64,000 nucleotides of DNA. Source: a virus. Numbering within the stretch: the first letter of the stretch is position 1; every line of letters starts with the position of its first letter. The translations under genes and the position numbers were made by a program. Below are positions 1 through 64,000 of this stretch, in pieces. The stretch covers positions 1 to 64,000 of the IMG/VR virus record IMGVR_UViG_3300027977_000033. One strand, written 5' to 3'. Below the pieces are notes generated by a model. It saw nothing but the letters and a program-made list of their open reading frames with translations. It had not been told where the DNA came from and made no database searches.

Positions 1-440
1 TTTCTTCTTTTGAAAAGAAATGGCAGAAGCATCCATTTCCCCTTACTGGCGTTGAAAAACAAAACCCTCAAAATTGGACTACTGTAGAGAAGAGAGCTCA
101 AGGCTGGCTCAACATTCCTCCACTTGGTATTGCCGTAGAAAGATTGTCGGATGCGGTTAAAAGGCGTAAAGATAAACTGCATTTTGTTCACTTTGAATCC
201 TTGACCAAGGAACCAAAGGAAACGATGGAAGCCGTGTGGAATTATTTGGGACTAGAATCACCTAGCCACGACTTTGATAATGTGGGACAATATACTACAG
301 AACACGAACTCGGATGGCCATATGGCGATCACACTATCCGCAATAAGGTTGAGCCATTGAAAAAAGACTGGGACGAAGTATTGGGAAAAGAATTTTCTCG
401 CCAGATCGCAGAGACCTTTAGGTGGATTAAGGAGCTATAA
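1..440 (+). CDS. Sulfotransferase-like protein, 3' part only
   Basis: The reading frame is open from base 3, so the start lies upstream of the window. The visible part, about 145 residues, ends at a TAA at 438-440. The segment VHFESLTKEPKETMEAVWNY followed by LGL matches the C-terminal signature of the sulfotransferase family (a 'yEdL..dP...l..i..fLGl' pattern). Such enzymes move sulfate from PAPS to sugars, lipids or proteins. The N-terminal PAPS-binding loop is not in the window, so activity cannot be judged. It sits just before the main fibre gene and may act on a glycan or virion surface; that role is inferred. Confidence 0.7.
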   Translation, partial: SSFEKKWQKHPFPLTGVEKQNPQNWTTVEKRAQGWLNIPPLGIAVERLSDAVKRRKDKLHFVHFESLTKEPKETMEAVWNYLGLESPSHDFDNVGQYTTEHELGWPYGDHTIRNKVEPLKKDWDEVLGKEFSRQIAETFRWIKEL

Positions 441-571
441 TGCCTTCAACCCCCAAAGAAGAAGACCTCTTGGCCTGCATCAAATATCTTTGCGACGAGG
501 GTTTCATTACTTTGTACCAAGACGAGAATGACGAGTGGTTTGTGAAGATCACAGAAGTTGACAATGTCTGA
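440..571 (+). CDS. Small hypothetical protein (43 aa)
   Basis: The ATG overlaps the TAA of the upstream sulfotransferase-like gene by one base (TAATG), which suggests translational coupling. The 43-residue product is acidic and begins MPSTPKEEDLLACIKYLCDE. It has two cysteines near a predicted helix followed by a short beta-like stretch. I recognise no family. The tight overlap and position ahead of the fibre gene support a real gene. Confidence 0.55.
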   Translation: MPSTPKEEDLLACIKYLCDEGFITLYQDENDEWFVKITEVDNV

Positions 572-599
572 TTTGTAGAGGATAGATAAGGAGACCTTT

Positions 600-3500
600 A
601 TGGCAGCATTAACCGGACAAACAATTGCCAGCACTTACCCGCAGTTGCTTAAGACTGCTGCCGCTGGTGGCCTATCTGCTTCTCCGACTATAGTCGAGGA
701 CGGCGACGGGACATCGTCAGCTCTTTCCTTAAGCACCGCTGGGGCGTCTGTAGCTGGTACTTTAGCTGCGTCCGGTAACTTCGCGGTCAACACCAATAAA
801 TTTAACGTGGTTGCTTCTTCCGGTAATACCGCCGTTGCTGGCACTTTTGACACCGCCGGTGATTTTAAGGTAAGTGTAAATAAGTTTACGGTCGCGGCTC
901 TGACTGGAAATACTGTTGTTGCTGGAACTCTGAATGTTTCTGGGGCTGCTGGGTTTTCTTCCAATGTGAATGTGCTCGGCTCACTATCTGCTGCGTCACT
1001 CAACCCAACCACTCTCGTTGTTGGTGGGACAGCTTCAGTGGTTGGGAATTTTGATGTAAATAGCACCAAATTTACTGTGGATGCCACCTCGGGTAATACG
1101 ACTGTTGCCGGAACTCTGGGCGTGACTGGAGCTATCACAGGTTCTCTGACAGGTAATGCCAGCACTGCAACCACTCTCGCAACCGCTAGGACAATTGCGA
1201 TTTCTGGCGATATAACTGGAACAGCAACTTCTTTCAACGGCTCCGCCAATATCGCAATCGCTTCGGCAATTACCGCAGGTTCAATTGTTGATGCTGATGT
1301 TAATGCTAGTGCTGGAATTGTAGACACAAAACTAGCCACAATTTCAACCGCTGGAAAAGTTTCGAATGCTGCCACTACTGCTACCTCTGTCAACACTCCG
1401 AGTACGATTGTTCTCCGAGGGGCTTCTGGAGAGTTCGCCTGCGGCCAGATAAATCAGACTAGTTTAAGCAGAGGGGCTGGCAGTATTAGTACGAATACTG
1501 CTGTTGGTCTTGATACTTTGCTCGCCAACACAACTGGAAACAATAACACAGCTACTGGACTCAATGCCCTCCTCTCCAACACAACTGGATCCAGTAACAC
1601 AGCTACTGGGGTCAATGCCCTCCGAGCCAACACAACTGGAATCAACAACACAGCTAGTGGATCTCGAGCCCTCGAAAACAACACAACTGGAGGAAGCAAC
1701 ACAGCTACTGGACTCAATGCCCTCCGAGCCAACACAACTGGAGGAAGCAACACAGCTAGTGGATTTCAAGCCCTATACTCCAACACAACTGGAAACAATA
1801 ACACAGCTACTGGACTCAATGCCCTCCTCTCCAACACAACTGGAGCCAACAACACAGCTAGTGGAGTGGAAGCCCTCCAATCCAACACAACTGGAGGAAG
1901 CAACACAGCTAGTGGACTTCAAGCACTCTACTCCAACACAACTGGAAGCAACAACACAGCTAGTGGATTGGAAGCCCTCAGATTAAACACAACTGGAAAC
2001 AATAACACAGCTACTGGCTTTCAAGCCCTCGAAAACAACACAACTGGAATCAACAACACAGCTACTGGACTCAATGCCCTCCAATCCAACACAACTGGAG
2101 GAAGCAACACAGCTACTGGACTCAATGCCCTCCGAGCCAACACAACTGGAGGAAGCAACACAGCTAGTGGATTTCAAGCCCTATACTCCAACACAACTGG
2201 AAACAATAACACAGCTACTGGACTCAATGCCCTCCTCTCCAACACAACTGGAATCAACAACACAGCTAGTGGATCTCGAGCCCTCGAAAACAACACAACT
2301 GGAAGTTTTAACACAGCTAGTGGAGTGGAAGCCCTCAGATTAAACACAACTGGAGGAAGCAACACAGCTAGTGGACTTCAAGCACTCTACTCCAACACAA
2401 CTGGAAGCAATAACACGGCCTTTGGGTATAGAAGCCTTGACGCCAACACAACTGGAACCAATAACACAGCTAGTGGACTATCAGCCCTCCAATCCAACAC
2501 AACTGGAGGAAGCAACACAGCTAGTGGATTTCAAGCCCTATACTCCAACACAACTGCAAGCAATAACACGGCCTTTGGGTATAGAAGCCTTGACGCCAAC
2601 ACAACTGGAACCAATAACACGGCTATTGGGAGTGAGTCCCTTGGTGCCAACACAACTGGAAACAATAACACAGCTAATGGATATTTTACCCTCACCGCTA
2701 ATACAACTGGAGCCTCTAACACAGCTACAGGAGACAAAGCCCTACAAGGCAACACAACTGGAATTGTTAACACAGCTACTGGGGTCAATGCCCTCCGAGC
2801 CAACACAACTGGGGGCAATAACACAGCTACGGGAGCAAACGCCATGCTCCTTAACACAACTGGGGACTTCAACACAGCGGATGGGGCCAATGCTCTTCGC
2901 CTTAATGTAACTGGGGATTATAACACGGCCATTGGCAATACAGCACTTTACCACAACGGAATCGTTGCCACGGCTGGCAGTTTTGTTATCGGAGTTTCTT
3001 ACACTATCCAGTCTATTGGCACTACTGATTTTACATTAATAGGAGCAGCTTCAAATACTGTTGGAGTTGTTTTCACAGCTACTGGAGTTGGTACCGGTAC
3101 TGGTACTGCTTCTAGTAATACCAGCTATAACACAGCTAGTGGTCACGAAGCCCTTTACAACAATACAACTGGATCCAGTAACGTAGCTAGTGGCGCACTT
3201 GCTCTTAAAGACAATACAACTGGAGGTTCTAATACTGCTACTGGAGTAAGTGTTCTCGAAAATAACACAACTGGATCCAGCAACACGGCTGATGGATATG
3301 GAGCCCTCTACTCAAATACAACTGGAAGTTTTAACACAGCTATCGGACAGCAGGCTGGACAGGGAACTGGAACAAATTCCAATACAACTGGAACAAATAA
3401 TACATTCGTTGGTTATCAGGCAGTAGGTGCAAGCTCAACTGCAAGCAACGTAATAACACTTGGGAATTCTGCTATCAACCTACTGCGCTGTTACGCTCCG

Positions 3501-3824
3501 CTCACAAACCTTTCGGACGGGCGGGACAAGAGTGATGTAAGAGACCTTTCTGCTGGGCTTGATTTTGTTGGCAAACTAAGGCCAGTAAGTTTTGTTTGGG
3601 ATACCAGAGACAAGGCGAAGGTTAATATCCCTGATTCTGGTTTTATTGCACAAGAACTTCTTGAGGCTCAAAAAGAAACTGGGGTTGTTATTCCAAACTT
3701 GGTGAGTCAAGAGAATCCAGAAAAACTTGAGGCTGCATATGGGACATTGATCCCAGTGCTTGTACAGGCCATCAAGGAACTTTCTGCAAAAGTAACCAAA
3801 TTAGAAAACCAGCTGAAAGGATAA
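600..3824 (+). CDS. Long repeat tail fibre/spike with C-terminal S74 chaperone
   Basis: A 1074-residue fibre preceded by an AAGGAG ribosome site. Residues 1-300 are Ala/Ser/Gly/Thr-rich, as in fibre stalks. Residues 308-783 are 28 repeats of a 17-residue unit (pattern xxNTTGxxNTAxGxxAL) that resembles YadA-head-like beta-roll repeats. An insert with a TIQSIGTTDFTLIGA module follows, then four more repeats. The C-terminus matches the Peptidase S74 intramolecular chaperone: LSDGRDK, later GFIAQE, and a terminal coiled coil. In that family the chaperone helps trimer folding and cleaves itself off before a Ser; here Ser972 is the likely site, releasing about 103 residues. The role is host recognition at the tail. 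Function is strongly supported; the exact receptor is unknown. Confidence 0.88.
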   Translation: MAALTGQTIASTYPQLLKTAAAGGLSASPTIVEDGDGTSSALSLSTAGASVAGTLAASGNFAVNTNKFNVVASSGNTAVAGTFDTAGDFKVSVNKFTVAALTGNTVVAGTLNVSGAAGFSSNVNVLGSLSAASLNPTTLVVGGTASVVGNFDVNSTKFTVDATSGNTTVAGTLGVTGAITGSLTGNASTATTLATARTIAISGDITGTATSFNGSANIAIASAITAGSIVDADVNASAGIVDTKLATISTAGKVSNAATTATSVNTPSTIVLRGASGEFACGQINQTSLSRGAGSISTNTAVGLDTLLANTTGNNNTATGLNALLSNTTGSSNTATGVNALRANTTGINNTASGSRALENNTTGGSNTATGLNALRANTTGGSNTASGFQALYSNTTGNNNTATGLNALLSNTTGANNTASGVEALQSNTTGGSNTASGLQALYSNTTGSNNTASGLEALRLNTTGNNNTATGFQALENNTTGINNTATGLNALQSNTTGGSNTATGLNALRANTTGGSNTASGFQALYSNTTGNNNTATGLNALLSNTTGINNTASGSRALENNTTGSFNTASGVEALRLNTTGGSNTASGLQALYSNTTGSNNTAFGYRSLDANTTGTNNTASGLSALQSNTTGGSNTASGFQALYSNTTASNNTAFGYRSLDANTTGTNNTAIGSESLGANTTGNNNTANGYFTLTANTTGASNTATGDKALQGNTTGIVNTATGVNALRANTTGGNNTATGANAMLLNTTGDFNTADGANALRLNVTGDYNTAIGNTALYHNGIVATAGSFVIGVSYTIQSIGTTDFTLIGAASNTVGVVFTATGVGTGTGTASSNTSYNTASGHEALYNNTTGSSNVASGALALKDNTTGGSNTATGVSVLENNTTGSSNTADGYGALYSNTTGSFNTAIGQQAGQGTGTNSNTTGTNNTFVGYQAVGASSTASNVITLGNSAINLLRCYAPLTNLSDGRDKSDVRDLSAGLDFVGKLRPVSFVWDTRDKAKVNIPDSGFIAQELLEAQKETGVVIPNLVSQENPEKLEAAYGTLIPVLVQAIKELSAKVTKLENQLKG
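1521..2948 (+). repeat. 28 tandem 51-bp units encoding 17-residue NTTG/NTA repeats
   Basis: I count 28 units of exactly 51 bp with no length change. Most begin with AACACAACTGGA. Some blocks look identical by eye over about 150 bp at an offset of 408 bp (8 units; compare from 1686 with from 2094), which points to recent recombinational copying. The repeats lie fully in frame within the fibre gene. They also create long open frames on the other strands, which are not genes. Confidence 0.9.
2949..3155 (+). other. Non-repeat insert in fibre, GTTDFT-type module
   Basis: This stretch interrupts the 17-residue repeats. It encodes a segment containing SYTIQSIGTTDFTLIGA and then FTATGVGTGTGTA. I know this module type as a recurring piece of aquatic phage structural proteins; its structure and role are not known to me. 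It looks like a swapped cassette inside the repeat array. Confidence 0.6.
3156..3359 (+). repeat. Second block of four 51-bp fibre repeats
   Basis: Four further 17-residue units (starting YNNTTGSSNVASGALAL) resume after the GTTDFT insert. They are more divergent at the DNA level than the first block, consistent with older copies not homogenised with it. Confidence 0.85.
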
Positions 3825-3828
3825 ATAT

Positions 3829-4089
3829 ATGGAAACAGAAATATCAGAAGACAGTATTTCGCCAGCGCAACACTATAAGTCCGCGCTAGATTCGGCCGGT
3901 TTAATTAATCGCTACGTAAACCAAGATCTTCTCGAGGGTCAAACCCTTGAAGAAAAAAGAGATGCCATTACGAGAAACGTGGGTCATCTTCGTATTATCC
4001 TTGAACGAGTTGATTGGACAGATGCCGAAGACATTAGCGTTCTTGAAGATGCTGTCGCGGCTGGTGACGAGTGGCTGGCCGACAATTAA
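3829..4089 (+). CDS. Conserved small acidic protein (86 aa)
   Basis: Starts four bases after the fibre stop, with AAAGGA ahead of ATG. The 86-residue acidic protein contains LINRYVNQDLLEG, then EKRDAITRNVGHLRIILE and a C-terminal DEWLADN. This helical pattern resembles a small protein I have seen beside fibre genes in aquatic phages, but I cannot name a function. No signal peptide or membrane segment is visible. Confidence 0.65.
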   Translation: METEISEDSISPAQHYKSALDSAGLINRYVNQDLLEGQTLEEKRDAITRNVGHLRIILERVDWTDAEDISVLEDAVAAGDEWLADN

Positions 4090-4124
4090 TTAATAAAGAC
4101 ATCCCTTTATTGGTTTTTCGTACA

Positions 4125-4322
4125 ATGGCCCCTAAAGATAACGAAAGGCTGGCTCGTATCGAAACGAAGCTCGATACTGCTCTATCTCATTTAGGAGACC
4201 ACGAAGGTCGTATTCGGTCGGTTGAGAAGGCTTGGTGGAAACAGTCAGCTATATTTGGTGCTCTTATTGCCTGCGTATCTTGGTTTGGTCCTGTTCTGAG
4301 GAAACATCTTTTTGGTTCGTAA
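4125..4322 (+). CDS. XhlA-like small membrane protein, holin candidate
   Basis: 65 residues from the ATG at 4125; a start further upstream in frame is less likely because it would overlap the previous gene. The N-terminal part (RLARIETKLDTALSHLGDHE) is a charged coiled-coil-like helix, and the C-terminal part has one membrane segment (AIFGALIACVSWFGPVL) ending in a basic tail. This layout matches XhlA/hemolysin-like phage proteins, which assist host lysis. It is first in a lysis cassette with a spanin candidate, a multi-span membrane protein and an endolysin. Holin function is inferred from layout and context. Confidence 0.65.
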   Translation: MAPKDNERLARIETKLDTALSHLGDHEGRIRSVEKAWWKQSAIFGALIACVSWFGPVLRKHLFGS

Positions 4323-4350
4323 TTATTACGCATGGAGCTATATTAAGCCC

Positions 4351-4737
4351 ATGAAACTATTAATCCTCCCGTTACTGCTGTTGGCAGGTTGCTCGACAAT
4401 TAAACCCAAGGGCTCGCCTGAGTTTGGTGGGGTTACTCGCAAGGTCGATGCCGTCGAACAGGCAGTCAACTCTGGGAATCTGCCCGCCATCAAGAAAGAG
4501 TTCGGCAGTCTAAAGTCTCAACTCTCTTCCGCTCAAGCTGCCTGTGAAGCTCAAGCGGGGGACTACGAACGGATGACTAAAGAAGCCAACGACTGGAAAG
4601 CCAAGCAAAGAAAAGCCTTGAAGGAACTGTGGATATACCGAGGTGCCCTTATCGCTTTAGGGCTATGGATCTTTAGGGGCTTCATCTTCGGGGGTATCAT
4701 GTTCGTGGCTAGGAAGTTTGTAGGGATTCCTTGGTGA
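4351..4737 (+). CDS. Candidate unimolecular spanin (lipoprotein with C-terminal TM)
   Basis: 128 residues from the ATG at 4351, which places a lipoprotein signal exactly at the N-terminus (MKLLILPLLLLAGC, lipobox LLAGC, modified Cys14). The middle (about residues 35-95) is charged and helical. Near the C-terminus is a hydrophobic segment (ALIALGLWIFRGFIFGGIMF) with a short basic tail. A lipid anchor for the outer membrane plus a C-terminal inner-membrane span on one chain is the defining layout of u-spanins such as T1 gp11, which has a similar length. U-spanins fuse the two membranes in the last step of lysis. The neighbouring holin and endolysin candidates agree. Not proven by homology. Confidence 0.72.
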   Translation: MKLLILPLLLLAGCSTIKPKGSPEFGGVTRKVDAVEQAVNSGNLPAIKKEFGSLKSQLSSAQAACEAQAGDYERMTKEANDWKAKQRKALKELWIYRGALIALGLWIFRGFIFGGIMFVARKFVGIPW

Positions 4738-5078
4738 ACTTCCTTAAGACCAACGTACAGGGCCTAATAGCCCTTTTGGGTGCTCTTGGTCTGTTCTTTG
4801 GGCTAGGACCCCTCCTTCGGCATATCGACCCCACAGCGGGGATTATAGACATCGGAGCCCTACATTTACTGGTGTTTGGGTCAGTCAAATTTCTACTAGG
4901 GGTATTCATGGTGTGGCTCGTCGTCGCTTTCGATTGGAAGCCCTTCGACAAGTATCTGGACACCGAGGCGTTTGCCGACGACTTCCGCATCCTACACCCC
5001 GAGACGAAAGCTAAGCTACTGGTCTATCTCTTCATCGGGCTTTTGATTACATTCGCTCTGTGTACCAGAGGCTCTTAA
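4734..5078 (+). CDS. Three-span membrane protein, holin candidate
   Basis: I chose the GTG at 4734 because it overlaps the previous stop (GTGA) and follows an AGGGA site. The 114-residue protein has three hydrophobic stretches: about residues 10-30, 43-66 and 93-110. A hydrophilic loop containing DWKPFDKYLDTEAFADDF lies between spans two and three. Three spans in a lysis cassette fit a class I-type holin that permeabilises the inner membrane. It overlaps the downstream endolysin gene. Which of the two membrane proteins here times lysis cannot be told from sequence. Confidence 0.6.
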   Translation: MNFLKTNVQGLIALLGALGLFFGLGPLLRHIDPTAGIIDIGALHLLVFGSVKFLLGVFMVWLVVAFDWKPFDKYLDTEAFADDFRILHPETKAKLLVYLFIGLLITFALCTRGS

Positions 5079-5617
5079 ATGTTCTATTCCCTCAAGAGAC
5101 TATTCTTGCGGTGCTTCTTTTCTTCGCAGGATCTGGAGTGGGAAATTCTAATCCGAAAGATCCTCGACCCGAAAAGATCATTGGATTCGCAAGAACCACT
5201 ATTGGGATCAAAGAAGCCACAGGCAAAAACGACGGGGAGGACGTCGAAGAAATCCTCAAAAGCGTCGGGCTCGGAGGGTCGGGCGCCCCGTGGTGCGCAG
5301 CCTACGTCGTCTGGGTTGGAGACTCTGCCCTCGGGAGAGATCGTAATCCCTACCCGAGAAGTGCGTGGTCGCCTGATTTCGTCAAAAAACCGAACTGGGA
5401 TCGAGGGCGTGGTCGATTACCCACCGAGGCAGATACCTTCGGGATCTATTTTCAAAGTCTTAAAAGAGTGGGGCACACGGGATTAATCGAGAGGGTATCC
5501 GGCGATTTTGCCATAACGATTGAGGGCAACACCAATAACGGGGGCAGCAGAGACGGAGATGGCGTATATCGACGCCGGCGTCTCTTGGATTCCCTGTTAG
5601 CAAAGGATTGGTTATGA
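5060..5617 (+). CDS. CHAP/amidase-like endolysin
   Basis: 185 residues from a GTG at 5060, overlapping the previous gene by 19 bases. The motif APWCAAYVVWVGD (Cys79), then GHTGLIE (His139) and IEGNTN (Glu155/Asn157) is the Cys-His-Glu/Asn pattern of CHAP or NlpC/P60-like peptidoglycan amidohydrolases. Residues about 14-30 (TILAVLLFFAGSGVGNS) are hydrophobic and could be a signal anchor, so export may not depend fully on a holin. It probably cleaves the host cell wall at lysis. The exact start is uncertain because an overlapping ATG at 5079 is in another frame. Confidence 0.72.
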   Translation: MYQRLLNVLFPQETILAVLLFFAGSGVGNSNPKDPRPEKIIGFARTTIGIKEATGKNDGEDVEEILKSVGLGGSGAPWCAAYVVWVGDSALGRDRNPYPRSAWSPDFVKKPNWDRGRGRLPTEADTFGIYFQSLKRVGHTGLIERVSGDFAITIEGNTNNGGSRDGDGVYRRRRLLDSLLAKDWL

Positions 5618-6024
5618 GTTTAAGAATCGGTGCCGTAGGAGTGCAACGAGTTTCGGCCAAGCTATTGGAACATGGTTTCCTAGTTAGCCTTCCGGTATTT
5701 GATTCTGGGTATGACTTGGTATCGGATTGGGGTGGTAAACTCCACCGTATCCAAGTGAAGTCCACCATCGGGAACGAAGATCAACGTAGGAGGAAGATCA
5801 AGTTCTTAGCGGTTAAGGGTCCTGGGTATGGGTGGGCGTCCAAGATGCACGGGCATAGAGCTAAGAGTATCTATAGCCGAAGCGATTGTGATACCTTCAT
5901 ATTTTATCATATAGGCCAAGACGCATTATTTGTAATGCCTCGGAGTAAGATGCCCAAGACCAAGTCTATCTATTTGGAACCCAATTCGAAATGGCGCGAT
6001 AACTGGGCTGTTATCAAAGACTAG
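5614..6024 (+). CDS. PD-(D/E)XK nuclease-like protein
   Basis: The ATG overlaps the endolysin stop (ATGA). The 136-residue basic protein contains PVFDSGYDLVSDWGGKLHRI followed by QVKST, which fits the D-(x)n-(Q/E)xK active site of small PD-(D/E)XK endonucleases (Asp near residue 32, Gln-Val-Lys near 48). The following IKFLAVKG and FIFYHIGQDALFVMP look like the later strands of this fold. It might cut DNA during replication or recombination or act on incoming DNA. Its place between lysis and tail genes is unusual. Confidence 0.6.
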   Translation: MSLRIGAVGVQRVSAKLLEHGFLVSLPVFDSGYDLVSDWGGKLHRIQVKSTIGNEDQRRRKIKFLAVKGPGYGWASKMHGHRAKSIYSRSDCDTFIFYHIGQDALFVMPRSKMPKTKSIYLEPNSKWRDNWAVIKD

Positions 6025-6059
6025 TTGCCCAGCAAGGTCAAATCAGTTAGATATATTTT

Positions 6060-8549
6060 ATGCCCATCGCTGACTCTACGTTAATCCTTGAAGGTCAACA
6101 GGATTTTTCGGGTGGGATGGATTCGAGCCTTTCCCCTACTCTGATCAACGGGAACTCTGTAGCTACAGCAGTTAACCTTACGTTCCGTGGTGGCCGCCCT
6201 AGCAGTCGTCCCGGTTTTCGCCAAGTTTCTTTGGTTAGCGGAACCAACTCAGGTTTAGATATTTTCACAACCCAATATTTCCAAGGTTCCGCCTTTTACC
6301 TAGAGCGTCGTCAGAATTTCAACTCCTGTATCCTCGGAGTCTTCGGTGGTAACGTTATTAAGATTGATCTCGGCAATTACCAAGTTAGTCGAGTATATCC
6401 TCTGGACGGCTCGGGAAATCCCGTGGTAGCGGCTGCCCTAGATCCTTTTGAGAAGTGCTATTTTGTTCAGGCAGAAAAGTACATGATCATCCAGAACGGA
6501 AAAAACGTAGCGTTGATTTGGGATGGAGATAATTTGTATCGCTCTGGAGTTGGCCCCGCTGGTTCCGCAGGAGCAGCCTCACAGCTTCACACCATCGACC
6601 CCGGAACCATCATGGCCTACGGACAAGGTCGTCTTTTTGTGGCCTCCCCAGACAGAACTGAAATTACGGCAGGCGATCTCGTGTATGGTGGCAGTACTGA
6701 ACAGGTTACTATAACTTCTGGAACAGCTACAACAGCGACTTCTGCTACTTACACTTTCACTACAGTAGGTAATCATGGTTTTGTTTTAGGGGACGTTATC
6801 TCGGTTTACGGTCATTCCTCTAGTAACGGAGCTAACGGAACTTGGACTTGTGCAACTGGGACAACTGGGTCGACCCTTGTGATTAACTTGGCGAATGCAA
6901 CCGGAACAGTTGCGACTGGGACAGGCGGTTATGCGGCTAAAGCAAATGTTGGAAAAGAATCGGATCTGCTTCGTTTTACCGAGACAACTTATTTAGCCGA
7001 AGGCGGTGCCCTCCAAGTTCCGTCTTTCAACGGCAGAATCAACGCCATGATCTTTATGCCCGTGCAAGACACTTCGACCGGTCAAGGAGATCTTCTTGTG
7101 TTCTGCGATCGCGGCATCGCATCTTTCGCAGTTTCCACCCCTAGGGACCAATGGAAGTCAGTAGCTGCTTTCCAACGGGTTGTATTTCAATCGATCGGAG
7201 CTACTGGTCCTACTTGTTTAGCGACTGACAACGGAGACGTTTTCTTCCGCTCGTTCGACGGCTTGCGATCGTATCGTAATGCCAGAGCGGAAATCAACAG
7301 CTTCGGGCAAGTACCGATATCTGCCGAAATGAATTCAGTTTTGAACTACGACACAAAGAGTCTTTTGACCGAAGTCAGCGCGATTACATTTGATAACCGT
7401 CTTTTATTTACCGCATCCCCAAGTATTGATTATTCTGGGCTTAACCCCACGGTCGCAACGAAACAGCCAGTCACATTTTCTAAGATTGTAGCTCTTGATT
7501 TCACTACTCTATCCACGGTTGGGGCCAAAAGATCGGCTAGCTACGACGGAATGTGGGGTGGCCTCAATGTGTTACAGCTTGTTTCAGGTTTGGTTAACGG
7601 CCGTCCAGAGGCTTTTGCGTTTGCCTACGATTTCACAAATGAGAGGTTAAATGTACTGTGGAAACTTACCACCGACGCCCCATTTGATCACCCCTTGTCC
7701 ACAGGTGCCCAAAGAATTCAATCAATCTTGGAGACGAGAGCGTATTCTTTTGGTACACCGTCCGAGCAGAAGAAAATGATTCGTGCCGACTTTTGGTTAT
7801 CTGATATTCTCGATCGTGTAGATGTCAATGTCTATTGGAGACCAGACCAGTACCCTTGCTGGAGAAGCTGGCACTCTTTTTCCAGATGTGCCACTGTGGA
7901 TACTTGCATCAATCCAGGAGTCTTATTTACAGTCAACAATAATGAAACCTCCACACTTTGTTTCTCCTCCTCCAGTCCGTCTTCTTTTTTCTACAAGCTC
8001 GGAAAAGACGGAGTCTTTACTGGGCCAATCCAATACGCGATTTCGGATGACCCTGTTTCTCAAGCCAACGAGATCAAGAACGCCCTTATAGCCGCAGGTT
8101 TCACAGTTAACCTTGTCGTCCGTACCGGTACTTTTCCTAACTACTGTTTTACCATTGGTATCGGGGACCTGCCTAATTGGGAAGAGTACACGTTAGTTCC
8201 TCAAAATTGGTGGGAAAATGTGACAGTAGCGTGGGAAGCTCCTTATATCCCGAGTTCCCCCGCTGTCTTCGGCTTAGATTTGACTTTTCTCCCTGTCAAA
8301 TTAGCTGGGGATTCTTCTTGTTTGAGTAACTTTACAGTCAAAAACTTACAACCCCAGTACCGACCTCAGATTCGCATGCCGACTCCTCCGGAGGTTACAG
8401 ACCCAATTATTTCTCGTCCCTTTACCTACGGTAACGATTTTCAGCTAAGGCTAGAGTTTACTGGTCACTTCGAACTTAACCGAATCCTGATGCTGGGGCA
8501 AAGAATTTTGGAACAGTACCAAGGTACCGATACTTTGGAGGTCCTATAA
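6060..8549 (+). CDS. Tail nozzle/tubular protein B-like structural protein
   Basis: 829 residues, starting ATG at 6060. The N-terminal region (FSGGMDSSLSPTLINGNSVA, then GGRPSSRPGFRQV) resembles the start of podovirus tail nozzle proteins (T7 gp12 class), which often carry an N-R-R-PG element. The body is beta-rich with repeated Gly/Thr/Ser strands (around residues 215-280), in keeping with a large multi-domain tail protein. No membrane segment is seen. It is followed by fibre genes, and the adaptor gene is in the same operon. Role as nozzle is by position and the N-terminal motif. Confidence 0.65.
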   Translation: MPIADSTLILEGQQDFSGGMDSSLSPTLINGNSVATAVNLTFRGGRPSSRPGFRQVSLVSGTNSGLDIFTTQYFQGSAFYLERRQNFNSCILGVFGGNVIKIDLGNYQVSRVYPLDGSGNPVVAAALDPFEKCYFVQAEKYMIIQNGKNVALIWDGDNLYRSGVGPAGSAGAASQLHTIDPGTIMAYGQGRLFVASPDRTEITAGDLVYGGSTEQVTITSGTATTATSATYTFTTVGNHGFVLGDVISVYGHSSSNGANGTWTCATGTTGSTLVINLANATGTVATGTGGYAAKANVGKESDLLRFTETTYLAEGGALQVPSFNGRINAMIFMPVQDTSTGQGDLLVFCDRGIASFAVSTPRDQWKSVAAFQRVVFQSIGATGPTCLATDNGDVFFRSFDGLRSYRNARAEINSFGQVPISAEMNSVLNYDTKSLLTEVSAITFDNRLLFTASPSIDYSGLNPTVATKQPVTFSKIVALDFTTLSTVGAKRSASYDGMWGGLNVLQLVSGLVNGRPEAFAFAYDFTNERLNVLWKLTTDAPFDHPLSTGAQRIQSILETRAYSFGTPSEQKKMIRADFWLSDILDRVDVNVYWRPDQYPCWRSWHSFSRCATVDTCINPGVLFTVNNNETSTLCFSSSSPSSFFYKLGKDGVFTGPIQYAISDDPVSQANEIKNALIAAGFTVNLVVRTGTFPNYCFTIGIGDLPNWEEYTLVPQNWWENVTVAWEAPYIPSSPAVFGLDLTFLPVKLAGDSSCLSNFTVKNLQPQYRPQIRMPTPPEVTDPIISRPFTYGNDFQLRLEFTGHFELNRILMLGQRILEQYQGTDTLEVL

Positions 8550-8692
8550 TGCCCGAAGATGTATCCTCATGTTTTGAGTTAGAGTGCTGCCCACCCGGGT
8601 ATAATGTCCTCGACATCCCCACCTCAGCAGCAATTTTGACAGAAAGCAATTTATCTATTTTAACGGAAGACGATATTGTCTTATTGACTTGA
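8549..8692 (+). CDS. Small hypothetical protein (47 aa)
   Basis: Starts within the stop of the nozzle gene (TAATG), indicating coupling. The 47-residue product begins MPEDVSSCFELECCPPGYNV, with three cysteines near the N-terminus, and ends in hydrophobic strand-like repeats (AAILTESNLSILTEDD). The repeated ILTE pattern may be a short beta structure that joins the tail. No known family. Confidence 0.55.
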   Translation: MPEDVSSCFELECCPPGYNVLDIPTSAAILTESNLSILTEDDIVLLT

Positions 8693-8724
8693 CTTGAAGC
8701 AACTTCTTTTGGATATAGATTTCA

Positions 8725-10779
8725 ATGCCTAGGATTTCAGCCTTACCCGTCGCGACCTCGGCTCAGATTACAGACGAGATACCAATCGTACAAGGCGCTG
8801 TCACTAAGAGACTTTCTTTTGCGACCGCACAGTCTTCAGGTCTTTTCTTACCCGCTGACAATTCGATTTCCACGGCAAAACTGGTTGACGACGCTGTTAC
8901 CGCTGACAAGTTGCAGGCTGATATTTCCAATAACGCTAACCGTGCGGTAACATCCAACCATATCCAAGATTCGGCTGTTGTCACGGATAAGATTAATAAC
9001 CTTGGGGTAACAACCCCCAAGCTTGCGGACGGGGCTGTGACAAACGTAAAGCTTGCCGCGAATTCTCTGACAATTTCTAAGTTTACTACGATCGATCAAA
9101 TTTATCTACAAAATGCTGGGACAGCTAGGCCTGGAACAGCCGTCATAACTAATGGTTCGGTGGAAAATATAGTTGTGTACCAACAGGGTTCCGGATATTT
9201 GTCGACCCCGAATGTCGTGATTAGCCCTTCCCCGACTGGTAACACCGCAACTGCTGTTGCTACTTTGACTGGGGGTGCCGTAACTTCCATAGCTGTCTCG
9301 AACCCAGGGTCAGGCTATATCACAGATCCAACTGTCACCATTGACGCCAGCCCTGGGACAACGGCTAAAGCTTTTGCTTATGCTATTACCAGCGGACTGG
9401 CGGCGCAAGACGATGGGAACCTAGGTGTCGGCTCAGAGCAAGCTGGATTTTTTATCACGGCCGATAAAAAAGTGAAAGTGGTTGGCTATAACAACTACAC
9501 CAAGAATGCAACCGGTGTCGGCAATTCTAGCAACCCTCTTCCTTCGGAGTGCGCTGTTGGCACGAGCTCTGGATCTTATGTAAAGCCTTACAAGATATAC
9601 GGAGCATATAGCAACACTTACATGATTGACACGCTTGGTCGAGTTTATAGTTGTGGGAGTGGGGCTAACAATGGAAACGGCCAAGCGGGAACAAGTGATC
9701 TCGCGGTGCTCTACCAAATCCCCTCCACGTTCTTCGGGAACAAGCCAGTAGTTCAACTTTCGTATACGGCGAACAGCACGGCCACAACCGTTATTGCTCG
9801 GACAGCGGACGGGAAAGCCTACGGTTGGGGTTACCAGAATTACGTCCCCCTCGGGAATGGCTCAGCCGCTAATGTGGCAACCCCTATTGCTATTGCAAGC
9901 GGAAATACGCTGACCGATGTTAAACTCATTGGCGGTCAGACTTACGCTTCATCCTTGTTGATTGAAGCCGGCACCGGACAGGTTTTATGTTCGGGATACA
10001 ACGGTTACGGGCAACTCAGCCAAGGCAATACAACGGATAGAACCACTTTTGGGTACTATCTAAAATCCGCCGGTACTCCATTGGGGGCCGGAGCGGAAGG
10101 AAAGGTGATTAAGGCACTCGGATCTGGTGATGGTTCTTATTGCTATACAGTTCTCTTAACCGATCAAGGTAAAGTATTTACATCTGGGTATAACGGGCAC
10201 GGTCAACGGGGGACTGGGGGCACCACTGCCACAAACGCTGGGTATGCTAACGAAGTCATGTCCAGCGGGGCTGTTGATATCTATGTCCCCGTTGGAAATA
10301 CTTCCTACAGTTACACGATGATCCGAAAATCGGATGGTTCAGTATGGGCCGCCGGTTACAGCGGACATGGAAATTTCGGAAACGACGGGACAGCCGGTAC
10401 CAATTCAACTTTTGTTCAAGTTTGGAATCCGGCCACACAGGGAACGACAGCAGTTAAATTAGTTTTAGCCGGAGCTAATAATTATTTCACCACATACTTA
10501 TTAGGCGCGAACGGGGTTCTTTACGTCTGTGGCCGAAATGATTACGGACAGTTGGGAGACGGGTCAGCGACCCAAAGAAATTCTTGGGTACAGACGAATT
10601 TAAATCCTGGGGTAGCAACCATTGTTGATTTCCGAGTTGACAGCTACGGACACGTCATCAACCCAAGAGTCTTGATGAGTGATGGGAAAGTTTATACCTG
10701 CGGCTATAACGGAAATTGGTCTTTAGGAAACGGTTATGCCTACAGTTATTACGCAACTTGGAACAACATCCTCTTTTAA
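8725..10779 (+). CDS. Tail fibre with RCC1-like seven-bladed propeller
   Basis: 684 residues. Residues 1-130 are a fibre stalk with repeated D.AVT..KL motifs. Two GSGY modules follow (about residues 155-165 and 192-202), a type common in aquatic phage fibres. From about residue 290 to the end I see seven repeats of the form G.VY.CGYNG.GQLG (for example GQVLCSGYNGYGQL and GVLYVCGRNDYGQLG), the signature of RCC1-type beta-propellers, which have seven blades. The propeller is most likely the receptor-binding tip. No S74 chaperone is present. It lies between nozzle and adaptor genes. Confidence 0.78.
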   Translation: MPRISALPVATSAQITDEIPIVQGAVTKRLSFATAQSSGLFLPADNSISTAKLVDDAVTADKLQADISNNANRAVTSNHIQDSAVVTDKINNLGVTTPKLADGAVTNVKLAANSLTISKFTTIDQIYLQNAGTARPGTAVITNGSVENIVVYQQGSGYLSTPNVVISPSPTGNTATAVATLTGGAVTSIAVSNPGSGYITDPTVTIDASPGTTAKAFAYAITSGLAAQDDGNLGVGSEQAGFFITADKKVKVVGYNNYTKNATGVGNSSNPLPSECAVGTSSGSYVKPYKIYGAYSNTYMIDTLGRVYSCGSGANNGNGQAGTSDLAVLYQIPSTFFGNKPVVQLSYTANSTATTVIARTADGKAYGWGYQNYVPLGNGSAANVATPIAIASGNTLTDVKLIGGQTYASSLLIEAGTGQVLCSGYNGYGQLSQGNTTDRTTFGYYLKSAGTPLGAGAEGKVIKALGSGDGSYCYTVLLTDQGKVFTSGYNGHGQRGTGGTTATNAGYANEVMSSGAVDIYVPVGNTSYSYTMIRKSDGSVWAAGYSGHGNFGNDGTAGTNSTFVQVWNPATQGTTAVKLVLAGANNYFTTYLLGANGVLYVCGRNDYGQLGDGSATQRNSWVQTNLNPGVATIVDFRVDSYGHVINPRVLMSDGKVYTCGYNGNWSLGNGYAYSYYATWNNILF

Positions 10780-10782
10780 TTT

Positions 10783-11523
10783 ATGTCTTTAATCCCCGGA
10801 ACATTACCATCAGGAGCTTGCTACGGAACCCCGCAGGAACTACTGGATCTGTTTGCCCAGTATCTGGACATTCCAGCTTTCGCCGTTTCCAGTAAGGTTT
10901 TATACAGCGCGACAAGTCCTTCCCCGAATACCGATTTTGTTTGGATCAACACGGCCGGCGGAGATACCCCACTTTTAAATCTATACAACGACGCAACCGG
11001 TGGGTACGAACCTTTTCCTTTTGCGGGTGGTGTGAGTTCTAACGAGAGATTGATTTCGGATAAGACTGCGATAACAACTTTGGTTAACTCTGATTTATTT
11101 TTAGTTGGTACTCTTGGTGGTGGTTCTTATTCATCGTTGAAAAAGATTACGTGGGCTAATATGGCGGGGCAGATTCCGGCTGGGTCTGTCACCTTCCCAA
11201 TGCTATCGACAAGTGCAACCGCAGCGAACAACGTGGCAAAACGAACTGCAAAGGCTTTTTGTGTTGCGGTAAACGGTGGAACGCTTCAAAGCGGAAGTTT
11301 TGGCTTTTCTTCCGTTACTGACGGTGGATCAGGTTTGTTGCAATTGAATTTTAATTTTACCGCATCAACAAACGCTGTTGCCGTTGCCACAAATCATGCT
11401 GCGGGGGCGATGGGGGGGATTGAAAGAACTGGCCTAACGGCAGCATCGGTTACTTATCAAAGCAGAAATATTGCTGGCAATGCACAAGATTGCAATATTA
11501 GCTGCGTTGTTTTCTCGGAGTAA
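10783..11523 (+). CDS. Tail fibre-like protein (246 aa)
   Basis: Starts three bases after the RCC1-like fibre. The 246-residue product is beta-rich. Residues about 85-150 resemble fibre hinge segments with Thr/Ser/Gly strands (LISDKTAITTLVNSDLFLVG), and the last 90 residues form an Ala/Gly/Asn-rich region. It lies between a fibre gene and a tail assembly-like gene, so it is likely a second fibre or a fibre tip. I recognise no catalytic motif. Confidence 0.55.
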   Translation: MSLIPGTLPSGACYGTPQELLDLFAQYLDIPAFAVSSKVLYSATSPSPNTDFVWINTAGGDTPLLNLYNDATGGYEPFPFAGGVSSNERLISDKTAITTLVNSDLFLVGTLGGGSYSSLKKITWANMAGQIPAGSVTFPMLSTSATAANNVAKRTAKAFCVAVNGGTLQSGSFGFSSVTDGGSGLLQLNFNFTASTNAVAVATNHAAGAMGGIERTGLTAASVTYQSRNIAGNAQDCNISCVVFSE

Positions 11524-11524
11524 T

Positions 11525-11950
11525 ATGAAAAAAATAATTTACAGAACATTAAACGGCGTAGCAGTTGTAACACCAGCTTTGTCAACCGAATTGTATATTG
11601 AACAAATTTCAAAAAAAGATGTTCCAGAAGGAAGCGAATTTTCAATTGTTGACGAATCAAAAGTACCAAAAGACAGGACTTTTCGGGAAGCTTGGGAGTA
11701 TTCTGAAAAAGAGGTTTTAATCAACTCACATAAAGCCAAAGCAATCTGGAAAGACAAGTGGCGTGAGGCTCGTAAGCCTTTGCTTGTTTCTCTCGACATT
11801 GAGTTTATGAAGGCAGTTGAAACTACTGACACCGAGAAGCAGGCTGAGATTGCATTAAAGAAACAAGAACTTCGTGACGTAACCGATACCCCAATTCCTG
11901 GAACTACCCCTGAGGAAATCAAAGCCGTCTGGCCTGAGATCCTCAACTAA
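11525..11950 (+). CDS. Tail fibre assembly-like protein
   Basis: I chose the ATG at 11525, just after the fibre stop. The 141-residue charged protein has a C-terminal region (WREARKPLLVSLDIEFMKAV, then KQELRDVTDTPIPGT and EIKAVWPEIL) that fits the helical 'R..LL..lD..f..A....d...  ...K..LRD.T..P' pattern of phage tail assembly chaperones. Such proteins help fibres fold or attach. Its place directly after the fibre genes supports this. Confidence 0.6.
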   Translation: MKKIIYRTLNGVAVVTPALSTELYIEQISKKDVPEGSEFSIVDESKVPKDRTFREAWEYSEKEVLINSHKAKAIWKDKWREARKPLLVSLDIEFMKAVETTDTEKQAEIALKKQELRDVTDTPIPGTTPEEIKAVWPEILN

Positions 11951-11953
11951 GCC

Positions 11954-13291
11954 ATGGCCATCACCCTAGCAGAAGCCAAGGCTGCCCTTTCCACTTACGT
12001 CGATAACGGAGTCTACCCTACCGACGACCGAGTGATCGCCCGTATTAACGAGGCGCAGAGACGCCTCTATGCGGTGCGTACTTGGTTGGGTGTATTGGCG
12101 AAATTCTCGGTTCCTGTAAACCCCATCCCTCCCTATACATTTACTCTTCCTGATTATACCGGCGGTGCGCTTAATAGCTTTGCGGACTTTGGACTGGCCA
12201 CGGCTCTTCGAGTAGCCACCTGCAACGTTACCGCTGGATTGTTGACCAACTCCGAGCAAGCTTTCCTAACTGACAATACTTCCTTGGTAAAGATAAATAG
12301 ATTACCAAGTTCTTCAAACTACCGCGAATACGAAGTATCGGGTGTTAACCCAATTCCATCTTTCGTAGAAGTAACTGGGAAGCTCCAGTTCCGACCAGCC
12401 ACTTTAAGTACCGACCTCCTAATCATACAAGACTTGGATGCACTCCGTCTGATGCTTCTTGGTCTTTGGAGAGAACAAAACGGGCAACTAGATTTAGCAC
12501 AAACATTCGAAGCGAAAGCTGTCGAACGTCTATCTATTATCCTAGATAAAACCCTAGAGGGTGCTAGAAGAGTTGCTTACCAATCCAAAGTCAGCGGATC
12601 ACAACAAGGAACGATGGGCTTTACCCGAGCAAGAATGGCCTTGGATCTCAAAGATGGTCTCCACACGGACGACGCTGTACTGTTCCACGCGATAGACAGA
12701 GCCGAAGAACACTTGATGACAAAAGGGAAGTGGTTCGGCACTATCCAGCAGTTTACCGTAGATGTTTCGGCTACTGGGGAAATTTATCTTCCTACCGAAA
12801 TTGACTCTATTCTATTTGCTTCTTTCTATTCCGACAGGGTGAACCTCTTTGCTCGGGAGTATGACTTCCATGAGAACGGCCCTGGATATAGGACTTCGGC
12901 TAACAGCGAATACGAGAGAGCGGTTCTTGTCGACAGGGGCGAGGAGTTCGTATTCGATGCTCTTCTGGGTACAACCGTCCCGAAAAGAAAATATTTTGTG
13001 ACTAAGCCGGAGGACAATGAACCGACTTCCCCGCTAACGATTTTAGCAAAAGTACGATTCATCCCAAAACAAAATGATAATTCGTACATGACAATCAAGA
13101 ACTACCCTGCCTTGGTAGAAATGGTCACGGCCTTGATGCAAGCGGAAAAACCAGACTTTTTCACCTTCCATGAAAACAAAGCTGTCGAACTCCTTCGCGC
13201 TGAGCTTCTTGAGAAGCGGGGTGGTGCTAGACTCACCATGCAGGTTCAGGGTGTGGGCTTCGCTATGGGCGAAATTCCCAATATCCTGTAA
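11954..13291 (+). CDS. Tail adaptor-like protein with two similar halves
   Basis: 445 residues, starting three bases after the previous stop. The N-terminal part (ITLAEAKAALSTYVDNGVYP, then DRVIARINEAQRRLYA) is helical and resembles the opening of podovirus head-tail adaptor/gatekeeper proteins. A second block begins near residue 224 (MALDLKDGLHTDDAVLFHAI, then DRAEEHLMTKGKWFGT) with the same helix-then-strand order, so the protein may contain a duplicated domain. Beta-strand segments (FTVDVSATGEIYLPTEID) follow. In T7-like phages the adaptor joins portal and nozzle. The call is inferred from position and pattern. Confidence 0.55.
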   Translation: MAITLAEAKAALSTYVDNGVYPTDDRVIARINEAQRRLYAVRTWLGVLAKFSVPVNPIPPYTFTLPDYTGGALNSFADFGLATALRVATCNVTAGLLTNSEQAFLTDNTSLVKINRLPSSSNYREYEVSGVNPIPSFVEVTGKLQFRPATLSTDLLIIQDLDALRLMLLGLWREQNGQLDLAQTFEAKAVERLSIILDKTLEGARRVAYQSKVSGSQQGTMGFTRARMALDLKDGLHTDDAVLFHAIDRAEEHLMTKGKWFGTIQQFTVDVSATGEIYLPTEIDSILFASFYSDRVNLFAREYDFHENGPGYRTSANSEYERAVLVDRGEEFVFDALLGTTVPKRKYFVTKPEDNEPTSPLTILAKVRFIPKQNDNSYMTIKNYPALVEMVTALMQAEKPDFFTFHENKAVELLRAELLEKRGGARLTMQVQGVGFAMGEIPNIL

Positions 13292-13320
13292 CGCAACCAA
13301 TTATTGACGAACGGCTTAAA

Positions 13321-13713
13321 ATGAAAGATATCAATGGTCAAGTGACAACCTACGTCGAAAAGAAAATCCCCTTCTATCGGCATTGGAACCGTAAGGATTT
13401 AAAGGCAATGATCAAATTCTTTGCGGACTTGGGTCAGTTAATTGTACACCAGAACTCGAAGGGTAAAGTTGATGGGGTTTTGGCTTTGCAATTTGTGGAC
13501 AAACCCTCAGATATCAAAGAGTGGAAGAATGATCTTAAATCCCAAGGTGTTGCAATTATTGTACTGGCTTCCGATGATAAGGCTATTCGGGGCGAACTTG
13601 TCCGGAATGCGATGGCTATCTCGGGTGTTCGTTCTTGGATCTGTTTTGAGAGGGGCAAATACGACGACCGTATGCGCACCTTGCCTTGGGCTTTAGCGGA
13701 GAGGATGGCTTAA
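13321..13713 (+). CDS. Small GNAT-like or internal virion protein A-like protein
   Basis: 130 residues. The mix of helices and strands (IKFFADLGQLIVHQN, VDGVLALQFVD, GVAIIVLASDD, AISGVRSWICFERG) suggests an acetyltransferase-like fold. Position after tail genes and before internal virion proteins matches T7 gp13. I see no clear acetyl-CoA loop, so enzyme activity is doubtful. It may help assemble the internal core. Confidence 0.45.
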   Translation: MKDINGQVTTYVEKKIPFYRHWNRKDLKAMIKFFADLGQLIVHQNSKGKVDGVLALQFVDKPSDIKEWKNDLKSQGVAIIVLASDDKAIRGELVRNAMAISGVRSWICFERGKYDDRMRTLPWALAERMA

Positions 13714-13714
13714 T

Positions 13715-14710
13715 ATGGGAAGTCGACGCTCGGCACCAGCACCCCCACAATTGCAGGCACCAAGAGAAGTACCGCTCTCGGAGACGTTCGCAAAGTTTTT
13801 GGGGCAGGAAGCACAATTCCCAGCTCTTTCATCGTTCGCCTCTAACGTAAATAGACAGTTCCGTCAGGAACTTGAGACAGGTTTGCCAGGAACACTTGGA
13901 GCGACAACCCAGATAAGTACACTTGTCAACCAGTTGTTAGAAGGGGCTATACCCGCTGATGTTCAGGCCCAAGTGCAAAGGCAGGGAGCCGAACAAGCGA
14001 TGGCACTCGGAGTTCCTGCAACGAGCGGGATGGCTCGGAATTTACAAGCTCGCGATTTTGGGCTGACCTCAATGGAGCTGATGCAACAGGGAGCAGCGTA
14101 TACTCCAGGACTTGTGGAGTTATCTAACTTCTTATCGCCCCAGCAGACCCAAAACTATTTGTTCTCGACTGGTCAGTTGCGTGGTGAAGATTTAAAACAA
14201 GCCCAAGACCAAGCCAACGTGGCTAACCAAAATGCTATGAACAAATACAACTATGATGTGGCTAAAGCCCGAAGCGGAGGCAATGGGGCATTATTTGGAA
14301 CAATCGGTGGTCTTGTTGGAGCCGCCGCCGGATCATTCCTTATGCCGGGAGTTGGTACGGCTTTGGGCGGTATGCTCGGAAGCGGTCTAGGGAGTTTAGC
14401 TGGGGGTGGTGGTTTCTCTCTCGGGGCTGGGCAATCCGGCGGGGCGGTCAGTTCTCTGGGCGGGATGGGCGCCTCGTTATTTGGCGGAGGGTTACTGGGC
14501 GGAGGGGGTGGAAGCACAGGGCTTTCGGGACTGGGCGCGGGATCCACAGCATTTAATTCTATGGGTCAAGCCTTCTCAGTCCCAACAAATTCTTATTTCT
14601 CACCTTCGAGTCCTTCCGTAATGAACCCACTTAATAATTTCCTTGTACCACAATCCAGAGGATCTTACGGCGGTCAATATCCAATATCCGTAGGAGGTAT
14701 CCAGTTCTAA
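13715..14710 (+). CDS. Internal virion protein B-like, Gly-rich C-terminus
   Basis: 331 residues, starting one base after the previous stop. The N-terminal 190 residues are helical and Gln/Ala-rich (VQRQGAEQAMALGVPATSG). From about residue 185 to 275 the chain is very Gly/Ala/Leu-rich and hydrophobic (FGTIGGLVGAAAGSFLMPG, then GGMLGSGLGSLAGGGG). This is the layout of T7 gp14-type core proteins, which are ejected and form a channel in the outer membrane. It stands first in a row of three core genes. Confidence 0.65.
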   Translation: MGSRRSAPAPPQLQAPREVPLSETFAKFLGQEAQFPALSSFASNVNRQFRQELETGLPGTLGATTQISTLVNQLLEGAIPADVQAQVQRQGAEQAMALGVPATSGMARNLQARDFGLTSMELMQQGAAYTPGLVELSNFLSPQQTQNYLFSTGQLRGEDLKQAQDQANVANQNAMNKYNYDVAKARSGGNGALFGTIGGLVGAAAGSFLMPGVGTALGGMLGSGLGSLAGGGGFSLGAGQSGGAVSSLGGMGASLFGGGLLGGGGGSTGLSGLGAGSTAFNSMGQAFSVPTNSYFSPSSPSVMNPLNNFLVPQSRGSYGGQYPISVGGIQF

Positions 14711-14711
14711 T

Positions 14712-16313
14712 ATGGCAGAGCAATATCAATTACCAGCACAGTTCCAAGCCCCTAGCATGGCAGAGGTTTCCTATCGAGCCGGAGATAGTCAATCCGTGGA
14801 CAACGCGAACTTTGCATTGTTCACGGATCAGATCAATAAGTACACCAATATCCAGAACGCTAACCGAGATATATCCCTCAGGGAAAAACAATTCCAAAAT
14901 CTTGTTGTCCAGAATGATAGGGATTACGTCCTAAGGAGGGAGAGGCAGGATCAGGACATACGAAATGGTGATGTTACTTATGAGATTAATAAATTTAACT
15001 TTGACCGGAACAGAGAAAATTATAACCAATTACAAGAGGCGTGGGGCCAGAGAGAAAAATGGGTCGAGGGGGTCGATAATTTGATGCCGAGTGGGGGAAA
15101 TAGCCCGACCTATCTTAGGGACAAAGCAAGAGCATTTAGACTGTTTGCCAAGAACCCCTCTTCTTACGCAGTTCTGAACGAACTATTTAAGCCCTACGAT
15201 GACCAATACAGAGTATACCAAGCTAATAAGTCTTTAGAAGACGAGGCAGAAGTTCAGTCTGCTTTCGAGTCTGGTTTGCTGGATGGTGAAAAAATCGGAG
15301 ACCAAGACGCGACTGCTTATTTCCGAGACATTATCTTAAACCGAGAAGCGGATCCAGTCTCGTACGCCGCTGGGATGCGAAACCTAAAACGTATCGCGGG
15401 CATAGCGCAAGAAGATGTTGCTCGGCGTCGCCAAGCTTTGATCGAGGGGGAAACGAAAGGTAAGTTCGAGGCCGAAGCTTTTGGCGCAGGTGCTACCGAT
15501 GTCGAATTGACGATGGAGGGTGGTAAGATTGTCCGTAAAGCCAAGACTCCGAGGGTGTATGGGGCGTCTAGAGCTGGCACGTCTGCTTCCGGCCCGAACG
15601 TTTCACAAATTTCTCAAGCTTCGAAAGACTATATTGACTCGGCTACAAAAATTGGGGAACAAATAACAGAACTTCAAGGGAGTATTGACGGAATGCCGGA
15701 AGGAATTGAAAAGACGGCAGCCGAAGCAAATCTTGCTGGATTGCAAAGGCAACAACAATTTTATTACAAAAAAGCCGAAGAGGTTTCTTCACAAGGGGGC
15801 TCAACGACTCCGAGTGGAACACCTGCCGGAACTGGCGCTCGAGGGGTTTTGGGTGCCCCGAGCCTAGAGGATGTGAAGAAATCAGCTCCGCAGGGAACGC
15901 CTCCAACGGTTCCCCCTGCAAAAACTTCAACTCCGACGCCGGCGCCCGGAGCTTCTCCCCTTGAGTCTACACTTTCTCCTGGAGCTAGAGCAGCACTCGG
16001 AGTTGGTGAGGGGGCAGTCGGAGTTGTAGGGGCCGCAGCAGAAACAGCGATGAAGAGTATTCCTGGTGTAGCACCCGCCCTTTTTGCAGCAAAAGCAGTT
16101 AAACCCAGCCTAGAGTTTGCAGAGTCTGCTGGGTCGGTAGCTCGAGAGCTGACTCAATACTCCAAGAATGTTAACCGAGCGGAGAAAGCAGCAAGGGAGA
16201 GAGCCAAAAAAGGTGAAAATTTCCAAGCCGCATTGCTCGATGAACAGAGAAAAATTATAGAAGAATTAAGCCAAGCCGCAGACTCCAAGTCATCGGTAAC
16301 TTCCAAACTCTAA
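14712..16313 (+). CDS. Internal virion protein C-like, helical
   Basis: 533 residues. The first 240 residues are charged and helical with N/Q-rich segments (QFQNLVVQNDRDYVLRRERQ), consistent with an elongated core protein such as T7 gp15. Residues about 360-425 are Pro/Ser/Thr/Gly-rich linkers. Then comes an Ala-rich hydrophobic segment (LGVGEGAVGVVGAAAET), and a charged helical end. It starts one base after the previous gene. Function is inferred from order and composition. Confidence 0.6.
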   Translation: MAEQYQLPAQFQAPSMAEVSYRAGDSQSVDNANFALFTDQINKYTNIQNANRDISLREKQFQNLVVQNDRDYVLRRERQDQDIRNGDVTYEINKFNFDRNRENYNQLQEAWGQREKWVEGVDNLMPSGGNSPTYLRDKARAFRLFAKNPSSYAVLNELFKPYDDQYRVYQANKSLEDEAEVQSAFESGLLDGEKIGDQDATAYFRDIILNREADPVSYAAGMRNLKRIAGIAQEDVARRRQALIEGETKGKFEAEAFGAGATDVELTMEGGKIVRKAKTPRVYGASRAGTSASGPNVSQISQASKDYIDSATKIGEQITELQGSIDGMPEGIEKTAAEANLAGLQRQQQFYYKKAEEVSSQGGSTTPSGTPAGTGARGVLGAPSLEDVKKSAPQGTPPTVPPAKTSTPTPAPGASPLESTLSPGARAALGVGEGAVGVVGAAAETAMKSIPGVAPALFAAKAVKPSLEFAESAGSVARELTQYSKNVNRAEKAARERAKKGENFQAALLDEQRKIIEELSQAADSKSSVTSKL

Positions 16314-16351
16314 CATTGCCGGACTACAAAAGTTTTGGTATTTAGATCTTT

Positions 16352-19300
16352 ATGGCCGTGATCAACGAGGAGGATCTGCAAGAGTACCTCGAAGAACAAC
16401 GGGCACTTGCCGAAGCCCCCGAAGAATTTGAAGCTCCAGTAGCTCAAGTTCAAGAAGCTCCAGCCCAAGAGTTTACAAACTGGGATTCTTACACCTCGGA
16501 TCCTGAATATCAGACCCTCGATTCATCGGAAAAGCAGGAGTTGTACGACCGGTGGCGTCAATACGCCACAAATTACTTAGCATCAACGGGGAACCTGACC
16601 ACCAAAGACGATCTAGAATTTACCAAAAGCTATTTTTCGGGCATTGCGGAACAAGAAGGGCTCAAAGGAGCAGACTACAAACCACCAAATTATGCCGAAC
16701 AGTTGATTCAACAGGGTCAGTCTGGTTACAGGTCGCTGGAATCTGGTGTTGCGGGATACGGTGCATTGATTGGTGTAGCAGATACCGAGAGCGCAGCCAA
16801 TGCGATCGCAGAAAGGAACAGACAAGAACAGGATAAATACATCAGCCCTGAATTCCAAGAGTACGGCAATAAACAACTTGGATTTTTTGGGGCGGTAAAA
16901 GAAATCGTAACGAACCCGTTTGATTTGGCGCTGCCGTTTCTAGCGCAAAGCATGGGATCGAATCTCCCAGCCTTGGCCAGTTCACTTGGCATTGCTGGAG
17001 TAGGTGGGGCGGTTGCTGGGCCAGCCGGTGCAGCAAGTGCTGGCTTGTATTCCAGCGCTATCTTGGGTGGGGCAACTGATGCTTTGGTAACCGTTGATCA
17101 GTTGATCAAGGAAGAAGTCCAAAAGCGTGGGCTTAACCCGACGGATCCGCAAGCGGTTGCTTCAGTATTAGCTGATCCAGAGTTTAAGACGTATGCCATC
17201 AAGTACGCCAATGCCCGTGGCTTGGCGATCGGAGCGACGGGGCTGGCTGCGTTTGGGCTCGGGACTATTTTAGCTACCCCTGCTCGAGAGATTGCCAAGG
17301 CCGGCGTACGGGGAATTGCCGGAGAGGTCGGGAAACAAATTGGAATTCAAGTTGTCTCAGAACCGGTTGGTGAAGTTGCAGCCCAAGCCGGAGCTCAAGT
17401 AGCGACTGGCCAACCGATTGATATTAAGGGGCGAGAGGTAGCCGAAGAATTAGTTGTTGGCTTACCCATGTCCGGAGTTGAGGCTGGGGTCCTGACCTAC
17501 AAAAACTTGGTCGAGAACAATGCGCCGGCCACCGCCGACGAAGTTCTAGTTAATCAAGTCTCTGACTTTCGGAAGCAGGAGTTGGAACGGGCGTTGGCTA
17601 GAAATGAAGTGGATAAGTTTTATGGGGTTCTTTCGATAGGGGAGAAAGCAAAAACTCTTGGTCTTGCCCCTAACGCCGTGCTTACGGGCGAACAAAGTAT
17701 TTTTGACACCCTAACCACGGAAGAAAAACAAGCGGTACAAGTTGCTTTCGAAGCCACGAAACAAAGAGTTCAACCTCCGGTGCTTGCTCGGGAAGAAGTC
17801 CCAGCGCAAGCAGGGGAACAACCTCCGGTTTTAAAGGAACCTGTCGCAAAGGTTGCGGCTGAAGTGCCTCCGGTTTTAGAGCCTCAAGTTACGGCAGAAG
17901 AAGCCGAGGCAGAGGCGGCCAAAGCGTTTGAGCAGGCGTTGGAGACGACGCCTCCCGCTCCCGAAGTGGCGGTTACACCGCAAGAAGCCGTCAGAGAAGC
18001 CGGGGCAGAGGCTGGTGTTCCGGCTCCTGCGCCAGAGACGACGGCTCCGATCTCGGAAGCGGTTCAAGTTCCACTTGAGCAAGTAGCTCCGGCGTCAGCT
18101 CAGGCTGTTGCTGAGACCCCAGCTCCTGCCCCAGTACCTGAAACACCAGCAACCCAAGAAAAAGATTTGGAAGAAATAATTTCAGACGCAGCCGACAGTC
18201 AAAGGGGGAAGCCAGAATCAGTGATGATGGATGTGACTATGAAACTTAAAGACGAAACAGCGTCATCTCCATCATTAATAGATCTATTAGAACATGTTGG
18301 AGATCTCTCTAATAGAGCACAAAAAAGAAATGCTATTACGAATGTCGAAGAAAAGATAAGAAAAGTTGAAAGGTACGGCCAAGACGGAAGAGACACATTA
18401 GAGAAAGAGATTGAACAGGGGTACCGAGACAATGCGGAGTACAGAGTACTAAAATCTATACCAGAACTGGCGGCGTTAAGGGACAGGGTTGGAGAGCCCG
18501 AAGGACCCACGTCTTTGTTTGAGGTTTACGAAAGAGTAAGGAAAGAGCACGGGTCTAAAATCGAGGCAGAGATAAAAAGATCAAAAGAGATTGCAAAGCA
18601 GGAGCTTAAAAAATACGTAGAGGCCCACGAAAAATTTAATAAACCAGTAACTAAACTGGGAAAACTCGGAAAAGACGCGGCTATTGCTTTAGGGAATCAA
18701 GACTTTAACAAATTGAGAAGTATTGTTTCCGAGATGAGAAAGTGGATAGACACTTATAATAAAGCCAATGAACAAAAGAGAGACACAATGTTCAATGAGC
18801 TAGCAGGAAAACCAACTACTGCCCCAGTAACTCAGAAACTTCCCCCTACCAAGAAACAAGTTACAGTTCTTTCTAAACTGGGGTATTTACCGGCGGACAT
18901 CGAAGGGCTAGATAGGGTTCAAGCAAAAGAGATTATTGGTAATCAAACTCCGAAGACCCCAACCATTGAAGCACCGAAAGAAAAAGTCGAAGCCCCAGCC
19001 CAAGCAGGAACCCCTGCTCCCGCCGTCCCGCCAGCCCCTGTCGTCGGAGAAACCCCTGCCGCCTCGGCACAGCCACCGGCTGGAGAAGTTAGTCTACCTG
19101 TGGCACCTCCAGCGAGTGAACCAACCACCCAGACGTCCCTCGAAGAGAGATTAGGCCAAGCGGATAAAAAACTTACAGCGCTTCTCGAAAAGCTGGGCGG
19201 GGTTCTCGGGTCGGATGTCAAACTAGACGCAGCTTCAGTTGCTGCTTTTTTCGGAGGAGTTCCAGATCAAGCCACTCAGGCTCGTATTGAATCCGTTTTA

Positions 19301-22300
19301 AAGCTCGTCAATCTAGGGCTATCCAACGTCAAAGCGAGGTTGAAGAAAGCCAAGGCTGCCGGTCGTAATCTCGAAGAGACTTTTACTAACATTGATAAAT
19401 TAGTTTTCACAAATAACTATCAAGGGGGTGGGGGCATTTACGCCGATCCTCGTAATCCGTTTGAAGCTGGGACTCTCTACATTAACCCAGACCAATTAAC
19501 GAGAGTACTCATGTCGGATCTCACGCTAAACCCAGCCGACTTTTTTGCGTCTATGCTGGAGGAAGAAGTCATTCACGCCAACCACGGTAAGGCGATGGTT
19601 CGGGCTTTTGTCCAGACTTTTCCGCCCGAGAAAAACAAAGAAGTGTACGCTTCCCCAGCGGCTACTCTGGAAGCATATATTAAATTTTACGACGCACAGA
19701 ACGCAGAGATTGAGAATAGCCTGACAATCGATCAAATTAAAAATGTTGTTGGTAAGTATGCTCAGTCCTTGGGTATAGACCTAGCGGGAAAAACTAAAGA
19801 ACAAATTGTTCAAGAGTTCAACGTGGGTCGTCCGGGAAGACTAGCAGAAGAATACTTGCGGGCTTTAATTCAAGGCCGACAGCTTGGGTCTATAACAGAA
19901 GAGCAAGTTCGGGGTTACACGACTCGGCCTATTTTAAGAATCTTGGGGGCGTTGCGTAATTGGTTTAGAGACTTGGTTGGCAAGGGAGTACAGAAAAGAA
20001 AAACTTTCGTAGATAGACAGCACGACGCTATTTTATCGGTTCTTCTTAGCTCATCCCCGACCGAACGTTTAGCGGCTCAGGGTGAGATTAACACCGCGAT
20101 ACCTGGGCGCATCCTTGCGTCTAGCATTGATCCGTTCGCCGAAGAACTCAACAGACTTAATAAAAACACAAACGCCAAGCTCGAAGCAGAGATTCAAAAA
20201 GAGTTTGGGCCTAGGAATAAAGAGACAGGCGAGGGAGGTCTTTGGAGAAGGACTATCATTGGGAGACTGAAGAGGTCATTCCCAGCAGTAGACCCAACTG
20301 AGGTAGAGAGCTTGGTATACGCTTCTATTCCGGAAGCGATGGGTTCCTTTGACGAAGACAAGGGAGCTAAGTTTCCAACTTATTTATACGGAATTGCTCA
20401 GAAAAAAATCCTGAGAGAAAAATATAAAACCCTTAAAAGAAGAACTAGAGAAGTGGCGAGTTTTCAGGCTCCAGGTTTTTACAATATTCCGTTGAGTTTA
20501 AAGTCGGCGCAAGAAGCAGATATTGAAGCGGAAGCAGAAGCTCCAATTGAATCCGAAGATCTAACTCCTGAGCAACGTGCCGAAAAACTCTTGGCTAGAG
20601 CGCCCAGCCTTGAAAAAGAACTTGACGCACAAGAAAAAGTTTCTCCGGTTTTGGAAGAAAAAGCAGTTGCTGCGGCCTATGAGCCAGAAACTGGCAGAAC
20701 AAATTTGGCGGAAGAAGGACAGGAACTTGAAGAACTTACCCTAGCCGATGGCGAGGCGATAAGCTCTTTGGACGCAGTATCCGCTGAAAAACGCACAGCT
20801 TACCTTGAGGCCCAGCTAGGTGAAGCGGGCAAGTTGCTGGCCACCGCGGCCAAAGCACTGGGGTTAACTAAGATTGAAACAGAAGTCTTGGCGTACGCCG
20901 CGGACCCAGATGGTTCTATTCTAACGCGAAAAGAAATCACCGATAAATACGGATTAACCAACGACCAGTTTACGAACATGAGGGATGACGTTCTTACTCG
21001 CATGCGCGAACAGCTTGGCCGTGCCGGTGTGACAAGGACGGCTGATGTTCTGGCTTCCTCCATCGATCCAACCCGAAGTCAAGCGTTAGCTCGCGCCAAG
21101 ACTACCCTGCCGGCGGACGTTGCTGCTGAGATCGATACTATCATTCAAGATCCTTTTACCGATGCGGGACTTACTAAATTAGCTAAAGACTTTGTTAAAG
21201 CCAACTCGCCTAACGGCGATGTCATGCATGCCAAGCGTATTCTGGATGGGCGACCGAATATGAAAGAGAGAGAAAGGTTAGCCGTCTTAGGCGTAATTGG
21301 GGTTACTCTAAGAAAACGAGTATCTAAAGTAAACGAAGAAATTAAAAAGAAAGGCAGGAGCCCAGAAAGATTGGCGCTTAAAAACTACTTAGACACAAAC
21401 CTCAGAGAAGTTTTTATTAAGAGCCAGCAAATCAGTTCAGAATTTGGTCAAAACTTAAGGTCAGCCCGCACAAACAACGCTCTGTACCTCCCTTACCATT
21501 GGGAGGGACTTTATACTGGGCCTATAGGTAGCCAACAAGAAGAACTTCTTCGAACCAAACAAGAAGTGATAAAGGCCAGAGCTGAAATAGAAAGACTTTT
21601 GGACATCATTAGTGGGGACGCTGTCGATGGGATTTACATTAAACCGCCCGAATCTCCAGATGACGATGCCAAAATTGGGGTCGGAGACAAACCAATTAAA
21701 ACCCCTCTTCCAGAGGGAGAAAACTTTTACGAACTTTTATCTCTATTCGGAGACATGAGCCCTACAGAGGGGGAAACTTTTAGCGACTACCTGCAAAGGC
21801 TTGGGGTTAACTATGATGATGTAGTTTCAAACTTAGAAGGCATGAAGGCAGCCTCGGTTTCGCCCGCAGCGGTTACAAAAATTCTACCGGAGGGTTTAAA
21901 AAACTTATCTGCTAAAGAGGCGATCCGCAAGTTGGTTGCTATCGATAAAAACTTTTTTGGTAAGCTGGTCGCACTCCGAATTAAATCAGGTGGCGGGACG
22001 ACTGAAGCTCAGGTTGCGGAAGGGCTGGATCGCAAAAAGTTGGACGTGAAAGACAGGCCAGCAGAACTTCAGACCGTATTTGATTTCTTCGGTTCGACGG
22101 AGAGTACGAAACCAACCTCGGAAGCCCCAATTGAAAAAGACATCCTACCCCCGTTGGTTCGTTTGGCTAAATACGCAGCTGATACAATTACAGATCGGGT
22201 CATGCGCTCGCTCGGGGCAGATAAAGCAAAGATGGAAAAGGGGTCCTTTGAAAAGTTGGAGCGTCAAGTTCGAGCTCTAGTTAATGCTCAATTCAGACAA

Positions 22301-25063
22301 GAGACCAACCCAATCCAAGCCAGCAAAGAAGACACGAGATCTGTTGAACAGCGATTGCTGGACATGGTACAACGAATCCAACTTGCCGAGACCGTCTTTA
22401 ACGATGTAAAGGCTAAGTTGCAGGCGGAAATAATCGCAGATAATCGAGCTAAAGAACTAAAGGCTGAAACCCAACTGTCAACAAAAGAGAGGGCGGATCT
22501 AGAAGCAAGGGCCAATCGTTTGTTTAACCCGAACGCTATTAATAGCCTTGATAGTTTACTGCGTAAGACAATTGATTTTAAGGCGGAGGCTCGTAAACAC
22601 ATGAGCCAAAGGGGGGCGTCGGTCGAGTCTCTTACTGAAGTGATAAAGACTAAGTTTCCAGGTTTCACGCCGGCTCAAGCTGAATCTCTAGGAAAATTTT
22701 TAAGTTCTCGATACGCAAGAATTCTTAAAGAAAGCGGAGAGAGACAGCTCTTGAATATTACCCGAAGGCTTGGGGAAAAGGCAACAGCTATGCCCAAGGG
22801 GAAAATGCAACAGCTTTTAGAACTTATAAATCTTGGGGCGTTTGACGAAGAAAAATTCTATAACGCTATTGCAGAACGCTATGATATCCCAGACTGGGAC
22901 CCAGCAATAGCGGAAGAGATTCGTCGACAAGCAGATGTTCTTCAAAACTTACCCTTGGGTTCCGATCAACAAGCCACGGCAACCTTTCAACTTCAAGCTT
23001 ACATTGCACAAAAAGTAAACAAACAAAAAAGGGGATGGGCTAGATTAGGTCGCAATCTTGATGTTGCCGCCTCTGTTTGGAAAGCTGGAGTTTTATCTGG
23101 GCCCCCCACTCAAATTGTTAATTTAGGGGCCACTCACTTGAACGTATTGTTTGAACTTTTAGCTGAAGCGAATGCGTATAAAAAACTGGCGAAGACGAAA
23201 GGAAAAGATGCGAAGTTTGGTGATTTCTTTAAGACGGGTCTGATCGCTTACTGGGACACAGTAGGCCGAGTAGGGGTTGAGCAAGCTAGTGACGCTTTCT
23301 CTACCGGTTTGACCAGATTTCGAAACGAAAAACAGATTGAGCTTTCTCCTTTAGAAGTTTTTAAATTCGATACGGACAAAACTTGGACCTTCAATAATTA
23401 TATTGCTGCTTGGAAGATTGTCGGGCGGGCTATGGCGGGAGCGGATACCTACAACTCGGTCATTGCGAATGAAGCCAAAGCCAGAATGGCGGCTAGATAT
23501 GCTTTGCTGACAGAGGGTCTGACGGCCGAAGAAGCCACTAAAAGAACGCAAGAAATTTTTGATAGGAACAGTGCCACTTCAGTTGCCTTGCAAGAGCAAG
23601 TCAACCGAGAGGAAGCTGACGAACAGTTTGGTTCTCTTGCTGGGCTAGATCCCAAAAGCTCTGCCTATCGGTCTACGAAAAGAAATATAGAGGCGGGCAA
23701 GCGTCGCAGATTTGAACAGTTGCGGGATGAAACAATCGCCAAGGAAAGTAAACTTGGAGAAACAGGAATGCAGGCAATTCGAGACTTCACACAGAAAGCA
23801 ACTTTTAACAACCGACCAGAGGGGTTGATCGGATATATTGGCGGGGAAATTGTGGGAGCACTTGCGGGGAAAGTTCCGCTACTGACCCCATTTGCTGCGT
23901 TTCCTCGGACGATCGCGAACATTATTAATTCTGGACTCAACTATACTCCTTACGGATATGCTCGAGCTTACGGGTTCTCTATCGGAAACATGTTTGATAT
24001 AATCCGTACGGGTAATTATGCTTTCAAGGCTCCCGAACAGGGAAGCGTTGAGTTCCATAAGCTACAGGCTCAAGCCTTTTGGGGTTCTATCGTAGCGTTT
24101 ACTTTGATAGGTCTTGCACTCAGAGATATAGATGAAGATTGGGACGATGCTTTCTTCGCGGTAACTGGACGAGGCCCTGCAGACGCGGAACAAAGGGAAC
24201 AACTCCGAGCATCTGGCTGGACAGAGAACACCGTTAAGTTTGGCTCGTTGCGCTTTAAACATACAGATTTCCCAGGCCTTAATACTATCTTCGGAGCGAT
24301 GGCTTTGGTGTCTGACATGTATCGATATGGCAACCTGAAAGAAGAGGACCTTGCAACTATTGCCACAACGGCGGCAATGTCTATTGGAAACTCTATCTTT
24401 GACAAGCAATTATTGAGCGGGGCAAAAACTTTATTTGAAGCAGTATCTGACCGAGGCAATTCTTCGGATAAGGCAAAACGGCTCATTCAAAGCTACACCG
24501 GTGGGTTTTTGAATCCTGGGTTTGCGAGGTGGATGACGAAAACATTTAATATTGGAGCCGACGGTATGGTGGGGGTCGTCGACTATAAAGAGCTTAACTC
24601 TACGACAGCGGGGTGGTTGATGGGGCTTACCCCAATGGCCGTTGTAGTCGGCAAACCAGAGCTCAATCGTCTGGGAGAACCCATTCGAGAATACCCCTAC
24701 ACAGCAACAATGAGACGGTTTGGATTTGTGCCAGAGGTAAAAGAACACCCGGTGTTCTCCCCATTAGTGAAAGCCGGCCTGTTCGTTCCTGGCGCTAGCA
24801 TTGGGCTAAAGATAAAAGATTTTGAAAAGGGCAAGGTTGTTCAGCGCAAGATGGACCGAGAAGAGTTTTACAACTACTCTAAATATAACGGAGAATACTT
24901 GCGACGCCGGTTAACCCCGCAGAAAGCTCAAGCCTTGGCCAGACTCGCCTCGCGTAGCCCAGAGGTAGCTCAAAAAGAATTGGAGAAACTCGCCGGGGAC
25001 GCTAGGGAGTATGGTAAAAATAGGATTGAGCAGGAAATCCGGATTAAACGCCGAAGAAAATAG
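16352..25063 (+). CDS. Giant internal virion protein (2903 aa) with sigma-like module
   Basis: 2903 residues, last of the three core genes, so placed like T7 gp16 but about twice as long. In order: a charged N-terminus; hydrophobic Gly/Ala segments at about residues 190-245 and 285-310 (possible membrane channel); Pro/Ala/Glu-rich linkers at about 470-610 and 855-930; a zincin-like spot EEEVIHANH near 1070-1078 that lacks a full HEXXH; a sigma-70/ECF-like module at 1300-1556; helical regions; a segment with SGPPTQIVNLGATHLN near 2250; and hydrophobic segments near 2490-2530 (GGEIVGALAGKVPLLTPFAA). The last regions resemble polyvalent phage proteins ejected into the host. No lysozyme domain is seen. 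Ejection with DNA is inferred from the T7/N4 model. Confidence 0.78.
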   Translation: MAVINEEDLQEYLEEQRALAEAPEEFEAPVAQVQEAPAQEFTNWDSYTSDPEYQTLDSSEKQELYDRWRQYATNYLASTGNLTTKDDLEFTKSYFSGIAEQEGLKGADYKPPNYAEQLIQQGQSGYRSLESGVAGYGALIGVADTESAANAIAERNRQEQDKYISPEFQEYGNKQLGFFGAVKEIVTNPFDLALPFLAQSMGSNLPALASSLGIAGVGGAVAGPAGAASAGLYSSAILGGATDALVTVDQLIKEEVQKRGLNPTDPQAVASVLADPEFKTYAIKYANARGLAIGATGLAAFGLGTILATPAREIAKAGVRGIAGEVGKQIGIQVVSEPVGEVAAQAGAQVATGQPIDIKGREVAEELVVGLPMSGVEAGVLTYKNLVENNAPATADEVLVNQVSDFRKQELERALARNEVDKFYGVLSIGEKAKTLGLAPNAVLTGEQSIFDTLTTEEKQAVQVAFEATKQRVQPPVLAREEVPAQAGEQPPVLKEPVAKVAAEVPPVLEPQVTAEEAEAEAAKAFEQALETTPPAPEVAVTPQEAVREAGAEAGVPAPAPETTAPISEAVQVPLEQVAPASAQAVAETPAPAPVPETPATQEKDLEEIISDAADSQRGKPESVMMDVTMKLKDETASSPSLIDLLEHVGDLSNRAQKRNAITNVEEKIRKVERYGQDGRDTLEKEIEQGYRDNAEYRVLKSIPELAALRDRVGEPEGPTSLFEVYERVRKEHGSKIEAEIKRSKEIAKQELKKYVEAHEKFNKPVTKLGKLGKDAAIALGNQDFNKLRSIVSEMRKWIDTYNKANEQKRDTMFNELAGKPTTAPVTQKLPPTKKQVTVLSKLGYLPADIEGLDRVQAKEIIGNQTPKTPTIEAPKEKVEAPAQAGTPAPAVPPAPVVGETPAASAQPPAGEVSLPVAPPASEPTTQTSLEERLGQADKKLTALLEKLGGVLGSDVKLDAASVAAFFGGVPDQATQARIESVLKLVNLGLSNVKARLKKAKAAGRNLEETFTNIDKLVFTNNYQGGGGIYADPRNPFEAGTLYINPDQLTRVLMSDLTLNPADFFASMLEEEVIHANHGKAMVRAFVQTFPPEKNKEVYASPAATLEAYIKFYDAQNAEIENSLTIDQIKNVVGKYAQSLGIDLAGKTKEQIVQEFNVGRPGRLAEEYLRALIQGRQLGSITEEQVRGYTTRPILRILGALRNWFRDLVGKGVQKRKTFVDRQHDAILSVLLSSSPTERLAAQGEINTAIPGRILASSIDPFAEELNRLNKNTNAKLEAEIQKEFGPRNKETGEGGLWRRTIIGRLKRSFPAVDPTEVESLVYASIPEAMGSFDEDKGAKFPTYLYGIAQKKILREKYKTLKRRTREVASFQAPGFYNIPLSLKSAQEADIEAEAEAPIESEDLTPEQRAEKLLARAPSLEKELDAQEKVSPVLEEKAVAAAYEPETGRTNLAEEGQELEELTLADGEAISSLDAVSAEKRTAYLEAQLGEAGKLLATAAKALGLTKIETEVLAYAADPDGSILTRKEITDKYGLTNDQFTNMRDDVLTRMREQLGRAGVTRTADVLASSIDPTRSQALARAKTTLPADVAAEIDTIIQDPFTDAGLTKLAKDFVKANSPNGDVMHAKRILDGRPNMKERERLAVLGVIGVTLRKRVSKVNEEIKKKGRSPERLALKNYLDTNLREVFIKSQQISSEFGQNLRSARTNNALYLPYHWEGLYTGPIGSQQEELLRTKQEVIKARAEIERLLDIISGDAVDGIYIKPPESPDDDAKIGVGDKPIKTPLPEGENFYELLSLFGDMSPTEGETFSDYLQRLGVNYDDVVSNLEGMKAASVSPAAVTKILPEGLKNLSAKEAIRKLVAIDKNFFGKLVALRIKSGGGTTEAQVAEGLDRKKLDVKDRPAELQTVFDFFGSTESTKPTSEAPIEKDILPPLVRLAKYAADTITDRVMRSLGADKAKMEKGSFEKLERQVRALVNAQFRQETNPIQASKEDTRSVEQRLLDMVQRIQLAETVFNDVKAKLQAEIIADNRAKELKAETQLSTKERADLEARANRLFNPNAINSLDSLLRKTIDFKAEARKHMSQRGASVESLTEVIKTKFPGFTPAQAESLGKFLSSRYARILKESGERQLLNITRRLGEKATAMPKGKMQQLLELINLGAFDEEKFYNAIAERYDIPDWDPAIAEEIRRQADVLQNLPLGSDQQATATFQLQAYIAQKVNKQKRGWARLGRNLDVAASVWKAGVLSGPPTQIVNLGATHLNVLFELLAEANAYKKLAKTKGKDAKFGDFFKTGLIAYWDTVGRVGVEQASDAFSTGLTRFRNEKQIELSPLEVFKFDTDKTWTFNNYIAAWKIVGRAMAGADTYNSVIANEAKARMAARYALLTEGLTAEEATKRTQEIFDRNSATSVALQEQVNREEADEQFGSLAGLDPKSSAYRSTKRNIEAGKRRRFEQLRDETIAKESKLGETGMQAIRDFTQKATFNNRPEGLIGYIGGEIVGALAGKVPLLTPFAAFPRTIANIINSGLNYTPYGYARAYGFSIGNMFDIIRTGNYAFKAPEQGSVEFHKLQAQAFWGSIVAFTLIGLALRDIDEDWDDAFFAVTGRGPADAEQREQLRASGWTENTVKFGSLRFKHTDFPGLNTIFGAMALVSDMYRYGNLKEEDLATIATTAAMSIGNSIFDKQLLSGAKTLFEAVSDRGNSSDKAKRLIQSYTGGFLNPGFARWMTKTFNIGADGMVGVVDYKELNSTTAGWLMGLTPMAVVVGKPELNRLGEPIREYPYTATMRRFGFVPEVKEHPVFSPLVKAGLFVPGASIGLKIKDFEKGKVVQRKMDREEFYNYSKYNGEYLRRRLTPQKAQALARLASRSPEVAQKELEKLAGDAREYGKNRIEQEIRIKRRRK
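20114..20134 (+). other. LASSIDP heptapeptide, upstream copy
   Basis: Residues 1255-1261 of the giant virion protein read LASSIDP, just before the sigma-like module. An identical heptapeptide lies after the module at residues 1567-1573. Six of the seven codons differ between copies, so identity is kept at the protein level and is not a fresh DNA duplication. It may be a processing site or a structural motif. Confidence 0.6.
20249..20464 (+). other. Sigma region 2-like domain inside giant virion protein
   Basis: Residues about 1300-1371. The stretch EVESLVYASIPEAM, then FDEDKGAKFPTYLYGIAQKK and ILREKYKTLKRR, follows the sigma-70/ECF region 2 pattern: an acidic start, LV, a helix, FD...G..F.TYLY.IA, then a basic helix ending in RR. 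In sigma factors this region binds the beta-prime clamp helices and the -10 element. The match is by eye. Confidence 0.65.
20849..21020 (+). other. Sigma region 4-like helix-turn-helix inside giant virion protein
   Basis: Residues about 1500-1556. LGLTKIETEVLAYAADPDG, then RKEITDKYGLTNDQFTNMRD and VLTRMREQL, fits sigma region 4: an L..(R/E)E.EVL helix, a helix-turn-helix with (E/K)EI...(Y/L)G(L/I)(T/S), and a basic recognition helix. It lies about 130 residues after the region 2-like part, separated by an acidic linker, the order found in ECF sigma factors. Confidence 0.62.
21050..21070 (+). other. LASSIDP heptapeptide, downstream copy
   Basis: Residues 1567-1573 of the giant protein, just after the region 4-like domain. 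Together with the upstream copy it brackets 305 residues (about 34 kDa), the size of a compact sigma factor. Possible protease recognition site; not proven. Confidence 0.6.
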
Positions 25064-25265
25064 TCCAAATTGAACGAGGCAATATACAAAAGAGTAGGGC
25101 AGTCCCCCAATAATAAGCACAGGCAACCCCAATGAAACAGCAGAAGCACAACCAAAACTCCGGGCAACAAAGCTCCTTAAGTGCTTCCGGTAAGCCCCGA
25201 GCGGCGTTCGCCAAGGCGTCTGTCGGAAACACCACATCAGTTGGTTCTTTTCGTTTTCTTTTCAT
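25044..25265 (-). CDS. Small membrane protein on the opposite strand (73 aa)
   Basis: The ATG at 25265 has a clear AAAGGAAC ribosome site upstream on the minus strand. The product has a basic N-terminus (MKRKRKEPTD), a helix, then a Cys-rich hydrophobic region (FWLCFCCFIGVACAYYWGTA followed by LLFCILP) with one or two membrane spans. Its end overlaps the end of the giant virion gene by 20 bases, tail to tail. It is the only minus-strand gene inside the virion region, so it probably has its own promoter. Function unknown. Confidence 0.6.
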   Translation of the reverse strand: MKRKRKEPTDVVFPTDALANAARGLPEALKELCCPEFWLCFCCFIGVACAYYWGTALLFCILPRSIWTIFFGV

Positions 25266-25333
25266 ACTAGTTCCTTTCTTGGTTAGGGGTTTGGGACTGG
25301 ACTGTCCAGTCTTTTTATAGGAGATAAGAGAGT

Positions 25334-25480
25334 ATGCCTTTAGGTCGAAAAACTAAACCCAAAGACGCTTGTTATAACAAGGTCAAAGCTCGGTATAAGG
25401 TATGGCCTTCGGCCTATGCCAGCGGGGCATTGGTTAAATGTCGTAAGGTTGGGGCCAAGAACTGGGGAAATTCTAAATGA
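25334..25480 (+). CDS. Small basic Cys protein (48 aa), conserved aquatic-phage type
   Basis: 48 residues with many Lys/Arg and two Cys: KPKDACYNKVKARYKVWPSA, then YASGALVKCRKVGAKNWG. This pattern recurs in small proteins near late genes of aquatic phages; function is unknown to me. Two Cys about 20 residues apart could bind metal or form a bridge. A GGAGATAAGAGAGT stretch precedes ATG. Confidence 0.68.
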   Translation: MPLGRKTKPKDACYNKVKARYKVWPSAYASGALVKCRKVGAKNWGNSK

Positions 25481-25629
25481 AATGGTGGTGGTCGATCCTC
25501 ATCCCGGCGATTGCTTTGGGTATGAGCGGGTGTTGGGAGTTTGAGGAAGAGGGTTGGTCAGATTGGAATTCGACTGAGCCAACACTACAGCATGCGCAAG
25601 ATGCGATGAGGGATGACCATGGGATTTGA
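25477..25629 (+). CDS. Small lipoprotein (50 aa)
   Basis: Starts at an ATGA overlap with the previous gene. The N-terminus is a lipoprotein signal (MKWWWSILIPAIALGMSGC), with a lipobox ending at Cys19. The mature 32 residues are acidic and Trp-rich. It might be an outer-membrane lipoprotein made late, possibly an accessory lysis or exclusion protein. A role in lysis is only suggested by the lysozyme gene downstream. Confidence 0.6.
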   Translation: MKWWWSILIPAIALGMSGCWEFEEEGWSDWNSTEPTLQHAQDAMRDDHGI

Positions 25630-25846
25630 GCTAGAGAAGAAATATGGATTACACGGCTGGTTCAAAAGAAACAAGGGCAGGGGGTGGGTTAACTGCAAGA
25701 CCGGAGGACCTTGTGGTCGTTCCGATTCTAGCAAGGGGAGCTACCCAGCTTGCCGTCCCACAAAGTCGATGTGTACATCGGCTTCTAAAAAGAAGACGGG
25801 ACCGGAGAGGATAAGTTGGAAGGGATTAGGGAGAGGAAAAAAATAA
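25613..25846 (+). CDS. Conserved Cys-rich basic protein, DUF5872-like
   Basis: 77 residues; ATG at 25613 or 25619 are both possible. The motifs GWFKRNKGRGWVNCKTGGPC, YPACRPTKSMC and KKKTGPERISWKG match a small conserved family in aquatic phages and bacteria (I recall DUF5872; name from memory). Four Cys suggest metal binding. Function unknown. It overlaps the lipoprotein gene and ends one base before the lysozyme gene's start. Confidence 0.65.
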   Translation: MTMGFELEKKYGLHGWFKRNKGRGWVNCKTGGPCGRSDSSKGSYPACRPTKSMCTSASKKKTGPERISWKGLGRGKK

Positions 25847-25847
25847 T

Positions 25848-26783
25848 ATGGCTGATACATTTACAGACGCAATCGAAGCGGGGGCATCAAATCGTCCCAG
25901 TTTCTCGCAAGAGGGTTTAGATTTGGTCAGGACTTTCGAGGGGTTCAGACCGGAAGCTTACTATGATCTCGACAACAAAAAGAAAAAGGGAAAGCTAACG
26001 GTGGGTTATGGGTTTACCGACTTCGATATCCCCGACTTAAAGCCAGGATACAAAATAGATAAAGCAAGGGCGGAGCAGATGCTTCCGGATTTGATTGAGA
26101 ACAAATACGGTTCGGCGGTTTTGGAAAAGGTAAAAGCGCCTTTGAATAGCCAGCAGTACAGCGCCTTAGCTAGCTTTGTGTATAACGTTGGGCCTACTGC
26201 TTTCGATAATAGCACCATGCTAAAAAAATTAAACGCGGGTGACTTTTCCGGAGCTGCTTCCGAATTCAAGAAGTGGAACAAAGCTGGGGGAAAAACTCTT
26301 GAGGGTCTAACTAAACGGAGGAGAGCGGAAGAGGCATTGTTTAGGGGAGACACGGACTCCCTCGGATCTATACTAGAGTCTCAGAGATTCGGTTTACCGG
26401 AGACGGGGGCATCCAGAACGGAGATGTCTGAAGCTGTGACTCCCATGCCAGACGCACCCAGCGAATCTCCAGAAGAGGTTGGGGCTGGGGTTGCTAGAAG
26501 GATAGCCGCGGAAATGGAAATGACTCCAGAAGAACGAGGCGTCAACGCGGCTAAGAGAGTTGCGGAGAGCATAGAAAACGCAGCTTCGAAACCAGTCGAA
26601 AGCTCGACGGGGGGTAAGTTCAATTTAGAATCTTTCACTAAACTTCTGAGTGGGCCCCAGAAGAAAGGTGACGAAGAGGAGGAAGAGTCTATTCCTTTTG
26701 CGGATAGTGTGAGCTTCAGCGGGAATCTACCGAGAGTTCCTTCCGGACTTCCGAGGAACTCGGGTCTCGGGAGAATGGGCTAA
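25848..26783 (+). CDS. GH24 (T4-type) lysozyme with long C-terminal extension
   Basis: 311 residues. The first 170 form a phage lysozyme: FEGFRPEAYYD (Glu31 catalytic, Asp40), LTVGYGFTD (Thr51), later SQQYSALASFVYNVGP and KGW-like ends LTKRRRAEEALF. It hydrolyses the glycan strand of peptidoglycan. There is no signal peptide. Residues 175-311 are acidic, low in complexity and probably disordered. Because a CHAP-like endolysin is already in the lysis cassette, this one may be in the virion to help entry, as in other podoviruses; that is inferred. Confidence 0.85.
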   Translation: MADTFTDAIEAGASNRPSFSQEGLDLVRTFEGFRPEAYYDLDNKKKKGKLTVGYGFTDFDIPDLKPGYKIDKARAEQMLPDLIENKYGSAVLEKVKAPLNSQQYSALASFVYNVGPTAFDNSTMLKKLNAGDFSGAASEFKKWNKAGGKTLEGLTKRRRAEEALFRGDTDSLGSILESQRFGLPETGASRTEMSEAVTPMPDAPSESPEEVGAGVARRIAAEMEMTPEERGVNAAKRVAESIENAASKPVESSTGGKFNLESFTKLLSGPQKKGDEEEEESIPFADSVSFSGNLPRVPSGLPRNSGLGRMG

Positions 26784-27085
26784 TGCCGATCGGGAGACCA
26801 AGCAAAGACAGCATGGCGTGCAACCGGCCACGGCCTTCGTGGATCGCAGGCAAGAAGCGTGTGGTTAAGGCTTGCGAGGGTGGTCGGGAGAAGATCGTAC
26901 ACTTTGGGGCTAAAGGCTACGGCCATAACTATTCACCAGCCGCGAGGAAATCGTTCAGGGCTAGGCACAACTGCGCTAACCCGGGGACCAAGTTAAGTGC
27001 TAGATACTGGGCCTGTAAGAACCTCTGGGCAGGGCCTGGGGGCTCCAAGCTGGCTAGCCCCTCAAGCCGTAAGGGCAAATACTAG
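26783..27085 (+). CDS. Conserved small basic protein (100 aa)
   Basis: Starts in the TAATG overlap with the lysozyme. The protein has VKACEGGREKIVHFGAKGYG, then HNYSPAARKSFRARHNC and YWACKNLWAGPGGSK. This combination is familiar as a conserved aquatic-phage protein next to structural genes; its role is unknown to me. It is strongly basic with several Cys, so nucleic-acid or metal binding is possible. Confidence 0.68.
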   Translation: MPIGRPSKDSMACNRPRPSWIAGKKRVVKACEGGREKIVHFGAKGYGHNYSPAARKSFRARHNCANPGTKLSARYWACKNLWAGPGGSKLASPSSRKGKY

Positions 27086-27122
27086 ATTGCCAAAGCAGGG
27101 TTAAACCTGTAGATACAAATTT

Positions 27123-27335
27123 ATGTACGGAATGAAGTCAAGCAAGAAGCTCCCCCCAATGAAACCGGTAAGTGGTTCTGGACTGGGCAGACAGAGATAC
27201 TCGACACCACTTCAAAAGAGACCGAAGACTATGGGTGCTGAACCGATAAGGCCAGCAGCGTTGAAAATGAAAACAAGCAAAGCGTCGAGTAAGATATTTA
27301 TGCCGAGGCAAGAAACAAAGAGTATTGGTTCTTGA
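27123..27335 (+). CDS. Small basic hypothetical protein (70 aa)
   Basis: 70 residues, rich in Lys/Ser/Pro/Met and probably disordered (KSSKKLPPMKPVSGSGLGRQ). No known family. It stands in the same plus-strand series of small basic proteins and might be a minor virion component. Confidence 0.5.
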   Translation: MYGMKSSKKLPPMKPVSGSGLGRQRYSTPLQKRPKTMGAEPIRPAALKMKTSKASSKIFMPRQETKSIGS

Positions 27336-27344
27336 GGAATACCT

Positions 27345-27500
27345 ATGCCCCTTGGCCGTAACGTTTCCAAAAACATTAGCGAGTTGTACGCCGATAATAA
27401 AAAGTCTGGCAAAGAGAAGGGCGATATGGGGAAGCCAAGGAGTCGCGCACAAATTGTAGCAATTGCTCTTAGGGCTGCCGGCAAATCGAAAAAGAAATGA
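27345..27500 (+). CDS. Small basic protein, DUF6496-like (51 aa)
   Basis: 51 residues beginning MPLGRNVSKNISELYADNKK, with KPRSRAQIVAIALRAAGKSK near the end. This is the well-spread small phage/bacterial protein pattern I recall as DUF6496 (function unknown). The stop overlaps the next ATG (ATGA). Confidence 0.72.
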   Translation: MPLGRNVSKNISELYADNKKSGKEKGDMGKPRSRAQIVAIALRAAGKSKKK

Positions 27501-27871
27501 GCGAACAGTATTACTTGCGGGACACGACTATCCACCCAGCTTCTGGGTTCGTCTACAAGGACGAAGACACCAAGCAAGTGATCACTGCTGGTAGTTTCGC
27601 TGATCTAATTGCCGCTGTTGTTCAGCACCGTAGGAATAACCATCTCGAAGTGGATGCGAAGATCGTTGACGCAATCCACGCTTATATTTGTGCGATGAAT
27701 AACAACGGGCCGTGTGCCAAAGGAACCCGTGGCCTTGGGGATCTGGTTCATACCGTAGCTCAGCCGATTGCGTGGGTAATTGATAAAGCTTTCGGGACGA
27801 ATGTTCAAGGTTGTTGGTCTTGCGGTGGTCGTCGTGATGCTTTGAATAAAGCAGTTCCATTCAATAAATAA
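27497..27871 (+). CDS. Hypothetical Cys-containing protein (124 aa)
   Basis: Coupled to the previous gene by ATGA. The N-terminal part (YYLRDTTIHPASGFVYKDED) looks like a beta sheet; the middle is helical, with a conserved-looking CAMNNNGPC; the end has CWSCGGRRDALN, a CxxC followed by a basic helix, suggesting a metal site. I do not recognise a function. Similar CxxC-plus-RRxALN ends occur in other phage proteins. Confidence 0.6.
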   Translation: MSEQYYLRDTTIHPASGFVYKDEDTKQVITAGSFADLIAAVVQHRRNNHLEVDAKIVDAIHAYICAMNNNGPCAKGTRGLGDLVHTVAQPIAWVIDKAFGTNVQGCWSCGGRRDALNKAVPFNK

Positions 27872-27907
27872 TTTGATAGTTGGCCACTAGCCAACTACGT
27901 TTTCTAT

Positions 27908-28195
27908 ATGAATATTGAGGGCGTGAAAAAACCCGTGAAGTATTCCCTTTGGTTTAAGAGGGAGGCCACCAAGGTATCCAAGCTACGCAAGGATATTGAC
28001 GGGCTGAGAGTCGAACATCAAGCTGTGCTCCAAGACATCGAGGATGGAGAGGAGTACGCCAAGGATTTAGAAGAATCGATCTGTGAGTTAGACAAACAAC
28101 TCGTCGCATCGAGGCGGGAGCTGGCTCGCAGGTTCGCAACCTACGACGCCAACTTCCGCCACGATGCCATGTTAGACCCTAGCCTTTTGGACTAG
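27908..28195 (+). CDS. Coiled-coil protein (95 aa)
   Basis: Last plus-strand gene of this block. The 95-residue product is charged and helical throughout (TKVSKLRKDIDGLRVEHQAV, then EYAKDLEESICELDKQLVAS), a probable coiled coil. It overlaps the end of the first minus-strand gene by 17 bases, tail to tail. Possibly a structural or scaffolding accessory; function unknown. Confidence 0.55.
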   Translation: MNIEGVKKPVKYSLWFKREATKVSKLRKDIDGLRVEHQAVLQDIEDGEEYAKDLEESICELDKQLVASRRELARRFATYDANFRHDAMLDPSLLD

Positions 28196-28379
28196 GATAT
28201 CTGAATACTTGCTTCTTGCCGGGCTTGGCAGTTGCTTTCTTCTTACCCCAATCAATAGACTGATAGTTCTTATAGAACCGATCAGACATGTTGCGAGGCG
28301 AGTCGCCTTTACCATTTTGCATATCTTCAAATGTAACATCGCCTCGTTGCCGAAGCGAGTCATAACTAATATCACTCAT
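28179..28379 (-). CDS. Small hypothetical protein (66 aa)
   Basis: Starts at an ATGA overlap with the upstream minus-strand gene, which supports it over a nearby frame of similar length. The product (MSDISYDSLRQRGDVTFEDM, then YQSIDWGKKKATAKPGKK) is charged, with a basic tail. Last gene of the long minus-strand series. No known family. Confidence 0.5.
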   Translation of the reverse strand: MSDISYDSLRQRGDVTFEDMQNGKGDSPRNMSDRFYKNYQSIDWGKKKATAKPGKKQVFRYPSPKG

Positions 28380-28825
28380 GGGTTGAATAGATCTTTCTCG
28401 ATAAGGGCCTTAAGTTTTTCTGACTGGGAGTCGTAGATCTTGGGTCCCTCGGTTGAGAACCGACTGTTCATGCTTCCGATACAAGCCTCACATCTGTCTT
28501 CGTAAGGTACCTGTATGTAGATAGTCTCATTGAACAATGAGTTGGTGGAACCCTCAAACGTGGATAGTTGACCTAGGATTTCTCCAGAGGTAGACACCAC
28601 GACTGGCCCGTCGAGTTGCCAATCGGCATTCTCTCTGACAGAACTCAGCAGAGAGTCCGTTGAGAAGTCTCCCGTCAGCGTACCTGACTCATTACTAACC
28701 GAATCAATCAGGGTAGGATTGTTGTTAAGTATCCCGAGGTAACCCTCTTCATCTTGAGCCATAACGCACGGCGTTATAGCCAACGCAATACCCATCACGA
28801 TTAATCTGCTTCCTGTATTGTCCAT
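28376..28825 (-). CDS. Exported protein with CxxC motif (149 aa)
   Basis: AGGAGA precedes ATG. The N-terminus is a signal peptide (GSRLIVMGIALAITPCVMAQ), likely cut after Ala23. The mature chain is acidic with a strand-like region (GPVVVSTSGEILGQL) and a CEAC motif within YEDRCEACIGS. Exported early phage proteins often act at the envelope, for example against superinfection; this is only a possibility here. CxxC could be redox-active or bind metal. The gene overlaps its upstream neighbour by 25 bases. Confidence 0.6.
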   Translation of the reverse strand: MDNTGSRLIVMGIALAITPCVMAQDEEGYLGILNNNPTLIDSVSNESGTLTGDFSTDSLLSSVRENADWQLDGPVVVSTSGEILGQLSTFEGSTNSLFNETIYIQVPYEDRCEACIGSMNSRFSTEGPKIYDSQSEKLKALIEKDLFNP

Positions 28826-29106
28826 TCAGTCTCCTCTCCTATATCACTCTCAAACTCCTCGAATTTATTATAAGCGTATTCGAGTAGGTTGAGGGCTTGA
28901 TTAAACTTAACATCGGGGCGTTCGTCTTCGAACAGAATTCCCCCAGCCGAATCAACTATCGAAGGAATGAGACAGAGTTCTTTCTCCATGTCTTGAATGA
29001 CTGGGATGATGACCTCTTGGTTGAACTTCTCCTCCCTTTCGATTGCTTGTTTCTTCACCGCCTTGACACACATCAAGGCGAAAGCGAGAGCATCAGCAGT
29101 TGTCAC
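28801..29106 (-). CDS. Acidic hypothetical protein (101 aa)
   Basis: GTG start that overlaps the upstream stop (GTGA). The 101-residue protein is helical and acidic (NQEVIIPVIQDMEKELCLIP, later ALNLLEYAYNKFEEFESDIG). No recognised domain. It is part of the ATGA/GTGA-linked minus-strand operon. Confidence 0.55.
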   Translation of the reverse strand: MTTADALAFALMCVKAVKKQAIEREEKFNQEVIIPVIQDMEKELCLIPSIVDSAGGILFEDERPDVKFNQALNLLEYAYNKFEEFESDIGEETEWTIQEAD

Positions 29107-29294
29107 GCCTTGGCCTCCCGCATGATTGCCTCGTGAACCTCGGTTGCCAACGGAGCCTGCATGGCTTCCATCAACGAGGTCGGAGCATCATACTCCATGT
29201 CGACCACCATATTGCCTCGAACCGTTCCGGTATAGGGAACGATGTACGAGTCGTCGGCGTAGACAAACAGTAACTCACCTTTGATTTCTTTCAT
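29103..29294 (-). CDS. Small hypothetical protein (63 aa)
   Basis: 63 residues; the first half is strand-like (GELLFVYADDSYIVPYTGTV) and the second helical (LMEAMQAPLATEVHEAIMRE). Its start overlaps the end of the upstream gene by 20 bases. No known family. Confidence 0.55.
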   Translation of the reverse strand: MKEIKGELLFVYADDSYIVPYTGTVRGNMVVDMEYDAPTSLMEAMQAPLATEVHEAIMREAKA

Positions 29295-29448
29295 TACCTT
29301 TTCTTCCTTTCTGGTTTAGTTCCGAGAGTAACCGGTCCGCTTGGATCACGGCATATCTCTCATCAGCACGAGACTCGGACGGAGCCGCATGCATCGCCGC
29401 AAATATAAGGGTGGCGACTAAGTCCCTCTTCGACATTTCTTCTTCCAT
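29275..29448 (-). CDS. Small helical phage protein (57 aa)
   Basis: 57 residues from ATG at 29448, preceded by AGGGGAA. The pattern KRDLVATLIFAAMHAAPS, then ERYAVIQADRLLSEL, resembles a widespread small phage/prophage protein ('R...A....A....... ...YA..AD.LL..L') of unknown function. It overlaps the downstream gene's start by 20 bases. Confidence 0.6.
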   Translation of the reverse strand: MEEEMSKRDLVATLIFAAMHAAPSESRADERYAVIQADRLLSELNQKGRKGNERNQR

Positions 29449-29450
29449 TA

Positions 29451-29693
29451 TTATTCCCCTACCAAAGTTCCCCGAGGACCGAGCTCAACCCACATGGGGA
29501 ACAACTCGCGTTGCTCGCCGGCGGGCCAAGGATGGGGAACGACAACAGCGTTGTGTTTGCTGGCGTCGGCTTGGGCTTGATCAAACTCCGTGTATCCACG
29601 AATGGTATCTGACTTCAAGCCATCGACTAAACCGACCCAAGTATCTTCGATGCTTAAGTAGTTCTTGTCTTCTGTCTTAACTGCGTATGTCAT
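29451..29693 (-). CDS. Small hypothetical protein (80 aa)
   Basis: 80 residues, GAAGGGAG upstream of ATG. Contains NYLSIEDTWVGLVDGLKSDT and a Pro/Trp-rich end (VVPHPWPAGEQRELFPMW). No known family; compact alpha/beta composition. Confidence 0.52.
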   Translation of the reverse strand: MTYAVKTEDKNYLSIEDTWVGLVDGLKSDTIRGYTEFDQAQADASKHNAVVVPHPWPAGEQRELFPMWVELGPRGTLVGE

Positions 29694-29706
29694 AGGCTAA
29701 CTCCCT

Positions 29707-29892
29707 TCAGATTGTTTTAAGTATCTGTTGTACGTTTTCGATATGATCAATTGCTTGATCAAAGGTATGGCAAGGGCAAAGGCCCTCGGCATTCTCATCG
29801 TCACAGGGATTGGCATCGCTATCGCGCAAGTCCCGCAACTCGTCGGCCATAGCTTCTAGCTTGGCGATGAATGCTTTGATTGGTTTCTTCAT
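29707..29892 (-). CDS. Small acidic Cys protein (61 aa)
   Basis: 61 residues. A helical start (KAFIAKLEAMADELRDLRDS) is followed by NPCDDENAEGLCPCHTFD, three Cys and one His that could bind zinc, and a last helix. Function unknown. Confidence 0.55.
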   Translation of the reverse strand: MKKPIKAFIAKLEAMADELRDLRDSDANPCDDENAEGLCPCHTFDQAIDHIENVQQILKTI

Positions 29893-29909
29893 TTAGTTTC
29901 CTTTCTTAT

Positions 29910-30185
29910 TTATAATACCGACAGGTATTTCTTGAGAACCTTGAAGTCTGTCTCAGGAATTTCGTTCTCTTCTTCAGCTTGAATGGTGTTACCGTCTGAC
30001 CAATAACCCATTACGCTTTCGTCTCTTACGTCGTTTACGCTTCCGCCCCTCCAAGTTCTTGCGACTAAATCATTGTATTCAATGGGACACTTAGCCGTTT
30101 TGAACAGGTACTTGGTGTCGTATTCCAAGCTCCCATTGGTTTCTCTGATTGTGGCGATGTAGTATTTTGCTTTTGGTTTCTTCAT
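29910..30185 (-). CDS. Hypothetical protein (91 aa)
   Basis: I chose the ATG at 30185 because it follows a strong GAGGAGG site; an upstream frame extension lacks one. The 91-residue protein starts MKKPKAKYYIATIRETNGSL and is acidic at its end. The sheet-like start and charged helix give no family match. Confidence 0.58.
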   Translation of the reverse strand: MKKPKAKYYIATIRETNGSLEYDTKYLFKTAKCPIEYNDLVARTWRGGSVNDVRDESVMGYWSDGNTIQAEEENEIPETDFKVLKKYLSVL

Positions 30186-30195
30186 TTTTGCCTCC

Positions 30196-30396
30196 TCATT
30201 TCTCCGTTTGTTTTGTATTCGTTGGGTTGAGGGCAAAGATGCTGTCGCGAACGTGGCTTAGACCAGCAATGTAGCCCTTGGCCCAACCCAGTTTTTCGCT
30301 TTGGTAGCAACTCCCCGCTCCCTCTGCGGCTTCTTGCAACCGAGTGAGGTCTTTCGCATATTTCTCAATGAGCGCTCTTCTTTCTTTTAAATTCAT
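30196..30396 (-). CDS. Small helical protein (66 aa)
   Basis: 66 residues, two helices (ERRALIEKYAKDLTRLQEAA and LGWAKGYIAGLSHVRDSIFA). The start overlaps the zinc-ribbon-like gene upstream (ATGA). No known family. Confidence 0.52.
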   Translation of the reverse strand: MNLKERRALIEKYAKDLTRLQEAAEGAGSCYQSEKLGWAKGYIAGLSHVRDSIFALNPTNTKQTEK

Positions 30397-30515
30397 AGTG
30401 TTGCTCCCTTCTTTTCAAAGCAGTCGTCGCAGAAGATGTCGAAGTCGATACTATTAATATCGCGCATCGTGCCGTACTCCTGTGACTTTTCGCATTCGTA
30501 GCATATGTCTTTCAT
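30393..30515 (-). CDS. Zinc-ribbon-like microprotein (40 aa)
   Basis: 40 residues only: CYEC near the N-terminus and FCDDC near residue 30, with an acidic chain between. Two CxxC pairs about 24 residues apart is the zinc-ribbon pattern. Both ends overlap neighbours by ATGA, so the frame is tightly fixed in the operon. Such small zinc proteins may bind host proteins or nucleic acid; target unknown. Confidence 0.62.
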   Translation of the reverse strand: MKDICYECEKSQEYGTMRDINSIDFDIFCDDCFEKKGATL

Positions 30516-30730
30516 AGTGTTGCTCCTGTCTTATGGTCGTTGACCATACTGTTGAGTAAGCCAATCACCTTGGCCTCGAAGGTGTCGATGAATTCACCGC
30601 TCACCCTGGATGGTGGAGCTTTCAATGGGGCGATGCCCATCTCCATCCTCGTCTTGTTACGCTCCTTGAACTTAGCACTAGCCAAGTCCAACGCCGATCG
30701 TTTGACCGCCGCTTTGTTGAGAAGGCTCAT
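30512..30730 (-). CDS. Small basic protein (72 aa)
   Basis: ATG at 30730 overlaps the upstream stop (ATGA), better than a longer in-frame start. Contains RSALDLASAKFKERNKTRME, then VSGEFIDTFEAKVIGLLNSM. Basic start and helical end; no known family. Confidence 0.52.
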   Translation of the reverse strand: MSLLNKAAVKRSALDLASAKFKERNKTRMEMGIAPLKAPPSRVSGEFIDTFEAKVIGLLNSMVNDHKTGATL

Positions 30731-30984
30731 TTGGTTTTTGACCAAGTAAAGAACGGAGGAATCCTCTTGTCGAGGAACTCGCAATGTTCTTTTGGAGACA
30801 TCTTCTTGTGTTTCTTTATGAACTCCTTATCGTTCTTGTTGTAGTCCAAGATGAAGGCCATCTTGTGTATCCGAAGGCAAGTGAAGAAGTTATCCAAGTC
30901 GTGCTTCTCCATCAGCTCGAAGACTTCTTTTCGGAACTCTCTGATCAGTTTATCTTTTCTGTCTAGTTTCTTTATCTGTTTCAT
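30727..30984 (-). CDS. Small Lys-rich protein (85 aa)
   Basis: ATG at 30984 overlaps the upstream methyltransferase-like stop (ATGA). The 85-residue product is Lys/Glu-rich and helical (DRKDKLIREFRKEVFELMEK, later NDKEFIKKHKKMSPKEHCEF). No known family. Confidence 0.52.
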   Translation of the reverse strand: MKQIKKLDRKDKLIREFRKEVFELMEKHDLDNFFTCLRIHKMAFILDYNKNDKEFIKKHKKMSPKEHCEFLDKRIPPFFTWSKTK

Positions 30985-31586
30985 GCTGTTATCCTTTCTG
31001 TTTGTAAGGCTCCCCATTGGGAAGCCATTGCTTTTGCTATACCGTCGAAGGTCTTTGCTCTGTTCTTCTGTCTGTCCTTACCGCCCTTGTTGAACCAGTT
31101 GCCAGGAATCTTGCTACTCTGCGGGTTCTTAACAACCCGTGTCGATCTCAATGGTGGTAGACCCTTGAGCCATAGGCACGTTCGCTTCTGCACGGGATGC
31201 CCGAACTCGTAGGGTTGAATAACTTGGGTGTTGGGTAGCAGGGCGAAGATTTTGGATGGCGTAGGATTCTCGATGGCAATCCTAGGAATGTCGGCATTCC
31301 ATAGTGTCATAAAGAACGCACGTCCTTCCATGCCCTGCTTAAATCTAGCCTTGTTCAGCTTGCCCTTTGGATACAGGAACCTAGCTCCTGCATTGGACAA
31401 GTAGGTGCAAGGGGGATGGGCAATCATTAAGTCCCATCCGTCGTCAAGCACATCTCTCACGTCCCCTTGGTAGTGGGGGCCGAGGGCATCCGTGGGTAAG
31501 ATGTCACAGCTCATAGCCTCGTGGCCTTGAGCAATGAAAGCATCACGGACTGTGCCGGAGTACTCGCATGCTACTAATACTTTCAT
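30981..31586 (-). CDS. Small DNA cytosine methyltransferase-like protein, copy 1
   Basis: 201 residues. A Rossmann-type start (MKVLVACEYSGTVRDAFIAQ), an acidic strand, then DLMIAHPPCTYLSNAG with a Pro-Cys (Cys60) in the position of the m5C catalytic motif, RIAIENP as the ENV-like motif, and FGHPVQKRTCLWLKGLPPL. This set defines a compact C5-methyltransferase-like family frequent in phages. Likely substrate is DNA cytosine, giving protection from restriction, but the small size leaves target recognition unclear. A paralogue lies directly upstream. Confidence 0.72.
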   Translation of the reverse strand: MKVLVACEYSGTVRDAFIAQGHEAMSCDILPTDALGPHYQGDVRDVLDDGWDLMIAHPPCTYLSNAGARFLYPKGKLNKARFKQGMEGRAFFMTLWNADIPRIAIENPTPSKIFALLPNTQVIQPYEFGHPVQKRTCLWLKGLPPLRSTRVVKNPQSSKIPGNWFNKGGKDRQKNRAKTFDGIAKAMASQWGALQTERITA

Positions 31587-31603
31587 ATGTTATCCTTTCT
31601 TTG

Positions 31604-32212
31604 TTAAGCTTCGACCAGTTCGAGAGAACCCCATTGTTTGGCCATAGCCTTGGCGATTCCCTTGAAGGTTGTACTGCGAACCTTCCAGCGATCTTTCCCC
31701 GGCGCTTGCCAATGAATCCGTTGCTGGACTGCGATGGGCAACGCATCAGTCTCGTCTTTGAGATCGGTAGTTGGCTTGAGCTTTGGCAATCCCTTGAGCC
31801 ACAAGCCAGTACCTTTCTTCTCTTTGTGGCCGAACATCCAAGGCTGGATGATCTGGTCGGGGCCACGGCCAACGATATCCTTGGCGTACTTGTGCATGAT
31901 AGGATTCTCGACGGCGATGTGGGGGATGTCGGCCTCAAGCAACTGCTTGAAGAACTCAGCACCAGCCCGCATCTTGTCGAACCTATCCTGCTGTTTGTAT
32001 AGCCAGCACACACCCGAGTTACACAGGTAGGTGCAGGGTGGATGGGCGACCATCAAGTCCCATCCATCATTGATGATATCGAACACACTACCTTGGTAGT
32101 GCGGTCCTTTCTTATCGGTCGGGAGAAGATCGCACGACATAGCGTCGTGTCCTCTTGCGATGAACGCATCCCGAACCGTACCAGAATACTCGCAAGCGAT
32201 AAGTACTTTCAT
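31604..32212 (-). CDS. Small DNA cytosine methyltransferase-like protein, copy 2
   Basis: 202 residues, paralogue of the next downstream gene with the same opening (MKVLIACEYSGTVRDAFIAR) and HPPCTYL with Cys60. It differs in the late motif: KKGTGLWLKGLPKL lacks the Cys of copy 1's KRTCLWL. Tandem duplication followed by divergence is clear. The two may methylate different sites or one may have lost activity. RBS GAAAGGAAG precedes ATG. Confidence 0.72.
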   Translation of the reverse strand: MKVLIACEYSGTVRDAFIARGHDAMSCDLLPTDKKGPHYQGSVFDIINDGWDLMVAHPPCTYLCNSGVCWLYKQQDRFDKMRAGAEFFKQLLEADIPHIAVENPIMHKYAKDIVGRGPDQIIQPWMFGHKEKKGTGLWLKGLPKLKPTTDLKDETDALPIAVQQRIHWQAPGKDRWKVRSTTFKGIAKAMAKQWGSLELVEA

Positions 32213-32214
32213 TA

Positions 32215-32931
32215 TTAGCTTCCTTTCTTATTCTTTTTGTTGTAACCCGTCCAGCCTAATTTTCTTAGGGCTGACAAGGCTTTCGATGCATAGCTCCCTG
32301 CGGGTTGTACACCGTGGATGAGAAGACCGAACGACTTGCCAGACTTGTAAGCGTGGCTGTCATCGTGATCGATCTCGAGTCCCTTGGTCTTCGCTTCCTC
32401 GTGACTGAACACAACCTCGGCAGACTTGAGATTGTGGGCATCGATCAACCAGTCGTGGATACCACCACGGCTAGCGTTGAGGGCGAAGTTCTTGGGTATC
32501 TCACCCAGCTTACTCACCCACAGATGCAGGCTCTTGGTGTAGGCATAGAAGGTACGCAACGGATTCTTCCGTGCGACTTCCATCCAAGCATCGAAGTAGG
32601 ACTCGTTGAAAAAGTCCCCGCTGACGTGGACACGGATGAGGTTGGCCTTCTTGGGAAGGCTAGCCTCGATCAGTTGTGTCATCTGCTCGGTCGTCTTGCC
32701 CTTCAACAACTCGAAGTTGAACCACCGTTGTTCACGGACGTTCTTGTATTGGACTTCGTCCGATGCGGCAAAGCATCTGAACTTGGTATCCAATCCATCT
32801 TGGATTCCGCTTCCGTGTCGACCAGCTCGGGACAAACAATCCTTCGCACCGGGGCAGGAGTAACCTGCGGGCAGACTGAAGGTAAAGATGTTGTTGCCAA
32901 GCTTGGCGTTACCTCTATTGAACTTAAGCAT
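32215..32931 (-). CDS. Gp88-family protein (238 aa)
   Basis: I use the ATG at 32931, which overlaps the upstream gene by 8 bases; an upstream extension is not needed. The text LPAGYSCPGAKDCLSRAG, FRCFAAS, RVHVSGDFFNESYFDAW and FYAYTKSLHLW matches the phage Gp88 family (named after mycobacteriophage gene 88). Three clustered Cys suggest a metal or Fe-S site. Biochemical role is unknown. It sits in an early-type operon next to methyltransferase-like genes. Confidence 0.75.
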   Translation of the reverse strand: MLKFNRGNAKLGNNIFTFSLPAGYSCPGAKDCLSRAGRHGSGIQDGLDTKFRCFAASDEVQYKNVREQRWFNFELLKGKTTEQMTQLIEASLPKKANLIRVHVSGDFFNESYFDAWMEVARKNPLRTFYAYTKSLHLWVSKLGEIPKNFALNASRGGIHDWLIDAHNLKSAEVVFSHEEAKTKGLEIDHDDSHAYKSGKSFGLLIHGVQPAGSYASKALSALRKLGWTGYNKKNKKGS

Positions 32932-33349
32932 TGATGAGCCTTTCTTTCCATTGCTGGAATGTTGGGGGTGTGGTGTTCTCTGCGATACTTCGGATGACTT
33001 CCGCAACATACTGAACTGTACCTACATAGTCAGAGTAGACATCAAACGCCAAGCTACCGTCGGATAAGGCGGATGCTATTCTCCAGCTATTATCTCGGAA
33101 TGAGATGTCGGTGTGACACTTGCTTATCGCATCATAGGAGCCACCAGTATACTGGACTGGCTGCGAGGTCTTATATGTTAGACGAACAGATTTGGAGTCG
33201 TGTTGCCACCTTAACTGGCGGATAGTTATCTGTTTGTCTGGGAACTCATCGGTCACGGTTGAGGACGGGAGTACTTGGTCTAATACAATGTGATGGTTGA
33301 GGAGCTTCGCCAACGCTCCAGATTTAACGGCGATGGGTAATAGTTTCAT
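32924..33349 (-). CDS. Hypothetical protein (141 aa)
   Basis: 141 residues, preceded by GAAAGGAA. The chain alternates strands (KQITIRQLRWQHDSKSVRLT, then WRIASALSDGSLAFDVYSDY) and ends with a helix. No known family. It shares its 3' end with the Gp88-like gene start. Confidence 0.52.
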   Translation of the reverse strand: MKLLPIAVKSGALAKLLNHHIVLDQVLPSSTVTDEFPDKQITIRQLRWQHDSKSVRLTYKTSQPVQYTGGSYDAISKCHTDISFRDNSWRIASALSDGSLAFDVYSDYVGTVQYVAEVIRSIAENTTPPTFQQWKERLINA

Positions 33350-33374
33350 TGGTTATTCCTTTCAAGAATATGAA

Positions 33375-33401
33375 CCCCGCCGTGGAGTTGCCACGACGGG
33401 G
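33375..33401 (-). terminator. Stem-loop between rIIB-like gene and next gene
   Basis: CCCCGCCGTGG and CCACGACGGGG pair as an 11-bp stem with one mismatch around a 5-base loop. It lies just after the rIIB-like stop on the minus strand. The tail after the stem (TTCATATTC) is only weakly T-rich, so it may be a partial terminator or an RNA-stability hairpin. Confidence 0.5.
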
Positions 33402-33412
33402 CTCGGGTTATG

Positions 33413-34258
33413 TTATCGGTTAGCGAGGCTGGACAAGATGTTGCGGATACCCTCAAGGGCTTCCTCGATCTTGTCGTTGTTACTTACGGAGACGGAATCA
33501 CCGTCACCGTATTCATCTTCGTCATCGTACAGGTTTTCGTCGTTAGCAATGGTATTCCGAAGAGCACCATTGAATTCGTCGACCACCTCGTACTGACAGG
33601 TGCGAAGCTTCTGGCATTCGCAATCCGTCGGGACGCTGACGACATCGGCGGGGTTGATCTTGACGATCACGATCTTCTTGTCCCCACCACCGAAGTCTTG
33701 GGCATACTCCAACGAACCAGCGTGGAAGCCGTAAGAGCATCCATTGTTGGCGTCGTCGCATACCTTGCGTCGCTCCATCCGTAGGGTTGAGCCTACTCGG
33801 TTGGAGAACTTGCCCGTGTGATGATCAGTGTAGTCAGCACGGACGGACTTGTATGCCAAGAAGCACCCGTCTGGGGTGACTGGCATACTGCCGTGGGCAA
33901 GGAATGTGTACAGCTCGGTGCGGGCACGACGGCTGTCGTTCCGCTCCAAGTTCTCGAAGAACCGCAGCAACGGGTCGAGTGGCAATCCGTTGCGATGGCA
34001 TTCGAGGATACGCTGAACAAGTACGCCGTGTACTTCTTCGCCGTTGTACTTCACCGAGTTCTCGCCAACCTCAAACGCACCGCCAAGATACTTGGTCAAT
34101 GCGACTCGAGGGTTAAGCAAGTCTACAATCTCCGCCTCGGAAGCACCATCTCGGATTGCGTCCAAGACTGCGTTGTAGTTTCCGTGGGTGGAGGAGAGGG
34201 TGTACGATTGGCCATTGCTGACCACCGTGATACCCTCGGGTGTGATGATGTAGTTCAT
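33413..34258 (-). CDS. rIIB: rIIB-like protein
   Basis: 281 residues. The central block (FLAHGSMPVTPDGCFLAYKS, then DYTDHHTGKFSNRVGS, CSYGFHAGSLEYAQDF and VIVKINPADVVSVPTDC) is the conserved region of T4 rIIB-like proteins. The N-terminus has strand-rich repeats and the C-terminus is acidic. rIIA and rIIB act together at the membrane to protect against prophage-encoded exclusion in T4. It follows rIIA directly, as in T4, and both share the operon. Confidence 0.82.
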   Translation of the reverse strand: MNYIITPEGITVVSNGQSYTLSSTHGNYNAVLDAIRDGASEAEIVDLLNPRVALTKYLGGAFEVGENSVKYNGEEVHGVLVQRILECHRNGLPLDPLLRFFENLERNDSRRARTELYTFLAHGSMPVTPDGCFLAYKSVRADYTDHHTGKFSNRVGSTLRMERRKVCDDANNGCSYGFHAGSLEYAQDFGGGDKKIVIVKINPADVVSVPTDCECQKLRTCQYEVVDEFNGALRNTIANDENLYDDEDEYGDGDSVSVSNNDKIEEALEGIRNILSSLANR

Positions 34259-34280
34259 TGTCTATCTTTCCTTTCTTTGT

Positions 34281-36533
34281 TTATGGTTTCTGAATGATCC
34301 CCAAATAGGAGACCAAATCTTTCGTGGATGAAGCCTTATATTTCTTGAGCCACTCTGAATCACTGTGCCATTTCTCTCGCTGGAGACGAGTCCAACGAAC
34401 CATCGGCCAGCCTCGGAGCAAGACATCGGAGTGATGCTTGACTACGAGATCGTCGTCTGGTTTGAATGACTCGAGTGTCTTGCCAGTCATAAGCTCCTTC
34501 AAATCATAACTCTCGTGTTGCTGGATGAGATGAGCTAAGCTGATGACTTGGCTGGTGTACTTGAAGCCCAACAACTCAACCATTCTCTTGGCTGGGTGCT
34601 GGTCTGGAAGATTGGATTCTCGAATTGCTTTGGGCAAGTCGCCACTCTTCCAGTTGTCGGCGTCCAAGCAAGCATAAGCATCAAAGATGTTACGCTGTTC
34701 GGTATCGCACAAGTCAAACTCGAGCCGACGCCAGACCAGTTCGCCCAAGGCTTGATTGTCCTTGAACATGCGGGTCATAGCATCTCGGAGTCCAACCGCA
34801 AAGAGAACACCGTCCTCGGGTATCTCCTCGCCCTTCTTCTTGGCGAGTAGCCTGCCCTTGAACAACTTGGCTTGAGTCAACTCCTGCACCAGTTTCTTGA
34901 GGTTGCTGTTGCTGGTGCGACTGACACCTACTGGTTCGAACTTCTCAATCTCAATCCACCAATCATCTTCGGTGTACTCCCCATCGATTAGCTTCCAATG
35001 ATCAGACTGCTTGCTGGTATGTCTAGCCAAGTCCATATCCAACTCGAACACCTTACCCTTGGTGTGCTTGGCGTTCTTGTCGTAGGACTGAGCACCGCCG
35101 ACCGTATTGGAAGGAGGCTCGGGTAATGTGTTGTAATCCACATACTTGATCTTGGCTAGCTCCGTGTGGGTCTTGCACAGATCATCCCAATTCTTCTTGG
35201 TCGTGATGACATAGACAGTTGCGTTCTCCTTGATGTGATCGTTGGCATACGCATACTTGAGTCTGCCAGTACGGAAGTGTTTCTTGTCGGGGACAAGGAA
35301 CACTTGCACATATCGATTGACCATAATCGAGTGCGGCGATTCCTGGCGGAGTCTGTTCTTCCCCCAGTTACGCCACCCGCACATCGTCACGGACAGGTCG
35401 GGGTGTACAACATTCGACCCGTCGACTATGACCATCGGCAGTTGGATGACGCCGTCCACCTTCTGACCTTTCCATAGCACCTTGTTCTTGATCTTCTTGA
35501 GCAGGTTCTCCATTCCAGAATTGGAAGTGTAGTGCCGACTCTTGAAGATGTTGGATTCGACGCAAGCATCCCACCAAGTCGGTGCGTTCTGAATGCGTTG
35601 CTCAACGACCTGTGCCAAGCTGTCGATCACCTTCTTAACCTCGGCGGTCAATCGCTTGACGGTCATTGGCGTGTACATCAGAGCCTCACGACTCGGAGCA
35701 ACTTGCAGTCCCCCAACCTCGATCTCGAGGGTGATGCCCAGACTGCTGGCAACCGCCAGCTCATCGGGCAACTTGAAGGAGTTGAAGTTGATTGGATACT
35801 CGACATCGCCCATCACCACAAAAGAATTGGTATTCTCATTGGGGTCTGTAATCCGCCAGTTGTCCTCCATTAAGACGACAGCTTGCGGCACGTTGTTGAT
35901 GCGGAGATGTTCGTCGGGTGTTGCATTGCTCACCGTGGGTTTAACACGGAAGACATTGAACACTTCGACTGCGGTGCTTCTGAATCGGTCGATGTCGTTG
36001 GCCTTGACGGGCAACTTGACCTCGACGCCATTGGGTTCGTCCGTCTCGGACTCCTCCAAGATATCGAAGGCTGGCACACCGAACTCATCTTTGAAGCATA
36101 CCAACACCCACTTCCTACCACCCTTGATGCAGGTGATAGTCCATTGGTCGGTATAGGCTGCGGGTGCTTTGCACCCCAGCCCGAAGCCACCAGTATACTC
36201 ATTGCTGGTAGATTTGTATTCACCAGACGAGCCGTAGCTTGCCATCAGCTTGCCGAACTCGTCGATGTTTAAGCCTAGTCCCTCATCCTTGATAATGAAG
36301 GTCGGCCCAGAAGTGCTTGGAAATGTCACCTTGATTGGCGACTTGTTTCCGCTTGCCTTGTGGGACTCGTTGGCGTTCACGGACAGCTCTCTTATAACCG
36401 CCTTGATTGGGTCTGCATACAGACCCGACAAGATGCCCATTATGTGGGCTCGGTTTGCCAGATTGACTGTGAACTGTGCCCTCTTGCCCAGAGTCTTGGC
36501 CACAGGGTTGAACCTTGACTGCGTTGTGATCAT
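34281..36533 (-). CDS. rIIA: rIIA-like protein with GHKL ATPase domain
   Basis: 750 residues, ATG after GAAAGGAGAAA. The first 150 hold GHKL ATPase motifs: ELSVNANESH (N box), DEGLGL (G1) and GGFGLGCKAP (G2). The rest is long, with mixed helices and no further clear motif, as in rIIA proteins. In T4, rIIA works with rIIB in the membrane and affects lysis inhibition and exclusion. Its 5' end is overlapped by an upstream frame (36283-36735), which is unusual. Confidence 0.82.
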   Translation of the reverse strand: MITTQSRFNPVAKTLGKRAQFTVNLANRAHIMGILSGLYADPIKAVIRELSVNANESHKASGNKSPIKVTFPSTSGPTFIIKDEGLGLNIDEFGKLMASYGSSGEYKSTSNEYTGGFGLGCKAPAAYTDQWTITCIKGGRKWVLVCFKDEFGVPAFDILEESETDEPNGVEVKLPVKANDIDRFRSTAVEVFNVFRVKPTVSNATPDEHLRINNVPQAVVLMEDNWRITDPNENTNSFVVMGDVEYPINFNSFKLPDELAVASSLGITLEIEVGGLQVAPSREALMYTPMTVKRLTAEVKKVIDSLAQVVEQRIQNAPTWWDACVESNIFKSRHYTSNSGMENLLKKIKNKVLWKGQKVDGVIQLPMVIVDGSNVVHPDLSVTMCGWRNWGKNRLRQESPHSIMVNRYVQVFLVPDKKHFRTGRLKYAYANDHIKENATVYVITTKKNWDDLCKTHTELAKIKYVDYNTLPEPPSNTVGGAQSYDKNAKHTKGKVFELDMDLARHTSKQSDHWKLIDGEYTEDDWWIEIEKFEPVGVSRTSNSNLKKLVQELTQAKLFKGRLLAKKKGEEIPEDGVLFAVGLRDAMTRMFKDNQALGELVWRRLEFDLCDTEQRNIFDAYACLDADNWKSGDLPKAIRESNLPDQHPAKRMVELLGFKYTSQVISLAHLIQQHESYDLKELMTGKTLESFKPDDDLVVKHHSDVLLRGWPMVRWTRLQREKWHSDSEWLKKYKASSTKDLVSYLGIIQKP

Positions 36534-36735
36534 TCACTTTCTCCTTTCTTGTTAGGGTTACATTCCATATCGATACCGAGTCGGGGTCTCCGAACCCGAT
36601 CAGATGATTCTTGAGGGGTTCAGCTTCTTCGATTCTCGTGAACAAATAGTTACACGCAAGCACATTGTCCTTATCGAACAAGGCATACGCATCCCATTTC
36701 CTCACGGCATCGTGTACTTTTACTCCCTTACTCAT
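36283..36735 (-). CDS. Hypothetical protein overlapping the rIIA start
   Basis: The frame starts at ATG 36735 with an ATGA overlap to the previous gene. Residues 1-67 look like a genuine small protein (VRKWDAYALFDKDNVLACNY, then LIGFGDPDSVSIWNVTLTRK). The frame then runs 250 bases into rIIA in another frame. The rIIA ribosome site lies inside it. The last part may be a run-on after loss of a stop, or a true overlap; I cannot tell from sequence alone. Confidence 0.5.
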   Translation of the reverse strand: MSKGVKVHDAVRKWDAYALFDKDNVLACNYLFTRIEEAEPLKNHLIGFGDPDSVSIWNVTLTRKEKVNDHNAVKVQPCGQDSGQEGTVHSQSGKPSPHNGHLVGSVCRPNQGGYKRAVRERQRVPQGKRKQVANQGDISKHFWADLHYQG

Positions 36736-37052
36736 CCGAGTGTCGGGATTAAGCTGGATAAGAACTTGGGGAAGGACTTCTCCACCTTGCACCCGCTCAC
36801 CAAGGATTCTGCATCGTGGATACCACGAGCCTTCAATTCCCCGATCAGCTTGGTCACGGAGATGTCAGACCTCGAGCCTTGGCTGGCCGTGATCTGCCAC
36901 TTGAGACCTTGGAAGTGTGTCACTCCCTGCTTCTCGAGTGCCGTCTTGAACACGGGCATGATGCTCTCTCGGAGCTTGTCCGCATTCAACTTGGTCTGGT
37001 TGTACTCGCCGAACAAGTCCACTTGTTCTGCTGTGTATATTAGTTTGCTCAT
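36732..37052 (-). CDS. Hypothetical protein (106 aa)
   Basis: 106 residues with a strong AAAGGAGGAAC site. Contains YTAEQVDLFGEYNQTKLNAD, then KLIGELKARGIHDAESLVSG; mostly helical. The Lys/Ser-rich strand-turn VTHFQGLKWQITASQG may be a small sheet. Unknown function. Confidence 0.58.
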   Translation of the reverse strand: MSKLIYTAEQVDLFGEYNQTKLNADKLRESIMPVFKTALEKQGVTHFQGLKWQITASQGSRSDISVTKLIGELKARGIHDAESLVSGCKVEKSFPKFLSSLIPTLG

Positions 37053-37079
37053 ATGTTCCTCCTTTTATTGGTTGGTGTA

Positions 37080-37097
37080 CCCCACCTAACGGCGGGG
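37080..37097 (-). other. Short GC stem-loop between minus-strand genes
   Basis: CCCCACC and GGCGGGG flank a 4-base loop (TAAC), a 7-bp stem with one wobble. It lies between two genes and has no T-rich tail, so it is more likely an RNA-processing or stability hairpin than a terminator. Confidence 0.4.
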
Positions 37098-37104
37098 AAA
37101 TCTG

Positions 37105-37374
37105 TTAGCCCATAGCTTCTTCAGCTCGACGAGACGCCACTTCACTAATGGCCTCCTCCGCGGCGAGTTTGATATCTTCGGGGATAACCCCGTCGAAGTC
37201 GCACACCATAAGGTTATTGATCTCGACATCTTGGGTCACATACGACTCGTAGTGCTCGTGGTATCCGACTGGCCCGATGTCCTCCTTCTCAAGAGTGACG
37301 ACGACATCAGCGGTTACACAATACTCTTGGCCGTTATGTTTGAACTCTGTCTCTACATCGGTCTCCCAAGTCAT
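37105..37374 (-). CDS. Acidic hypothetical protein (89 aa)
   Basis: 89 residues, strand-rich start (GQEYCVTADVVVTLEKEDIG), helical end (DIKLAAEEAISEVASRRAEE). The ATG overlaps the upstream stop by ATGA. No known family. Confidence 0.55.
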   Translation of the reverse strand: MTWETDVETEFKHNGQEYCVTADVVVTLEKEDIGPVGYHEHYESYVTQDVEINNLMVCDFDGVIPEDIKLAAEEAISEVASRRAEEAMG

Positions 37375-37622
37375 ATTTCAAACTCCATTTGCTGGGCTAC
37401 TGGTTCAATCTGATAGCCATATGCCCAGTTGCCAGACGCTAGGTCGAACACGCAACCACTCTTCTCGGCCACGGGTATGGACTCCACGGGGTCTCCATAC
37501 TTGCCGCCGTCGGGGCACTTGTCGATGTTCACTACCTTGGTCTGCTTCCAGCCATCAGTTCCGAACGAACCCCGCCACCAGACGAGGTCACCTTTTTGGA
37601 TTGTCATTGGTTTGAGTGTCAT
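37371..37622 (-). CDS. Hypothetical protein (83 aa)
   Basis: I take ATG 37622, coupled by ATGA to the upstream stop, not a longer in-frame start. Contains MTIQKGDLVWWRGSFGTDGW and a later strand-rich end; the start resembles small SH3-like barrels. Function unknown. Confidence 0.55.
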   Translation of the reverse strand: MTLKPMTIQKGDLVWWRGSFGTDGWKQTKVVNIDKCPDGGKYGDPVESIPVAEKSGCVFDLASGNWAYGYQIEPVAQQMEFEI

Positions 37623-37807
37623 TTCGCCTCCCCAAACTCGACAACCCCGCAACGGTTCCCGTTGAGGTCGACGAGTTTCTCGGGGACGAACCCAGAGGCC
37701 ATCGAGTCGGATACTTCACCGAGGATTCTGGATATCTCGGCGAACATTCCGTTCTCCTCAAAGGCTTGGTTGCCCGTCTGAATTTCGATCTTGAACTTGT
37801 GTTTCAT
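37619..37807 (-). CDS. Small protein, paralogue A of a tandem pair (62 aa)
   Basis: 62 residues with RBS AAAAGGAGG. FKIEIQTGNQAFEENGMFAE, then LVDLNGNRCGVVEF, parallels the gene at 37898-38131 (FKVEVKVGGDAF, then LKDSNGNKVGTTDF). So this is a small duplicated family separated by one short frame. Role unknown. Confidence 0.6.
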   Translation of the reverse strand: MKHKFKIEIQTGNQAFEENGMFAEISRILGEVSDSMASGFVPEKLVDLNGNRCGVVEFGEAK

Positions 37808-37901
37808 TGTTATCCTCCTTTTGGTATTCGATCAGCACGGAGTATAGAATCTCCTGCCAGTCGTTGATTGCCTTGTCCATCTTGGATTTTGGATGCTTCA
37901 C
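37758..37901 (-). CDS. Short protein (47 aa), overlaps both neighbours
   Basis: GTG start at 37901 overlapping the upstream stop (GTGA). The product (MKHPKSKMDKAINDWQEILY, then SVLIEYQKEDNN) is helical and charged; its last 16 residues overlap paralogue A's start region. The coupling supports it, but it is short and unrecognised. Confidence 0.4.
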   Translation of the reverse strand: MKHPKSKMDKAINDWQEILYSVLIEYQKEDNNETQVQDRNSDGQPSL

Positions 37902-38131
37902 CGCTTGCCCTTCTTCTTGGGCACAGTCACGATGCGTTGTTCAATTCCAGCGTCGATAAAGTCGGTTGTCCCGACCTTATTCCCGTTGCTGTCTTTGAGA
38001 TACACGCAGACAAACTCTTTACGCATCTCATCGACGAGACCTTGGAATATCTTAGCCAATTCTGGCCAAGGTGTGGGCTGGAAAGCATCGCCTCCCACCT
38101 TCACCTCGACTTTGAATACTGCTTCGCTCAT
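37898..38131 (-). CDS. Small protein, paralogue B of a tandem pair (77 aa)
   Basis: 77 residues, strong AAAGGAGGAG site before ATG. FKVEVKVGGDAFQPTPWPEL, then LVDEMRKEFVCVYLKDSNGN, shares pattern and order with paralogue A downstream. Basic C-terminus KKKGKR. Function unknown. Confidence 0.6.
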   Translation of the reverse strand: MSEAVFKVEVKVGGDAFQPTPWPELAKIFQGLVDEMRKEFVCVYLKDSNGNKVGTTDFIDAGIEQRIVTVPKKKGKR

Positions 38132-38253
38132 AGGTCAACTCCTCCTTTCTTTAATAGCCATACCGCGGCAAAACCCAGCAGGATGCAGGGTAATACCCAT
38201 TGGCCGATCTTCCAGAACACGAGTGCCAGGAATACCGCATTCTCAATGGTCAT
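38128..38253 (-). CDS. Small membrane peptide (41 aa)
   Basis: 41 residues (MTIENAVFLALVFWKIGQWV, then LPCILLGFAAVWLLKK) with one long or two short membrane spans and a basic end. Both ends overlap neighbours by ATGA. Early phage membrane peptides of this size often act on the host envelope; the target is unknown. Confidence 0.6.
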   Translation of the reverse strand: MTIENAVFLALVFWKIGQWVLPCILLGFAAVWLLKKGGVDL

Positions 38254-38486
38254 TTACGCCTACCTACTTGGATGTTGGAGTTGCGATTCTCGAACCGAGT
38301 CCGATGATATCGCTTCTCCATGATTGCTTCGATGATGGGTTCGCTGGCTCGGTGGAATCGTTTGGACTTACGCCCAACATCTCCACTCCCTCGGATGCAT
38401 CGCACATCCACGAGGTCTCGCCTGCCCGTTATCTTGTCCCACTCTTGGGGGCGTTCGATTGGATTCAATATGATGTCGTCTTGCAT
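38250..38486 (-). CDS. Small basic protein (78 aa)
   Basis: 78 residues, Arg-rich (GRKSKRFHRASEPIIEAIME, then KRYHRTRFENRNSN). Likely binds nucleic acid or an acidic partner, by charge only. Overlaps the next gene upstream by 22 bases. Confidence 0.52.
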   Translation of the reverse strand: MQDDIILNPIERPQEWDKITGRRDLVDVRCIRGSGDVGRKSKRFHRASEPIIEAIMEKRYHRTRFENRNSNIQVGRRK

Positions 38487-38677
38487 ATACCTCCCATTTC
38501 CTCATAGGTCTCGCCTGCCAGAGCCAAGAAGTCATCCGACTCCTTTCTTGTTAGCTTGCAAGCCAGACCCAGAGCTTGTTGAGTAGCATCTGACTCGTCC
38601 TTGGCGTGGATACACACGGCCATACGGCCGAATGGATTCTCCCATGCCCAGACGAATACTCTGTATTCTTTTTGCAT
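38465..38677 (-). CDS. Small hypothetical protein (70 aa)
   Basis: 70 residues. KEYRVFVWAWENPFGRMAVC, then HAKDESDATQQALGLACKL; a strand-helix pattern typical of small domains that pack as a sheet on a helix. No known family. Confidence 0.52.
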   Translation of the reverse strand: MQKEYRVFVWAWENPFGRMAVCIHAKDESDATQQALGLACKLTRKESDDFLALAGETYEEMGGICKTTSY

Positions 38678-38686
38678 ATAGGCTTT

Positions 38687-38926
38687 CTATACCGCCCGCC
38701 CGCCTGCGAAAAGAACATTCCGCAGGACAGACTGCTGGCCTTTGCGATTGGTTATCTTCTTGTGGCGTTCAAAATCCTCGGGGTTCTTGAACACTTGCAG
38801 AATCCCACCCGTCTTGTGGTGGAAGTAAAGTGCTCCCCGATAGCGTGGGACTTCCACACTACGGGGAACACTTACTTTCCTCCCTACTGGATAAGGCGGG
38901 GTTCGGGTTACGACCCCGGCGTCCAC
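38687..38926 (-). CDS. Small basic hypothetical protein (79 aa)
   Basis: GTG start at 38926 is assumed; a later in-frame GTG is also possible. Contains YRGALYFHHKTGGILQVFKN, then RHKKITNRKGQQSVLRNVLF. Basic, without known family. Overlaps the upstream gene by 19 bases. Confidence 0.42.
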   Translation of the reverse strand: MDAGVVTRTPPYPVGRKVSVPRSVEVPRYRGALYFHHKTGGILQVFKNPEDFERHKKITNRKGQQSVLRNVLFAGGRAV

Positions 38927-39153
38927 ACGGGGAAGAGCTTGTCCAGCTCTGCCTGCGAGGGCATCTCGTATCGGATTTTGACTCCGAAGTCGGATGCTTT
39001 CGCATTCACCATCCGCAGGTCGGCGTTGTATTCACGCTGAGCCTGCTCGATGGCGAACTTGGGGTTGCGGTTGGCAGAACCTACATAGTCAACTCGGTTG
39101 AGCTTGGCTGAGTATGTTCCATTGGAATTGCATATGATGGTATGCTCTTTCAT
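38908..39153 (-). CDS. Hypothetical protein (81 aa)
   Basis: 81 residues beginning MKEHTIICNSNGTYSAKLNR, then NRNPKFAIEQAQREYNADLR; strand-rich start with an Asn/Arg-rich helix. RBS AGAAAGAGG before ATG. Function unknown. Confidence 0.55.
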   Translation of the reverse strand: MKEHTIICNSNGTYSAKLNRVDYVGSANRNPKFAIEQAQREYNADLRMVNAKASDFGVKIRYEMPSQAELDKLFPVWTPGS

Positions 39154-39224
39154 TGGTTACCTCTTTCTGTTTGGGTTTACCTTGTCTTACCTTCACCTAG
39201 CGATGAAGGGTGTAGAGTCCTCGG

Positions 39225-39386
39225 TTAAGGACTGTTCACCGTTCGCCTATCAAGGCGGATTATGTAGACATCGTCTCGGTCTTCGCTCCATCCTTTCTCT
39301 TTCAAGAAGGATTCGGCTCGCTCGAGATTCTCGAATCTCCCCGCGATGTATCCGTTGCGAATCACGAACCATTTATTTTTACGCAT
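39225..39386 (-). CDS. Small hypothetical protein (53 aa)
   Basis: ATG at 39386 with GAAAGGAGAA upstream. 53 residues: KNKWFVIRNGYIAGRFENLE, then RAESFLKEKGW. A strand-helix pattern; Lys/Arg-rich. It is the first gene of the long minus-strand operon and is divergent from the plus-strand HTH gene just 33 bases away. Confidence 0.58.
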   Translation of the reverse strand: MRKNKWFVIRNGYIAGRFENLERAESFLKEKGWSEDRDDVYIIRLDRRTVNSP

Positions 39387-39419
39387 TGCATTCTCCTTTC
39401 ATTTGGTTATATACTGCTT

Positions 39420-39935
39420 GTGCCCAAGAAGTTGGATATTGATTGGAAGGCCATAGAAGGTTTATACACTATGGGAATGAAACCCGATGCAATAGCCCAC
39501 ACATATAACCTTAACATTCAATCACTTCGAACAAGGATTAAAAGGGGTCAATGGAAGGTTCAAAAGGATGCACTACGGGCTCAAAAAGAGGTCATAGTGA
39601 CCCAAGATAGGGCTCAACTGGTTGCCAATGCTGGCACCGCCTATCAACAGAGGCTGATAAAGCATGTCGAAGCTGGGATGGGCGTCCTCGATGACAATCT
39701 CCCCACCACCCGCCCCGAAGTCTCCCAACACTTCGATGCGTTGGGTAAAGTGGATAAGATTGCGAGTCGGGCGTATGGATTAGAATCCACGGTGAACGGT
39801 GGACACTCCACAACCCTCAATCTTAACCTTTTGCGGGTGGATGGTCAACTTGACCCCATTCACCTAAAACCTTGCACCGCAGAGACTTCCACCGAAAAGC
39901 CACAAGTGATTGATATTCAGTCAGTTGCTACTTGA
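39420..39935 (+). CDS. Helix-turn-helix protein, small terminase or regulator candidate
   Basis: 171 residues from a GTG at 39420. Residues 7-45 (DWKAIEGLYTMGMKPDAIAH, then TYNLNIQSLRTRIKRGQW) form a clear helix-turn-helix. The middle is helical (RLIKHVEAGMGVLDDNL and DALGKVDKIASRAYGLE), as in small terminase subunits. It is the only plus-strand gene inside a 26-kb minus-strand region, divergent from the adjacent operon. It may be a small terminase, displaced from the large one by 14 kb, or a regulator that controls the divergent operon. No good ribosome site is seen. Confidence 0.55.
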   Translation: MPKKLDIDWKAIEGLYTMGMKPDAIAHTYNLNIQSLRTRIKRGQWKVQKDALRAQKEVIVTQDRAQLVANAGTAYQQRLIKHVEAGMGVLDDNLPTTRPEVSQHFDALGKVDKIASRAYGLESTVNGGHSTTLNLNLLRVDGQLDPIHLKPCTAETSTEKPQVIDIQSVAT

Positions 39936-39967
39936 CTTGATACATTACCTATTGTGCGACATTTGGG

Positions 39968-40153
39968 TTAGCTCTTCTTTTCTATGTAAAGTCGGCCATC
40001 CTCCATCCAGAGGATATCGCCGTTCTCCAAAGTTTTTCCCCGCCGTATGATGACGGACTTCGGGCGGTAGGTGTAGGGTTTGCGAACCCGATACATACCG
40101 CACTGCCGTATGCCGTCCATCGTGTTGCGTTTCATTCCAGTTGAATAGAACAT
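39968..40153 (-). CDS. Small basic hypothetical protein (61 aa)
   Basis: 61 residues, basic and Arg/Tyr-rich (YRVRKPYTYRPKSVIIRRGK, then GDILWMEDGRLYIEKKS). Strands near the end. It converges with the HTH gene on the opposite strand, 33 bases apart. No known family. Confidence 0.5.
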   Translation of the reverse strand: MFYSTGMKRNTMDGIRQCGMYRVRKPYTYRPKSVIIRRGKTLENGDILWMEDGRLYIEKKS

Positions 40154-40232
40154 ACTACCTGCTTTCTCCGCCTGTTAGCGGTGGCGAGGCAGGTGATGAG
40201 CCTGCCCCGCTGACCGATAACCCTTGGTAGGA

Positions 40233-40673
40233 TTAGCTATTGAGTTCGATAGCGGGTGCCTGATTGGCCTTAATGATGGCCAGCACCTGATCGAGCTTGT
40301 CTTCAGGCAAGGATGCAAGGGCTTCCAGCATCTTGCTCTGATCGTTCTTCTTCTCCACCTTTTCCCTGGGGATTTTCGGAACGGAGAAGCGGATAACGCC
40401 CGACTTGAGCGAACCATCCGCCTTGCTTGTAGTCTCCACAATCTTCTCCAATACCAATCCGCTAGCGCGGAACTTCTCCAGCCCTGCAACTGCCTTTACA
40501 TTCTCGGCGTTGCAATGGCGAGAGAACTCGGCACGATGCTCGGGTGAACCATAGACCAAGCCGTAGTGTTCAGAGTAACCTCTGAAATCCAATACCTTCT
40601 CGGTATTGGCGGTTGATGTTTTGTATTCACGGACGGACACCGCCCGATTGTTCTGTATGTTGATTAGTTTCAT
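40233..40673 (-). CDS. Hypothetical protein (146 aa)
   Basis: 146 residues with an AAGGAGAA site. Starts MKLINIQNNRAVSVREYKTS. Centre VVAGLEKF-like, with FSRHCNAENVKAVAGLEKFR, and a charged, helical C-terminus (DQSKMLEALASLPEDKLDQV). It lies just downstream of the bulged hairpin and the 1.3-kb non-coding region. Function unknown. Confidence 0.6.
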   Translation of the reverse strand: MKLINIQNNRAVSVREYKTSTANTEKVLDFRGYSEHYGLVYGSPEHRAEFSRHCNAENVKAVAGLEKFRASGLVLEKIVETTSKADGSLKSGVIRFSVPKIPREKVEKKNDQSKMLEALASLPEDKLDQVLAIIKANQAPAIELNS

Positions 40674-41510
40674 TTTCTATTCTCCTTATTATGGGGTTGA
40701 TTCTGCCCACCCTATCGGGCGAACAGATGACAACCCCCCACGAGTTAAGGCCTTCCCCGTTAGGGGTAAGAATCCTGCTCGCAAGGGGTTGTGGAGACTA
40801 CCGAATCTTTGGAAGATATTATGCTGGCCAAGCACCAAAGACTCTATTTGAATCGCATCCCGTTGGATGATCTTACTTGCCCACGCACCCTAGGTGACTT
40901 ATGCACACGGACGCTCCTACTCTCGACGAGGGAAAAGCCTAGGCCATCGCAAATGATGAGCGATGCCCTGCCCGCTTGATCGTGGGGCAATTTGGCCGTG
41001 GTAGCGGTTGCCCGCTTGATTAGGCTCAAATCCTGAAGGCGTGAGAGCGAATTCTTGCAAGATGGGAGGGAGCACCCTTGTAGCATCTACTGAACCCTTG
41101 CGGGTAGCATCGGTGGCCGTTTGCTTTAGAGAGCGAGTTGCCTCGCCCATCCTATTCACCCATCGGAGGGAATCGCCTTGAAGGCACATTTCACCTAGTC
41201 ACCTAGGTCATTCCTACTTCAAGCAGTCCAACCTCACGCTGATTTTCCAAAGAACTGAAAGATTGTGGGCAATAAGTTGAGGGAGATTCTTTGCCTAGTG
41301 TGCCTGGGTAAGTTGTTGATTATTAAGGACTTACAAGGATAGTTAAGTGTAAGCCGTTGAAGGTCAAGGGGTTAGAGGGACTCCCTATCTCCACACCCCC
41401 GCTGGCGACCAGGAAGCTATGATATATGGATGTGAAAAATTTAATTTATTTTTATCCCCTTTGGGCTAAAAACCCACCCTATTACACCCAAAACCGTAAA
41501 AACAAGCCCC
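40674..41510. other. Region with no convincing gene; scattered repeats
   Basis: About 840 bases. Frames of 80-90 codons exist on the minus strand (around 40844-41189) but have no ribosome site, no start context, and overlap each other in different frames. An 11-mer CCTAGGTGACT at 40889-40899 recurs inverted at 41197-41207. The stretch may hold regulatory RNA, origin parts or a decayed gene. Confidence 0.5.
40730..40792. repeat. Nested hairpin upstream of the 146-aa gene
   Basis: The outer arms ACAACCCC (40730-40737) and GGGGTTGT (40785-40792) pair, then CGAG (40741-40744) with CTCG (40778-40781), leaving a 3-by-3 internal loop. Inside, CCCC-GTTA-GGGG (40755-40766) forms a tight hairpin extended by CTT/AAG. 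The arrangement looks designed and could act as an RNA leader or cruciform. Confidence 0.55.
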
Positions 41511-41770
41511 AGGGTGGATTATCTTGATCCACCCTAATATAATCAACCCACCCCCTAAGTCGTTGATTTTCTTCTGTAGTGGTGTATATGGTGGATTATA
41601 TTTATAATATATAGTAGTGTATAATAAAATATAAGTATGGGCACAGCCCCATTTGTTATATAGGTAGCTCTTTCAAAAAGGCCCTTTTAATCCACCATAT
41701 ACACCACGTCTCAAGTAAATCAACGACTTACGTCGAAAAACCTAATCCACCCTCTTTTTCTTAATCCACC
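41511..41770. repeat. Candidate replication origin: inverted repeat with iteron-like 9-mers
   Basis: Two 43-base arms, 41556-41598 and 41688-41730, are inverted copies with 38 matches of 43. They flank an AT-rich 89-base centre (TATATTTATAATATATAG and similar). The 9-mer GGTGGATTA or its complement occurs five times exactly (41513-41521, 41590-41598, 41688-41696, 41743-41751, 41762-41770) and once with one change (41525-41533). A short hairpin sits at 41511-41535. GACTTACG repeats at 41725 and 41795. AT-rich centre plus iterons is typical of replication origins. Nearby primase-helicase and polymerase genes agree. Confidence 0.6.
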
Positions 41771-42006
41771 CCTTTTTGACCCTTGACTATCAAGGACTTA
41801 CGTTTTCGTCTTTTCGCCTTTGTAACTTCCTTAGGCTCAACAGCTTTCCAGATTTTGCAGTCTACATCCAGCTTTACGGACTCCTCCATGCAGAACCTAT
41901 ATATCTTCCATGACCAAGGATCCCATCCGAACCATGGAGTCCTAGATGTAAGGTCTCCGATCCAATAGTATAGATATGACACTGCGAACTGGAATCTCTT
42001 GATCAC
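41761..42006 (-). CDS. Possible basic protein next to origin (81 aa)
   Basis: GTG at 42006; a TAGGAG lies 14 bases upstream, a bit far. The product starts MIKRFQFAVSYLYYWIGDLT, is Trp/Tyr-rich in the middle (PWFGWDPWSWKIYRF) and ends with a Lys/Arg-rich tail (KRRKRKSLIVKGQ). Its composition looks protein-like, so I include it, but its 3' end overlaps the last iteron. Confidence 0.4.
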   Translation of the reverse strand: MIKRFQFAVSYLYYWIGDLTSRTPWFGWDPWSWKIYRFCMEESVKLDVDCKIWKAVEPKEVTKAKRRKRKSLIVKGQKGVD

Positions 42007-42117
42007 TTTTTCTTACATACTCCTATCTGCATGCAATTCAAAGGCTTTAGCTTTGTTTTGCAAATTAGAAGGAAAACAGATGCTAGGTTTTTTACGCCTA
42101 GACCTAGGATTGAAGGG

Positions 42118-42140
42118 CACAGACCGATTCATACTTGGTT
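42118..42140. repeat. 23-base direct repeat, copy 1
   Basis: CACAGACCGATTCATACTTG plus GTT; followed by GCCTCCATT a few bases on in both copies (42145 and 42331), so the similarity extends beyond the core. Confidence 0.65.
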
Positions 42141-42303
42141 AATAGCCTCCATTATCTGTCACTTTTTGACAGCTCCTCGCAAATTAGAAGGTGTTGTCAC
42201 AAATTCTACATAGTTTTTGTGACGCTCGACATGCATACTTTTTCGCAAAAAGGCGACATATAACAGACCGATGTGCATAGATTGTCGGTTTACAGCGACA
42301 TGA

Positions 42304-42326
42304 CACAGACCGATTCATACTTGGTT
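42304..42326. repeat. 23-base direct repeat, copy 2
   Basis: Exact second copy of the 42118 repeat, 186 bases away. The pair may be paired binding sites or remains of a duplication. Confidence 0.65.
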
Positions 42327-42529
42327 CACTGCCTCCATTCCAAACCGCTCGGTTCATATTGAAGGCTGGTTGAATAAGGAAGAGTTTCCAGTCCATATGT
42401 AAGTCTGGCTGGTATATGTTTTCATTTGCCCCGCACACTCCTGATCATTGACCCCTATATACCATTTTGGTACGAATCGTCTAGTGACATCCGCCCTCCC
42501 AGCCTTCCTAATTCTACTTGGCTGCTGGG

Positions 42530-43366
42530 TTATCGCTTTAGTAATGACCCGATCCAAGCCTTAACGCACTTGTCTATCTCACCGTACTTGCCCGGCTCAG
42601 TAAACCCCGAGCCTACCGAGTCGATCAGGTAGATCCCAAGGCAGTTCCTGATATCCCTGCTCTTGTGGATGAAGGAGCTGAGCTCCACCACCCTCCCCAT
42701 TATGTCCTCCGTGCTATATGAAAAACTCGGAAGCAGACATTTTGTAATCGCAGCGAACACTCCGGGAGCCATCGTGTCGATATCGTTTTTGAACTCCTTC
42801 CACTCCACGAGAGTTTGGATTGTAGAGCCCTTGGTGTAGAGCGTACCTATTGTCTGTGCCCCGATTGCTTTGATCAATTCGGCGAGGTCGTTGGCGTTGG
42901 GGTTCTGGCAAGAGAAGTAATCGTAGTCTATGGATAGAATCCATTTGTTGTCGCTAAACACCGGCGTGGATAAATCCGTCACCACCGTCAGGGAAAGGTC
43001 CTTCGCATCCCCCAACGTATTCCTCGGTGCATAATCTTCCTCTAAAAAGTAGAAGGGCACGGAGAGCGATGAGCCCAGTTTGATTCCCTGACCCGTCTTG
43101 CCAATCGAGAAGTTGTAAACCCCGTCCATGAAATCCATCGAGCTACGATCCTTAATCCAAGTTACTCGGTCCACCAATCCTAGATCCACCATCTTCGATA
43201 TAAAGTTGCCGATGTCTAGGTATCCGTTGAACATGGCCAAGTCGGAGTGGGCATCCACGTTCACAATCTCGAACGGGCCCTGAAGTCCGTCGTCCAGAAC
43301 CTTCCAGAACAATTCGTCGTGTTCTTGGAGATGACACACCTTCGGGATAGAACCTGGGGTGGTCAC
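42530..43366 (-). CDS. UPF0489 / peptide arginase-like protein
   Basis: 278 residues. I use GTG 43366, which follows GAGGAG near the end of the upstream gene. NVDAHSDL (Asp38, His40, Asp42) and WILSIDYDYFSC (Asp147, Asp149) match the DAHxD and SxDxD metal-binding motifs of the arginase/ureohydrolase fold, arranged as in UPF0489 proteins; some members are peptide arginases that change Arg to ornithine in RiPP peptides. In a phage this is unexpected. Possible roles: modifying a host or phage peptide, or a sensor. The active metal site looks intact by motif. It is directly after the primase-helicase gene. Confidence 0.68.
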   Translation of the reverse strand: MTTPGSIPKVCHLQEHDELFWKVLDDGLQGPFEIVNVDAHSDLAMFNGYLDIGNFISKMVDLGLVDRVTWIKDRSSMDFMDGVYNFSIGKTGQGIKLGSSLSVPFYFLEEDYAPRNTLGDAKDLSLTVVTDLSTPVFSDNKWILSIDYDYFSCQNPNANDLAELIKAIGAQTIGTLYTKGSTIQTLVEWKEFKNDIDTMAPGVFAAITKCLLPSFSYSTEDIMGRVVELSSFIHKSRDIRNCLGIYLIDSVGSGFTEPGKYGEIDKCVKAWIGSLLKR

Positions 43367-43370
43367 GTGA

Positions 43371-45509
43371 CTAGTACTCCTCACGAGCCAGACTGATCTT
43401 CCAGATTGTAGTACCACGTACAATCTTTCGTTTCAGCCTCTCGTCTGTTGATGAGAGGTTAGCCAACATTCTTCCAAGGGCTCGGGCCCCATGGATAAAC
43501 ATCTTCACGGAGTCGCGGAGACTCGCGTCGTTCTGAAAACCCAACAGCAGTTCCGTCGCCGTGCCCGACCATTCGGTTTCGTCTGGGTGATCCTTGGCAT
43601 ACTGCTTTAGGTATAGGTCCAAGAATTCCGAGAACTCATGGGAGCCGGACGATGATCTGGATTCCTGTAATAGTATCGGATGATGGTAGGATTTCACACC
43701 GTACCGTTCCGATCCTTTTGTTTCCTGCGGAGCATTCCAGCTTACCAGCCATGCGGCGAAGTGGGGGATCTCTTTGTTGAGAGTAGCCCCCAAATCCGCA
43801 TGACTTGGGAACTCGATGCCGTGATCTTTAAACTTAAACAAGCTGATCTTGTCGAGGATACTACCATCGGTGTGGGGAATCGCCTGAATGGATTCTGGAT
43901 CGTCGTTGAGCGTATCGATGATTCTCCCCATCCAATCCACGGTCTGCGCATCGTGGAACTTCCTGTGATACGCATGGCGAGTATTCGCTACACCCTTCTT
44001 GATCATCTGGCTGAACCGCTTGTGGGACTCCAGCGAGTTGGCGGAGGACGAGTCGTCGACGTTCCATACGGCTACTTCGAACAGCTCGGCGTTGAACGAC
44101 GAACCATTGACGAGGTAATCCGATGCGTCGCTACCTCCCCCCATGAGGCTGGCGACAATGCGGGAACCGAAGAGAGTTTTACCTTTCCCGACAGGTCCCG
44201 CTATAAAGACCGCTTGTCCGGGTACGAGACGACCTTCAAGGGCAGAGCAGTAGAATCTCTTGAGCCACGCCATCAGGTAGATGAGGGAGTCATGCGGGTC
44301 TAGAGCCCTGTCTAGGAAGTTGGCTATCCATGGAAAGTTCTCTCCCCAAGCGTGGTTACCCTCCGCCGGCTGTACAAGCCGTAGGCGAGAGATGTTGAGC
44401 ACCCTACGCCCATTCTGGATCAGGACCTCTCTTGGGTCATAAAGACACGGTACAGGGGCATCTATGATGCGAGAATCGCGTATACGGCGCATTGCCTCAT
44501 CCGCTTGGGATAGAGTACCCCGTAGATCGGGGGCTCCGGATAGCCCAAAAGAGCCTATGATATCCTGCTTGGCTACCCCAGACTCGGTAGACCTCCACTT
44601 ACCTTCTAGGTCCCGACGCCAGTAATACTTGCCGTCAAACCAGAAACTGGAGATGGCACCACCGTACTGATCCTCTTGGAACTCCCGTACCCAGTTGGAC
44701 CCGAATAGGTCTGCCCAGTTGTAGAAGCTACGCTCCTGCGAGAAGGCAACCATGCCCGTCTCGGTGACGATTGTCGCGGTTGGGTTTGAGTTGGCTGTAG
44801 CTTCGGGGCTCCAGAACGCTGGGCCGCGAGCTCCGACCTCAAACGGTCCCATCCACTTTCCTGGGTAGGTCGCTTGCAGTCTCTCGAATACTTTATCGAG
44901 TGGGATTGCCGCGTCACCTTCGCCACGATATTTGCGGGCTCGCTCTACTGCGATCCCCAAAAGATTATGGATTGCATTAACTTTGATCGGTGTTTCGCTG
45001 AAGGAGATCGCCGGTGGCATCCAGCAGTAATATTGTTCGGGACGATTGATGTTGTCGTCGAGTCCGGGGAAAAGGTTTTTCGCATTGGTTTCTTTTATTA
45101 GTAGCCCGAGAAATTCTTTCATCACCCCAGGGAGCAACGAGATTGGTTCCTCGAACATCCAGATGACGCGGCAGTTCCCGCTGACAGTGCGGTGCGCGAA
45201 CATGGGTTTAAAACCCGTGCGTGTTCTACGTCCTAGCCCGTCGGTGATTTCTTCACGGGTCACGACTGCATCATAGTCGGCGATCAACCCGTGCATCTTC
45301 CACGGAGCATTTGTCTTGTTCACCCGACCGTGAGGATTGATTCCCTCGTAGGCGGAAACGAAGTGACCTTCGGTCGTGCTTAACGACACCCAGTCTTTGA
45401 ATGCATCTTTGCCTTTTGGAAACTCTGGCCAAGTCTTGATCTCCCAAGGTTTGACTGGTGTGATGTTTCCGCTCGATAGGTTAGGGAGTGAGAAAAGAGT
45501 TGTTTTCAT
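43371..45509 (-). CDS. Primase-helicase (SF3-type ATPase)
   Basis: 712 residues; ATG 45509 is coupled by ATGA to the polymerase stop. The first 350 residues could hold a primase-polymerase-like domain (GLIADYDAVV and RPEQYYCWMPPA). The ATPase part has Walker A GPVGKGKT (near residue 443) and a later acidic strand VAVWNVDDSSS, fitting D5/SF3-like phage helicases. Such proteins make primers and open the duplex. It lies between polymerase and arginase-like genes in the replication operon. Confidence 0.72.
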   Translation of the reverse strand: MKTTLFSLPNLSSGNITPVKPWEIKTWPEFPKGKDAFKDWVSLSTTEGHFVSAYEGINPHGRVNKTNAPWKMHGLIADYDAVVTREEITDGLGRRTRTGFKPMFAHRTVSGNCRVIWMFEEPISLLPGVMKEFLGLLIKETNAKNLFPGLDDNINRPEQYYCWMPPAISFSETPIKVNAIHNLLGIAVERARKYRGEGDAAIPLDKVFERLQATYPGKWMGPFEVGARGPAFWSPEATANSNPTATIVTETGMVAFSQERSFYNWADLFGSNWVREFQEDQYGGAISSFWFDGKYYWRRDLEGKWRSTESGVAKQDIIGSFGLSGAPDLRGTLSQADEAMRRIRDSRIIDAPVPCLYDPREVLIQNGRRVLNISRLRLVQPAEGNHAWGENFPWIANFLDRALDPHDSLIYLMAWLKRFYCSALEGRLVPGQAVFIAGPVGKGKTLFGSRIVASLMGGGSDASDYLVNGSSFNAELFEVAVWNVDDSSSANSLESHKRFSQMIKKGVANTRHAYHRKFHDAQTVDWMGRIIDTLNDDPESIQAIPHTDGSILDKISLFKFKDHGIEFPSHADLGATLNKEIPHFAAWLVSWNAPQETKGSERYGVKSYHHPILLQESRSSSGSHEFSEFLDLYLKQYAKDHPDETEWSGTATELLLGFQNDASLRDSVKMFIHGARALGRMLANLSSTDERLKRKIVRGTTIWKISLAREEY

Positions 45510-47269
45510 TTCTCGTAACACTCCGCTTCTTTGGATTCGCTACCAATGGGACAGCCCGGTAGCCATTCTGGTGTGGTACTCATAATGTGTTCTACGTCCT
45601 TACATTTCACGTCCTTATCGACTTCAAGGATAACTTCGTCGTGGACGTGAAACAGAACACGAAGCCCTTGATTTTCGAGGCGCTGGACACATTCTGCGAA
45701 TACATCCCTCGCCGTTGCCTGAACTAGATTCTCACACAGCCGTCCGCCGTAAAGAGGATATTTTGGTCCCCCCAATTCGAGCGAAGCTCTCCAGTCTGGT
45801 TTGCCATGTTTACCCATTTGGGGCGTGACATCCCAATACTTTTGTGCCCGACCCGATGGAAGTTCAACGTGATAGTCTTCGCCTTTGGATTCCCGAAGCC
45901 CTCGCTCCAGCTTGCTCCATAGCTCCACCACTTTGAAATTTTTACGGCGGTAGTCATCTACCAAGTCCCTGCTCCTAGCCTCGGTGATTGTGAGGCCAGC
46001 CATGAGCTTGGCGATGAGAACGAACTTCTTGGAACCGCAACCGTAGCCCAATCCCAAGACCTGTGCTTTGGCTAGGGCATAGAGATCCTTGGATTTCTTG
46101 AAGGTACCCTTCTCACCCTTCCACATCCCCGTCGAGATGGCGAAGGCTTCGTAGATGCCGTAGCCGTTCCTTACAGCCCCAAGGAGAGCCGTATTGCCAG
46201 CGAGCCATGCCAGTACCCTAGGTTCGATCTGGGACAGGTCTGAGATGATGAACTTCTTCCCCGCCCTAGGGATGAGACAAGCCCGTAGGTCTACCCCGAA
46301 GCATGGGTCCCTTGGTAGGTTCTGGAGGTTAAACTTGCTGTCCCCCGACCACCTACCGGTATGGGCACCAAAGTACTTTAGCCCGAAAGGCATAGTCCCG
46401 TCAGGACGCCGGCGACGATGGAGCATGTGCATTTTCTGCAATAGCATGTTGGCCTTACGCCAGTCCCGCATAGCCCCGACCCATGGGAACTTCTCGCCAT
46501 AGGTTTCCTCCCATAGCTGACAGCCAGGATCGTCTTCGGAAGTAGATGGTGGTACCTCGATGCCAGCCTCACGGCAAGCCTTGGCTAGCCCAGTCACGGA
46601 TAGTACGTCGCTGGTGTAGTCCCCGTCGGTCTTCCATGGCATGTGCTCGATTGCCTTGATGCGAATCCAATCGAGGGCGTTCAGCCCCTTGTCGACCATC
46701 TCGGTGTTCACATTGATGCCATGCCACCCAGCCTCGATGGTGTGCTTTGATAAAAATTTTTCCACAGCAGACATGCGATTACCGAAAGTCTCGTAGAGAT
46801 CCAAGCAATGCTGAGCATCCTTCGCTGCGTAGAGCTTAAACTCCGTACCCTGCTCGGTATCCTTGACCTCGTTCCAAGTCTTGCCCTTCATAGCCGAGCG
46901 AGGATCTTTCGACATGTCTACTCCGAGGAGTTGCTTAGAAGCCCCAGCTAAATTGCGAGGAGCGCCCATGTATGCAGATAAGTTGGCGGTGCAGAAGAAT
47001 TCCCTTGGCCTAGCTTTGGTGATCCCCAGCTCGTGTAGACGCTCAACACAAGATCCGTCGAAAGCGTAGTTGTGCGCCACCCAGCGACCCCCCTCGATTT
47101 TGTCCCAAGGGGCCATTTTCGGGGGGCCTACAAAGTCCACCCCCGGCCCCTTGATTGCCACCATATAAATGTCCGCGTTTTGGTGGCGCAGGTAATGCCA
47201 CGTCCCTAGCGTAGTGATAGACGTTTCCTTATCGTAGTACGTTTCAAAATCTATTGCGTATGTGTTCAT
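45506..47269 (-). CDS. Family A DNA polymerase with 3'-5' exonuclease
   Basis: 587 residues; ATG 47269 coupled by ATGA. The N-terminal exonuclease has DFETYYD (Asp7, Glu9). The polymerase domain has motif A SDLSQIEPRVLAWL (near residue 341), motif B with KAQVLGLGYGCGSKKF, and motif C FHVHDEVILEV (near 543). This is the layout of T7/Pol I-type replicative polymerases. It should copy the phage genome with the neighbouring primase-helicase. Confidence 0.92.
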   Translation of the reverse strand: MNTYAIDFETYYDKETSITTLGTWHYLRHQNADIYMVAIKGPGVDFVGPPKMAPWDKIEGGRWVAHNYAFDGSCVERLHELGITKARPREFFCTANLSAYMGAPRNLAGASKQLLGVDMSKDPRSAMKGKTWNEVKDTEQGTEFKLYAAKDAQHCLDLYETFGNRMSAVEKFLSKHTIEAGWHGINVNTEMVDKGLNALDWIRIKAIEHMPWKTDGDYTSDVLSVTGLAKACREAGIEVPPSTSEDDPGCQLWEETYGEKFPWVGAMRDWRKANMLLQKMHMLHRRRRPDGTMPFGLKYFGAHTGRWSGDSKFNLQNLPRDPCFGVDLRACLIPRAGKKFIISDLSQIEPRVLAWLAGNTALLGAVRNGYGIYEAFAISTGMWKGEKGTFKKSKDLYALAKAQVLGLGYGCGSKKFVLIAKLMAGLTITEARSRDLVDDYRRKNFKVVELWSKLERGLRESKGEDYHVELPSGRAQKYWDVTPQMGKHGKPDWRASLELGGPKYPLYGGRLCENLVQATARDVFAECVQRLENQGLRVLFHVHDEVILEVDKDVKCKDVEHIMSTTPEWLPGCPIGSESKEAECYEK

Positions 47270-47556
47270 TTTATTTTGATGATCGTAATATGATCTTCTC
47301 CAATGATCGCTTTTGTCATCACCTGTTCTATGAAGACCATGACTCCCAGACAAGCAGAAAGACCTTTCGTGTCTTCCCTGTCTGCTTTCTCTATTACTTT
47401 CCCTATCGCAACATGCGCCTTCACAAAATTGTCGATGCTCTCGATCGGGCCAAATTGCTGAACAATCTGCTTTGTGGCCTGAGCGGTCTCCTCGAGATTT
47501 GGGTCAGGGATTACTATGAGTTCTTTGGAGAGTTGGTCTGCTGATTTGTGGTACAT
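47266..47556 (-). CDS. Hypothetical protein (96 aa)
   Basis: 96 residues, mixed helical (LSKELIVIPDPNLEETAQAT, then VKAHVAIGKVIEKADREDTK). Its stop overlaps the polymerase start. Ends GEDHITIIKIK. No known family; possibly a polymerase accessory by position only. Confidence 0.52.
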   Translation of the reverse strand: MYHKSADQLSKELIVIPDPNLEETAQATKQIVQQFGPIESIDNFVKAHVAIGKVIEKADREDTKGLSACLGVMVFIEQVMTKAIIGEDHITIIKIK

Positions 47557-47687
47557 AAAATTTTGCCCGATTCATCTGTTCCGTCGTCGGGACCGCTACG
47601 GTAAAAGGTTGCCCCCTACTGATAGGGCTATGACTCCAGGGGGCACCGCAGATGATACGGCCACAATGAAGAGACATAACCCAAGTT
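47557..47687. other. Short gap with possible 34-aa hydrophobic frame
   Basis: On the minus strand a TTG-started frame (47596-47700) would give a hydrophobic 34-residue peptide (KLGLCLFIVAVSSAVPPGVI). There is no clear ribosome site, so I do not call it a gene. Otherwise nothing is seen here. Confidence 0.25.
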
Positions 47688-47846
47688 TTATTTCTGCCAA
47701 AAAGTATTGCCTTGAGACACGTGCCTCAATTCTTCTTCCTGCTTGATCTGTCGTATCCAACTATTTCTTTCAGCCTTTGTCCCTATGACGTAGCCGACGA
47801 TTAAACCAATAGCTGTCGAACCTAGACCAACCAAGATAAAAAGCAT
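47688..47846 (-). CDS. Small membrane protein (52 aa)
   Basis: 52 residues starting MLFILVGLGSTAIGLIVGYV, one membrane span, then a charged helix (KAERNSWIRQIKQEEE). The start follows the upstream stop directly (TAGTATG). A single-span anchored helix of unknown role. Confidence 0.6.
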   Translation of the reverse strand: MLFILVGLGSTAIGLIVGYVIGTKAERNSWIRQIKQEEELRHVSQGNTFWQK

Positions 47847-47847
47847 A

Positions 47848-48108
47848 CTAGTCCAGCGTTACGATGGCTGGGCCACCATCGAGAGAAGTTGCGATTTCGC
47901 TTTCGGCTGGCTTCTCGACAATCGTACCGCCAAGTTTTTTGTTGGCGTCTTCCATGCCGAGTTCGAGAGCCTTCTGGACGTACGGCAACAAGAACATTGC
48001 CGCGGACTTCTCTTCGTTACAAACGTTTTCGTCTTGGGACATGCGGATCTCAAAATCCATTCCCTTTCCCTCTTTGTCATACTTGCATTGAATCATTACT
48101 GATGTCAT
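47848..48108 (-). CDS. Hypothetical protein (86 aa)
   Basis: 86 residues; begins with MTSVMIQCKYDKEGKGMDFE and a helical centre (FLLPYVQKALELGMEDANKK). Coupled by ATGA to the upstream gene. Function unknown. Confidence 0.55.
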   Translation of the reverse strand: MTSVMIQCKYDKEGKGMDFEIRMSQDENVCNEEKSAAMFLLPYVQKALELGMEDANKKLGGTIVEKPAESEIATSLDGGPAIVTLD

Positions 48109-48383
48109 TTGTTATTACCTTTCTTTTGTTTTACTGACTCCTTCAACCATTTTTCAAAATGTTTTTTATCCACGCCCTGCATACAGTGCAGAGCATAGAA
48201 CCCCATGATAACTGCCATCATGGTATGATCTTTTGATTTATTCAGATACTCTTGATCTGGATACATGAAGGTTACCGATTTGTCGGCGTTAAACCGCAAA
48301 CCTGTCTCCTCCTGCGAGTCAATCGGCAAGACGTATAATCTCCCGCGTACGAGTAACTTTAATGTTTTAATTAGTTCCTTCAT
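48105..48383 (-). CDS. Hypothetical protein (92 aa)
   Basis: 92 residues. Basic start (MKELIKTLKLLVRGRLYVLP), a central hydrophobic helix (HTMMAVIMGFYALHCMQG) and a Lys-rich end. Could associate with membrane or DNA; no family known. Confidence 0.55.
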   Translation of the reverse strand: MKELIKTLKLLVRGRLYVLPIDSQEETGLRFNADKSVTFMYPDQEYLNKSKDHTMMAVIMGFYALHCMQGVDKKHFEKWLKESVKQKKGNNK

Positions 48384-48661
48384 TTTTTTCTCTCCTTCTT
48401 TTTGGTTTTTGATGTTGGGCTTGGATTTTTTATTTGTCCAGCCTTTTCTTCTGCTGCCTGTCTTCGCTTCCTAGCGTGTTTTACTTCATTGCCGATAATG
48501 CCTCGGAAGCCGTCCCCGTAGTGCATACCTCGACGCTTGAAGAACTCATTCATACCTTTGTTAAATTTGGCTATCTCCACCATAGATAGTTCTCTGCTGT
48601 GACCAGATACACCCATTCTTACGCTTTCACGTTTTTGAGAGGGCCCAAAGTCTTCGCTCAT
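48380..48661 (-). CDS. Basic protein with disordered tail (93 aa)
   Basis: ATG 48661 overlaps the upstream stop (ATGA). Contains SRELSMVEIAKFNKGMNEFF and a basic, Lys-rich tail ending TSKTKKKERKK. Likely nucleic-acid-associated by charge. No known family. Confidence 0.52.
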   Translation of the reverse strand: MSEDFGPSQKRESVRMGVSGHSRELSMVEIAKFNKGMNEFFKRRGMHYGDGFRGIIGNEVKHARKRRQAAEEKAGQIKNPSPTSKTKKKERKK

Positions 48662-49002
48662 TGAACCTTTCCTCTCTTCATCTTGAACAGTAAGAATGCA
48701 CAACGAACCAAGGCCCTTTCCATGTGGGCCAACCTATCCTCCCCGAAAGCATCCGGATTGGGTCGATTGCCGTCGAGTTGCATAAGTGCTTGACATATAT
48801 GGGAAATTGCGCGGTCTGCGTTATAACGGATACTATCCTGATAGTACCATTGCCCAAAGGAGCTTTTGTTTGATCCAGTCTCCATTATTTTGCAGACTGT
48901 TGTAGAAGCCTCGCTTGCAACCTCGAGAATGCTTGGGGCGAGAGCCTCTACTGCTTCCCCCTTATCGTTGGTATAAGTAAAAGCTTCATTGTTTTTCTTC
49001 AT
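48658..49002 (-). CDS. Hypothetical helical protein (114 aa)
   Basis: 114 residues. The end (SIRYNADRAISHICQALMQL, then EDRLAHMERALVRCAFLLF) has a faint likeness to DUF5664-type nucleotide-pyrophosphohydrolase-like helices, with His in similar spots, but the catalytic E-rich helices are not clear. I leave function open. Its start lies within the next gene's end. Confidence 0.5.
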   Translation of the reverse strand: MKKNNEAFTYTNDKGEAVEALAPSILEVASEASTTVCKIMETGSNKSSFGQWYYQDSIRYNADRAISHICQALMQLDGNRPNPDAFGEDRLAHMERALVRCAFLLFKMKRGKVQ

Positions 49003-49171
49003 TTTGCTTTTCTTTCGCGATTGATTTTGCTATTAACTTTGCCGCGTCAATTTGGCAGATCGCTGCTCGAATTGTGTGACAACCGCCGGCAGGCGCTTCG
49101 TCTCGAAGCTTTGCCATAATTTTTCTACCCCGCTCTAGCATGTCGATTAACCACTCTATGTCGTGTCTCAT
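48986..49171 (-). CDS. Small helical protein (61 aa)
   Basis: 61 residues; DIEWLIDMLERGRKIMAKLR and later AAICQIDAAKLIAKSIAKEK are two helices joined by a Gly/Cys turn. Overlaps its downstream neighbour by 17 bases. Unknown function. Confidence 0.52.
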   Translation of the reverse strand: MRHDIEWLIDMLERGRKIMAKLRDEAPAGGCHTIRAAICQIDAAKLIAKSIAKEKQNEEKQ

Positions 49172-49800
49172 TTATCTTCCTCCCTTTTGTTAATATCGTA
49201 ATAGAACGAATCAGTGTCCTCTGTGATCCACCTATCGGATTGGTTTTCCACAGACGGCAACTCGGTGTCTACACGAAATTGTTTTAAGTTTTCTGGCAAC
49301 TTCTTCGTCACCCAATTAGAATCCCGCCAGAAGATTCGGTTGTTAGGCATACACAGCAAGTACCCATCATCTGCAGCAAAGACGTGCCCACACTTGTAAT
49401 CGGAAGGCTCATCGCTGTAGGGGTTATGAAACCAGTCTACGGTAAACATGTAGGTGCCCCACACTTTGGTTCCATCCCTCAATACGATCTGGGCTCGGTG
49501 ATACCCTAGGAAACTATACTCGCTGACGGTCACGTTCTCCGAGAAGCAGTCCCACAATTGCTTGTAGTTGAAAGGTATATCGTTGGTAGGTTTATCCAGA
49601 TAAATTTCCGATAGCGGAACGCGGGATCGCACCATTCCAGTATCGGTCATAACGTGAAATGTTAGTATAGTTCCGGGGTAAGATTGCAGTGCAAAGACGT
49701 ATACATTGTACAATTCATCTCGGTCGGCTTCATCTTTTGTGAAGAAAGACTTTCTTACTTTGGCTTTAAAGCTTGGGATATTTTCGTTTAGAGTTGCCAT
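49168..49800 (-). CDS. Conserved phage protein (210 aa)
   Basis: I choose ATG 49800, where a conserved-looking chain begins (MATLNENIPSFKAKVRKSFF). The body is rich in aromatic residues: LTFHVMTDTGMVRSRVPLSE, GTYMFTVDWFHNPY, YKCGHVFAADDGYLLCMPNN. I have seen proteins like this in replication regions of other aquatic phages, without known function. It is compact and probably an all-beta domain. Confidence 0.62.
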   Translation of the reverse strand: MATLNENIPSFKAKVRKSFFTKDEADRDELYNVYVFALQSYPGTILTFHVMTDTGMVRSRVPLSEIYLDKPTNDIPFNYKQLWDCFSENVTVSEYSFLGYHRAQIVLRDGTKVWGTYMFTVDWFHNPYSDEPSDYKCGHVFAADDGYLLCMPNNRIFWRDSNWVTKKLPENLKQFRVDTELPSVENQSDRWITEDTDSFYYDINKREEDK

Positions 49801-49801
49801 A

Positions 49802-50101
49802 TTAGGATACCATTTCCTCAACCGGAACATCTTCCTCAATTTCGGCCCAAGCAGGAGGCTCTATTTCTCGGAAGCGTTCTTGATTAAATCCTCGTTCTGG
49901 GTGGGGCGGGTGGTTTGAGGCTGGGTTAAGAAGTCCTTCTAAGTATATAACGACTTCTCCCGCTTCACCTTTCCAGTTCACCCCAATTCCCACGTCTCTG
50001 ACTTGATAAACCTGATCTTTTACTGGTAAGAATTGGTAGAAACTTACGACCTCTTTGGGAAAGTTGTCGTCCGTACAAATAACTTTTGAACCCCGTCTCA
50101 T
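49802..50101 (-). CDS. Hypothetical protein (99 aa)
   Basis: 99 residues with an AAGGAG site before ATG. Start MRRGSKVICTDDNFPKEVVS then FLPVKDQVYQVRDVGIGVNW looks like a small beta barrel; acidic end (AWAEIEEDVPVEEM). Start overlaps the upstream stop (TAATG). Unknown function. Confidence 0.55.
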   Translation of the reverse strand: MRRGSKVICTDDNFPKEVVSFYQFLPVKDQVYQVRDVGIGVNWKGEAGEVVIYLEGLLNPASNHPPHPERGFNQERFREIEPPAWAEIEEDVPVEEMVS

Positions 50102-50250
50102 TACAGCTCCTTAATTCTTTTATAAATCCAAACGAGTAAACCGACTCCGCAAGCTACTAGGGATACACCCCAGCCGATTATGATTAGTAAAAGACAACAT
50201 TTAGTAAAGATGTCGCTTAGCCAAAAAATAATATCAAACAGTTGTGACAT
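50101..50250 (-). CDS. Small two-span membrane protein (49 aa)
   Basis: 49 residues: MSQLFDIIFWLSDIFTKCCL then LLIIIGWGVSLVACGVGLLV, with a basic end (YKRIKEL). Two adjacent spans. It overlaps the DUF4406 gene and the next downstream gene by a few bases, which supports it. Function unknown. Confidence 0.58.
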   Translation of the reverse strand: MSQLFDIIFWLSDIFTKCCLLLIIIGWGVSLVACGVGLLVWIYKRIKEL

Positions 50251-50536
50251 TACCAAACTCCTTTATTCCGCATTCTTTCGCCACCATCGCCTCCAGTATT
50301 GATCCCGCACTTCCGGCCCAGCCCGGAAGAAAATAGATATGGTCGGCTCGCAAAAGCATTTGCAGATCATGACGCATGTATTGAGGGCGGGGAAGATCTT
50401 GTCTCCCATCAAAGTTTTCCGCTGGATTTAATACGGTGTGGCCCAGCGCCCGCAGGACCGCGGCCTTCTCGTTAAAAGAGTCGAAGTTGTGGTTGTGGTA
50501 GCCCGTCATCGGGCCGGATAGATAGATGGTTTTCAT
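50234..50536 (-). CDS. DUF4406 / deoxyribosyltransferase-like protein
   Basis: 100 residues. MKTIYLSGPMTGYHNHNFDS, then LRALGHTVLNPAE and YMRHDLQMLLRADHIYFLPG, ending LEAMVAKECGI, match DUF4406, related to nucleoside 2-deoxyribosyltransferases. The family is linked to nucleotide metabolism; a specific substrate cannot be given. ATGA overlap with the upstream gene. Confidence 0.78.
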   Translation of the reverse strand: MKTIYLSGPMTGYHNHNFDSFNEKAAVLRALGHTVLNPAENFDGRQDLPRPQYMRHDLQMLLRADHIYFLPGWAGSAGSILEAMVAKECGIKEFGNVTTV

Positions 50537-50709
50537 GTTACTTTGGTTTCCTCCTTTATTTGCGCCATCACTGATTCAATGTTCAAGTCTTCAGTTGCAA
50601 AGGTAATGACTTTTGCTATCCCGCTTTCTGGATCCACCCCCGTAATGCGGTAGGTGTACCAGCGAAAAGACAGTCGAAGCCACAGTAAATAAATAAGATG
50701 ATCGAACAT
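50533..50709 (-). CDS. Small hypothetical protein (58 aa)
   Basis: 58 residues: MFDHLIYLLWLRLSFRWYTY, then RITGVDPESGIAKVITFA. The hydrophobic N-terminus may be a short membrane segment. ATGA overlap downstream. No ribosome site is seen, and a terminator hairpin sits just upstream, so it may have its own promoter. Confidence 0.48.
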   Translation of the reverse strand: MFDHLIYLLWLRLSFRWYTYRITGVDPESGIAKVITFATEDLNIESVMAQIKEETKVT

Positions 50710-50718
50710 AAAATGAAA

Positions 50719-50748
50719 GGCACCACCACCGGTTAAGATGATGGTGCC
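50719..50748 (-). terminator. Terminator-like hairpin
   Basis: GGCACCACCA (50719-50728) and TGATGGTGCC (50739-50748) form a 10-bp stem with one mismatch. On the minus strand the stem is followed by TTTCATTTT, which is T-rich. It lies downstream of the 248-aa gene (50759-51505). Confidence 0.6.
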
Positions 50749-50758
50749 CCTCGAATGA

Positions 50759-51505
50759 TTAACCGAAGATTGCCTTCAGTTGTTCTGCCGCCTCGGGGGA
50801 ATGTTTGCCCCCAATCTTTAGTTGGGGCACGAAGTACGAACCCGAAGGGCTAGTACGAATCTTGCTGGTCAGCTCATAGTAGGCTGTGTGGAGGCCGGAC
50901 TTCAGGAACAATTGACTGTCCGTGAAGACCTGCTTTCCGGCAGAGCGGTAAGCGCTTTTCGCCATCAAGTACTGAGCCAGTCCAAACTGCTTGTCTCCCA
51001 CGGGGAACGGGAACAAGGGATTATCCTTCTCCGGTGCCTCGATCGCTACAATGCTTTGGAGTGCTTCTGTGTACTTGTCGGCATCCACTTCCGCCTCTGG
51101 ATCATTCATCAAAGCCCCTCCTGCCGCCCGCACGTCCGCGAGTCGGTTAAAGGTCTTTGCGATTTGATCTGAACCGTACACCACATCCTGAATATAGATT
51201 TTCTGGATGCGGAGGAAGGTGATTTTCGCCGGCTTCTTGCCGTCTCCGATCACCACCTCACGGTTGTAAACGAATGCTCCAGGCTGGAACGTGTTAGACA
51301 GTTCGCCTGTTTTAGCCACGAGGTTGAGCCGAGGGACGGTAAAGTCCTTCGCCGAGAACTCTCCCTCGACTTGGCCAGCCAATGTGTTAACGGCTAGCGA
51401 AGCCATGGGCGCTTCGATAATCGCTCCTTCTTCTTTTGGTTCGTCTACTGCGGGGTTTGATGCTTTGGTTGTTTTTGCGTTGGTAGGCGCGAATGATGTT
51501 TTCAT
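50759..51505 (-). CDS. Possible ssDNA-binding protein (248 aa)
   Basis: 248 residues. A Pro/Lys/Glu-rich N-terminus is followed by a mixed beta region: FTVPRLNLVAKTGELSNTFQ, FVYNREVVIGDGKKPAKITF, and YYELTSKIRTSPSGSYFVPQ. The layout resembles phage single-stranded DNA-binding proteins placed next to an exonuclease, as here. I cannot see a definitive OB-fold signature. Probable recombination/replication factor. Confidence 0.5.
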   Translation of the reverse strand: MKTSFAPTNAKTTKASNPAVDEPKEEGAIIEAPMASLAVNTLAGQVEGEFSAKDFTVPRLNLVAKTGELSNTFQPGAFVYNREVVIGDGKKPAKITFLRIQKIYIQDVVYGSDQIAKTFNRLADVRAAGGALMNDPEAEVDADKYTEALQSIVAIEAPEKDNPLFPFPVGDKQFGLAQYLMAKSAYRSAGKQVFTDSQLFLKSGLHTAYYELTSKIRTSPSGSYFVPQLKIGGKHSPEAAEQLKAIFG

Positions 51506-51512
51506 ATTTTGT

Positions 51513-52604
51513 TTAGTTTGTTTCTTTGGTTTTTGCCAAGTAGGTCACCTCTCCTCCACCTTTCAATAGATTGGCTTCGTTGAGTTTATCCTCCAAGGCT
51601 TGTTTTGCTTGTTGTTTTTGGCCACGAGGAAATGATTCCGCGTAGGCTTTTTCTAGCTTGCTCCACGATATGGTGGCGCATGCCGAAAATTGTTCTGCTG
51701 TTAATTTGTCTTTGATGATGTCGTACGTTTGCGTGGCGTCAACGATTTCTTTTTTGCCGGCGCGAGATTTGAGCTCATAGCCTGGGATGTCGCCACCCGA
51801 CATACGGAAGTCCATATTTGATTTCTTGACGCTGTCGCACCACCTCTCCATGACGCGACGGATGGATTCAGCCTGCGATCTCTGGTCAGGAGTCGCAAGA
51901 GTAAGCGGGTCTGCGAGTACCGGCAACTCTGCGTCTCGGAGCATGTCGTATCCTTTGCTGATGACGAGGGCTTTCGAATGTAGTGCTTTGCATGTTCCTT
52001 TGTTTCCACAGTAAAGACATCCTTTCTCCGTCGGGTTCAGTTCCGGTTCTGGTTGCTGAGCCCGAGCAATGATTGTTTCTACGCGGAGTCTAAGCCGATC
52101 GTAATCTTTGTCACGACTAAAAGTATGTCTGCTGATCATGTTGATGCGAGGTTGTGCGAAGACCACTTCGACTTCGTCAATCTCTTTCCATTTCTCGAAA
52201 ACCCCCACGGCGTACGCCCAGCCCTGAATGTTATCTTCCGCGTCATCCACGGCATGCCATCCGAACTTGGCGTCACCAATCTTGGCTTTGCCTTTCCCGA
52301 TCAGTACGATGTCGGCAGTACCGAATGTCTTACCTTCGGCAATCTGCAACTGCACTTCTGGGAGGTCGGCAATGATTTCGCCCAGCTCATTCTTCATTCC
52401 TTGGAAAACATCGGCAACCATCAACACATTCTTCTTCTGCCATTCGTCTAGACCCTCGTAGTTCCCTGTCTCGAGAGCTTTGTGCATCATCGTTCCCTCT
52501 TGAGCGGCGATAGAACCCCCTTCCGTTGGCTGTGGTTCGTTGTCCCATCCGGGGCAAATCTCCCGCCATTTGAGTGAACTTGGTCCGTATTTGTGGTGGC
52601 TCAT
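51513..52604 (-). CDS. DUF2800 / Cas4-RecB-like PD-(D/E)XK exonuclease
   Basis: 363 residues. MSHHKYGPSSLKWREICPGW, then EGTMMHKALE, TADIVLIGKGKAKIGDAKFG and CLYCGNKGTCKALHSKA match DUF2800 nucleases of the RecB/Cas4 superfamily: a His-x(n)-Asp...Asp-x-K active site and Cys cluster. Likely processes DNA ends in recombination or repair with the possible ssDNA-binding protein. Overlaps the helicase gene start by four bases. Confidence 0.8.
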   Translation of the reverse strand: MSHHKYGPSSLKWREICPGWDNEPQPTEGGSIAAQEGTMMHKALETGNYEGLDEWQKKNVLMVADVFQGMKNELGEIIADLPEVQLQIAEGKTFGTADIVLIGKGKAKIGDAKFGWHAVDDAEDNIQGWAYAVGVFEKWKEIDEVEVVFAQPRINMISRHTFSRDKDYDRLRLRVETIIARAQQPEPELNPTEKGCLYCGNKGTCKALHSKALVISKGYDMLRDAELPVLADPLTLATPDQRSQAESIRRVMERWCDSVKKSNMDFRMSGGDIPGYELKSRAGKKEIVDATQTYDIIKDKLTAEQFSACATISWSKLEKAYAESFPRGQKQQAKQALEDKLNEANLLKGGGEVTYLAKTKETN

Positions 52605-53875
52605 AGTATTGCTCCTAATGTGTCCCCGTCCGATAGTGTTTCAATGTTGTGGAGTTTTCGACGGAGGCTCCTAGCGATTTGTGTTTCAACGGTTCCGTTT
52701 GCGAAAAGCAAGTATTGCCTACTGGGAGACAAAGCTCCCGCTCGATGAATTCTTCCGAGAGCCTGCTTGGTATCGATCGCCGAGTACGTTGGCGCGATAA
52801 GACTGATTCTTGGTACTCCTTGCAGGTCATGTAGGGACAATCCAACACCACCCGCCTGAATCATGCAAGCACATATTTTTACTTTGTTTGCTTGAAAGTC
52901 CGCGATATTCCGTACACGGTCATCATCTTTCTGATCGCCAATGATTTCTGTCGATTCCTCTCTGACAAGGTTTCGGTAGGCTTCAAGCGATTGTCGAAAA
53001 TTGAAGAAAGCAACGACAGCGTTTCCTTCTGCAATCGCTTGTTCGGTAAGTTCGACAAAGACAGGTACACGCATCAACTCCGCTTCTTGCCTCGCACGGA
53101 GTTTGATCGTGAGCGGATTGTCGCTCCATCTTTTAGCTTTGAGTTCCGAGATTTGCGCTTGCATTTTTTCGTAGATGATGTCGACGTCCCCCATGTCGTA
53201 GCACTCTGCAAACACGGAGTTGCTTGGGAAAGCGTCCCCGAGGTCAGCGATTCGGATGCGGTGTCCTTTCTCCGGAAAAATAGATCTGTGAATTTCTTGT
53301 AGCATTTTCTTTCCGCCCATGAAAGCCAGACCACGGCCCCATGGGGCAGGTCGACAACCCATCTTGTAATTCCACCGGTAGAAGTCGTGGTATTCATGGA
53401 GGCCCAACATGAAGCCTGTCGCTCGCATGTCCAGCGGATTCTCTGCAGCGGTCGCGGATAACATCAGTACTGGGTACTTCTTAGAGCCCGTAAGTATTTT
53501 AGCGTTAACGCTTGTTGGTCCTTTACACCGGTGAACTTCGTCAAAAATTAAAAGTTTCGCCCCTCGGAAAGTCCACTCCCAACTCTTGGCGTCGTTCCAT
53601 TTTCCGAACCTTGTCTTCCCGGTCTTTAACTTCTCGTAGTTTATAACGTCATGCGTTATACCCCCTCGTTCTAGCCATTCTTTCCAAGATGGGATAACTG
53701 CTTTTGGGCAGACGACAATGACGTCCGCTTGTAATTGTTGGGCAAGCCAGACGGCTTTGGCTGTTTTACCTGTGCCAGTATCGCTGGCGTCGAGGGCTAC
53801 GTTATTTTTCTGAAGACTTTGTAATAGAGCTTCCGCTCCCGGTTTCTGCCACTCGAACAATGTGATGTCTGCCAT
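52601..53875 (-). CDS. SNF2-like SF2 helicase
   Basis: 424 residues. Walker A SDTGTGKTAKA (residues 31-41), Walker B IFDEVHRCKG (Asp112-His115), motif III LMLSATAAENP, and C-terminal QALGRIHRAGALSP (motif VI) make a superfamily 2 helicase of the SNF2/RapA class. It likely remodels or unwinds DNA during replication or recombination. Its 5' end overlaps the RuvC-like gene by 74 bases, indicating tight coupling. Confidence 0.85.
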   Translation of the reverse strand: MADITLFEWQKPGAEALLQSLQKNNVALDASDTGTGKTAKAVWLAQQLQADVIVVCPKAVIPSWKEWLERGGITHDVINYEKLKTGKTRFGKWNDAKSWEWTFRGAKLLIFDEVHRCKGPTSVNAKILTGSKKYPVLMLSATAAENPLDMRATGFMLGLHEYHDFYRWNYKMGCRPAPWGRGLAFMGGKKMLQEIHRSIFPEKGHRIRIADLGDAFPSNSVFAECYDMGDVDIIYEKMQAQISELKAKRWSDNPLTIKLRARQEAELMRVPVFVELTEQAIAEGNAVVAFFNFRQSLEAYRNLVREESTEIIGDQKDDDRVRNIADFQANKVKICACMIQAGGVGLSLHDLQGVPRISLIAPTYSAIDTKQALGRIHRAGALSPSRQYLLFANGTVETQIARSLRRKLHNIETLSDGDTLGAIL

Positions 53876-54311
53876 ATTCGAGAATCAATAGTGCATCCGC
53901 CGTCGACAATGTCACGCTCAAATTTGGAAATCTTCTTTGAGCTTCAGCTTTCAGTTTATTCTTCCATTCTGTTTTGCTGGCCATGCCTTTGCTGTTTCCC
54001 AAGCTCAGAGCTTTTTGCCACGCTTGCGGACGAACCATTTCGATTCGGTACCCTAGCGTCATAGCCACTCCTAGGATAAACCCAAACCCTCGGCCAAAGT
54101 TAAACATTGCTGAACCCGGACTGCCCGCCCCACCCACGTAACCACCCACTTGTTCGATTACGATCACGTCGTGGCACACTCGAAGACTTTTTAGCTTACC
54201 CAGCACATCTCCCTCGGTCTCAGGCATTTTTACAGCATCGGCCATACCGTTCACAGTAATGGACGCTATGCCCCCACTCGCTCCAGGATCAATAGCTACC
54301 ATCCAGATCAT
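53802..54311 (-). CDS. RuvC-like Holliday junction resolvase
   Basis: 169 residues. VAIDPGASGGIASI (first Asp), VIVIEQVGGYVG (Glu) and LSTADALLILEYGRH (Asp) give the RNase H-like catalytic acids of phage RuvC-type resolvases. It resolves branched DNA before packaging. It starts the minus-strand replication operon, divergent from the terminase gene 49 bases away; a shared promoter region is likely. Confidence 0.8.
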   Translation of the reverse strand: MIWMVAIDPGASGGIASITVNGMADAVKMPETEGDVLGKLKSLRVCHDVIVIEQVGGYVGGAGSPGSAMFNFGRGFGFILGVAMTLGYRIEMVRPQAWQKALSLGNSKGMASKTEWKNKLKAEAQRRFPNLSVTLSTADALLILEYGRHHIVRVAETGSGSSITKSSEK

Positions 54312-54360
54312 CTCTTATAAAAAGAGTGGATTGCCAAGCGGATTCTGATACTATCAAGTG

Positions 54361-56058
54361 ATGCTCCAGATAGAGAAGTATGGCCGGTTGTGGCCGGAGG
54401 GGGCGACCCAGCTTACTATTGAACTACTTGCTTTTCGGGAGGGCATTAACCCCGAGCAGGGGGGATTGGGCAAAGAGCAACACTTCTGGAACGTCGTGGA
54501 GATGCTTTGGCCGTATCACCCAAAGAAAAATCCTACTGGGTTCCAACGCAATCCGTGGGCGGATGATCAGATCGCCGAGCTCTGCAAGTGGAATTATCTC
54601 GGCATCTCTGGCCCCAAGTCCTCCGCAAAGACGGAGGTGGTTGGGTTGTGGGGATTAGTTAATTGGTACTGCGCTCCTTTTGACACGTTGGTCTTGGTGA
54701 CCACTACGTCGGTTCGCGAGGCCCGTAAGCGTATGTGGGGTCGAGTCCGTGAGCGTCACATGCAGGCCAAAGTCATGCCAGGCAAGCTAGTCGACTCGAT
54801 GGGCAAGCTAGTGTTAGAGGAGGGTAGTAGCGACCGCTCAAGCATTACTCTCGTCCCCTCGGCAAAAGACAAAGAGAAAGAAGCGTCGGAGAAGTTGCTC
54901 GGCCTGAAGAACAAGAGAGTGTTTCTCCTGATTGACGAGGCCACGGACGTATCGCCCGCTATTTTTGAAGCGACCGCCAATCTTTCCGCCAATCCGTTTT
55001 TTCAATGTGTCGCCTGCGGTAACTTTAATTCTGCCTATGACCCGTTTGGCCAGTTCGTTACCCCCACGGCAGGCTGGCAGTCTATCACCGTAGACGAGGG
55101 AGGGTGGGAGACTAAAGACGGTTTCTGTCTGCATTTAGACGGAGAGAAAACTCCCAACCTAGAGCATGACGACAAGTGGCCTTTCTTGCTGACGGGTAAA
55201 AAACTAGACGAGGACCGGAAGCGTCTTGGGGAGAACTCTCTGTCTTATTGGAGGTTTATTCGCTCCTTCCCTGCTCCGGCAGGCTCGGAGGAGAACATAT
55301 ACAGCGAGGCGGATTTGCGTAAGTTCGAGGCGCACAAGACCGCTATGTGGGTGGGAGCTAAACAGCCCATTCCCGTGGCCGGTTTTGATCCTGGCTTCAC
55401 CAACGGAGGGGATAGGTCGGTCTTGTTTCTCGGGAAGTACGGAGAGACAGATGCGGGTATGACAGTATTTTTTGACAAGTACGTCGAGCTTCGAGAGAAC
55501 TCGTCTATTCGAGATAACCCCCGTAACTTTCAGATTGCTCAAGCATTGAAGTCCGAGTGCGAGAAGTATGGGGTGTTACCTAGATATCTGGCGGTCGACG
55601 CCACCGGAGCCGGAGATCCCCTTTGCGATATTATTGCCACGATTTGGAGCCCCTCTATTTTGAGGGTTAAGTTTTCTGAAAGGCCCAGCGGTATGGCCGT
55701 CAGCCGGTCGTCCCATATAAAGGCGGAGGAGTCTTACGGGAACCGAGTTTCCGAGCTTTGGTATGTCGGTAGAGAGTTCTTGAGGGCTAACCAAGTTCGG
55801 GGGGTTACCGTTGATTTGGCTAGGGAGTTGGTTGGGAGGCAGTACAGGACTGCCGAGCGGGGTAAGATATACATAGAAGCCAAGAGGGATATGAAGGCTA
55901 GGTTCGGGAGATCCCCCGACATAGCTGACGCAGCCTTCCTTATGCTAGATGTATGCCGTCAAAGGGCTAACGCTATAGCTGGGACTACTGTGGCTGGGGG
56001 TGGCAAATACCGAGACTTCTTAGACTTTACCAAAAAAGTTGATGCCTTATATTCTTGA
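54361..56058 (+). CDS. terL: Terminase large subunit
   Basis: 565 residues from ATG 54361 (GTG 54358 is also in frame). Walker A GPKSSAKT (residues 84-91), Walker B VFLLIDEATD, and a RNase H-like nuclease with GFDPGFTNGGDRSV, VDATGAGD and SPDIADAAF. It drives DNA packaging through the portal and cuts the genome. First plus-strand gene of the assembly block. No small terminase is adjacent; the HTH gene at 39420 may fill that role. Confidence 0.93.
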   Translation: MLQIEKYGRLWPEGATQLTIELLAFREGINPEQGGLGKEQHFWNVVEMLWPYHPKKNPTGFQRNPWADDQIAELCKWNYLGISGPKSSAKTEVVGLWGLVNWYCAPFDTLVLVTTTSVREARKRMWGRVRERHMQAKVMPGKLVDSMGKLVLEEGSSDRSSITLVPSAKDKEKEASEKLLGLKNKRVFLLIDEATDVSPAIFEATANLSANPFFQCVACGNFNSAYDPFGQFVTPTAGWQSITVDEGGWETKDGFCLHLDGEKTPNLEHDDKWPFLLTGKKLDEDRKRLGENSLSYWRFIRSFPAPAGSEENIYSEADLRKFEAHKTAMWVGAKQPIPVAGFDPGFTNGGDRSVLFLGKYGETDAGMTVFFDKYVELRENSSIRDNPRNFQIAQALKSECEKYGVLPRYLAVDATGAGDPLCDIIATIWSPSILRVKFSERPSGMAVSRSSHIKAEESYGNRVSELWYVGREFLRANQVRGVTVDLARELVGRQYRTAERGKIYIEAKRDMKARFGRSPDIADAAFLMLDVCRQRANAIAGTTVAGGGKYRDFLDFTKKVDALYS

Positions 56059-56093
56059 CCCAAGCCAAGTAATTGAGTACGTAGGAGTTTAAC

Positions 56094-58385
56094 GTGGATC
56101 AGAACCTAGAGACAATCTCCCCAGAGGGTCGGCCACCCAAATCGAGGCTTAAAGATGCTAAATCTGCTTTTGCGATCTATACGAACCTTTTGGACGCAGA
56201 TACTGATAGCGCTTCGCAACGGGTGCGCGTCCAAGCAATGCTCGATGGTGAGCCACCGTACAATCCGACCACTCTGCGGAATCTCGGCCAGTCTTATCGT
56301 TCGAATCTAAATTTCTTAGAAGCTTCGGCGGATTTGGAATATGCCCTTTCGGCTTATTCTGATTTGGTTAACGGCGTCCCGATGTTGGCCCAAGTAAAGA
56401 CCAAGTTTGGCGACGCAACCCAGCGGGGGAATTACAACCAGATTATTTCCGAAGAGTTCGACCGCGTTCTACGCAAAGACTGGGATGAGTTCTTTTACAA
56501 CCAGCAACGACTAGCCCACGAGTTTGTTGCTTATGGCGTTGGCTTTGCTTTCTTCGACGACGATACCGATTGGCGCTGGAAGGTTGCTGGGCTCCGTGAT
56601 TTTTATGTCCCGAGAGGCATACCCGCTACCGATAGTCGTATCGAATTTTGTTGCGCTCGCAGATCTTATTATGCCCACGAGTTGTACCAATATATTAAAG
56701 ACCCGAAGGCGGCCAAGGCAGTTGGGTGGGATGTAGAGGAAGCCCGTAGGGCGATTATCAACGCAGTCCCTGCCGACGTGGCTGGCACGAAACTCGAATG
56801 GGAAGAGATTCAAGTAATGCTGAAAGACAACGATCTTTCTCTTTCTTTTGCTCGTTCTGCCGAGATTCAGACCATTCACTATTATATCTTGGAGTTCGAT
56901 GGGCGGGTGACTCATGCGATCGGTCTTCGTGACGGCTCCAATCAAAATTTCCTTTTCCGCAAAGACAACCGTTTCGCAAACATTAACGAAGCTTTGGTGA
57001 TGTTCACCTACGGTATCGGCACTAACGGTACCCTTCATTCTGTCCGAGGTCTCGCCTACAAGATTTACCCCCACATCCAAGTTAACAACCGTCTACGGAA
57101 TGCCATTATCGATTCGACCTTGCTTTCGACTTCTGTGATGATCCAACCACAAACGATGGACGACTTGCAGAATCTGACCATTGCTTACAACGGACCGATG
57201 GCGATTCTCCCTCCGAATCTAAATATTGTTGAGCGGACTTCTCCAAATCTCGCAAATAACGCTTTACCGATCGCCCAAGAGCTTTCGACAATTCGCAGGA
57301 ACAACACGGGGAGTTACGCCTCACAAGTTGTGAGCTCCGCCTCGCAAGAGCGTACCGCTACCGAAGTAAGTGCCCAGCTCGAGAAAGAAGCAGTACTTTC
57401 TACGCAAGCACAGAATTTCTATTATGTTCCGTGGGGTAAGCTCCTTAAAGAACAATTTCGCCGGCTCGCTAAAGGTAATTGGAAGGACAGTCAGCCGGGA
57501 GGCGCTATCGCTATTGAGTTCCTTAAACGCCTCCGCGAACGCGGAGTTCCAATGCAAGCCCTTAAGGAGGTGTATGATGTAGCGCCCTTAAAAGCTGTCG
57601 GGTATGGGAGCGCTCAAGCTCGACTGCTGGCGTACAACGAATTTATGCAGATGTTGCCAATGCTCGACGAGACAGGTCGCGCGAATGTTATTCGCGATCG
57701 TATCGCTGTCCGTGTCGGATACGATCAGGTCGATCGTTATGCCTCTCCGAGTGCTGTGCCTCCGAGGTTACCGGTGGACGCGAAGATTGCTGAACTTGAG
57801 AATGACTCTATGCAGAGCGGGAGAAGCGTCACCGTCCAGCCCGGAGAGAACCACGCAGTCCATTTACAAATCCACGCTATGGATTCTGTTCGATTCCTAC
57901 AAGCTCTCGACCAGAACGCAGTCCCGCCTGTTGAGGCATTCAAGTATCTCTCCCTTTCCGGACCCCATATGGCTTCTCATCTCCAACAGATTTCTTCCGA
58001 TGTCAGTCGTCAGGCTGTTATCGGCCAATACAAAGATATCATCAATAAAATTACTCAAGCCGTTCAAAGACTTGGGGAAAGTCTCGCTCGTGAACAACGG
58101 CAACAGCAGGAAGCTATGGCGAAGATGCAACAGAAACAATTGCAAGACGCTATGCAGATGCAGGTTGATGATGCTAAGGGTAAGTTGCAGGCTGAGTACG
58201 CTGTTAAGATTGCTAAGGTGCAGGCAGATGCCCAGATCGACAAAGCAGCCTCAGACGCCAAGATTGCGATCAAGAGTGAAGAGGCTCGCCAACGTATGGC
58301 GCTACGAGATGCTCAAACAGCTCAGCGTCTACGGGCCCAATCCGAAAAGAATCGTTTATCGGTCGAAAAGAAAAGACTTGCTTAA
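56094..58385 (+). CDS. Portal protein
   Basis: 763 residues from GTG with TAGGAG upstream. Long helical and beta core (SYRSNLNFLEASADLEYALS, then LAHEFVAYGVGFAFFDDD), with a C-terminal helical stretch of Gln/Lys/Ala (REQQ-type coiled coil, QDAMQMQVDDAKGKLQ) typical of podovirus portals. It forms the dodecameric channel at the capsid vertex that the terminase docks to. Follows terL and precedes the scaffold, the standard order. Confidence 0.82.
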   Translation: MDQNLETISPEGRPPKSRLKDAKSAFAIYTNLLDADTDSASQRVRVQAMLDGEPPYNPTTLRNLGQSYRSNLNFLEASADLEYALSAYSDLVNGVPMLAQVKTKFGDATQRGNYNQIISEEFDRVLRKDWDEFFYNQQRLAHEFVAYGVGFAFFDDDTDWRWKVAGLRDFYVPRGIPATDSRIEFCCARRSYYAHELYQYIKDPKAAKAVGWDVEEARRAIINAVPADVAGTKLEWEEIQVMLKDNDLSLSFARSAEIQTIHYYILEFDGRVTHAIGLRDGSNQNFLFRKDNRFANINEALVMFTYGIGTNGTLHSVRGLAYKIYPHIQVNNRLRNAIIDSTLLSTSVMIQPQTMDDLQNLTIAYNGPMAILPPNLNIVERTSPNLANNALPIAQELSTIRRNNTGSYASQVVSSASQERTATEVSAQLEKEAVLSTQAQNFYYVPWGKLLKEQFRRLAKGNWKDSQPGGAIAIEFLKRLRERGVPMQALKEVYDVAPLKAVGYGSAQARLLAYNEFMQMLPMLDETGRANVIRDRIAVRVGYDQVDRYASPSAVPPRLPVDAKIAELENDSMQSGRSVTVQPGENHAVHLQIHAMDSVRFLQALDQNAVPPVEAFKYLSLSGPHMASHLQQISSDVSRQAVIGQYKDIINKITQAVQRLGESLAREQRQQQEAMAKMQQKQLQDAMQMQVDDAKGKLQAEYAVKIAKVQADAQIDKAASDAKIAIKSEEARQRMALRDAQTAQRLRAQSEKNRLSVEKKRLA

Positions 58386-58412
58386 TTTTCGGATTCTGCG
58401 ACAAACATAAGA

Positions 58413-58700
58413 ATGACTTTCCAAGAGTGGAGCAAGCGCGACGACTACGTAAAGCTTTGGGAAAAGACTTGGCAAGAGCCACACATGCGGGCTGGTCTTA
58501 CTGCTCTGATTCATCTTGGTATCCCTCAAGTTAGTATTTTGACTCCGGCGACAACTAACGGCGAGAGCATCAACATTAGAGCCCTCGCGCACTCTAGAAC
58601 CGAGGGTTGGTTTGCCGCTATAAAAGCAATCGAACTTCTCAAGACACCCACCAACGAGCAACAAGAGTTGCCAGGTCCTTGGGAGGATGCAACCAGATAA
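58413..58700 (+). CDS. Conserved small protein between portal and scaffold (95 aa)
   Basis: 95 residues. MTFQEWSKRDDYVKLWEKTW, then LIHLGIPQVSILTPATTNGE and HSRTEGWFAAIKAIELL. Small proteins with the same HLG...GWF..AI pattern occur between portal and scaffold genes in other aquatic phages. No function is assigned; perhaps a head assembly accessory. Confidence 0.6.
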   Translation: MTFQEWSKRDDYVKLWEKTWQEPHMRAGLTALIHLGIPQVSILTPATTNGESINIRALAHSRTEGWFAAIKAIELLKTPTNEQQELPGPWEDATR

Positions 58701-58717
58701 AATAAGAAAACAAATAT

Positions 58718-59995
58718 ATGGCAACAAATTCTGATATTGGATCTCTCGGAGAAGCGCTGAATTCCGCCCTCGGGAACACAGAAGCTCCTTTGGCTTCCGC
58801 TACTCCACTTTCCCAGAACCCTGTGATTGAGCCGTCCACTACTCCTGCTACGGCTCCAGTCACCGAAACTAACACCGCTGTTACAGCTCCAGCAGAAGCT
58901 GTCAAAGAGACCGAGACTAAACCTGCTGAAGTAGATCTGGCTAAAACTCCCGAGATCAAAACCCCCTCTAAACTTATCGATTCATTGTTGACTCCCGAGG
59001 CTGAAAAGACAAAGACTGTTGCCAAGGCTGAAGGCGAACTTACTGAAGAAGAAAAACTTCCAGGAAAGGCGACTAACTCTGCTAACTCTGCTTTTGCTGC
59101 CAAAGCTAGGGCGTTGAAAGCTGCTGAACAGGAGTTGGCTACCCTAAAGCAAGAACTTGAAAAGTCTCGCAACGCTGGTAATGCAGAAGCTTCGTCAGAA
59201 GTTCAGAGCATCAAATCTGAACTCGAAGAGGCTCGTAAGTTAGTTTCTGATTACGAGAGCCAACTTTCTTTGGTCAGGGTTGAATCCACTCGCGAATACA
59301 AACGTACTATCAGCGAGCCGTTGGCTAAAGCCGAGAAAGGCTTGGCTGATTCCATAGCTGGTTACGAAGGGCTTAACGTGAAAGATGTCCTCAAAGTATT
59401 GGACATTAAAGACCCAGCCCAACGCAGAGCAGAGTTTAAGGATGTGATGAATGGCGTAGACGCGATGGATGCGTGGGCTGTTAAGACAAAGTTGGATGAG
59501 ATCGAGCAACTTCGTTCTCGTAAGGAGGATATGCTTAAGTCCGCCAACGATACACTAGCCCAAATCGAAAGGCAGGAAACGGCCGCTGAACAGGAAGCTA
59601 GGCTTACTTTTGACAAGCAAGCCGACGTTGCCTTCGAAAACACTTGGGGCCAGTTCGAAGACTCTTTTCCAATTCTCAAACGAGGACAGACGCCCGAGTG
59701 GGATAACACGATCAAAGCTCTTCGTGAGCAGGCGGTTTATCTGGACAAGCAACCGCTCGATCACCAGCAACGTGCCACCCTCACGTATCAAGCCGTTTTG
59801 TTCCCTCTTGCTGTTCAGGTTGTTCGTGATCTGACAGAGAAGAGCAATGCGACTATTGCTGACCTTAAGGCTCAGTTACAGAAGTTGCAGGTAGCAACTC
59901 CTGGAGCTGGAGCTGGGGTTAATAATACTCCGTCCGCCGGATTGCCTTCTAACGTCGGATTCCTAGAAGCTCTCGAAAAATCGATGGGTCGCTAA
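58718..59995 (+). CDS. Scaffolding protein
   Basis: 425 residues. The first 120 are Ala/Pro/Thr-rich and acidic (disordered); the middle (residues 120-320) is strongly helical coiled coil (KAAEQELATLKQELEKSR and SAREQE-like repeats); the end is a short helix (FLEALEKSMGR), as in phage scaffolds that hold the coat via a C-terminal helix. Position between portal and coat genes is decisive. It should leave or be removed during head maturation. Confidence 0.8.
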   Translation: MATNSDIGSLGEALNSALGNTEAPLASATPLSQNPVIEPSTTPATAPVTETNTAVTAPAEAVKETETKPAEVDLAKTPEIKTPSKLIDSLLTPEAEKTKTVAKAEGELTEEEKLPGKATNSANSAFAAKARALKAAEQELATLKQELEKSRNAGNAEASSEVQSIKSELEEARKLVSDYESQLSLVRVESTREYKRTISEPLAKAEKGLADSIAGYEGLNVKDVLKVLDIKDPAQRRAEFKDVMNGVDAMDAWAVKTKLDEIEQLRSRKEDMLKSANDTLAQIERQETAAEQEARLTFDKQADVAFENTWGQFEDSFPILKRGQTPEWDNTIKALREQAVYLDKQPLDHQQRATLTYQAVLFPLAVQVVRDLTEKSNATIADLKAQLQKLQVATPGAGAGVNNTPSAGLPSNVGFLEALEKSMGR

Positions 59996-60753
59996 TGCTA
60001 GTCGTACTGCCAGTCGGTCCTCAGGATCGGGAGCAGGCGATTCGCTGGGTTGATTGGGTTGAAGAACTCGGGGGAATCGGTAGTCATCGATTGATGGTTG
60101 CCTGTGCTCGTAGAGTGCCGAACCCAACTGAGATCAGTCGGCATTACGAACTGTATGTCCCTCACGACGAGGACGAGCGTGGCTGGCCTATGAGCCCTAA
60201 CCATTTGTTCAAGCGTGTAACTCAGCATATTACTTGGGGCCCGAATCCAGAGGCTTACTTTTGGTGCGAGCCAGACTGCATTCCCCTTATTTCTGGTTGG
60301 CACGATCTTCTCGATTCCGAGTACCGTGCCTGCGGTCAGTATTTTATGGGGGCTCAAGTTAAAGTGGAAGGTACTCCTGAGCATATGAGTGGGAATGCTA
60401 TCTACCCCAAGAACGTAATGGAACGTGCTTTCAACTTAGTTCACGCTGATCTTGCAGCGTTTGACGTTGTCGGTGCTGAGCAGATTATTGGGCAAGCCTA
60501 TTGGACTAAATCGATTCAGCATGTTTGGCGTAAGGACGAGGGTCGTAACTTTACCTTCCCGGATCAGGCCAGCGTCGATGCTATGGTCAGTAAGGAAGCC
60601 GTTATGTTCCATCAAAATAAAGACGGGACTCTAATCGAAAGGCTTCGTGAGCGTCGGTCTCCGAAGAAAGTAGAGGTGCCCAAAACTCCCGAAGTAAAAC
60701 CGAAAAAGCGTCGGATGCGTAGGAAAACTGGAAGTGAAGATCCTACCAAATAA
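59995..60753 (+). CDS. Glycosyltransferase-like protein (252 aa)
   Basis: Starts in the TAATG overlap with the scaffold stop. A start like LVVLPVGPQDREQAIRWVDW resembles a Rossmann-like fold; EAYFWCEPDCIPLISGWHDL has an acidic spot similar to GT-A DxD motifs. The last 40 residues are Lys/Arg/Pro-rich. It groups with a FkbM methyltransferase and another glycosyltransferase. It may decorate a virion protein or cell-surface glycan; the target is not known. Confidence 0.55.
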   Translation: MLVVLPVGPQDREQAIRWVDWVEELGGIGSHRLMVACARRVPNPTEISRHYELYVPHDEDERGWPMSPNHLFKRVTQHITWGPNPEAYFWCEPDCIPLISGWHDLLDSEYRACGQYFMGAQVKVEGTPEHMSGNAIYPKNVMERAFNLVHADLAAFDVVGAEQIIGQAYWTKSIQHVWRKDEGRNFTFPDQASVDAMVSKEAVMFHQNKDGTLIERLRERRSPKKVEVPKTPEVKPKKRRMRRKTGSEDPTK

Positions 60754-61387
60754 CATTGCTGTACTAGAAAACGATTCGCATATCTCCCGCTGGGTCGAAG
60801 AGACCGGGAAGTTAGATCACGATGAGTATTCTCTCCCGATTATTCTAAAGCATATCAAGGATGGCGATTACGTTGTCGACGCCGGGGCTTTCATTGGTGA
60901 CCACACCGTAGCCTATGTTAGGGCTGTCGGGTCTACCGGAAGAGTCTATGCCTTTGAGCCAAACATATCAGCGTACGAATGTTTAGTTTATAATTGTCCA
61001 TCCGCCATAACTGTTAAGGCTGGGCTTAGTGATAAACCCAGTAGCCAGTTCTTCTCTGTAGCGGATAACGCTGGGTCGAGTCGTATAACTGATTCTGGTG
61101 ACAGAGTTGTTTTTGTTGTGACCTTGGATTCTTACGATTTACCTAGGCTAGATTTCTTTAAATTGGATGTAGAGGGATTTGAGGTATCAGCTTTGAAGGG
61201 GGCCAAGAAAACTATAAATAAGCACCGCCCAGTCATGTGGATCGAGGTTAACGAACATGCCTTACAACAACGTGGAGAATCCCCTATCTCATTAATCACT
61301 TATCTCAGGTCTGAACTCGGGTACGGATTGGAATCGTTCCCTCCTGAGGAAGGACCCCAATACGATCTTTTATGCAAGCCTCTGTAG
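60734..61387 (+). CDS. FkbM-family methyltransferase
   Basis: 217 residues from GTG 60734, overlapping the previous gene by 20 bases. VVDAGAFIGDHTVAYVRAVG is the SAM-binding motif, VYAFEPNISAYECL follows, and LDFFKLDVEGFEVSALKGAK is the FkbM signature. These enzymes O-methylate sugars or polyketides. Flanked by two glycosyltransferase-like genes, it likely methylates the same glycan. Confidence 0.82.
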   Translation: MKILPNNIAVLENDSHISRWVEETGKLDHDEYSLPIILKHIKDGDYVVDAGAFIGDHTVAYVRAVGSTGRVYAFEPNISAYECLVYNCPSAITVKAGLSDKPSSQFFSVADNAGSSRITDSGDRVVFVVTLDSYDLPRLDFFKLDVEGFEVSALKGAKKTINKHRPVMWIEVNEHALQQRGESPISLITYLRSELGYGLESFPPEEGPQYDLLCKPL

Positions 61388-62067
61388 ACCTATTCATACG
61401 TAGCTATAAGAAAGACTTCGAGTGGCTTTCTTATTGCCTGAAGTCCTGTGCCAAGTCAGCCAAAGGTTTTCGTCAGATTCATATTGTTGTACCGCATGGT
61501 GACCAGCACGAGTTGAACCACCTGACTTTGGAGAAAGTACATATCTGCCCTAGGTACGCAGAGGATTACTTAGGCCAGCAGGTAACCAAGCTAAACGCTG
61601 ATTTGTACTCTGACGCCGATTTCATCTGTCACATTGATTCGGATACTGTTTGGTTGCACGACGTGTCCCCCAAGGATTTCATCCACAAAGGCAAAGCGAT
61701 TGTATACTATGAGCCTTACGACAAAATCGGGGAATGCCCTTGGCAACCAATCGTACAGGAAGCAATAGGTTGGAAACCAGAGTTTGAGTTCATGCGTAGG
61801 CCACCGCATACGTTCCCTAGGTGGCTGTACAAAGAGATGAGGAATTTCCTTCAGGCTACCCATAAAGTGCCTTTTGACACTTTCGTTGCTACTCGCCCAG
61901 AGCGTAGGTTTAGCGAATATAATACCCTAGGAGCATATGCTTGGAAACACCACAGAGATAAGTTTGAATGGAGAGATCCTAAACAGGATAAAGACACAGT
62001 TAGACAGTTTTGGTCTTGGGGTGGGATCGATGCCCACCGAGAAGAACTTTCCAATCTTTTAGGCTAG
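61372..62067 (+). CDS. Glycosyltransferase-like protein (231 aa)
   Basis: 231 residues; overlaps the FkbM gene by 16 bases. VDLFIRSYKKDFEWLSYCLK then FICHIDSDTVWLHDVSP has the acidic DSD motif of GT-A enzymes. A long C-terminal part is Trp/Tyr-rich. With the neighbours, it forms a three-gene sugar module between scaffold and coat genes. Virion glycosylation is a possible role. Confidence 0.65.
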   Translation: MQASVDLFIRSYKKDFEWLSYCLKSCAKSAKGFRQIHIVVPHGDQHELNHLTLEKVHICPRYAEDYLGQQVTKLNADLYSDADFICHIDSDTVWLHDVSPKDFIHKGKAIVYYEPYDKIGECPWQPIVQEAIGWKPEFEFMRRPPHTFPRWLYKEMRNFLQATHKVPFDTFVATRPERRFSEYNTLGAYAWKHHRDKFEWRDPKQDKDTVRQFWSWGGIDAHREELSNLLG

Positions 62068-62071
62068 GGTC

Positions 62072-62099
62072 TTGACACCCCGCATCAACTAGTTACATC
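62072..62099 (+). promoter_or_regulatory. Possible sigma-70-type promoter for the capsid gene
   Basis: A perfect -35 hexamer TTGACA (62072-62077) is followed after 16 bases by TACATC (62094-62099), a weak -10. It stands 220 bases upstream of the coat gene, after the sugar genes. Transcription from here would let the coat gene be made separately. Confidence 0.4.
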
Positions 62100-62120
62100 G
62101 TATCTCAGTTCTTTGGCAGA

Positions 62121-62179
62121 GGTGTCGATGCGATAGGGCTAACTCGCCTGCGCCCTACAGGCTACGCTTAAATGACACC
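62121..62179 (+). promoter_or_regulatory. Structured leader upstream of the capsid gene
   Basis: GGTGTC (62121-62126) pairs with GACACC (62174-62179) and TAGGGC (62134-62139) with GCCCTA (62152-62157), giving a nested hairpin. The whole 250-base gap has no gene. It may act as a leader that stabilises or tunes the coat mRNA. Confidence 0.45.
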
Positions 62180-62317
62180 GACGCGGTATCCGACGGCTAA
62201 CGGGTATCCAACTAACCTCTAGGGCTTGCCGGCTCTTAAAATAAGAAACGACAAAGAGACACGCTCATCGTGTGATGAGAAGTCTTCAGTCATTACTTTA
62301 ACAAAGGAGATACTAAT

Positions 62318-63541
62318 ATGCCTTGTACGAATATTGAGAATCTTCTGATTACTGAGTCCGGCCGTATCGGTGCGGATATCTATCGGAAGACTTTGAACAC
62401 GTCCCCGTGGACGACTCTGGTTAAGCAAGAAGCTTGGCCGGATGAGATGGGCACAACTGTTAACGTTCTGATCTATGAGCGGACCCTGCCGGCTTCCGGC
62501 GCTGGGATTACGTTCTCTGACGTAGCGTATAACGGTGTCGGCACCCAAGTCATCGGCGCTACCCCGACTGGTTCTAACACCGGACCCGGAACCTGCGCTG
62601 TTGCCGGTAACGACCTCGGCTTCGCCCAGACCCTCCGTACCTATAACCTCCAACAGGCTGCAATCAACTCCCCTGATATCTGCTTGAACGACCTTCGCTT
62701 CCCCGTGAAGCGGCAGGAACAGCTCCGCAACATCATGGCAGTTCTGACTGAGAACACGCAGTATGCTTGGGAAAACCGTTACCGCGACGAATACGTTCGT
62801 CTCGCTAACTACAACGTAAACGCTAACCAAGGTGAACTTTTGGCGGCTTCTGGCCAGACCAAGGGTTCCTTCAGCACCTCCGCTCTCCCGACGAGCCGAT
62901 TGACTCAGGGCATCCTGCGTTACTTCTACTCTCGGTTGATCCGTGACGGCGCTGCTCAGAATGCATACGGCAAAGAAAACGGTGCTCCCGTGTTCTTGCT
63001 CGTCACCTCCCCCGAGGCTTCTGACGACCTGATCAAGCTCAACGCGGACATCCGTCAGGATCTCCGTTATGCGAAACCCAGCGAACTAATCCAGCCCCTC
63101 GGCGTAGAACGTAGCTATGCTGGTTTCTACCATTTGGTAGACACCATGACTCCTCGCTACGACTTCGTTGGTGGCGCTTGGGTTCGTCGCTATCCGTATG
63201 CCACAGATGCTAACGCATCGAAGGGCACTCGGTTCATCCCGAATCCCGCGTACTTCACGGCGGAATACGAAGATTCTATTATCTTCCATCCCGACGTGTT
63301 CACCTCGCTGGTCGCGAAGCCCATCAGCTCCACCGGAGCTATGGCATTCGACCCGCAGAGCTACCGCGGTGACTTCCGCTGGCGGAATATCCCCAGCCGG
63401 GATTGTAACCCTGACGGCACGATCGGATTCTTCCGGGCTATCTTTAGCTCCGGTTCGAAACCCGTTCGTCCCGAGCTCGGTGTGGTTATCCGCCACAAGC
63501 GCTGCGCGGCCGACTTCGGCCTCGTTGGTTGCTACTCGTAA
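62318..63541 (+). CDS. Major capsid protein
   Basis: 407 residues, strong AAAGGAG site before ATG. A helical start (NIENLLITESGRIGADIYRK), then long beta/alpha segments with LPASGAGITFSDVAYNG, YAWENRYRDEYVRLANYNVN and FIPNPAYFTAEYEDSIIFHP. Position after scaffold, the strong ribosome site and a terminator after it fit the main coat protein, which forms the HK97-like shell. No protease-processed N-terminus is obvious. Confidence 0.85.
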   Translation: MPCTNIENLLITESGRIGADIYRKTLNTSPWTTLVKQEAWPDEMGTTVNVLIYERTLPASGAGITFSDVAYNGVGTQVIGATPTGSNTGPGTCAVAGNDLGFAQTLRTYNLQQAAINSPDICLNDLRFPVKRQEQLRNIMAVLTENTQYAWENRYRDEYVRLANYNVNANQGELLAASGQTKGSFSTSALPTSRLTQGILRYFYSRLIRDGAAQNAYGKENGAPVFLLVTSPEASDDLIKLNADIRQDLRYAKPSELIQPLGVERSYAGFYHLVDTMTPRYDFVGGAWVRRYPYATDANASKGTRFIPNPAYFTAEYEDSIIFHPDVFTSLVAKPISSTGAMAFDPQSYRGDFRWRNIPSRDCNPDGTIGFFRAIFSSGSKPVRPELGVVIRHKRCAADFGLVGCYS

Positions 63542-63560
63542 TCTGAGTAACTGAATTGAA

Positions 63561-63599
63561 GGGGGGCGTAGGTCACATCCCTGCGCCTCCCTTCTTTTT
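63561..63599 (+). terminator. Rho-independent terminator after capsid gene
   Basis: GGGGGGCGTAGG and CCTGCGCCTCCC pair as a 12-bp stem with two wobble pairs around a 7-base loop, followed by TTCTTTTT. It lies 20 bases after the coat stop. A clear terminator. Confidence 0.85.
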
Positions 63600-63698
63600 A
63601 TAAACATGAATTGCGGATGTCCCGAGTGTGCAGCGAAAAAAGGTCGTGGCCCCGCCGTGATCGTTATTGCTGTCACTCCTAAAAGAGGAGATAAAAAT

Positions 63699-63944
63699 AT
63701 GAAGATTGCTACGTTTGCAGTCCCGAAGGGTTTCACTCCGCCCGAAGGCGTCGTCGAGGGAGACACGTTCGAAGCTATGGCCACGTTTAAACACGGTGGC
63801 AAGTCTTTGGACTTGGTTTCTATCGAAGGAGCCGAAGCGGAAATGCCTGAGATGGAAATGGAAGAAACCAGCAAAGCTCCCGCTGAAGCTGGATTTGCCG
63901 AAGCCATCGAGATGGCCGCAGCCCCAGAAGGAAAGATGGCGTAA
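63699..63944 (+). CDS. Small acidic protein after capsid gene (81 aa)
   Basis: I choose ATG 63699 because GAGGAG lies 8 bases upstream; an earlier in-frame ATG at 63606 (adding MNCGCPECAAKKGRGP) has no ribosome site. Contains MKIATFAVPKGFTPPEGVVE, then GDTFEAMATFKHGGKSLDLV and an acidic Ala/Glu-rich tail. It may be a minor head protein; no known family. Confidence 0.55.
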   Translation: MKIATFAVPKGFTPPEGVVEGDTFEAMATFKHGGKSLDLVSIEGAEAEMPEMEMEETSKAPAEAGFAEAIEMAAAPEGKMA

Positions 63945-64000
63945 GTGAAGCGTGAGGTTAAGGGCGAAGGCTGGAAAGAATTTGTCTGCGCGATTGTTGA
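63945..64000 (+). CDS. Start of a gene cut by the window end
   Basis: GTG follows the stop of the previous gene directly (TAAGTG). The 18 visible residues (MKREVKGEGWKEFVCAIV) are too few to assign a family. A plus-strand gene continuing past the window. Confidence 0.4.
   Translation, partial: MKREVKGEGWKEFVCAIV

Follow-up and report, generated by a model that had tools for sequence, protein, structure and literature searches.

Giant protein P0001 and its relatives

The question raised by this locus is whether a giant phage protein carries a sigma factor that could reach the host cell together with the phage DNA and direct transcription there. The DNA analyzed, referred to below as the window, is a stretch of 64,000 nucleotides that belongs to an uncultured virus record of 65,820 bases. 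The protein concerned, P0001, is encoded by the last gene of an apparent virion gene block, in which tail spike-like and structural matches were found at 600-3824. A preliminary description, made from the sequence alone, had placed a sigma-like module at 20249-21020; this interval corresponds to P0001 residues 1300-1556 and lies in an uninterrupted frame. The coordinates of the features are listed in Table 1.

Table 1. Features of P0001 and their positions in the window
Feature	P0001 residues	Window position	Strand	Basis or remark
Giant protein P0001 gene		16352..25063	+	2903 aa, ATG, uninterrupted frame; full-length homologues in seven further phage records
Hydrophobic segment, possible membrane contact	290-309	17219..17278	+	Hydropathy >1.5 across 19 residues
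Mobile domain (sequence comparison)	580-822	18089..18817	+	65% identity with a stretch in P0002 (L001)
Conserved domain before the module, with E-E-x-x-H	985-1245	19304..20086	+	In all members; none of the Pfam families exceeds its cut-off
Border motif LASSIDP, copy 1	1255-1261	20114..20134	+	Same border conserved among relatives
Sigma region 2, contains FDEDKGAKFPTYLYGIA	1297-1368	20240..20455	+	Pfam, profile comparison, predicted fold
Acidic linker, replaces region 3	1369-1471	20456..20764	+	Mostly low AlphaFold pLDDT (predicted disordered); composition
Sigma region 4-like helix-turn-helix domain (predicted)	1472-1557	20765..21022	+	Fold matches 8jzt_E and 3hug_K; profile comparison
Border motif LASSIDP, copy 2	1567-1573	21050..21070	+	Codons unlike copy 1
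C-terminal stretch	2505-2714	23864..24493	+	PHROG 6651 'internal virion protein', E 2.8e-10

Relatives were collected using a second rightward gene of the window (56094-58385), which gave 27 loci. In the records of these loci, the giant protein had six homologues of complete length, and a later search added that of L100, making eight complete proteins including P0001. The preliminary description held that absence of the module from all relatives would count against it; the module was found in all eight complete proteins. In seven records with complete proteins, the Pfam family Sigma70_r2 (PF04542) gave one match each, inside the giant gene, so no other sigma gene of this type is apparent there. 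The dN/dS values of the module were 0.03 for region 4 in the pair L055/L056, and 0.09 for region 2 and 0.05 for region 4 in the pair L052/L054; the C-terminal core gave 0.03-0.04 in the compared close pairs. By these ratios, the module is clearly under purifying selection between close pairs. Searches of bacterial genomes with two queries found no relatives, and every member found so far is an uncultured virus contig.

Two further proteins were compared with P0001. The sigma module was not found in P0002 (L001), a distant giant protein. Residues 580-822 of P0001 match L001 10001-10729 at 65%, and P0002 is otherwise unalignable; on sequence comparison, this segment is a mobile domain passing between giant proteins. 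P0003, another distant giant protein, contains a weak sigma-2-like stretch, INDAIRYAASKFDPTKNNNFKGFASRTIGQRL, at L065 6650-7500 (residues ~850-1130), with a Pfam E of 0.0053 for the L065 record, and its profile comparison score was within background.

Identification of sigma region 2

P0001 residues 1297-1368 are sigma region 2. The evidence from P0001 as a single sequence is thin: Pfam Sigma70_r2 gave E 0.055 on the whole protein and E 0.0018 on a 137-residue piece, both under the curated cut-off. Among the homologues, Sigma70_r2 was detected in six of seven modules (best 1e-5), and the curated cut-off was exceeded in three relatives (28.3, 27.9, and 24.5 bits). When the module was compared with phage records at E up to 10, all 14 records matched belonged to SPO1-group phages or Dp-1 and aligned at the sigma factor gene, a few of these genes being labelled hypothetical. 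The best match of this kind came from a relative, the L056 module, which aligned with SPO1-type sigma factors by tblastn at E 1e-4 with 36% identity across region 2. The sole PDB sequence match of the module was the sigma factor WhiG, the top NCBIfam match was a sigma factor, and a profile of five modules searched against the PDB gave sigma factors in nine of ten rows.

Profile-profile comparison was performed with seven reference sigma profiles, known or annotated (RpoD, RpoS, RpoH, FliA, RpoE, SPO1 gp2.21, and Dp-1 gp69), and a 100-residue segment slid along the whole aligned giant protein served as the control. Region 2 was recovered at 97.7% with a score of 67 at residue 1301, compared with at most 19 outside the module. 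Pfam in the relatives, tblastn, profile comparison, and the predicted fold described below all concur with the region 2 proposed in the preliminary description.

The residues of regions 2.3/2.4 read FPTYLYGIA, a TYLYxIA-like ECF pattern comparable to that of E. coli RpoE. At the core-binding residues of region 2.2, where RpoD has an acidic residue followed by Q-E, most members keep the acidic first position and the Q-E pair is absent. This pair is present in most aligned cellular sigma factors; SPO1 gp2.21 and Dp-1 gp69, annotated phage sigma factors, likewise lack it.

Predicted structure, region 4, and the acidic linker

An AlphaFold model of the module, built on a seven-sequence alignment, showed helices of good confidence at module residues 36-107 and 211-296; most of the linker had low confidence. 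The model places region 2 and region 4 folds in sigma order with a disordered linker between them. The preliminary description had proposed AlphaFold as a check, and its statement that the two regions stand in the right order with an acidic linker between them agrees with the model and with the composition (27 D/E and 9 K/R among 112 residues in P0001). Acidic residues exceed basic ones in the linker of every relative measured.

In a Foldseek search of the PDB (best E 1.5e-4), each of the 50 matches listed was a sigma factor, either by itself or as a subunit in an RNA polymerase complex; the large overall rmsd arises because the model does not fix the placement of the two domains relative to each other. 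Z values of about 7-8, which alone are unremarkable for helical proteins and take their weight from nearly all matches listed being sigma factors, were obtained for both domains: the region 2 model matched 5uxx_C, RpoE of Bartonella (Z 8.1, rmsd 2.3 over 83; the best fold row), and 3ugp_A (Z 7.4, rmsd 1.8 over 64), and the region 4 model matched, over 69 residues each, 8jzt_E (Z 7.2, rmsd 2.5) and 3hug_K (Z 6.9, rmsd 2.6). The predicted region 2 fold thus lies at rmsd 1.8-2.3 from solved region 2 domains, and 3ugp_A is the one solved in complex with -10 DNA. The L052 module, 28% identical, was modelled separately at lower confidence and likewise had only sigma factors among its 50 listed PDB matches, with weaker E-values (best 0.012); the two models draw on the same seven sequences and are partly dependent.

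The Pfam region 4 models gave no matches in the module, so the assignment of region 4 relies on fold and profile comparison, in which the fitted piece scored 34 against a background maximum of 21 elsewhere in the protein. Region 4 is weak by sequence and clear by predicted fold, and P0001 residues 1472-1557 are predicted to have the sigma region 4 fold. The helix-turn-helix that the preliminary description read as region 4 is therefore upheld by the model and the profile score, and is not matched by the Pfam region 4 models. Its sigma identification as a whole was borne out by every computational test run, apart from the sequence-family match for region 4.

A border motif around exchangeable modules

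The motif L[AS][AS]S-x-DP flanks the sigma module and also brackets exchangeable neighbour modules. It occurs in two copies where the sigma module stands alone (the window and L053) and in three where a second module follows (L055, L056, L057, and L100); in L052 and L054, the motif is degenerate. A loose form of the pattern gave just two poor matches elsewhere in the window, among the longer frames that were examined. In L057 and L100, the variant [LI]SAS-x-DP is used throughout all copies. The same residues are encoded by different codons and variants are shared within a protein, as expected for a site recognized by one enzyme, which makes cleavage the likeliest role of the motif. A recent DNA duplication was also considered as its origin and was rejected since the copies differ in codons. 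In P0002 (L001 7268-15394), the similar phrases QYSERG and QMSERG lie about a thousand residues apart and may be the counterpart of the LASSIDP border.

The second slot varies among the relatives. In L052, it holds ART-PolyVal, an ADP-ribosyltransferase (4.8e-14), and in L057 and L054, the modules carry HEFIH and HELIH, respectively, both of the form HExxH. Family searches gave no identification for the second slot of L055, L056, and L100.

A zincin-like metallopeptidase processing domain is common, though not universal, in polyvalent proteins. P0001 itself yielded no peptidase with an intact HExxH. The conserved domain that precedes the module (residues 985-1245) is possibly a peptidase relative; its E-E-x-x-H is not an intact zincin motif.

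Comparison with known systems

P0001 is probably an ejected virion protein of the polyvalent type, as judged from its protein class. It was placed with these proteins by the PHROG internal virion match at its C-terminus and by ART-PolyVal in one relative. The published proposal for polyvalent proteins is that they enter the cell with the phage DNA, undergo processing by metallopeptidases, and assist the start of transcription; they often bear host-directed effectors (PMC5512222). The P0001 group resembles them as a giant multi-domain phage protein with exchangeable payloads including ART-PolyVal, and several disparate domains stand in one protein, with the sigma module beside ART-PolyVal in L052 and a variable second slot among the relatives. 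The group differs in having the sigma module and the repeated border motif around its payloads. In the founding paper on polyvalent proteins (Iyer et al. 2017), 'sigma' occurs 0 times (PMC5512222). The preliminary description knew of no virion-packaged sigma domain of this kind, and nothing relevant appeared in the literature searched, which covered few subscription journals.

The closest sequence relatives of the module, SPO1 gp2.21 and gp69 of Streptococcus phage Dp-1, have likewise lost the Q-E pair of region 2.2. They are free-standing and made in the infected cell, from inside which they operate, whereas the sigma of P0001 is a module of a probable virion protein and has a long acidic linker. 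ECF and EcfG-type sigma factors have the same two-domain build without region 3, supply the best fold row (5uxx_C), and share the region 2.3/2.4 pattern; the P0001 module has, in contrast, a much longer acidic linker, a divergent region 4, and a fusion to a giant protein. With the virion RNA polymerase of phage N4, the shared proposed logic is that transcription specificity resides in a giant virion protein before phage gene expression. N4 delivers a whole polymerase, whereas P0001 would deliver only a specificity factor and host RNA polymerase would be used. No T7-type or other single-subunit RNA polymerase was found among the large proteins scanned. The comparison of P0001 with T7 gp16 is by position alone.

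Proposed role and alternatives

The best reading, which we hold to be somewhat better than an even bet, is that a virion-delivered sigma factor redirects host RNA polymerase, perhaps after excision at the border motifs. The analysis shows the sigma folds (for region 4, as predicted by the model), the order and conservation of the two regions, the border motif, and the swappable neighbouring slot; virion location, ejection, release, RNA polymerase binding, and promoter use are what we infer. P0001 would be carried in the virion and ejected along with the DNA. Its payload module, residues ~1262-1566, would act as a two-domain sigma factor, in which region 2 would grip core RNA polymerase and open the -10 element, the flexible acidic linker would substitute for region 3, and the region 4-like helix-turn-helix would read the -35 element. 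By binding host core RNA polymerase, the module would lead it to phage promoters ahead of any phage gene transcription. Cuts at the L[AS][AS]S-x-DP motifs on either side may free it from the polyprotein.

Several points speak against this reading: the absent family match for region 4, the lost Q-E pair of region 2.2, and the failure to find a motif common to promoters. A sigma factor tethered in a 2900-residue protein might also miss RNA polymerase unless released, and a peptidase with an intact HExxH did not turn up in P0001 itself. In intergenic sequence from three genomes, dyad and k-mer searches yielded nothing clearly exceeding shuffles, and the shared -10/-35 motif suggested in the preliminary description did not emerge from them. 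Sigma-70-like sites in 36000-55000 were not commoner than in shuffled sequence (13 found versus 18.9 expected). The wider claim, that this lineage ejects a sigma module in a motif-bounded polyprotein and thereby programs host RNA polymerase before any transcription of phage genes, along with exchangeable effectors such as the ADP-ribosyltransferase, seems to us evenly balanced.

One alternative is a sigma mimic. A delivered module that sits on core RNA polymerase or on promoter DNA, silencing the host rather than starting phage transcription, would be in keeping with the missing canonical Q-E pair, the divergent region 4, the lack of dedicated promoters in our searches, and the host-directed effectors that polyvalent proteins often carry (PMC5512222). 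Both promoter-contacting domains are conserved in all eight proteins, however, and a pure blocker could dispense with region 4, so we regard a mimic as unlikely. Slightly less likely still is a sigma fold repurposed as a virion component that binds DNA, serving packaging or ejection without a role in transcription. The module does lie inside a protein that is probably internal to the virion and is conserved along its full length, yet its region 2 is like the portion with which sigma touches polymerase and the single-stranded -10 DNA, and the slot beside the module carries an enzyme as payload, ART-PolyVal, rather than a structural part.

If the giant protein were made late and retained in the producing cell, the sigma module could drive late genes undelivered. 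The virion location of P0001 is itself a deduction, and the SPO1 and Dp-1 sigma factors work within the infected cell. Against retention stand the homology to an internal virion protein and the polyvalent neighbours, which favour delivery, and the place of the gene as the last of the apparent virion block, by position a late product; we consider retention distinctly improbable. Chance resemblance to sigma factors could be argued from the single-sequence Pfam scores under the curated cut-off, but relatives score above it, sequence, profile, and fold methods concur, and other segments of P0001 were unmatched, which leaves coincidence scarcely credible.

If virion delivery of a sigma factor holds, it would bear on how phages begin transcription on entry. 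Among the known routes, a phage may rely on ordinary promoters of the host type, inject a polymerase of its own (N4), or inject enzymes by which the host RNA polymerase is modified (T4 Alt); delivering a sigma factor would add a route at much lower cost. Such a factor would also be a new payload type for polyvalent proteins and would give a direct handle on the start of infection in these uncultured phages. The border motif renders the processing of a polyvalent protein directly testable.

Other observations in the window

Within the virion block, the gene at 8725-10779 matched the PHROG 'regulator of chromosome condensation' and tail/baseplate families. In the rest of the rightward block (54358-63541), the proteins scanned had no family matches. 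The segment at 47354-47847, upstream of the minus-strand gene for DNA polymerase A, is strongly conserved in relatives (~74-90% identical in at least nine records) and holds near-identical blocks without a clear large gene. The Rfam search gave zero matches at the gathering threshold, including for this segment, which is possibly an origin, a small RNA, a small gene, or a control region. In the leftward gene block, an RIIA-type protein is encoded at 34281-36533 on the minus strand (PHROG 612, 1.6e-87).

Follow-up and report, generated by a model that had tools for sequence, protein, structure and literature searches.

Iterons around an AT-rich core, downstream of a primase-helicase gene, form a candidate replication origin in an uncultured phage

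PICI origins are described as always comprising two sets of iterons that flank an AT-rich region and lie 3' of rep, and as resembling no other bacterial replicon known (PMC6092414). In SaPIs, the iterons come immediately after the gene for the Rep helicase, which binds them through its C-terminal domain (PMC7581432). PICIs and SaPIs have the closest known design to the locus described here: an origin downstream of the helicase gene, iterons that are specific to each element, and an SF3-type helicase whose C-terminal domain binds the origin, a role that is proposed for the domain here (PMC6092414, PMC7581432). Other systems are similar in part. As PMC4234260 summarises for phage P4, its alpha protein fuses a primase to an SF3 helicase and has a C-terminal winged helix that binds origin repeats. 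This likeness is drawn from the protein. The P4 alpha primase is bacterial-type (Toprim), unlike the one here. ORF904 of pRN1 and phage BIP-1 have an AEP-type primase, an SF3 helicase, a winged helix, and an origin 3' of the gene (PMC4234260). Finally, the polymerase of the deep-sea phage NrS-1 is the best structural match for the helicase part of our protein; the available part of the published account presents its tail region as a novel fold and mentions no origin.

We analyzed a 64,000-nt stretch of DNA (the window) that comes from a virus record of 65,820 bp. An earlier note on the window had proposed a replication origin near primase-helicase and polymerase genes, and both genes are there. 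Judging from its sequence and from the comparisons below, copying of the phage DNA very probably starts at the non-coding iteron array that surrounds an AT-rich core. The features are (box A is the iteron, box B a second repeated word):

41513..41534, both strands: left outer iteron pair (box A), GGTGGATTA (+) and GATCCACC (-), kept in L005, L007, L011, and L013
41540..41549, minus strand: degenerate box A, GGTTGATTA; kept as AATCAACCCACCCCC
41556..41567, minus strand: left box B, ATCAACGACTTA; fits the IHF consensus WATCAANNNNTTR
41581..41598, plus strand: tandem boxes with 9-bp spacing, GGTGTATAT-GGTGGATTA, inner left arm, abutting the AT-rich core
41599..41687, no strand: 89-bp AT-rich core between the innermost iterons; candidate unwinding element
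41688..41705, minus strand: tandem boxes TAATCCACC-ATATACACC, inner right arm
41719..41730, plus strand: right box B, ATCAACGACTTA
41743..41770, minus strand: right outer iterons, two box A 19 bp apart (41743-41751, 41762-41770)
41789..41800, plus strand: further box B, ATCAAGGACTTA, inside the 3' end of the 81-aa ORF
41556..41730, no strand: 43-bp inverted arms with an 89-nt spacer; strong single-strand fold
41761..42006, minus strand: 81-aa ORF with a Trp-rich middle and a basic C-terminal tail (AKRRKRKS), overlapping the array
43371..45521, minus strand: 716-aa protein with AEP-like primase motifs, SF3 helicase, and C-terminal winged-helix-like domain (626-713); proposed initiator
45506..47353, minus strand: family A DNA polymerase with a weak 3'-5' exonuclease match; proposed replicase

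The 43-bp arms (41556-41598 and 41688-41730), which the earlier note had reported, were re-found independently: they match at 38 of 43 positions (88%) when inverted, with 89 nt between them. The best 43-bp arm expected by chance matches at 27 of 43 positions (from 60 Markov sequences with the local composition), and the best arm in other 800-bp pieces of the window (scanned from 4,001 onward) also matches at 27 of 43. Within the core, the richest 40 bp is 93% AT. The five exact copies of GGTGGATTA/TAATCCACC within 260 bases (41513-41770) are present as described; GGTGGATTA occurs 6 times in the 64 kb, with 5 of these at 41513-41770, versus 0.42 expected. There are also near-copies inside the array (GGTGGATCA near 41525 and GGTTGATTA near 41540). 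In the window, as in the related loci L055, L056, and L058, the core directly adjoins tandem boxes that are spaced by about one helical turn. The region was said to have little or no coding: no ORF of at least 60 aa overlaps 41430-41760, but the 3' end of the 81-aa ORF does reach the last iteron. The 81-aa ORF has no family match, and because it is present in the close clade only, we ruled out its product as a universal iteron binder. Searches for RNA families and tRNAs found none.

Host DnaA might initiate replication instead, with the iterons (TAATNCACY on the other strand) as variant DnaA boxes. Indeed, TAATCCACC/TAATACACT are two positions off TTATNCACA and vary at the same central base. 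However, TTATCCACA is absent from the window, there is no cluster of TTATNCACA boxes, and of the five looser TTWTNCACA sites, none are among the iterons (the nearest is at 41431). Also, no DnaA domain was found in the phage, and the words in other clades turn unlike DnaA boxes (for example, GGGTAGGG and TAGGGAAC). We consider initiation by DnaA at these boxes to be highly improbable.

The earlier note had named a lack of conservation of the repeats as evidence against an origin. We ran this check, and the repeats are kept in close relatives, which supports the origin reading. The array is in the same place in L005, L007, L011, and L013, whose helicases are 93-98% identical to ours. Blocks such as CAACCCACCCCCTAAGTCGTTGAT are unchanged in these four, and the DNA further left is largely unrelated. 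The spacing between the innermost iterons is 88-89 bp in the window and in three relatives. As a separate observation, the block at 41430-41457 (GTGAAAAATTTAATTTATTTTTATCCCC) is nearly unchanged in close relatives with this stretch, and the DNA to its left is largely unrelated.

Conservation thus extends to the boxes and their geometry, but not to the structure formed by the 43-bp inverted arms. In L005 and L011 (helicases 93-94% identical), the right arm is altered so that just its two boxes are left, and the predicted fold, which is very strong in the window (z = -12 versus shuffles), no longer stands out clearly from shuffles (z = -0.6 and -1.4, respectively). Since these relatives lose the hairpin and keep the boxes and spacing, the selected features are the boxes and their spacing, not the hairpin. 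This bears on the idea that the functional element is a large stem-loop (cruciform) formed by the arms, of the kind proposed for pRN1 and phage BIP-1, and that the repeated words are by-products of symmetry. Other clades do have long inverted arms of above-chance quality with other sequences (25/25 in L101, for instance), and pRN1, whose protein is of a related type, requires a stem-loop 3' of it (PMC4234260). But L041, L045, and L058 lack above-chance arms, and Cch2 of SCCmec bound its origin without the inverted repeats but not without the direct repeats (PMC7581432). We therefore view the stem-loop as very unlikely to be the functional element. Iterons are absent from the origins of pRN1 and BIP-1, which have a stem-loop instead (PMC4234260). 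Here the iterons are conserved, and the large stem-loop 3' of the replication gene is not, given its loss in two close relatives. From these sequence comparisons, we argue that the iterons, rather than the stem, are what is kept in this lineage. Long symmetric arms seem to arise independently in several clades. L101 has perfect 25-bp inverted arms around an AT core at 15017-15154, with GGGTAGGG iterons.

Box B (TAAGTCGTTGAT/ATCAACGACTTA), which the earlier note had overlooked, makes up the outer portion of each arm and has further copies close by. At the array, ATCAACGACTTA matches the IHF consensus WATCAANNNNTTR, and box B recurs in several clades; the exact 12-mer lies within the arrays of L098 and L082. 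IHF-type sites occur at 1.32 per kb in arrays versus 0.049 elsewhere (about 27 times denser). Box B is probably bound by an IHF-type bending protein, judging from these matches. It may serve another protein, because the conserved CGAC in the middle of the box exceeds what IHF needs.

Beyond the close relatives, family members with as little as about 31% identity have an equivalent array downstream of this helicase gene, which supports the origin reading more widely. Relatives whose helicases are 63 to about 30% identical to ours have their own arrays there, in which sets of iterons, usually separated by 50-125 bp, enclose a core of 72-95% AT, with words that are specific to each clade (including AAGTGGATT, AAGTGTCA, GGGTAGGG, and TAGGGAAC). 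For example, L041 (helicase 62%) has four copies of AAGTGGATT; L056 has AAGTGTATT; L058 has AAGTGGATT, AAGTGTATT, and AAGTGGGG, and its array begins at the stop codon of the helicase gene; L081 has AAGTGGGTT; and L045 (helicase 37%) has AAGTGGGGT. The words in still more distant relatives are AAGTGTCA, GGGTAACT, GGGTAGGG, TAGGGAAC, GTAGGGGT, GGTGGAGA, GGTGGGGA, GGGTGGGC, and AGGTGGGG, and L082 has GGGTGGACTT. L016 and L018, which are relatives of the polymerase with a different downstream gene set, have GGGTGCTG arrays right after a 423-aa ORF that occupies the position of the helicase gene. The similarity of the iterons increases with the similarity of the helicases, and the words differ among clades.

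When we scanned with a single motif, the densest cluster in the entire locus was at the place of the array in 9 of 10 inner-clade loci; in L055, the cluster was weaker and only partly within the array. In most arrays, there are iterons on either side of the AT peak, and the inner copies, 51-125 bp apart, are usually opposed; in L055, L056, L058, and L121, the iterons that we called are at the AT peak or on one side of it. (For this survey, the iteron words were picked for each locus, and the hypothesis was framed after the first array had been seen.)

We also counted, for 38 helicase clusters, mixed-orientation clusters of at least 4 identical 8-mers. The 145 kb downstream of helicase genes held 18, some of which fall within ORFs and are possibly coding repeats, and the remaining 599 kb held 7 (P = 1.8 · 10−8). 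Over the 4 kb that follow the helicase gene, their density was 10 times that of the other sequence. Of the 14 clusters that were non-coding, 11 were downstream of the helicase (P = 3 · 10−6). Two of the other three (in L098 and L076) are likewise downstream, at 4.9 and 6.2 kb. About 20 of the 38 helicase clusters had no such cluster by the strict test in the available stretch, so the array rule is common but not proven to be universal. The clusters in L068, L048, and L072 were judged to be coding or low-complexity repeats and were rejected as origins. The helicase relatives L076, L077, and L078 are from MAG contigs labelled as Akkermansia and Verrucomicrobia, which hints at hosts for part of the family.

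The linkage to the helicase gene also bears on two other functions. The array is intergenic and contains promoter-like and terminator-like matches, so it might control transcription of early genes, as an operator or a region with several promoters. But the number of promoter-like matches is at the level of shuffled sequence, the flanking genes vary among relatives while the linkage to the helicase persists, and an operator needs no AT-rich core of 50-125 bp between opposed sets. A role in transcription is very unlikely. Repeats with dyads occur at packaging (pac/cos) and partition sites as well, and one related contig (L008) ends inside the array. However, the records of relatives break at differing places, so this single end is explained by assembly. 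Across the family, the linkage is to the helicase gene, and no partition gene was recognized among the genes searched. We give a packaging or partition site almost no chance.

The proposed initiator is encoded 1.6 kb upstream of the array in the window; in L058, gene and array are directly adjacent. All 63 of the protein's relatives match DUF5906. The DxD of the AEP-like primase (D82/D84), Walker A (G442-K448), Walker B (D489/D490), and Asn539 are invariant or nearly so. A sequence search against solved structures with a thin alignment gave nothing significant, and a first structure model from 14 sequences was poor; the AlphaFold2 model from 63 sequences had a mean pLDDT of 87. Its best structural match is the C-terminal region of NrS-1 polymerase (Z = 22.4 over 286-627). 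It also matches the SaPI5 primase-helicase (Z = 16.9 over model residues 205-703), and the next matches are D5-type, AAV Rep, and papillomavirus E1 helicases. The predicted fold and the SaPI5 match point to an SF3-type helicase with a C-terminal DNA-binding domain. Residues 626-713 (helices and then a beta hairpin) appear winged-helix-like in the model, given their secondary structure and the overlap with SaPI5. We call the primase AEP-like from its motifs, as the fold search barely covered that part. The similarity of the iterons tracks the helicase core more than the C-terminal domain, so this correlation does not pin down which domain binds the iterons.

Our full explanation, which we consider likely, is that 41511-41801 is the replication origin, that the protein encoded at 43371-45521 binds, melts, and primes it, and that box B is IHF-type. 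The primase-helicase would bind the GGTGGATTA iterons via its C-terminal winged helix, and rings of it would assemble on the two oppositely facing sets. These helicase rings would melt the 89-bp AT-rich core and then unwind outward, and the primase domain would prime the phage's family A polymerase.

The array is a phage version of the PICI/SaPI design with an NrS-1-like helicase. Unlike PICIs and SaPIs, these are phages, with their own family A polymerase and with longest records of about 64-80 kb; the 65.8-kb record, unlike a small satellite island, includes rII, endolysin, exonuclease, and tail or virion structural genes. Other differences are that the helicase fold is nearest to the C-terminal region of NrS-1 polymerase, that 0-5 kb of other genes may separate the gene from the array, and that several clades have box B. 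That the design occurs beside the primase-helicase in large phages of about a dozen or more clades suggests that it is broader. We lean slightly towards a more general view, of a widespread uncultured lineage with PICI-like two-set iteron origins, NrS-1-type primase-helicases, and words that change quickly from clade to clade, in which gene and origin are a co-evolving, portable module and the design is shared with phage satellites. Our literature search, which was incomplete, found no paper describing these origins, and we found no cultured member of the lineage. The series of clades provides natural pairs of initiators and iterons for studying how SF3 initiators choose DNA, and the layout of the arrays offers a rule by which origins may be located from sequence in uncultured phages.

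The 716-aa protein had no match in a phage collection by protein search, and the 38-50 kb stretch had no near-identity match there. The genome includes genes for rIIA/rIIB, endolysin, exonuclease, helicase, Holliday resolvase, and tail or virion structural proteins. Related 64-66 kb records start elsewhere in the same gene order, and these differing start points suggest a circular or circularly permuted map. GC skew, a check that the earlier note had proposed, gave no support: at silent (4-fold) sites, an origin at 41.6 kb should give skew of the opposite sign. Cumulative GC skew follows gene direction, which also confounds the silent-site skew.

Some other parts of the window stood out. Between the primase-helicase gene and the array, a 297-aa ORF (42530-43423, minus strand) has a UPF0489 domain, and a long direct repeat (ACAGACCGATTCATACTTGGTT...GCCTCCATT) has two copies about 185 bp from each other in DNA of poor coding character (42100-42340). 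A 223-aa ORF (49168-49839, minus strand) matches phrog_3704, a PHROG family that is annotated as ferredoxin. Finally, dense periodic repeats at 1350-3550 lie within a 1074-aa ORF (600-3824) that matches virion structural and tail spike families.
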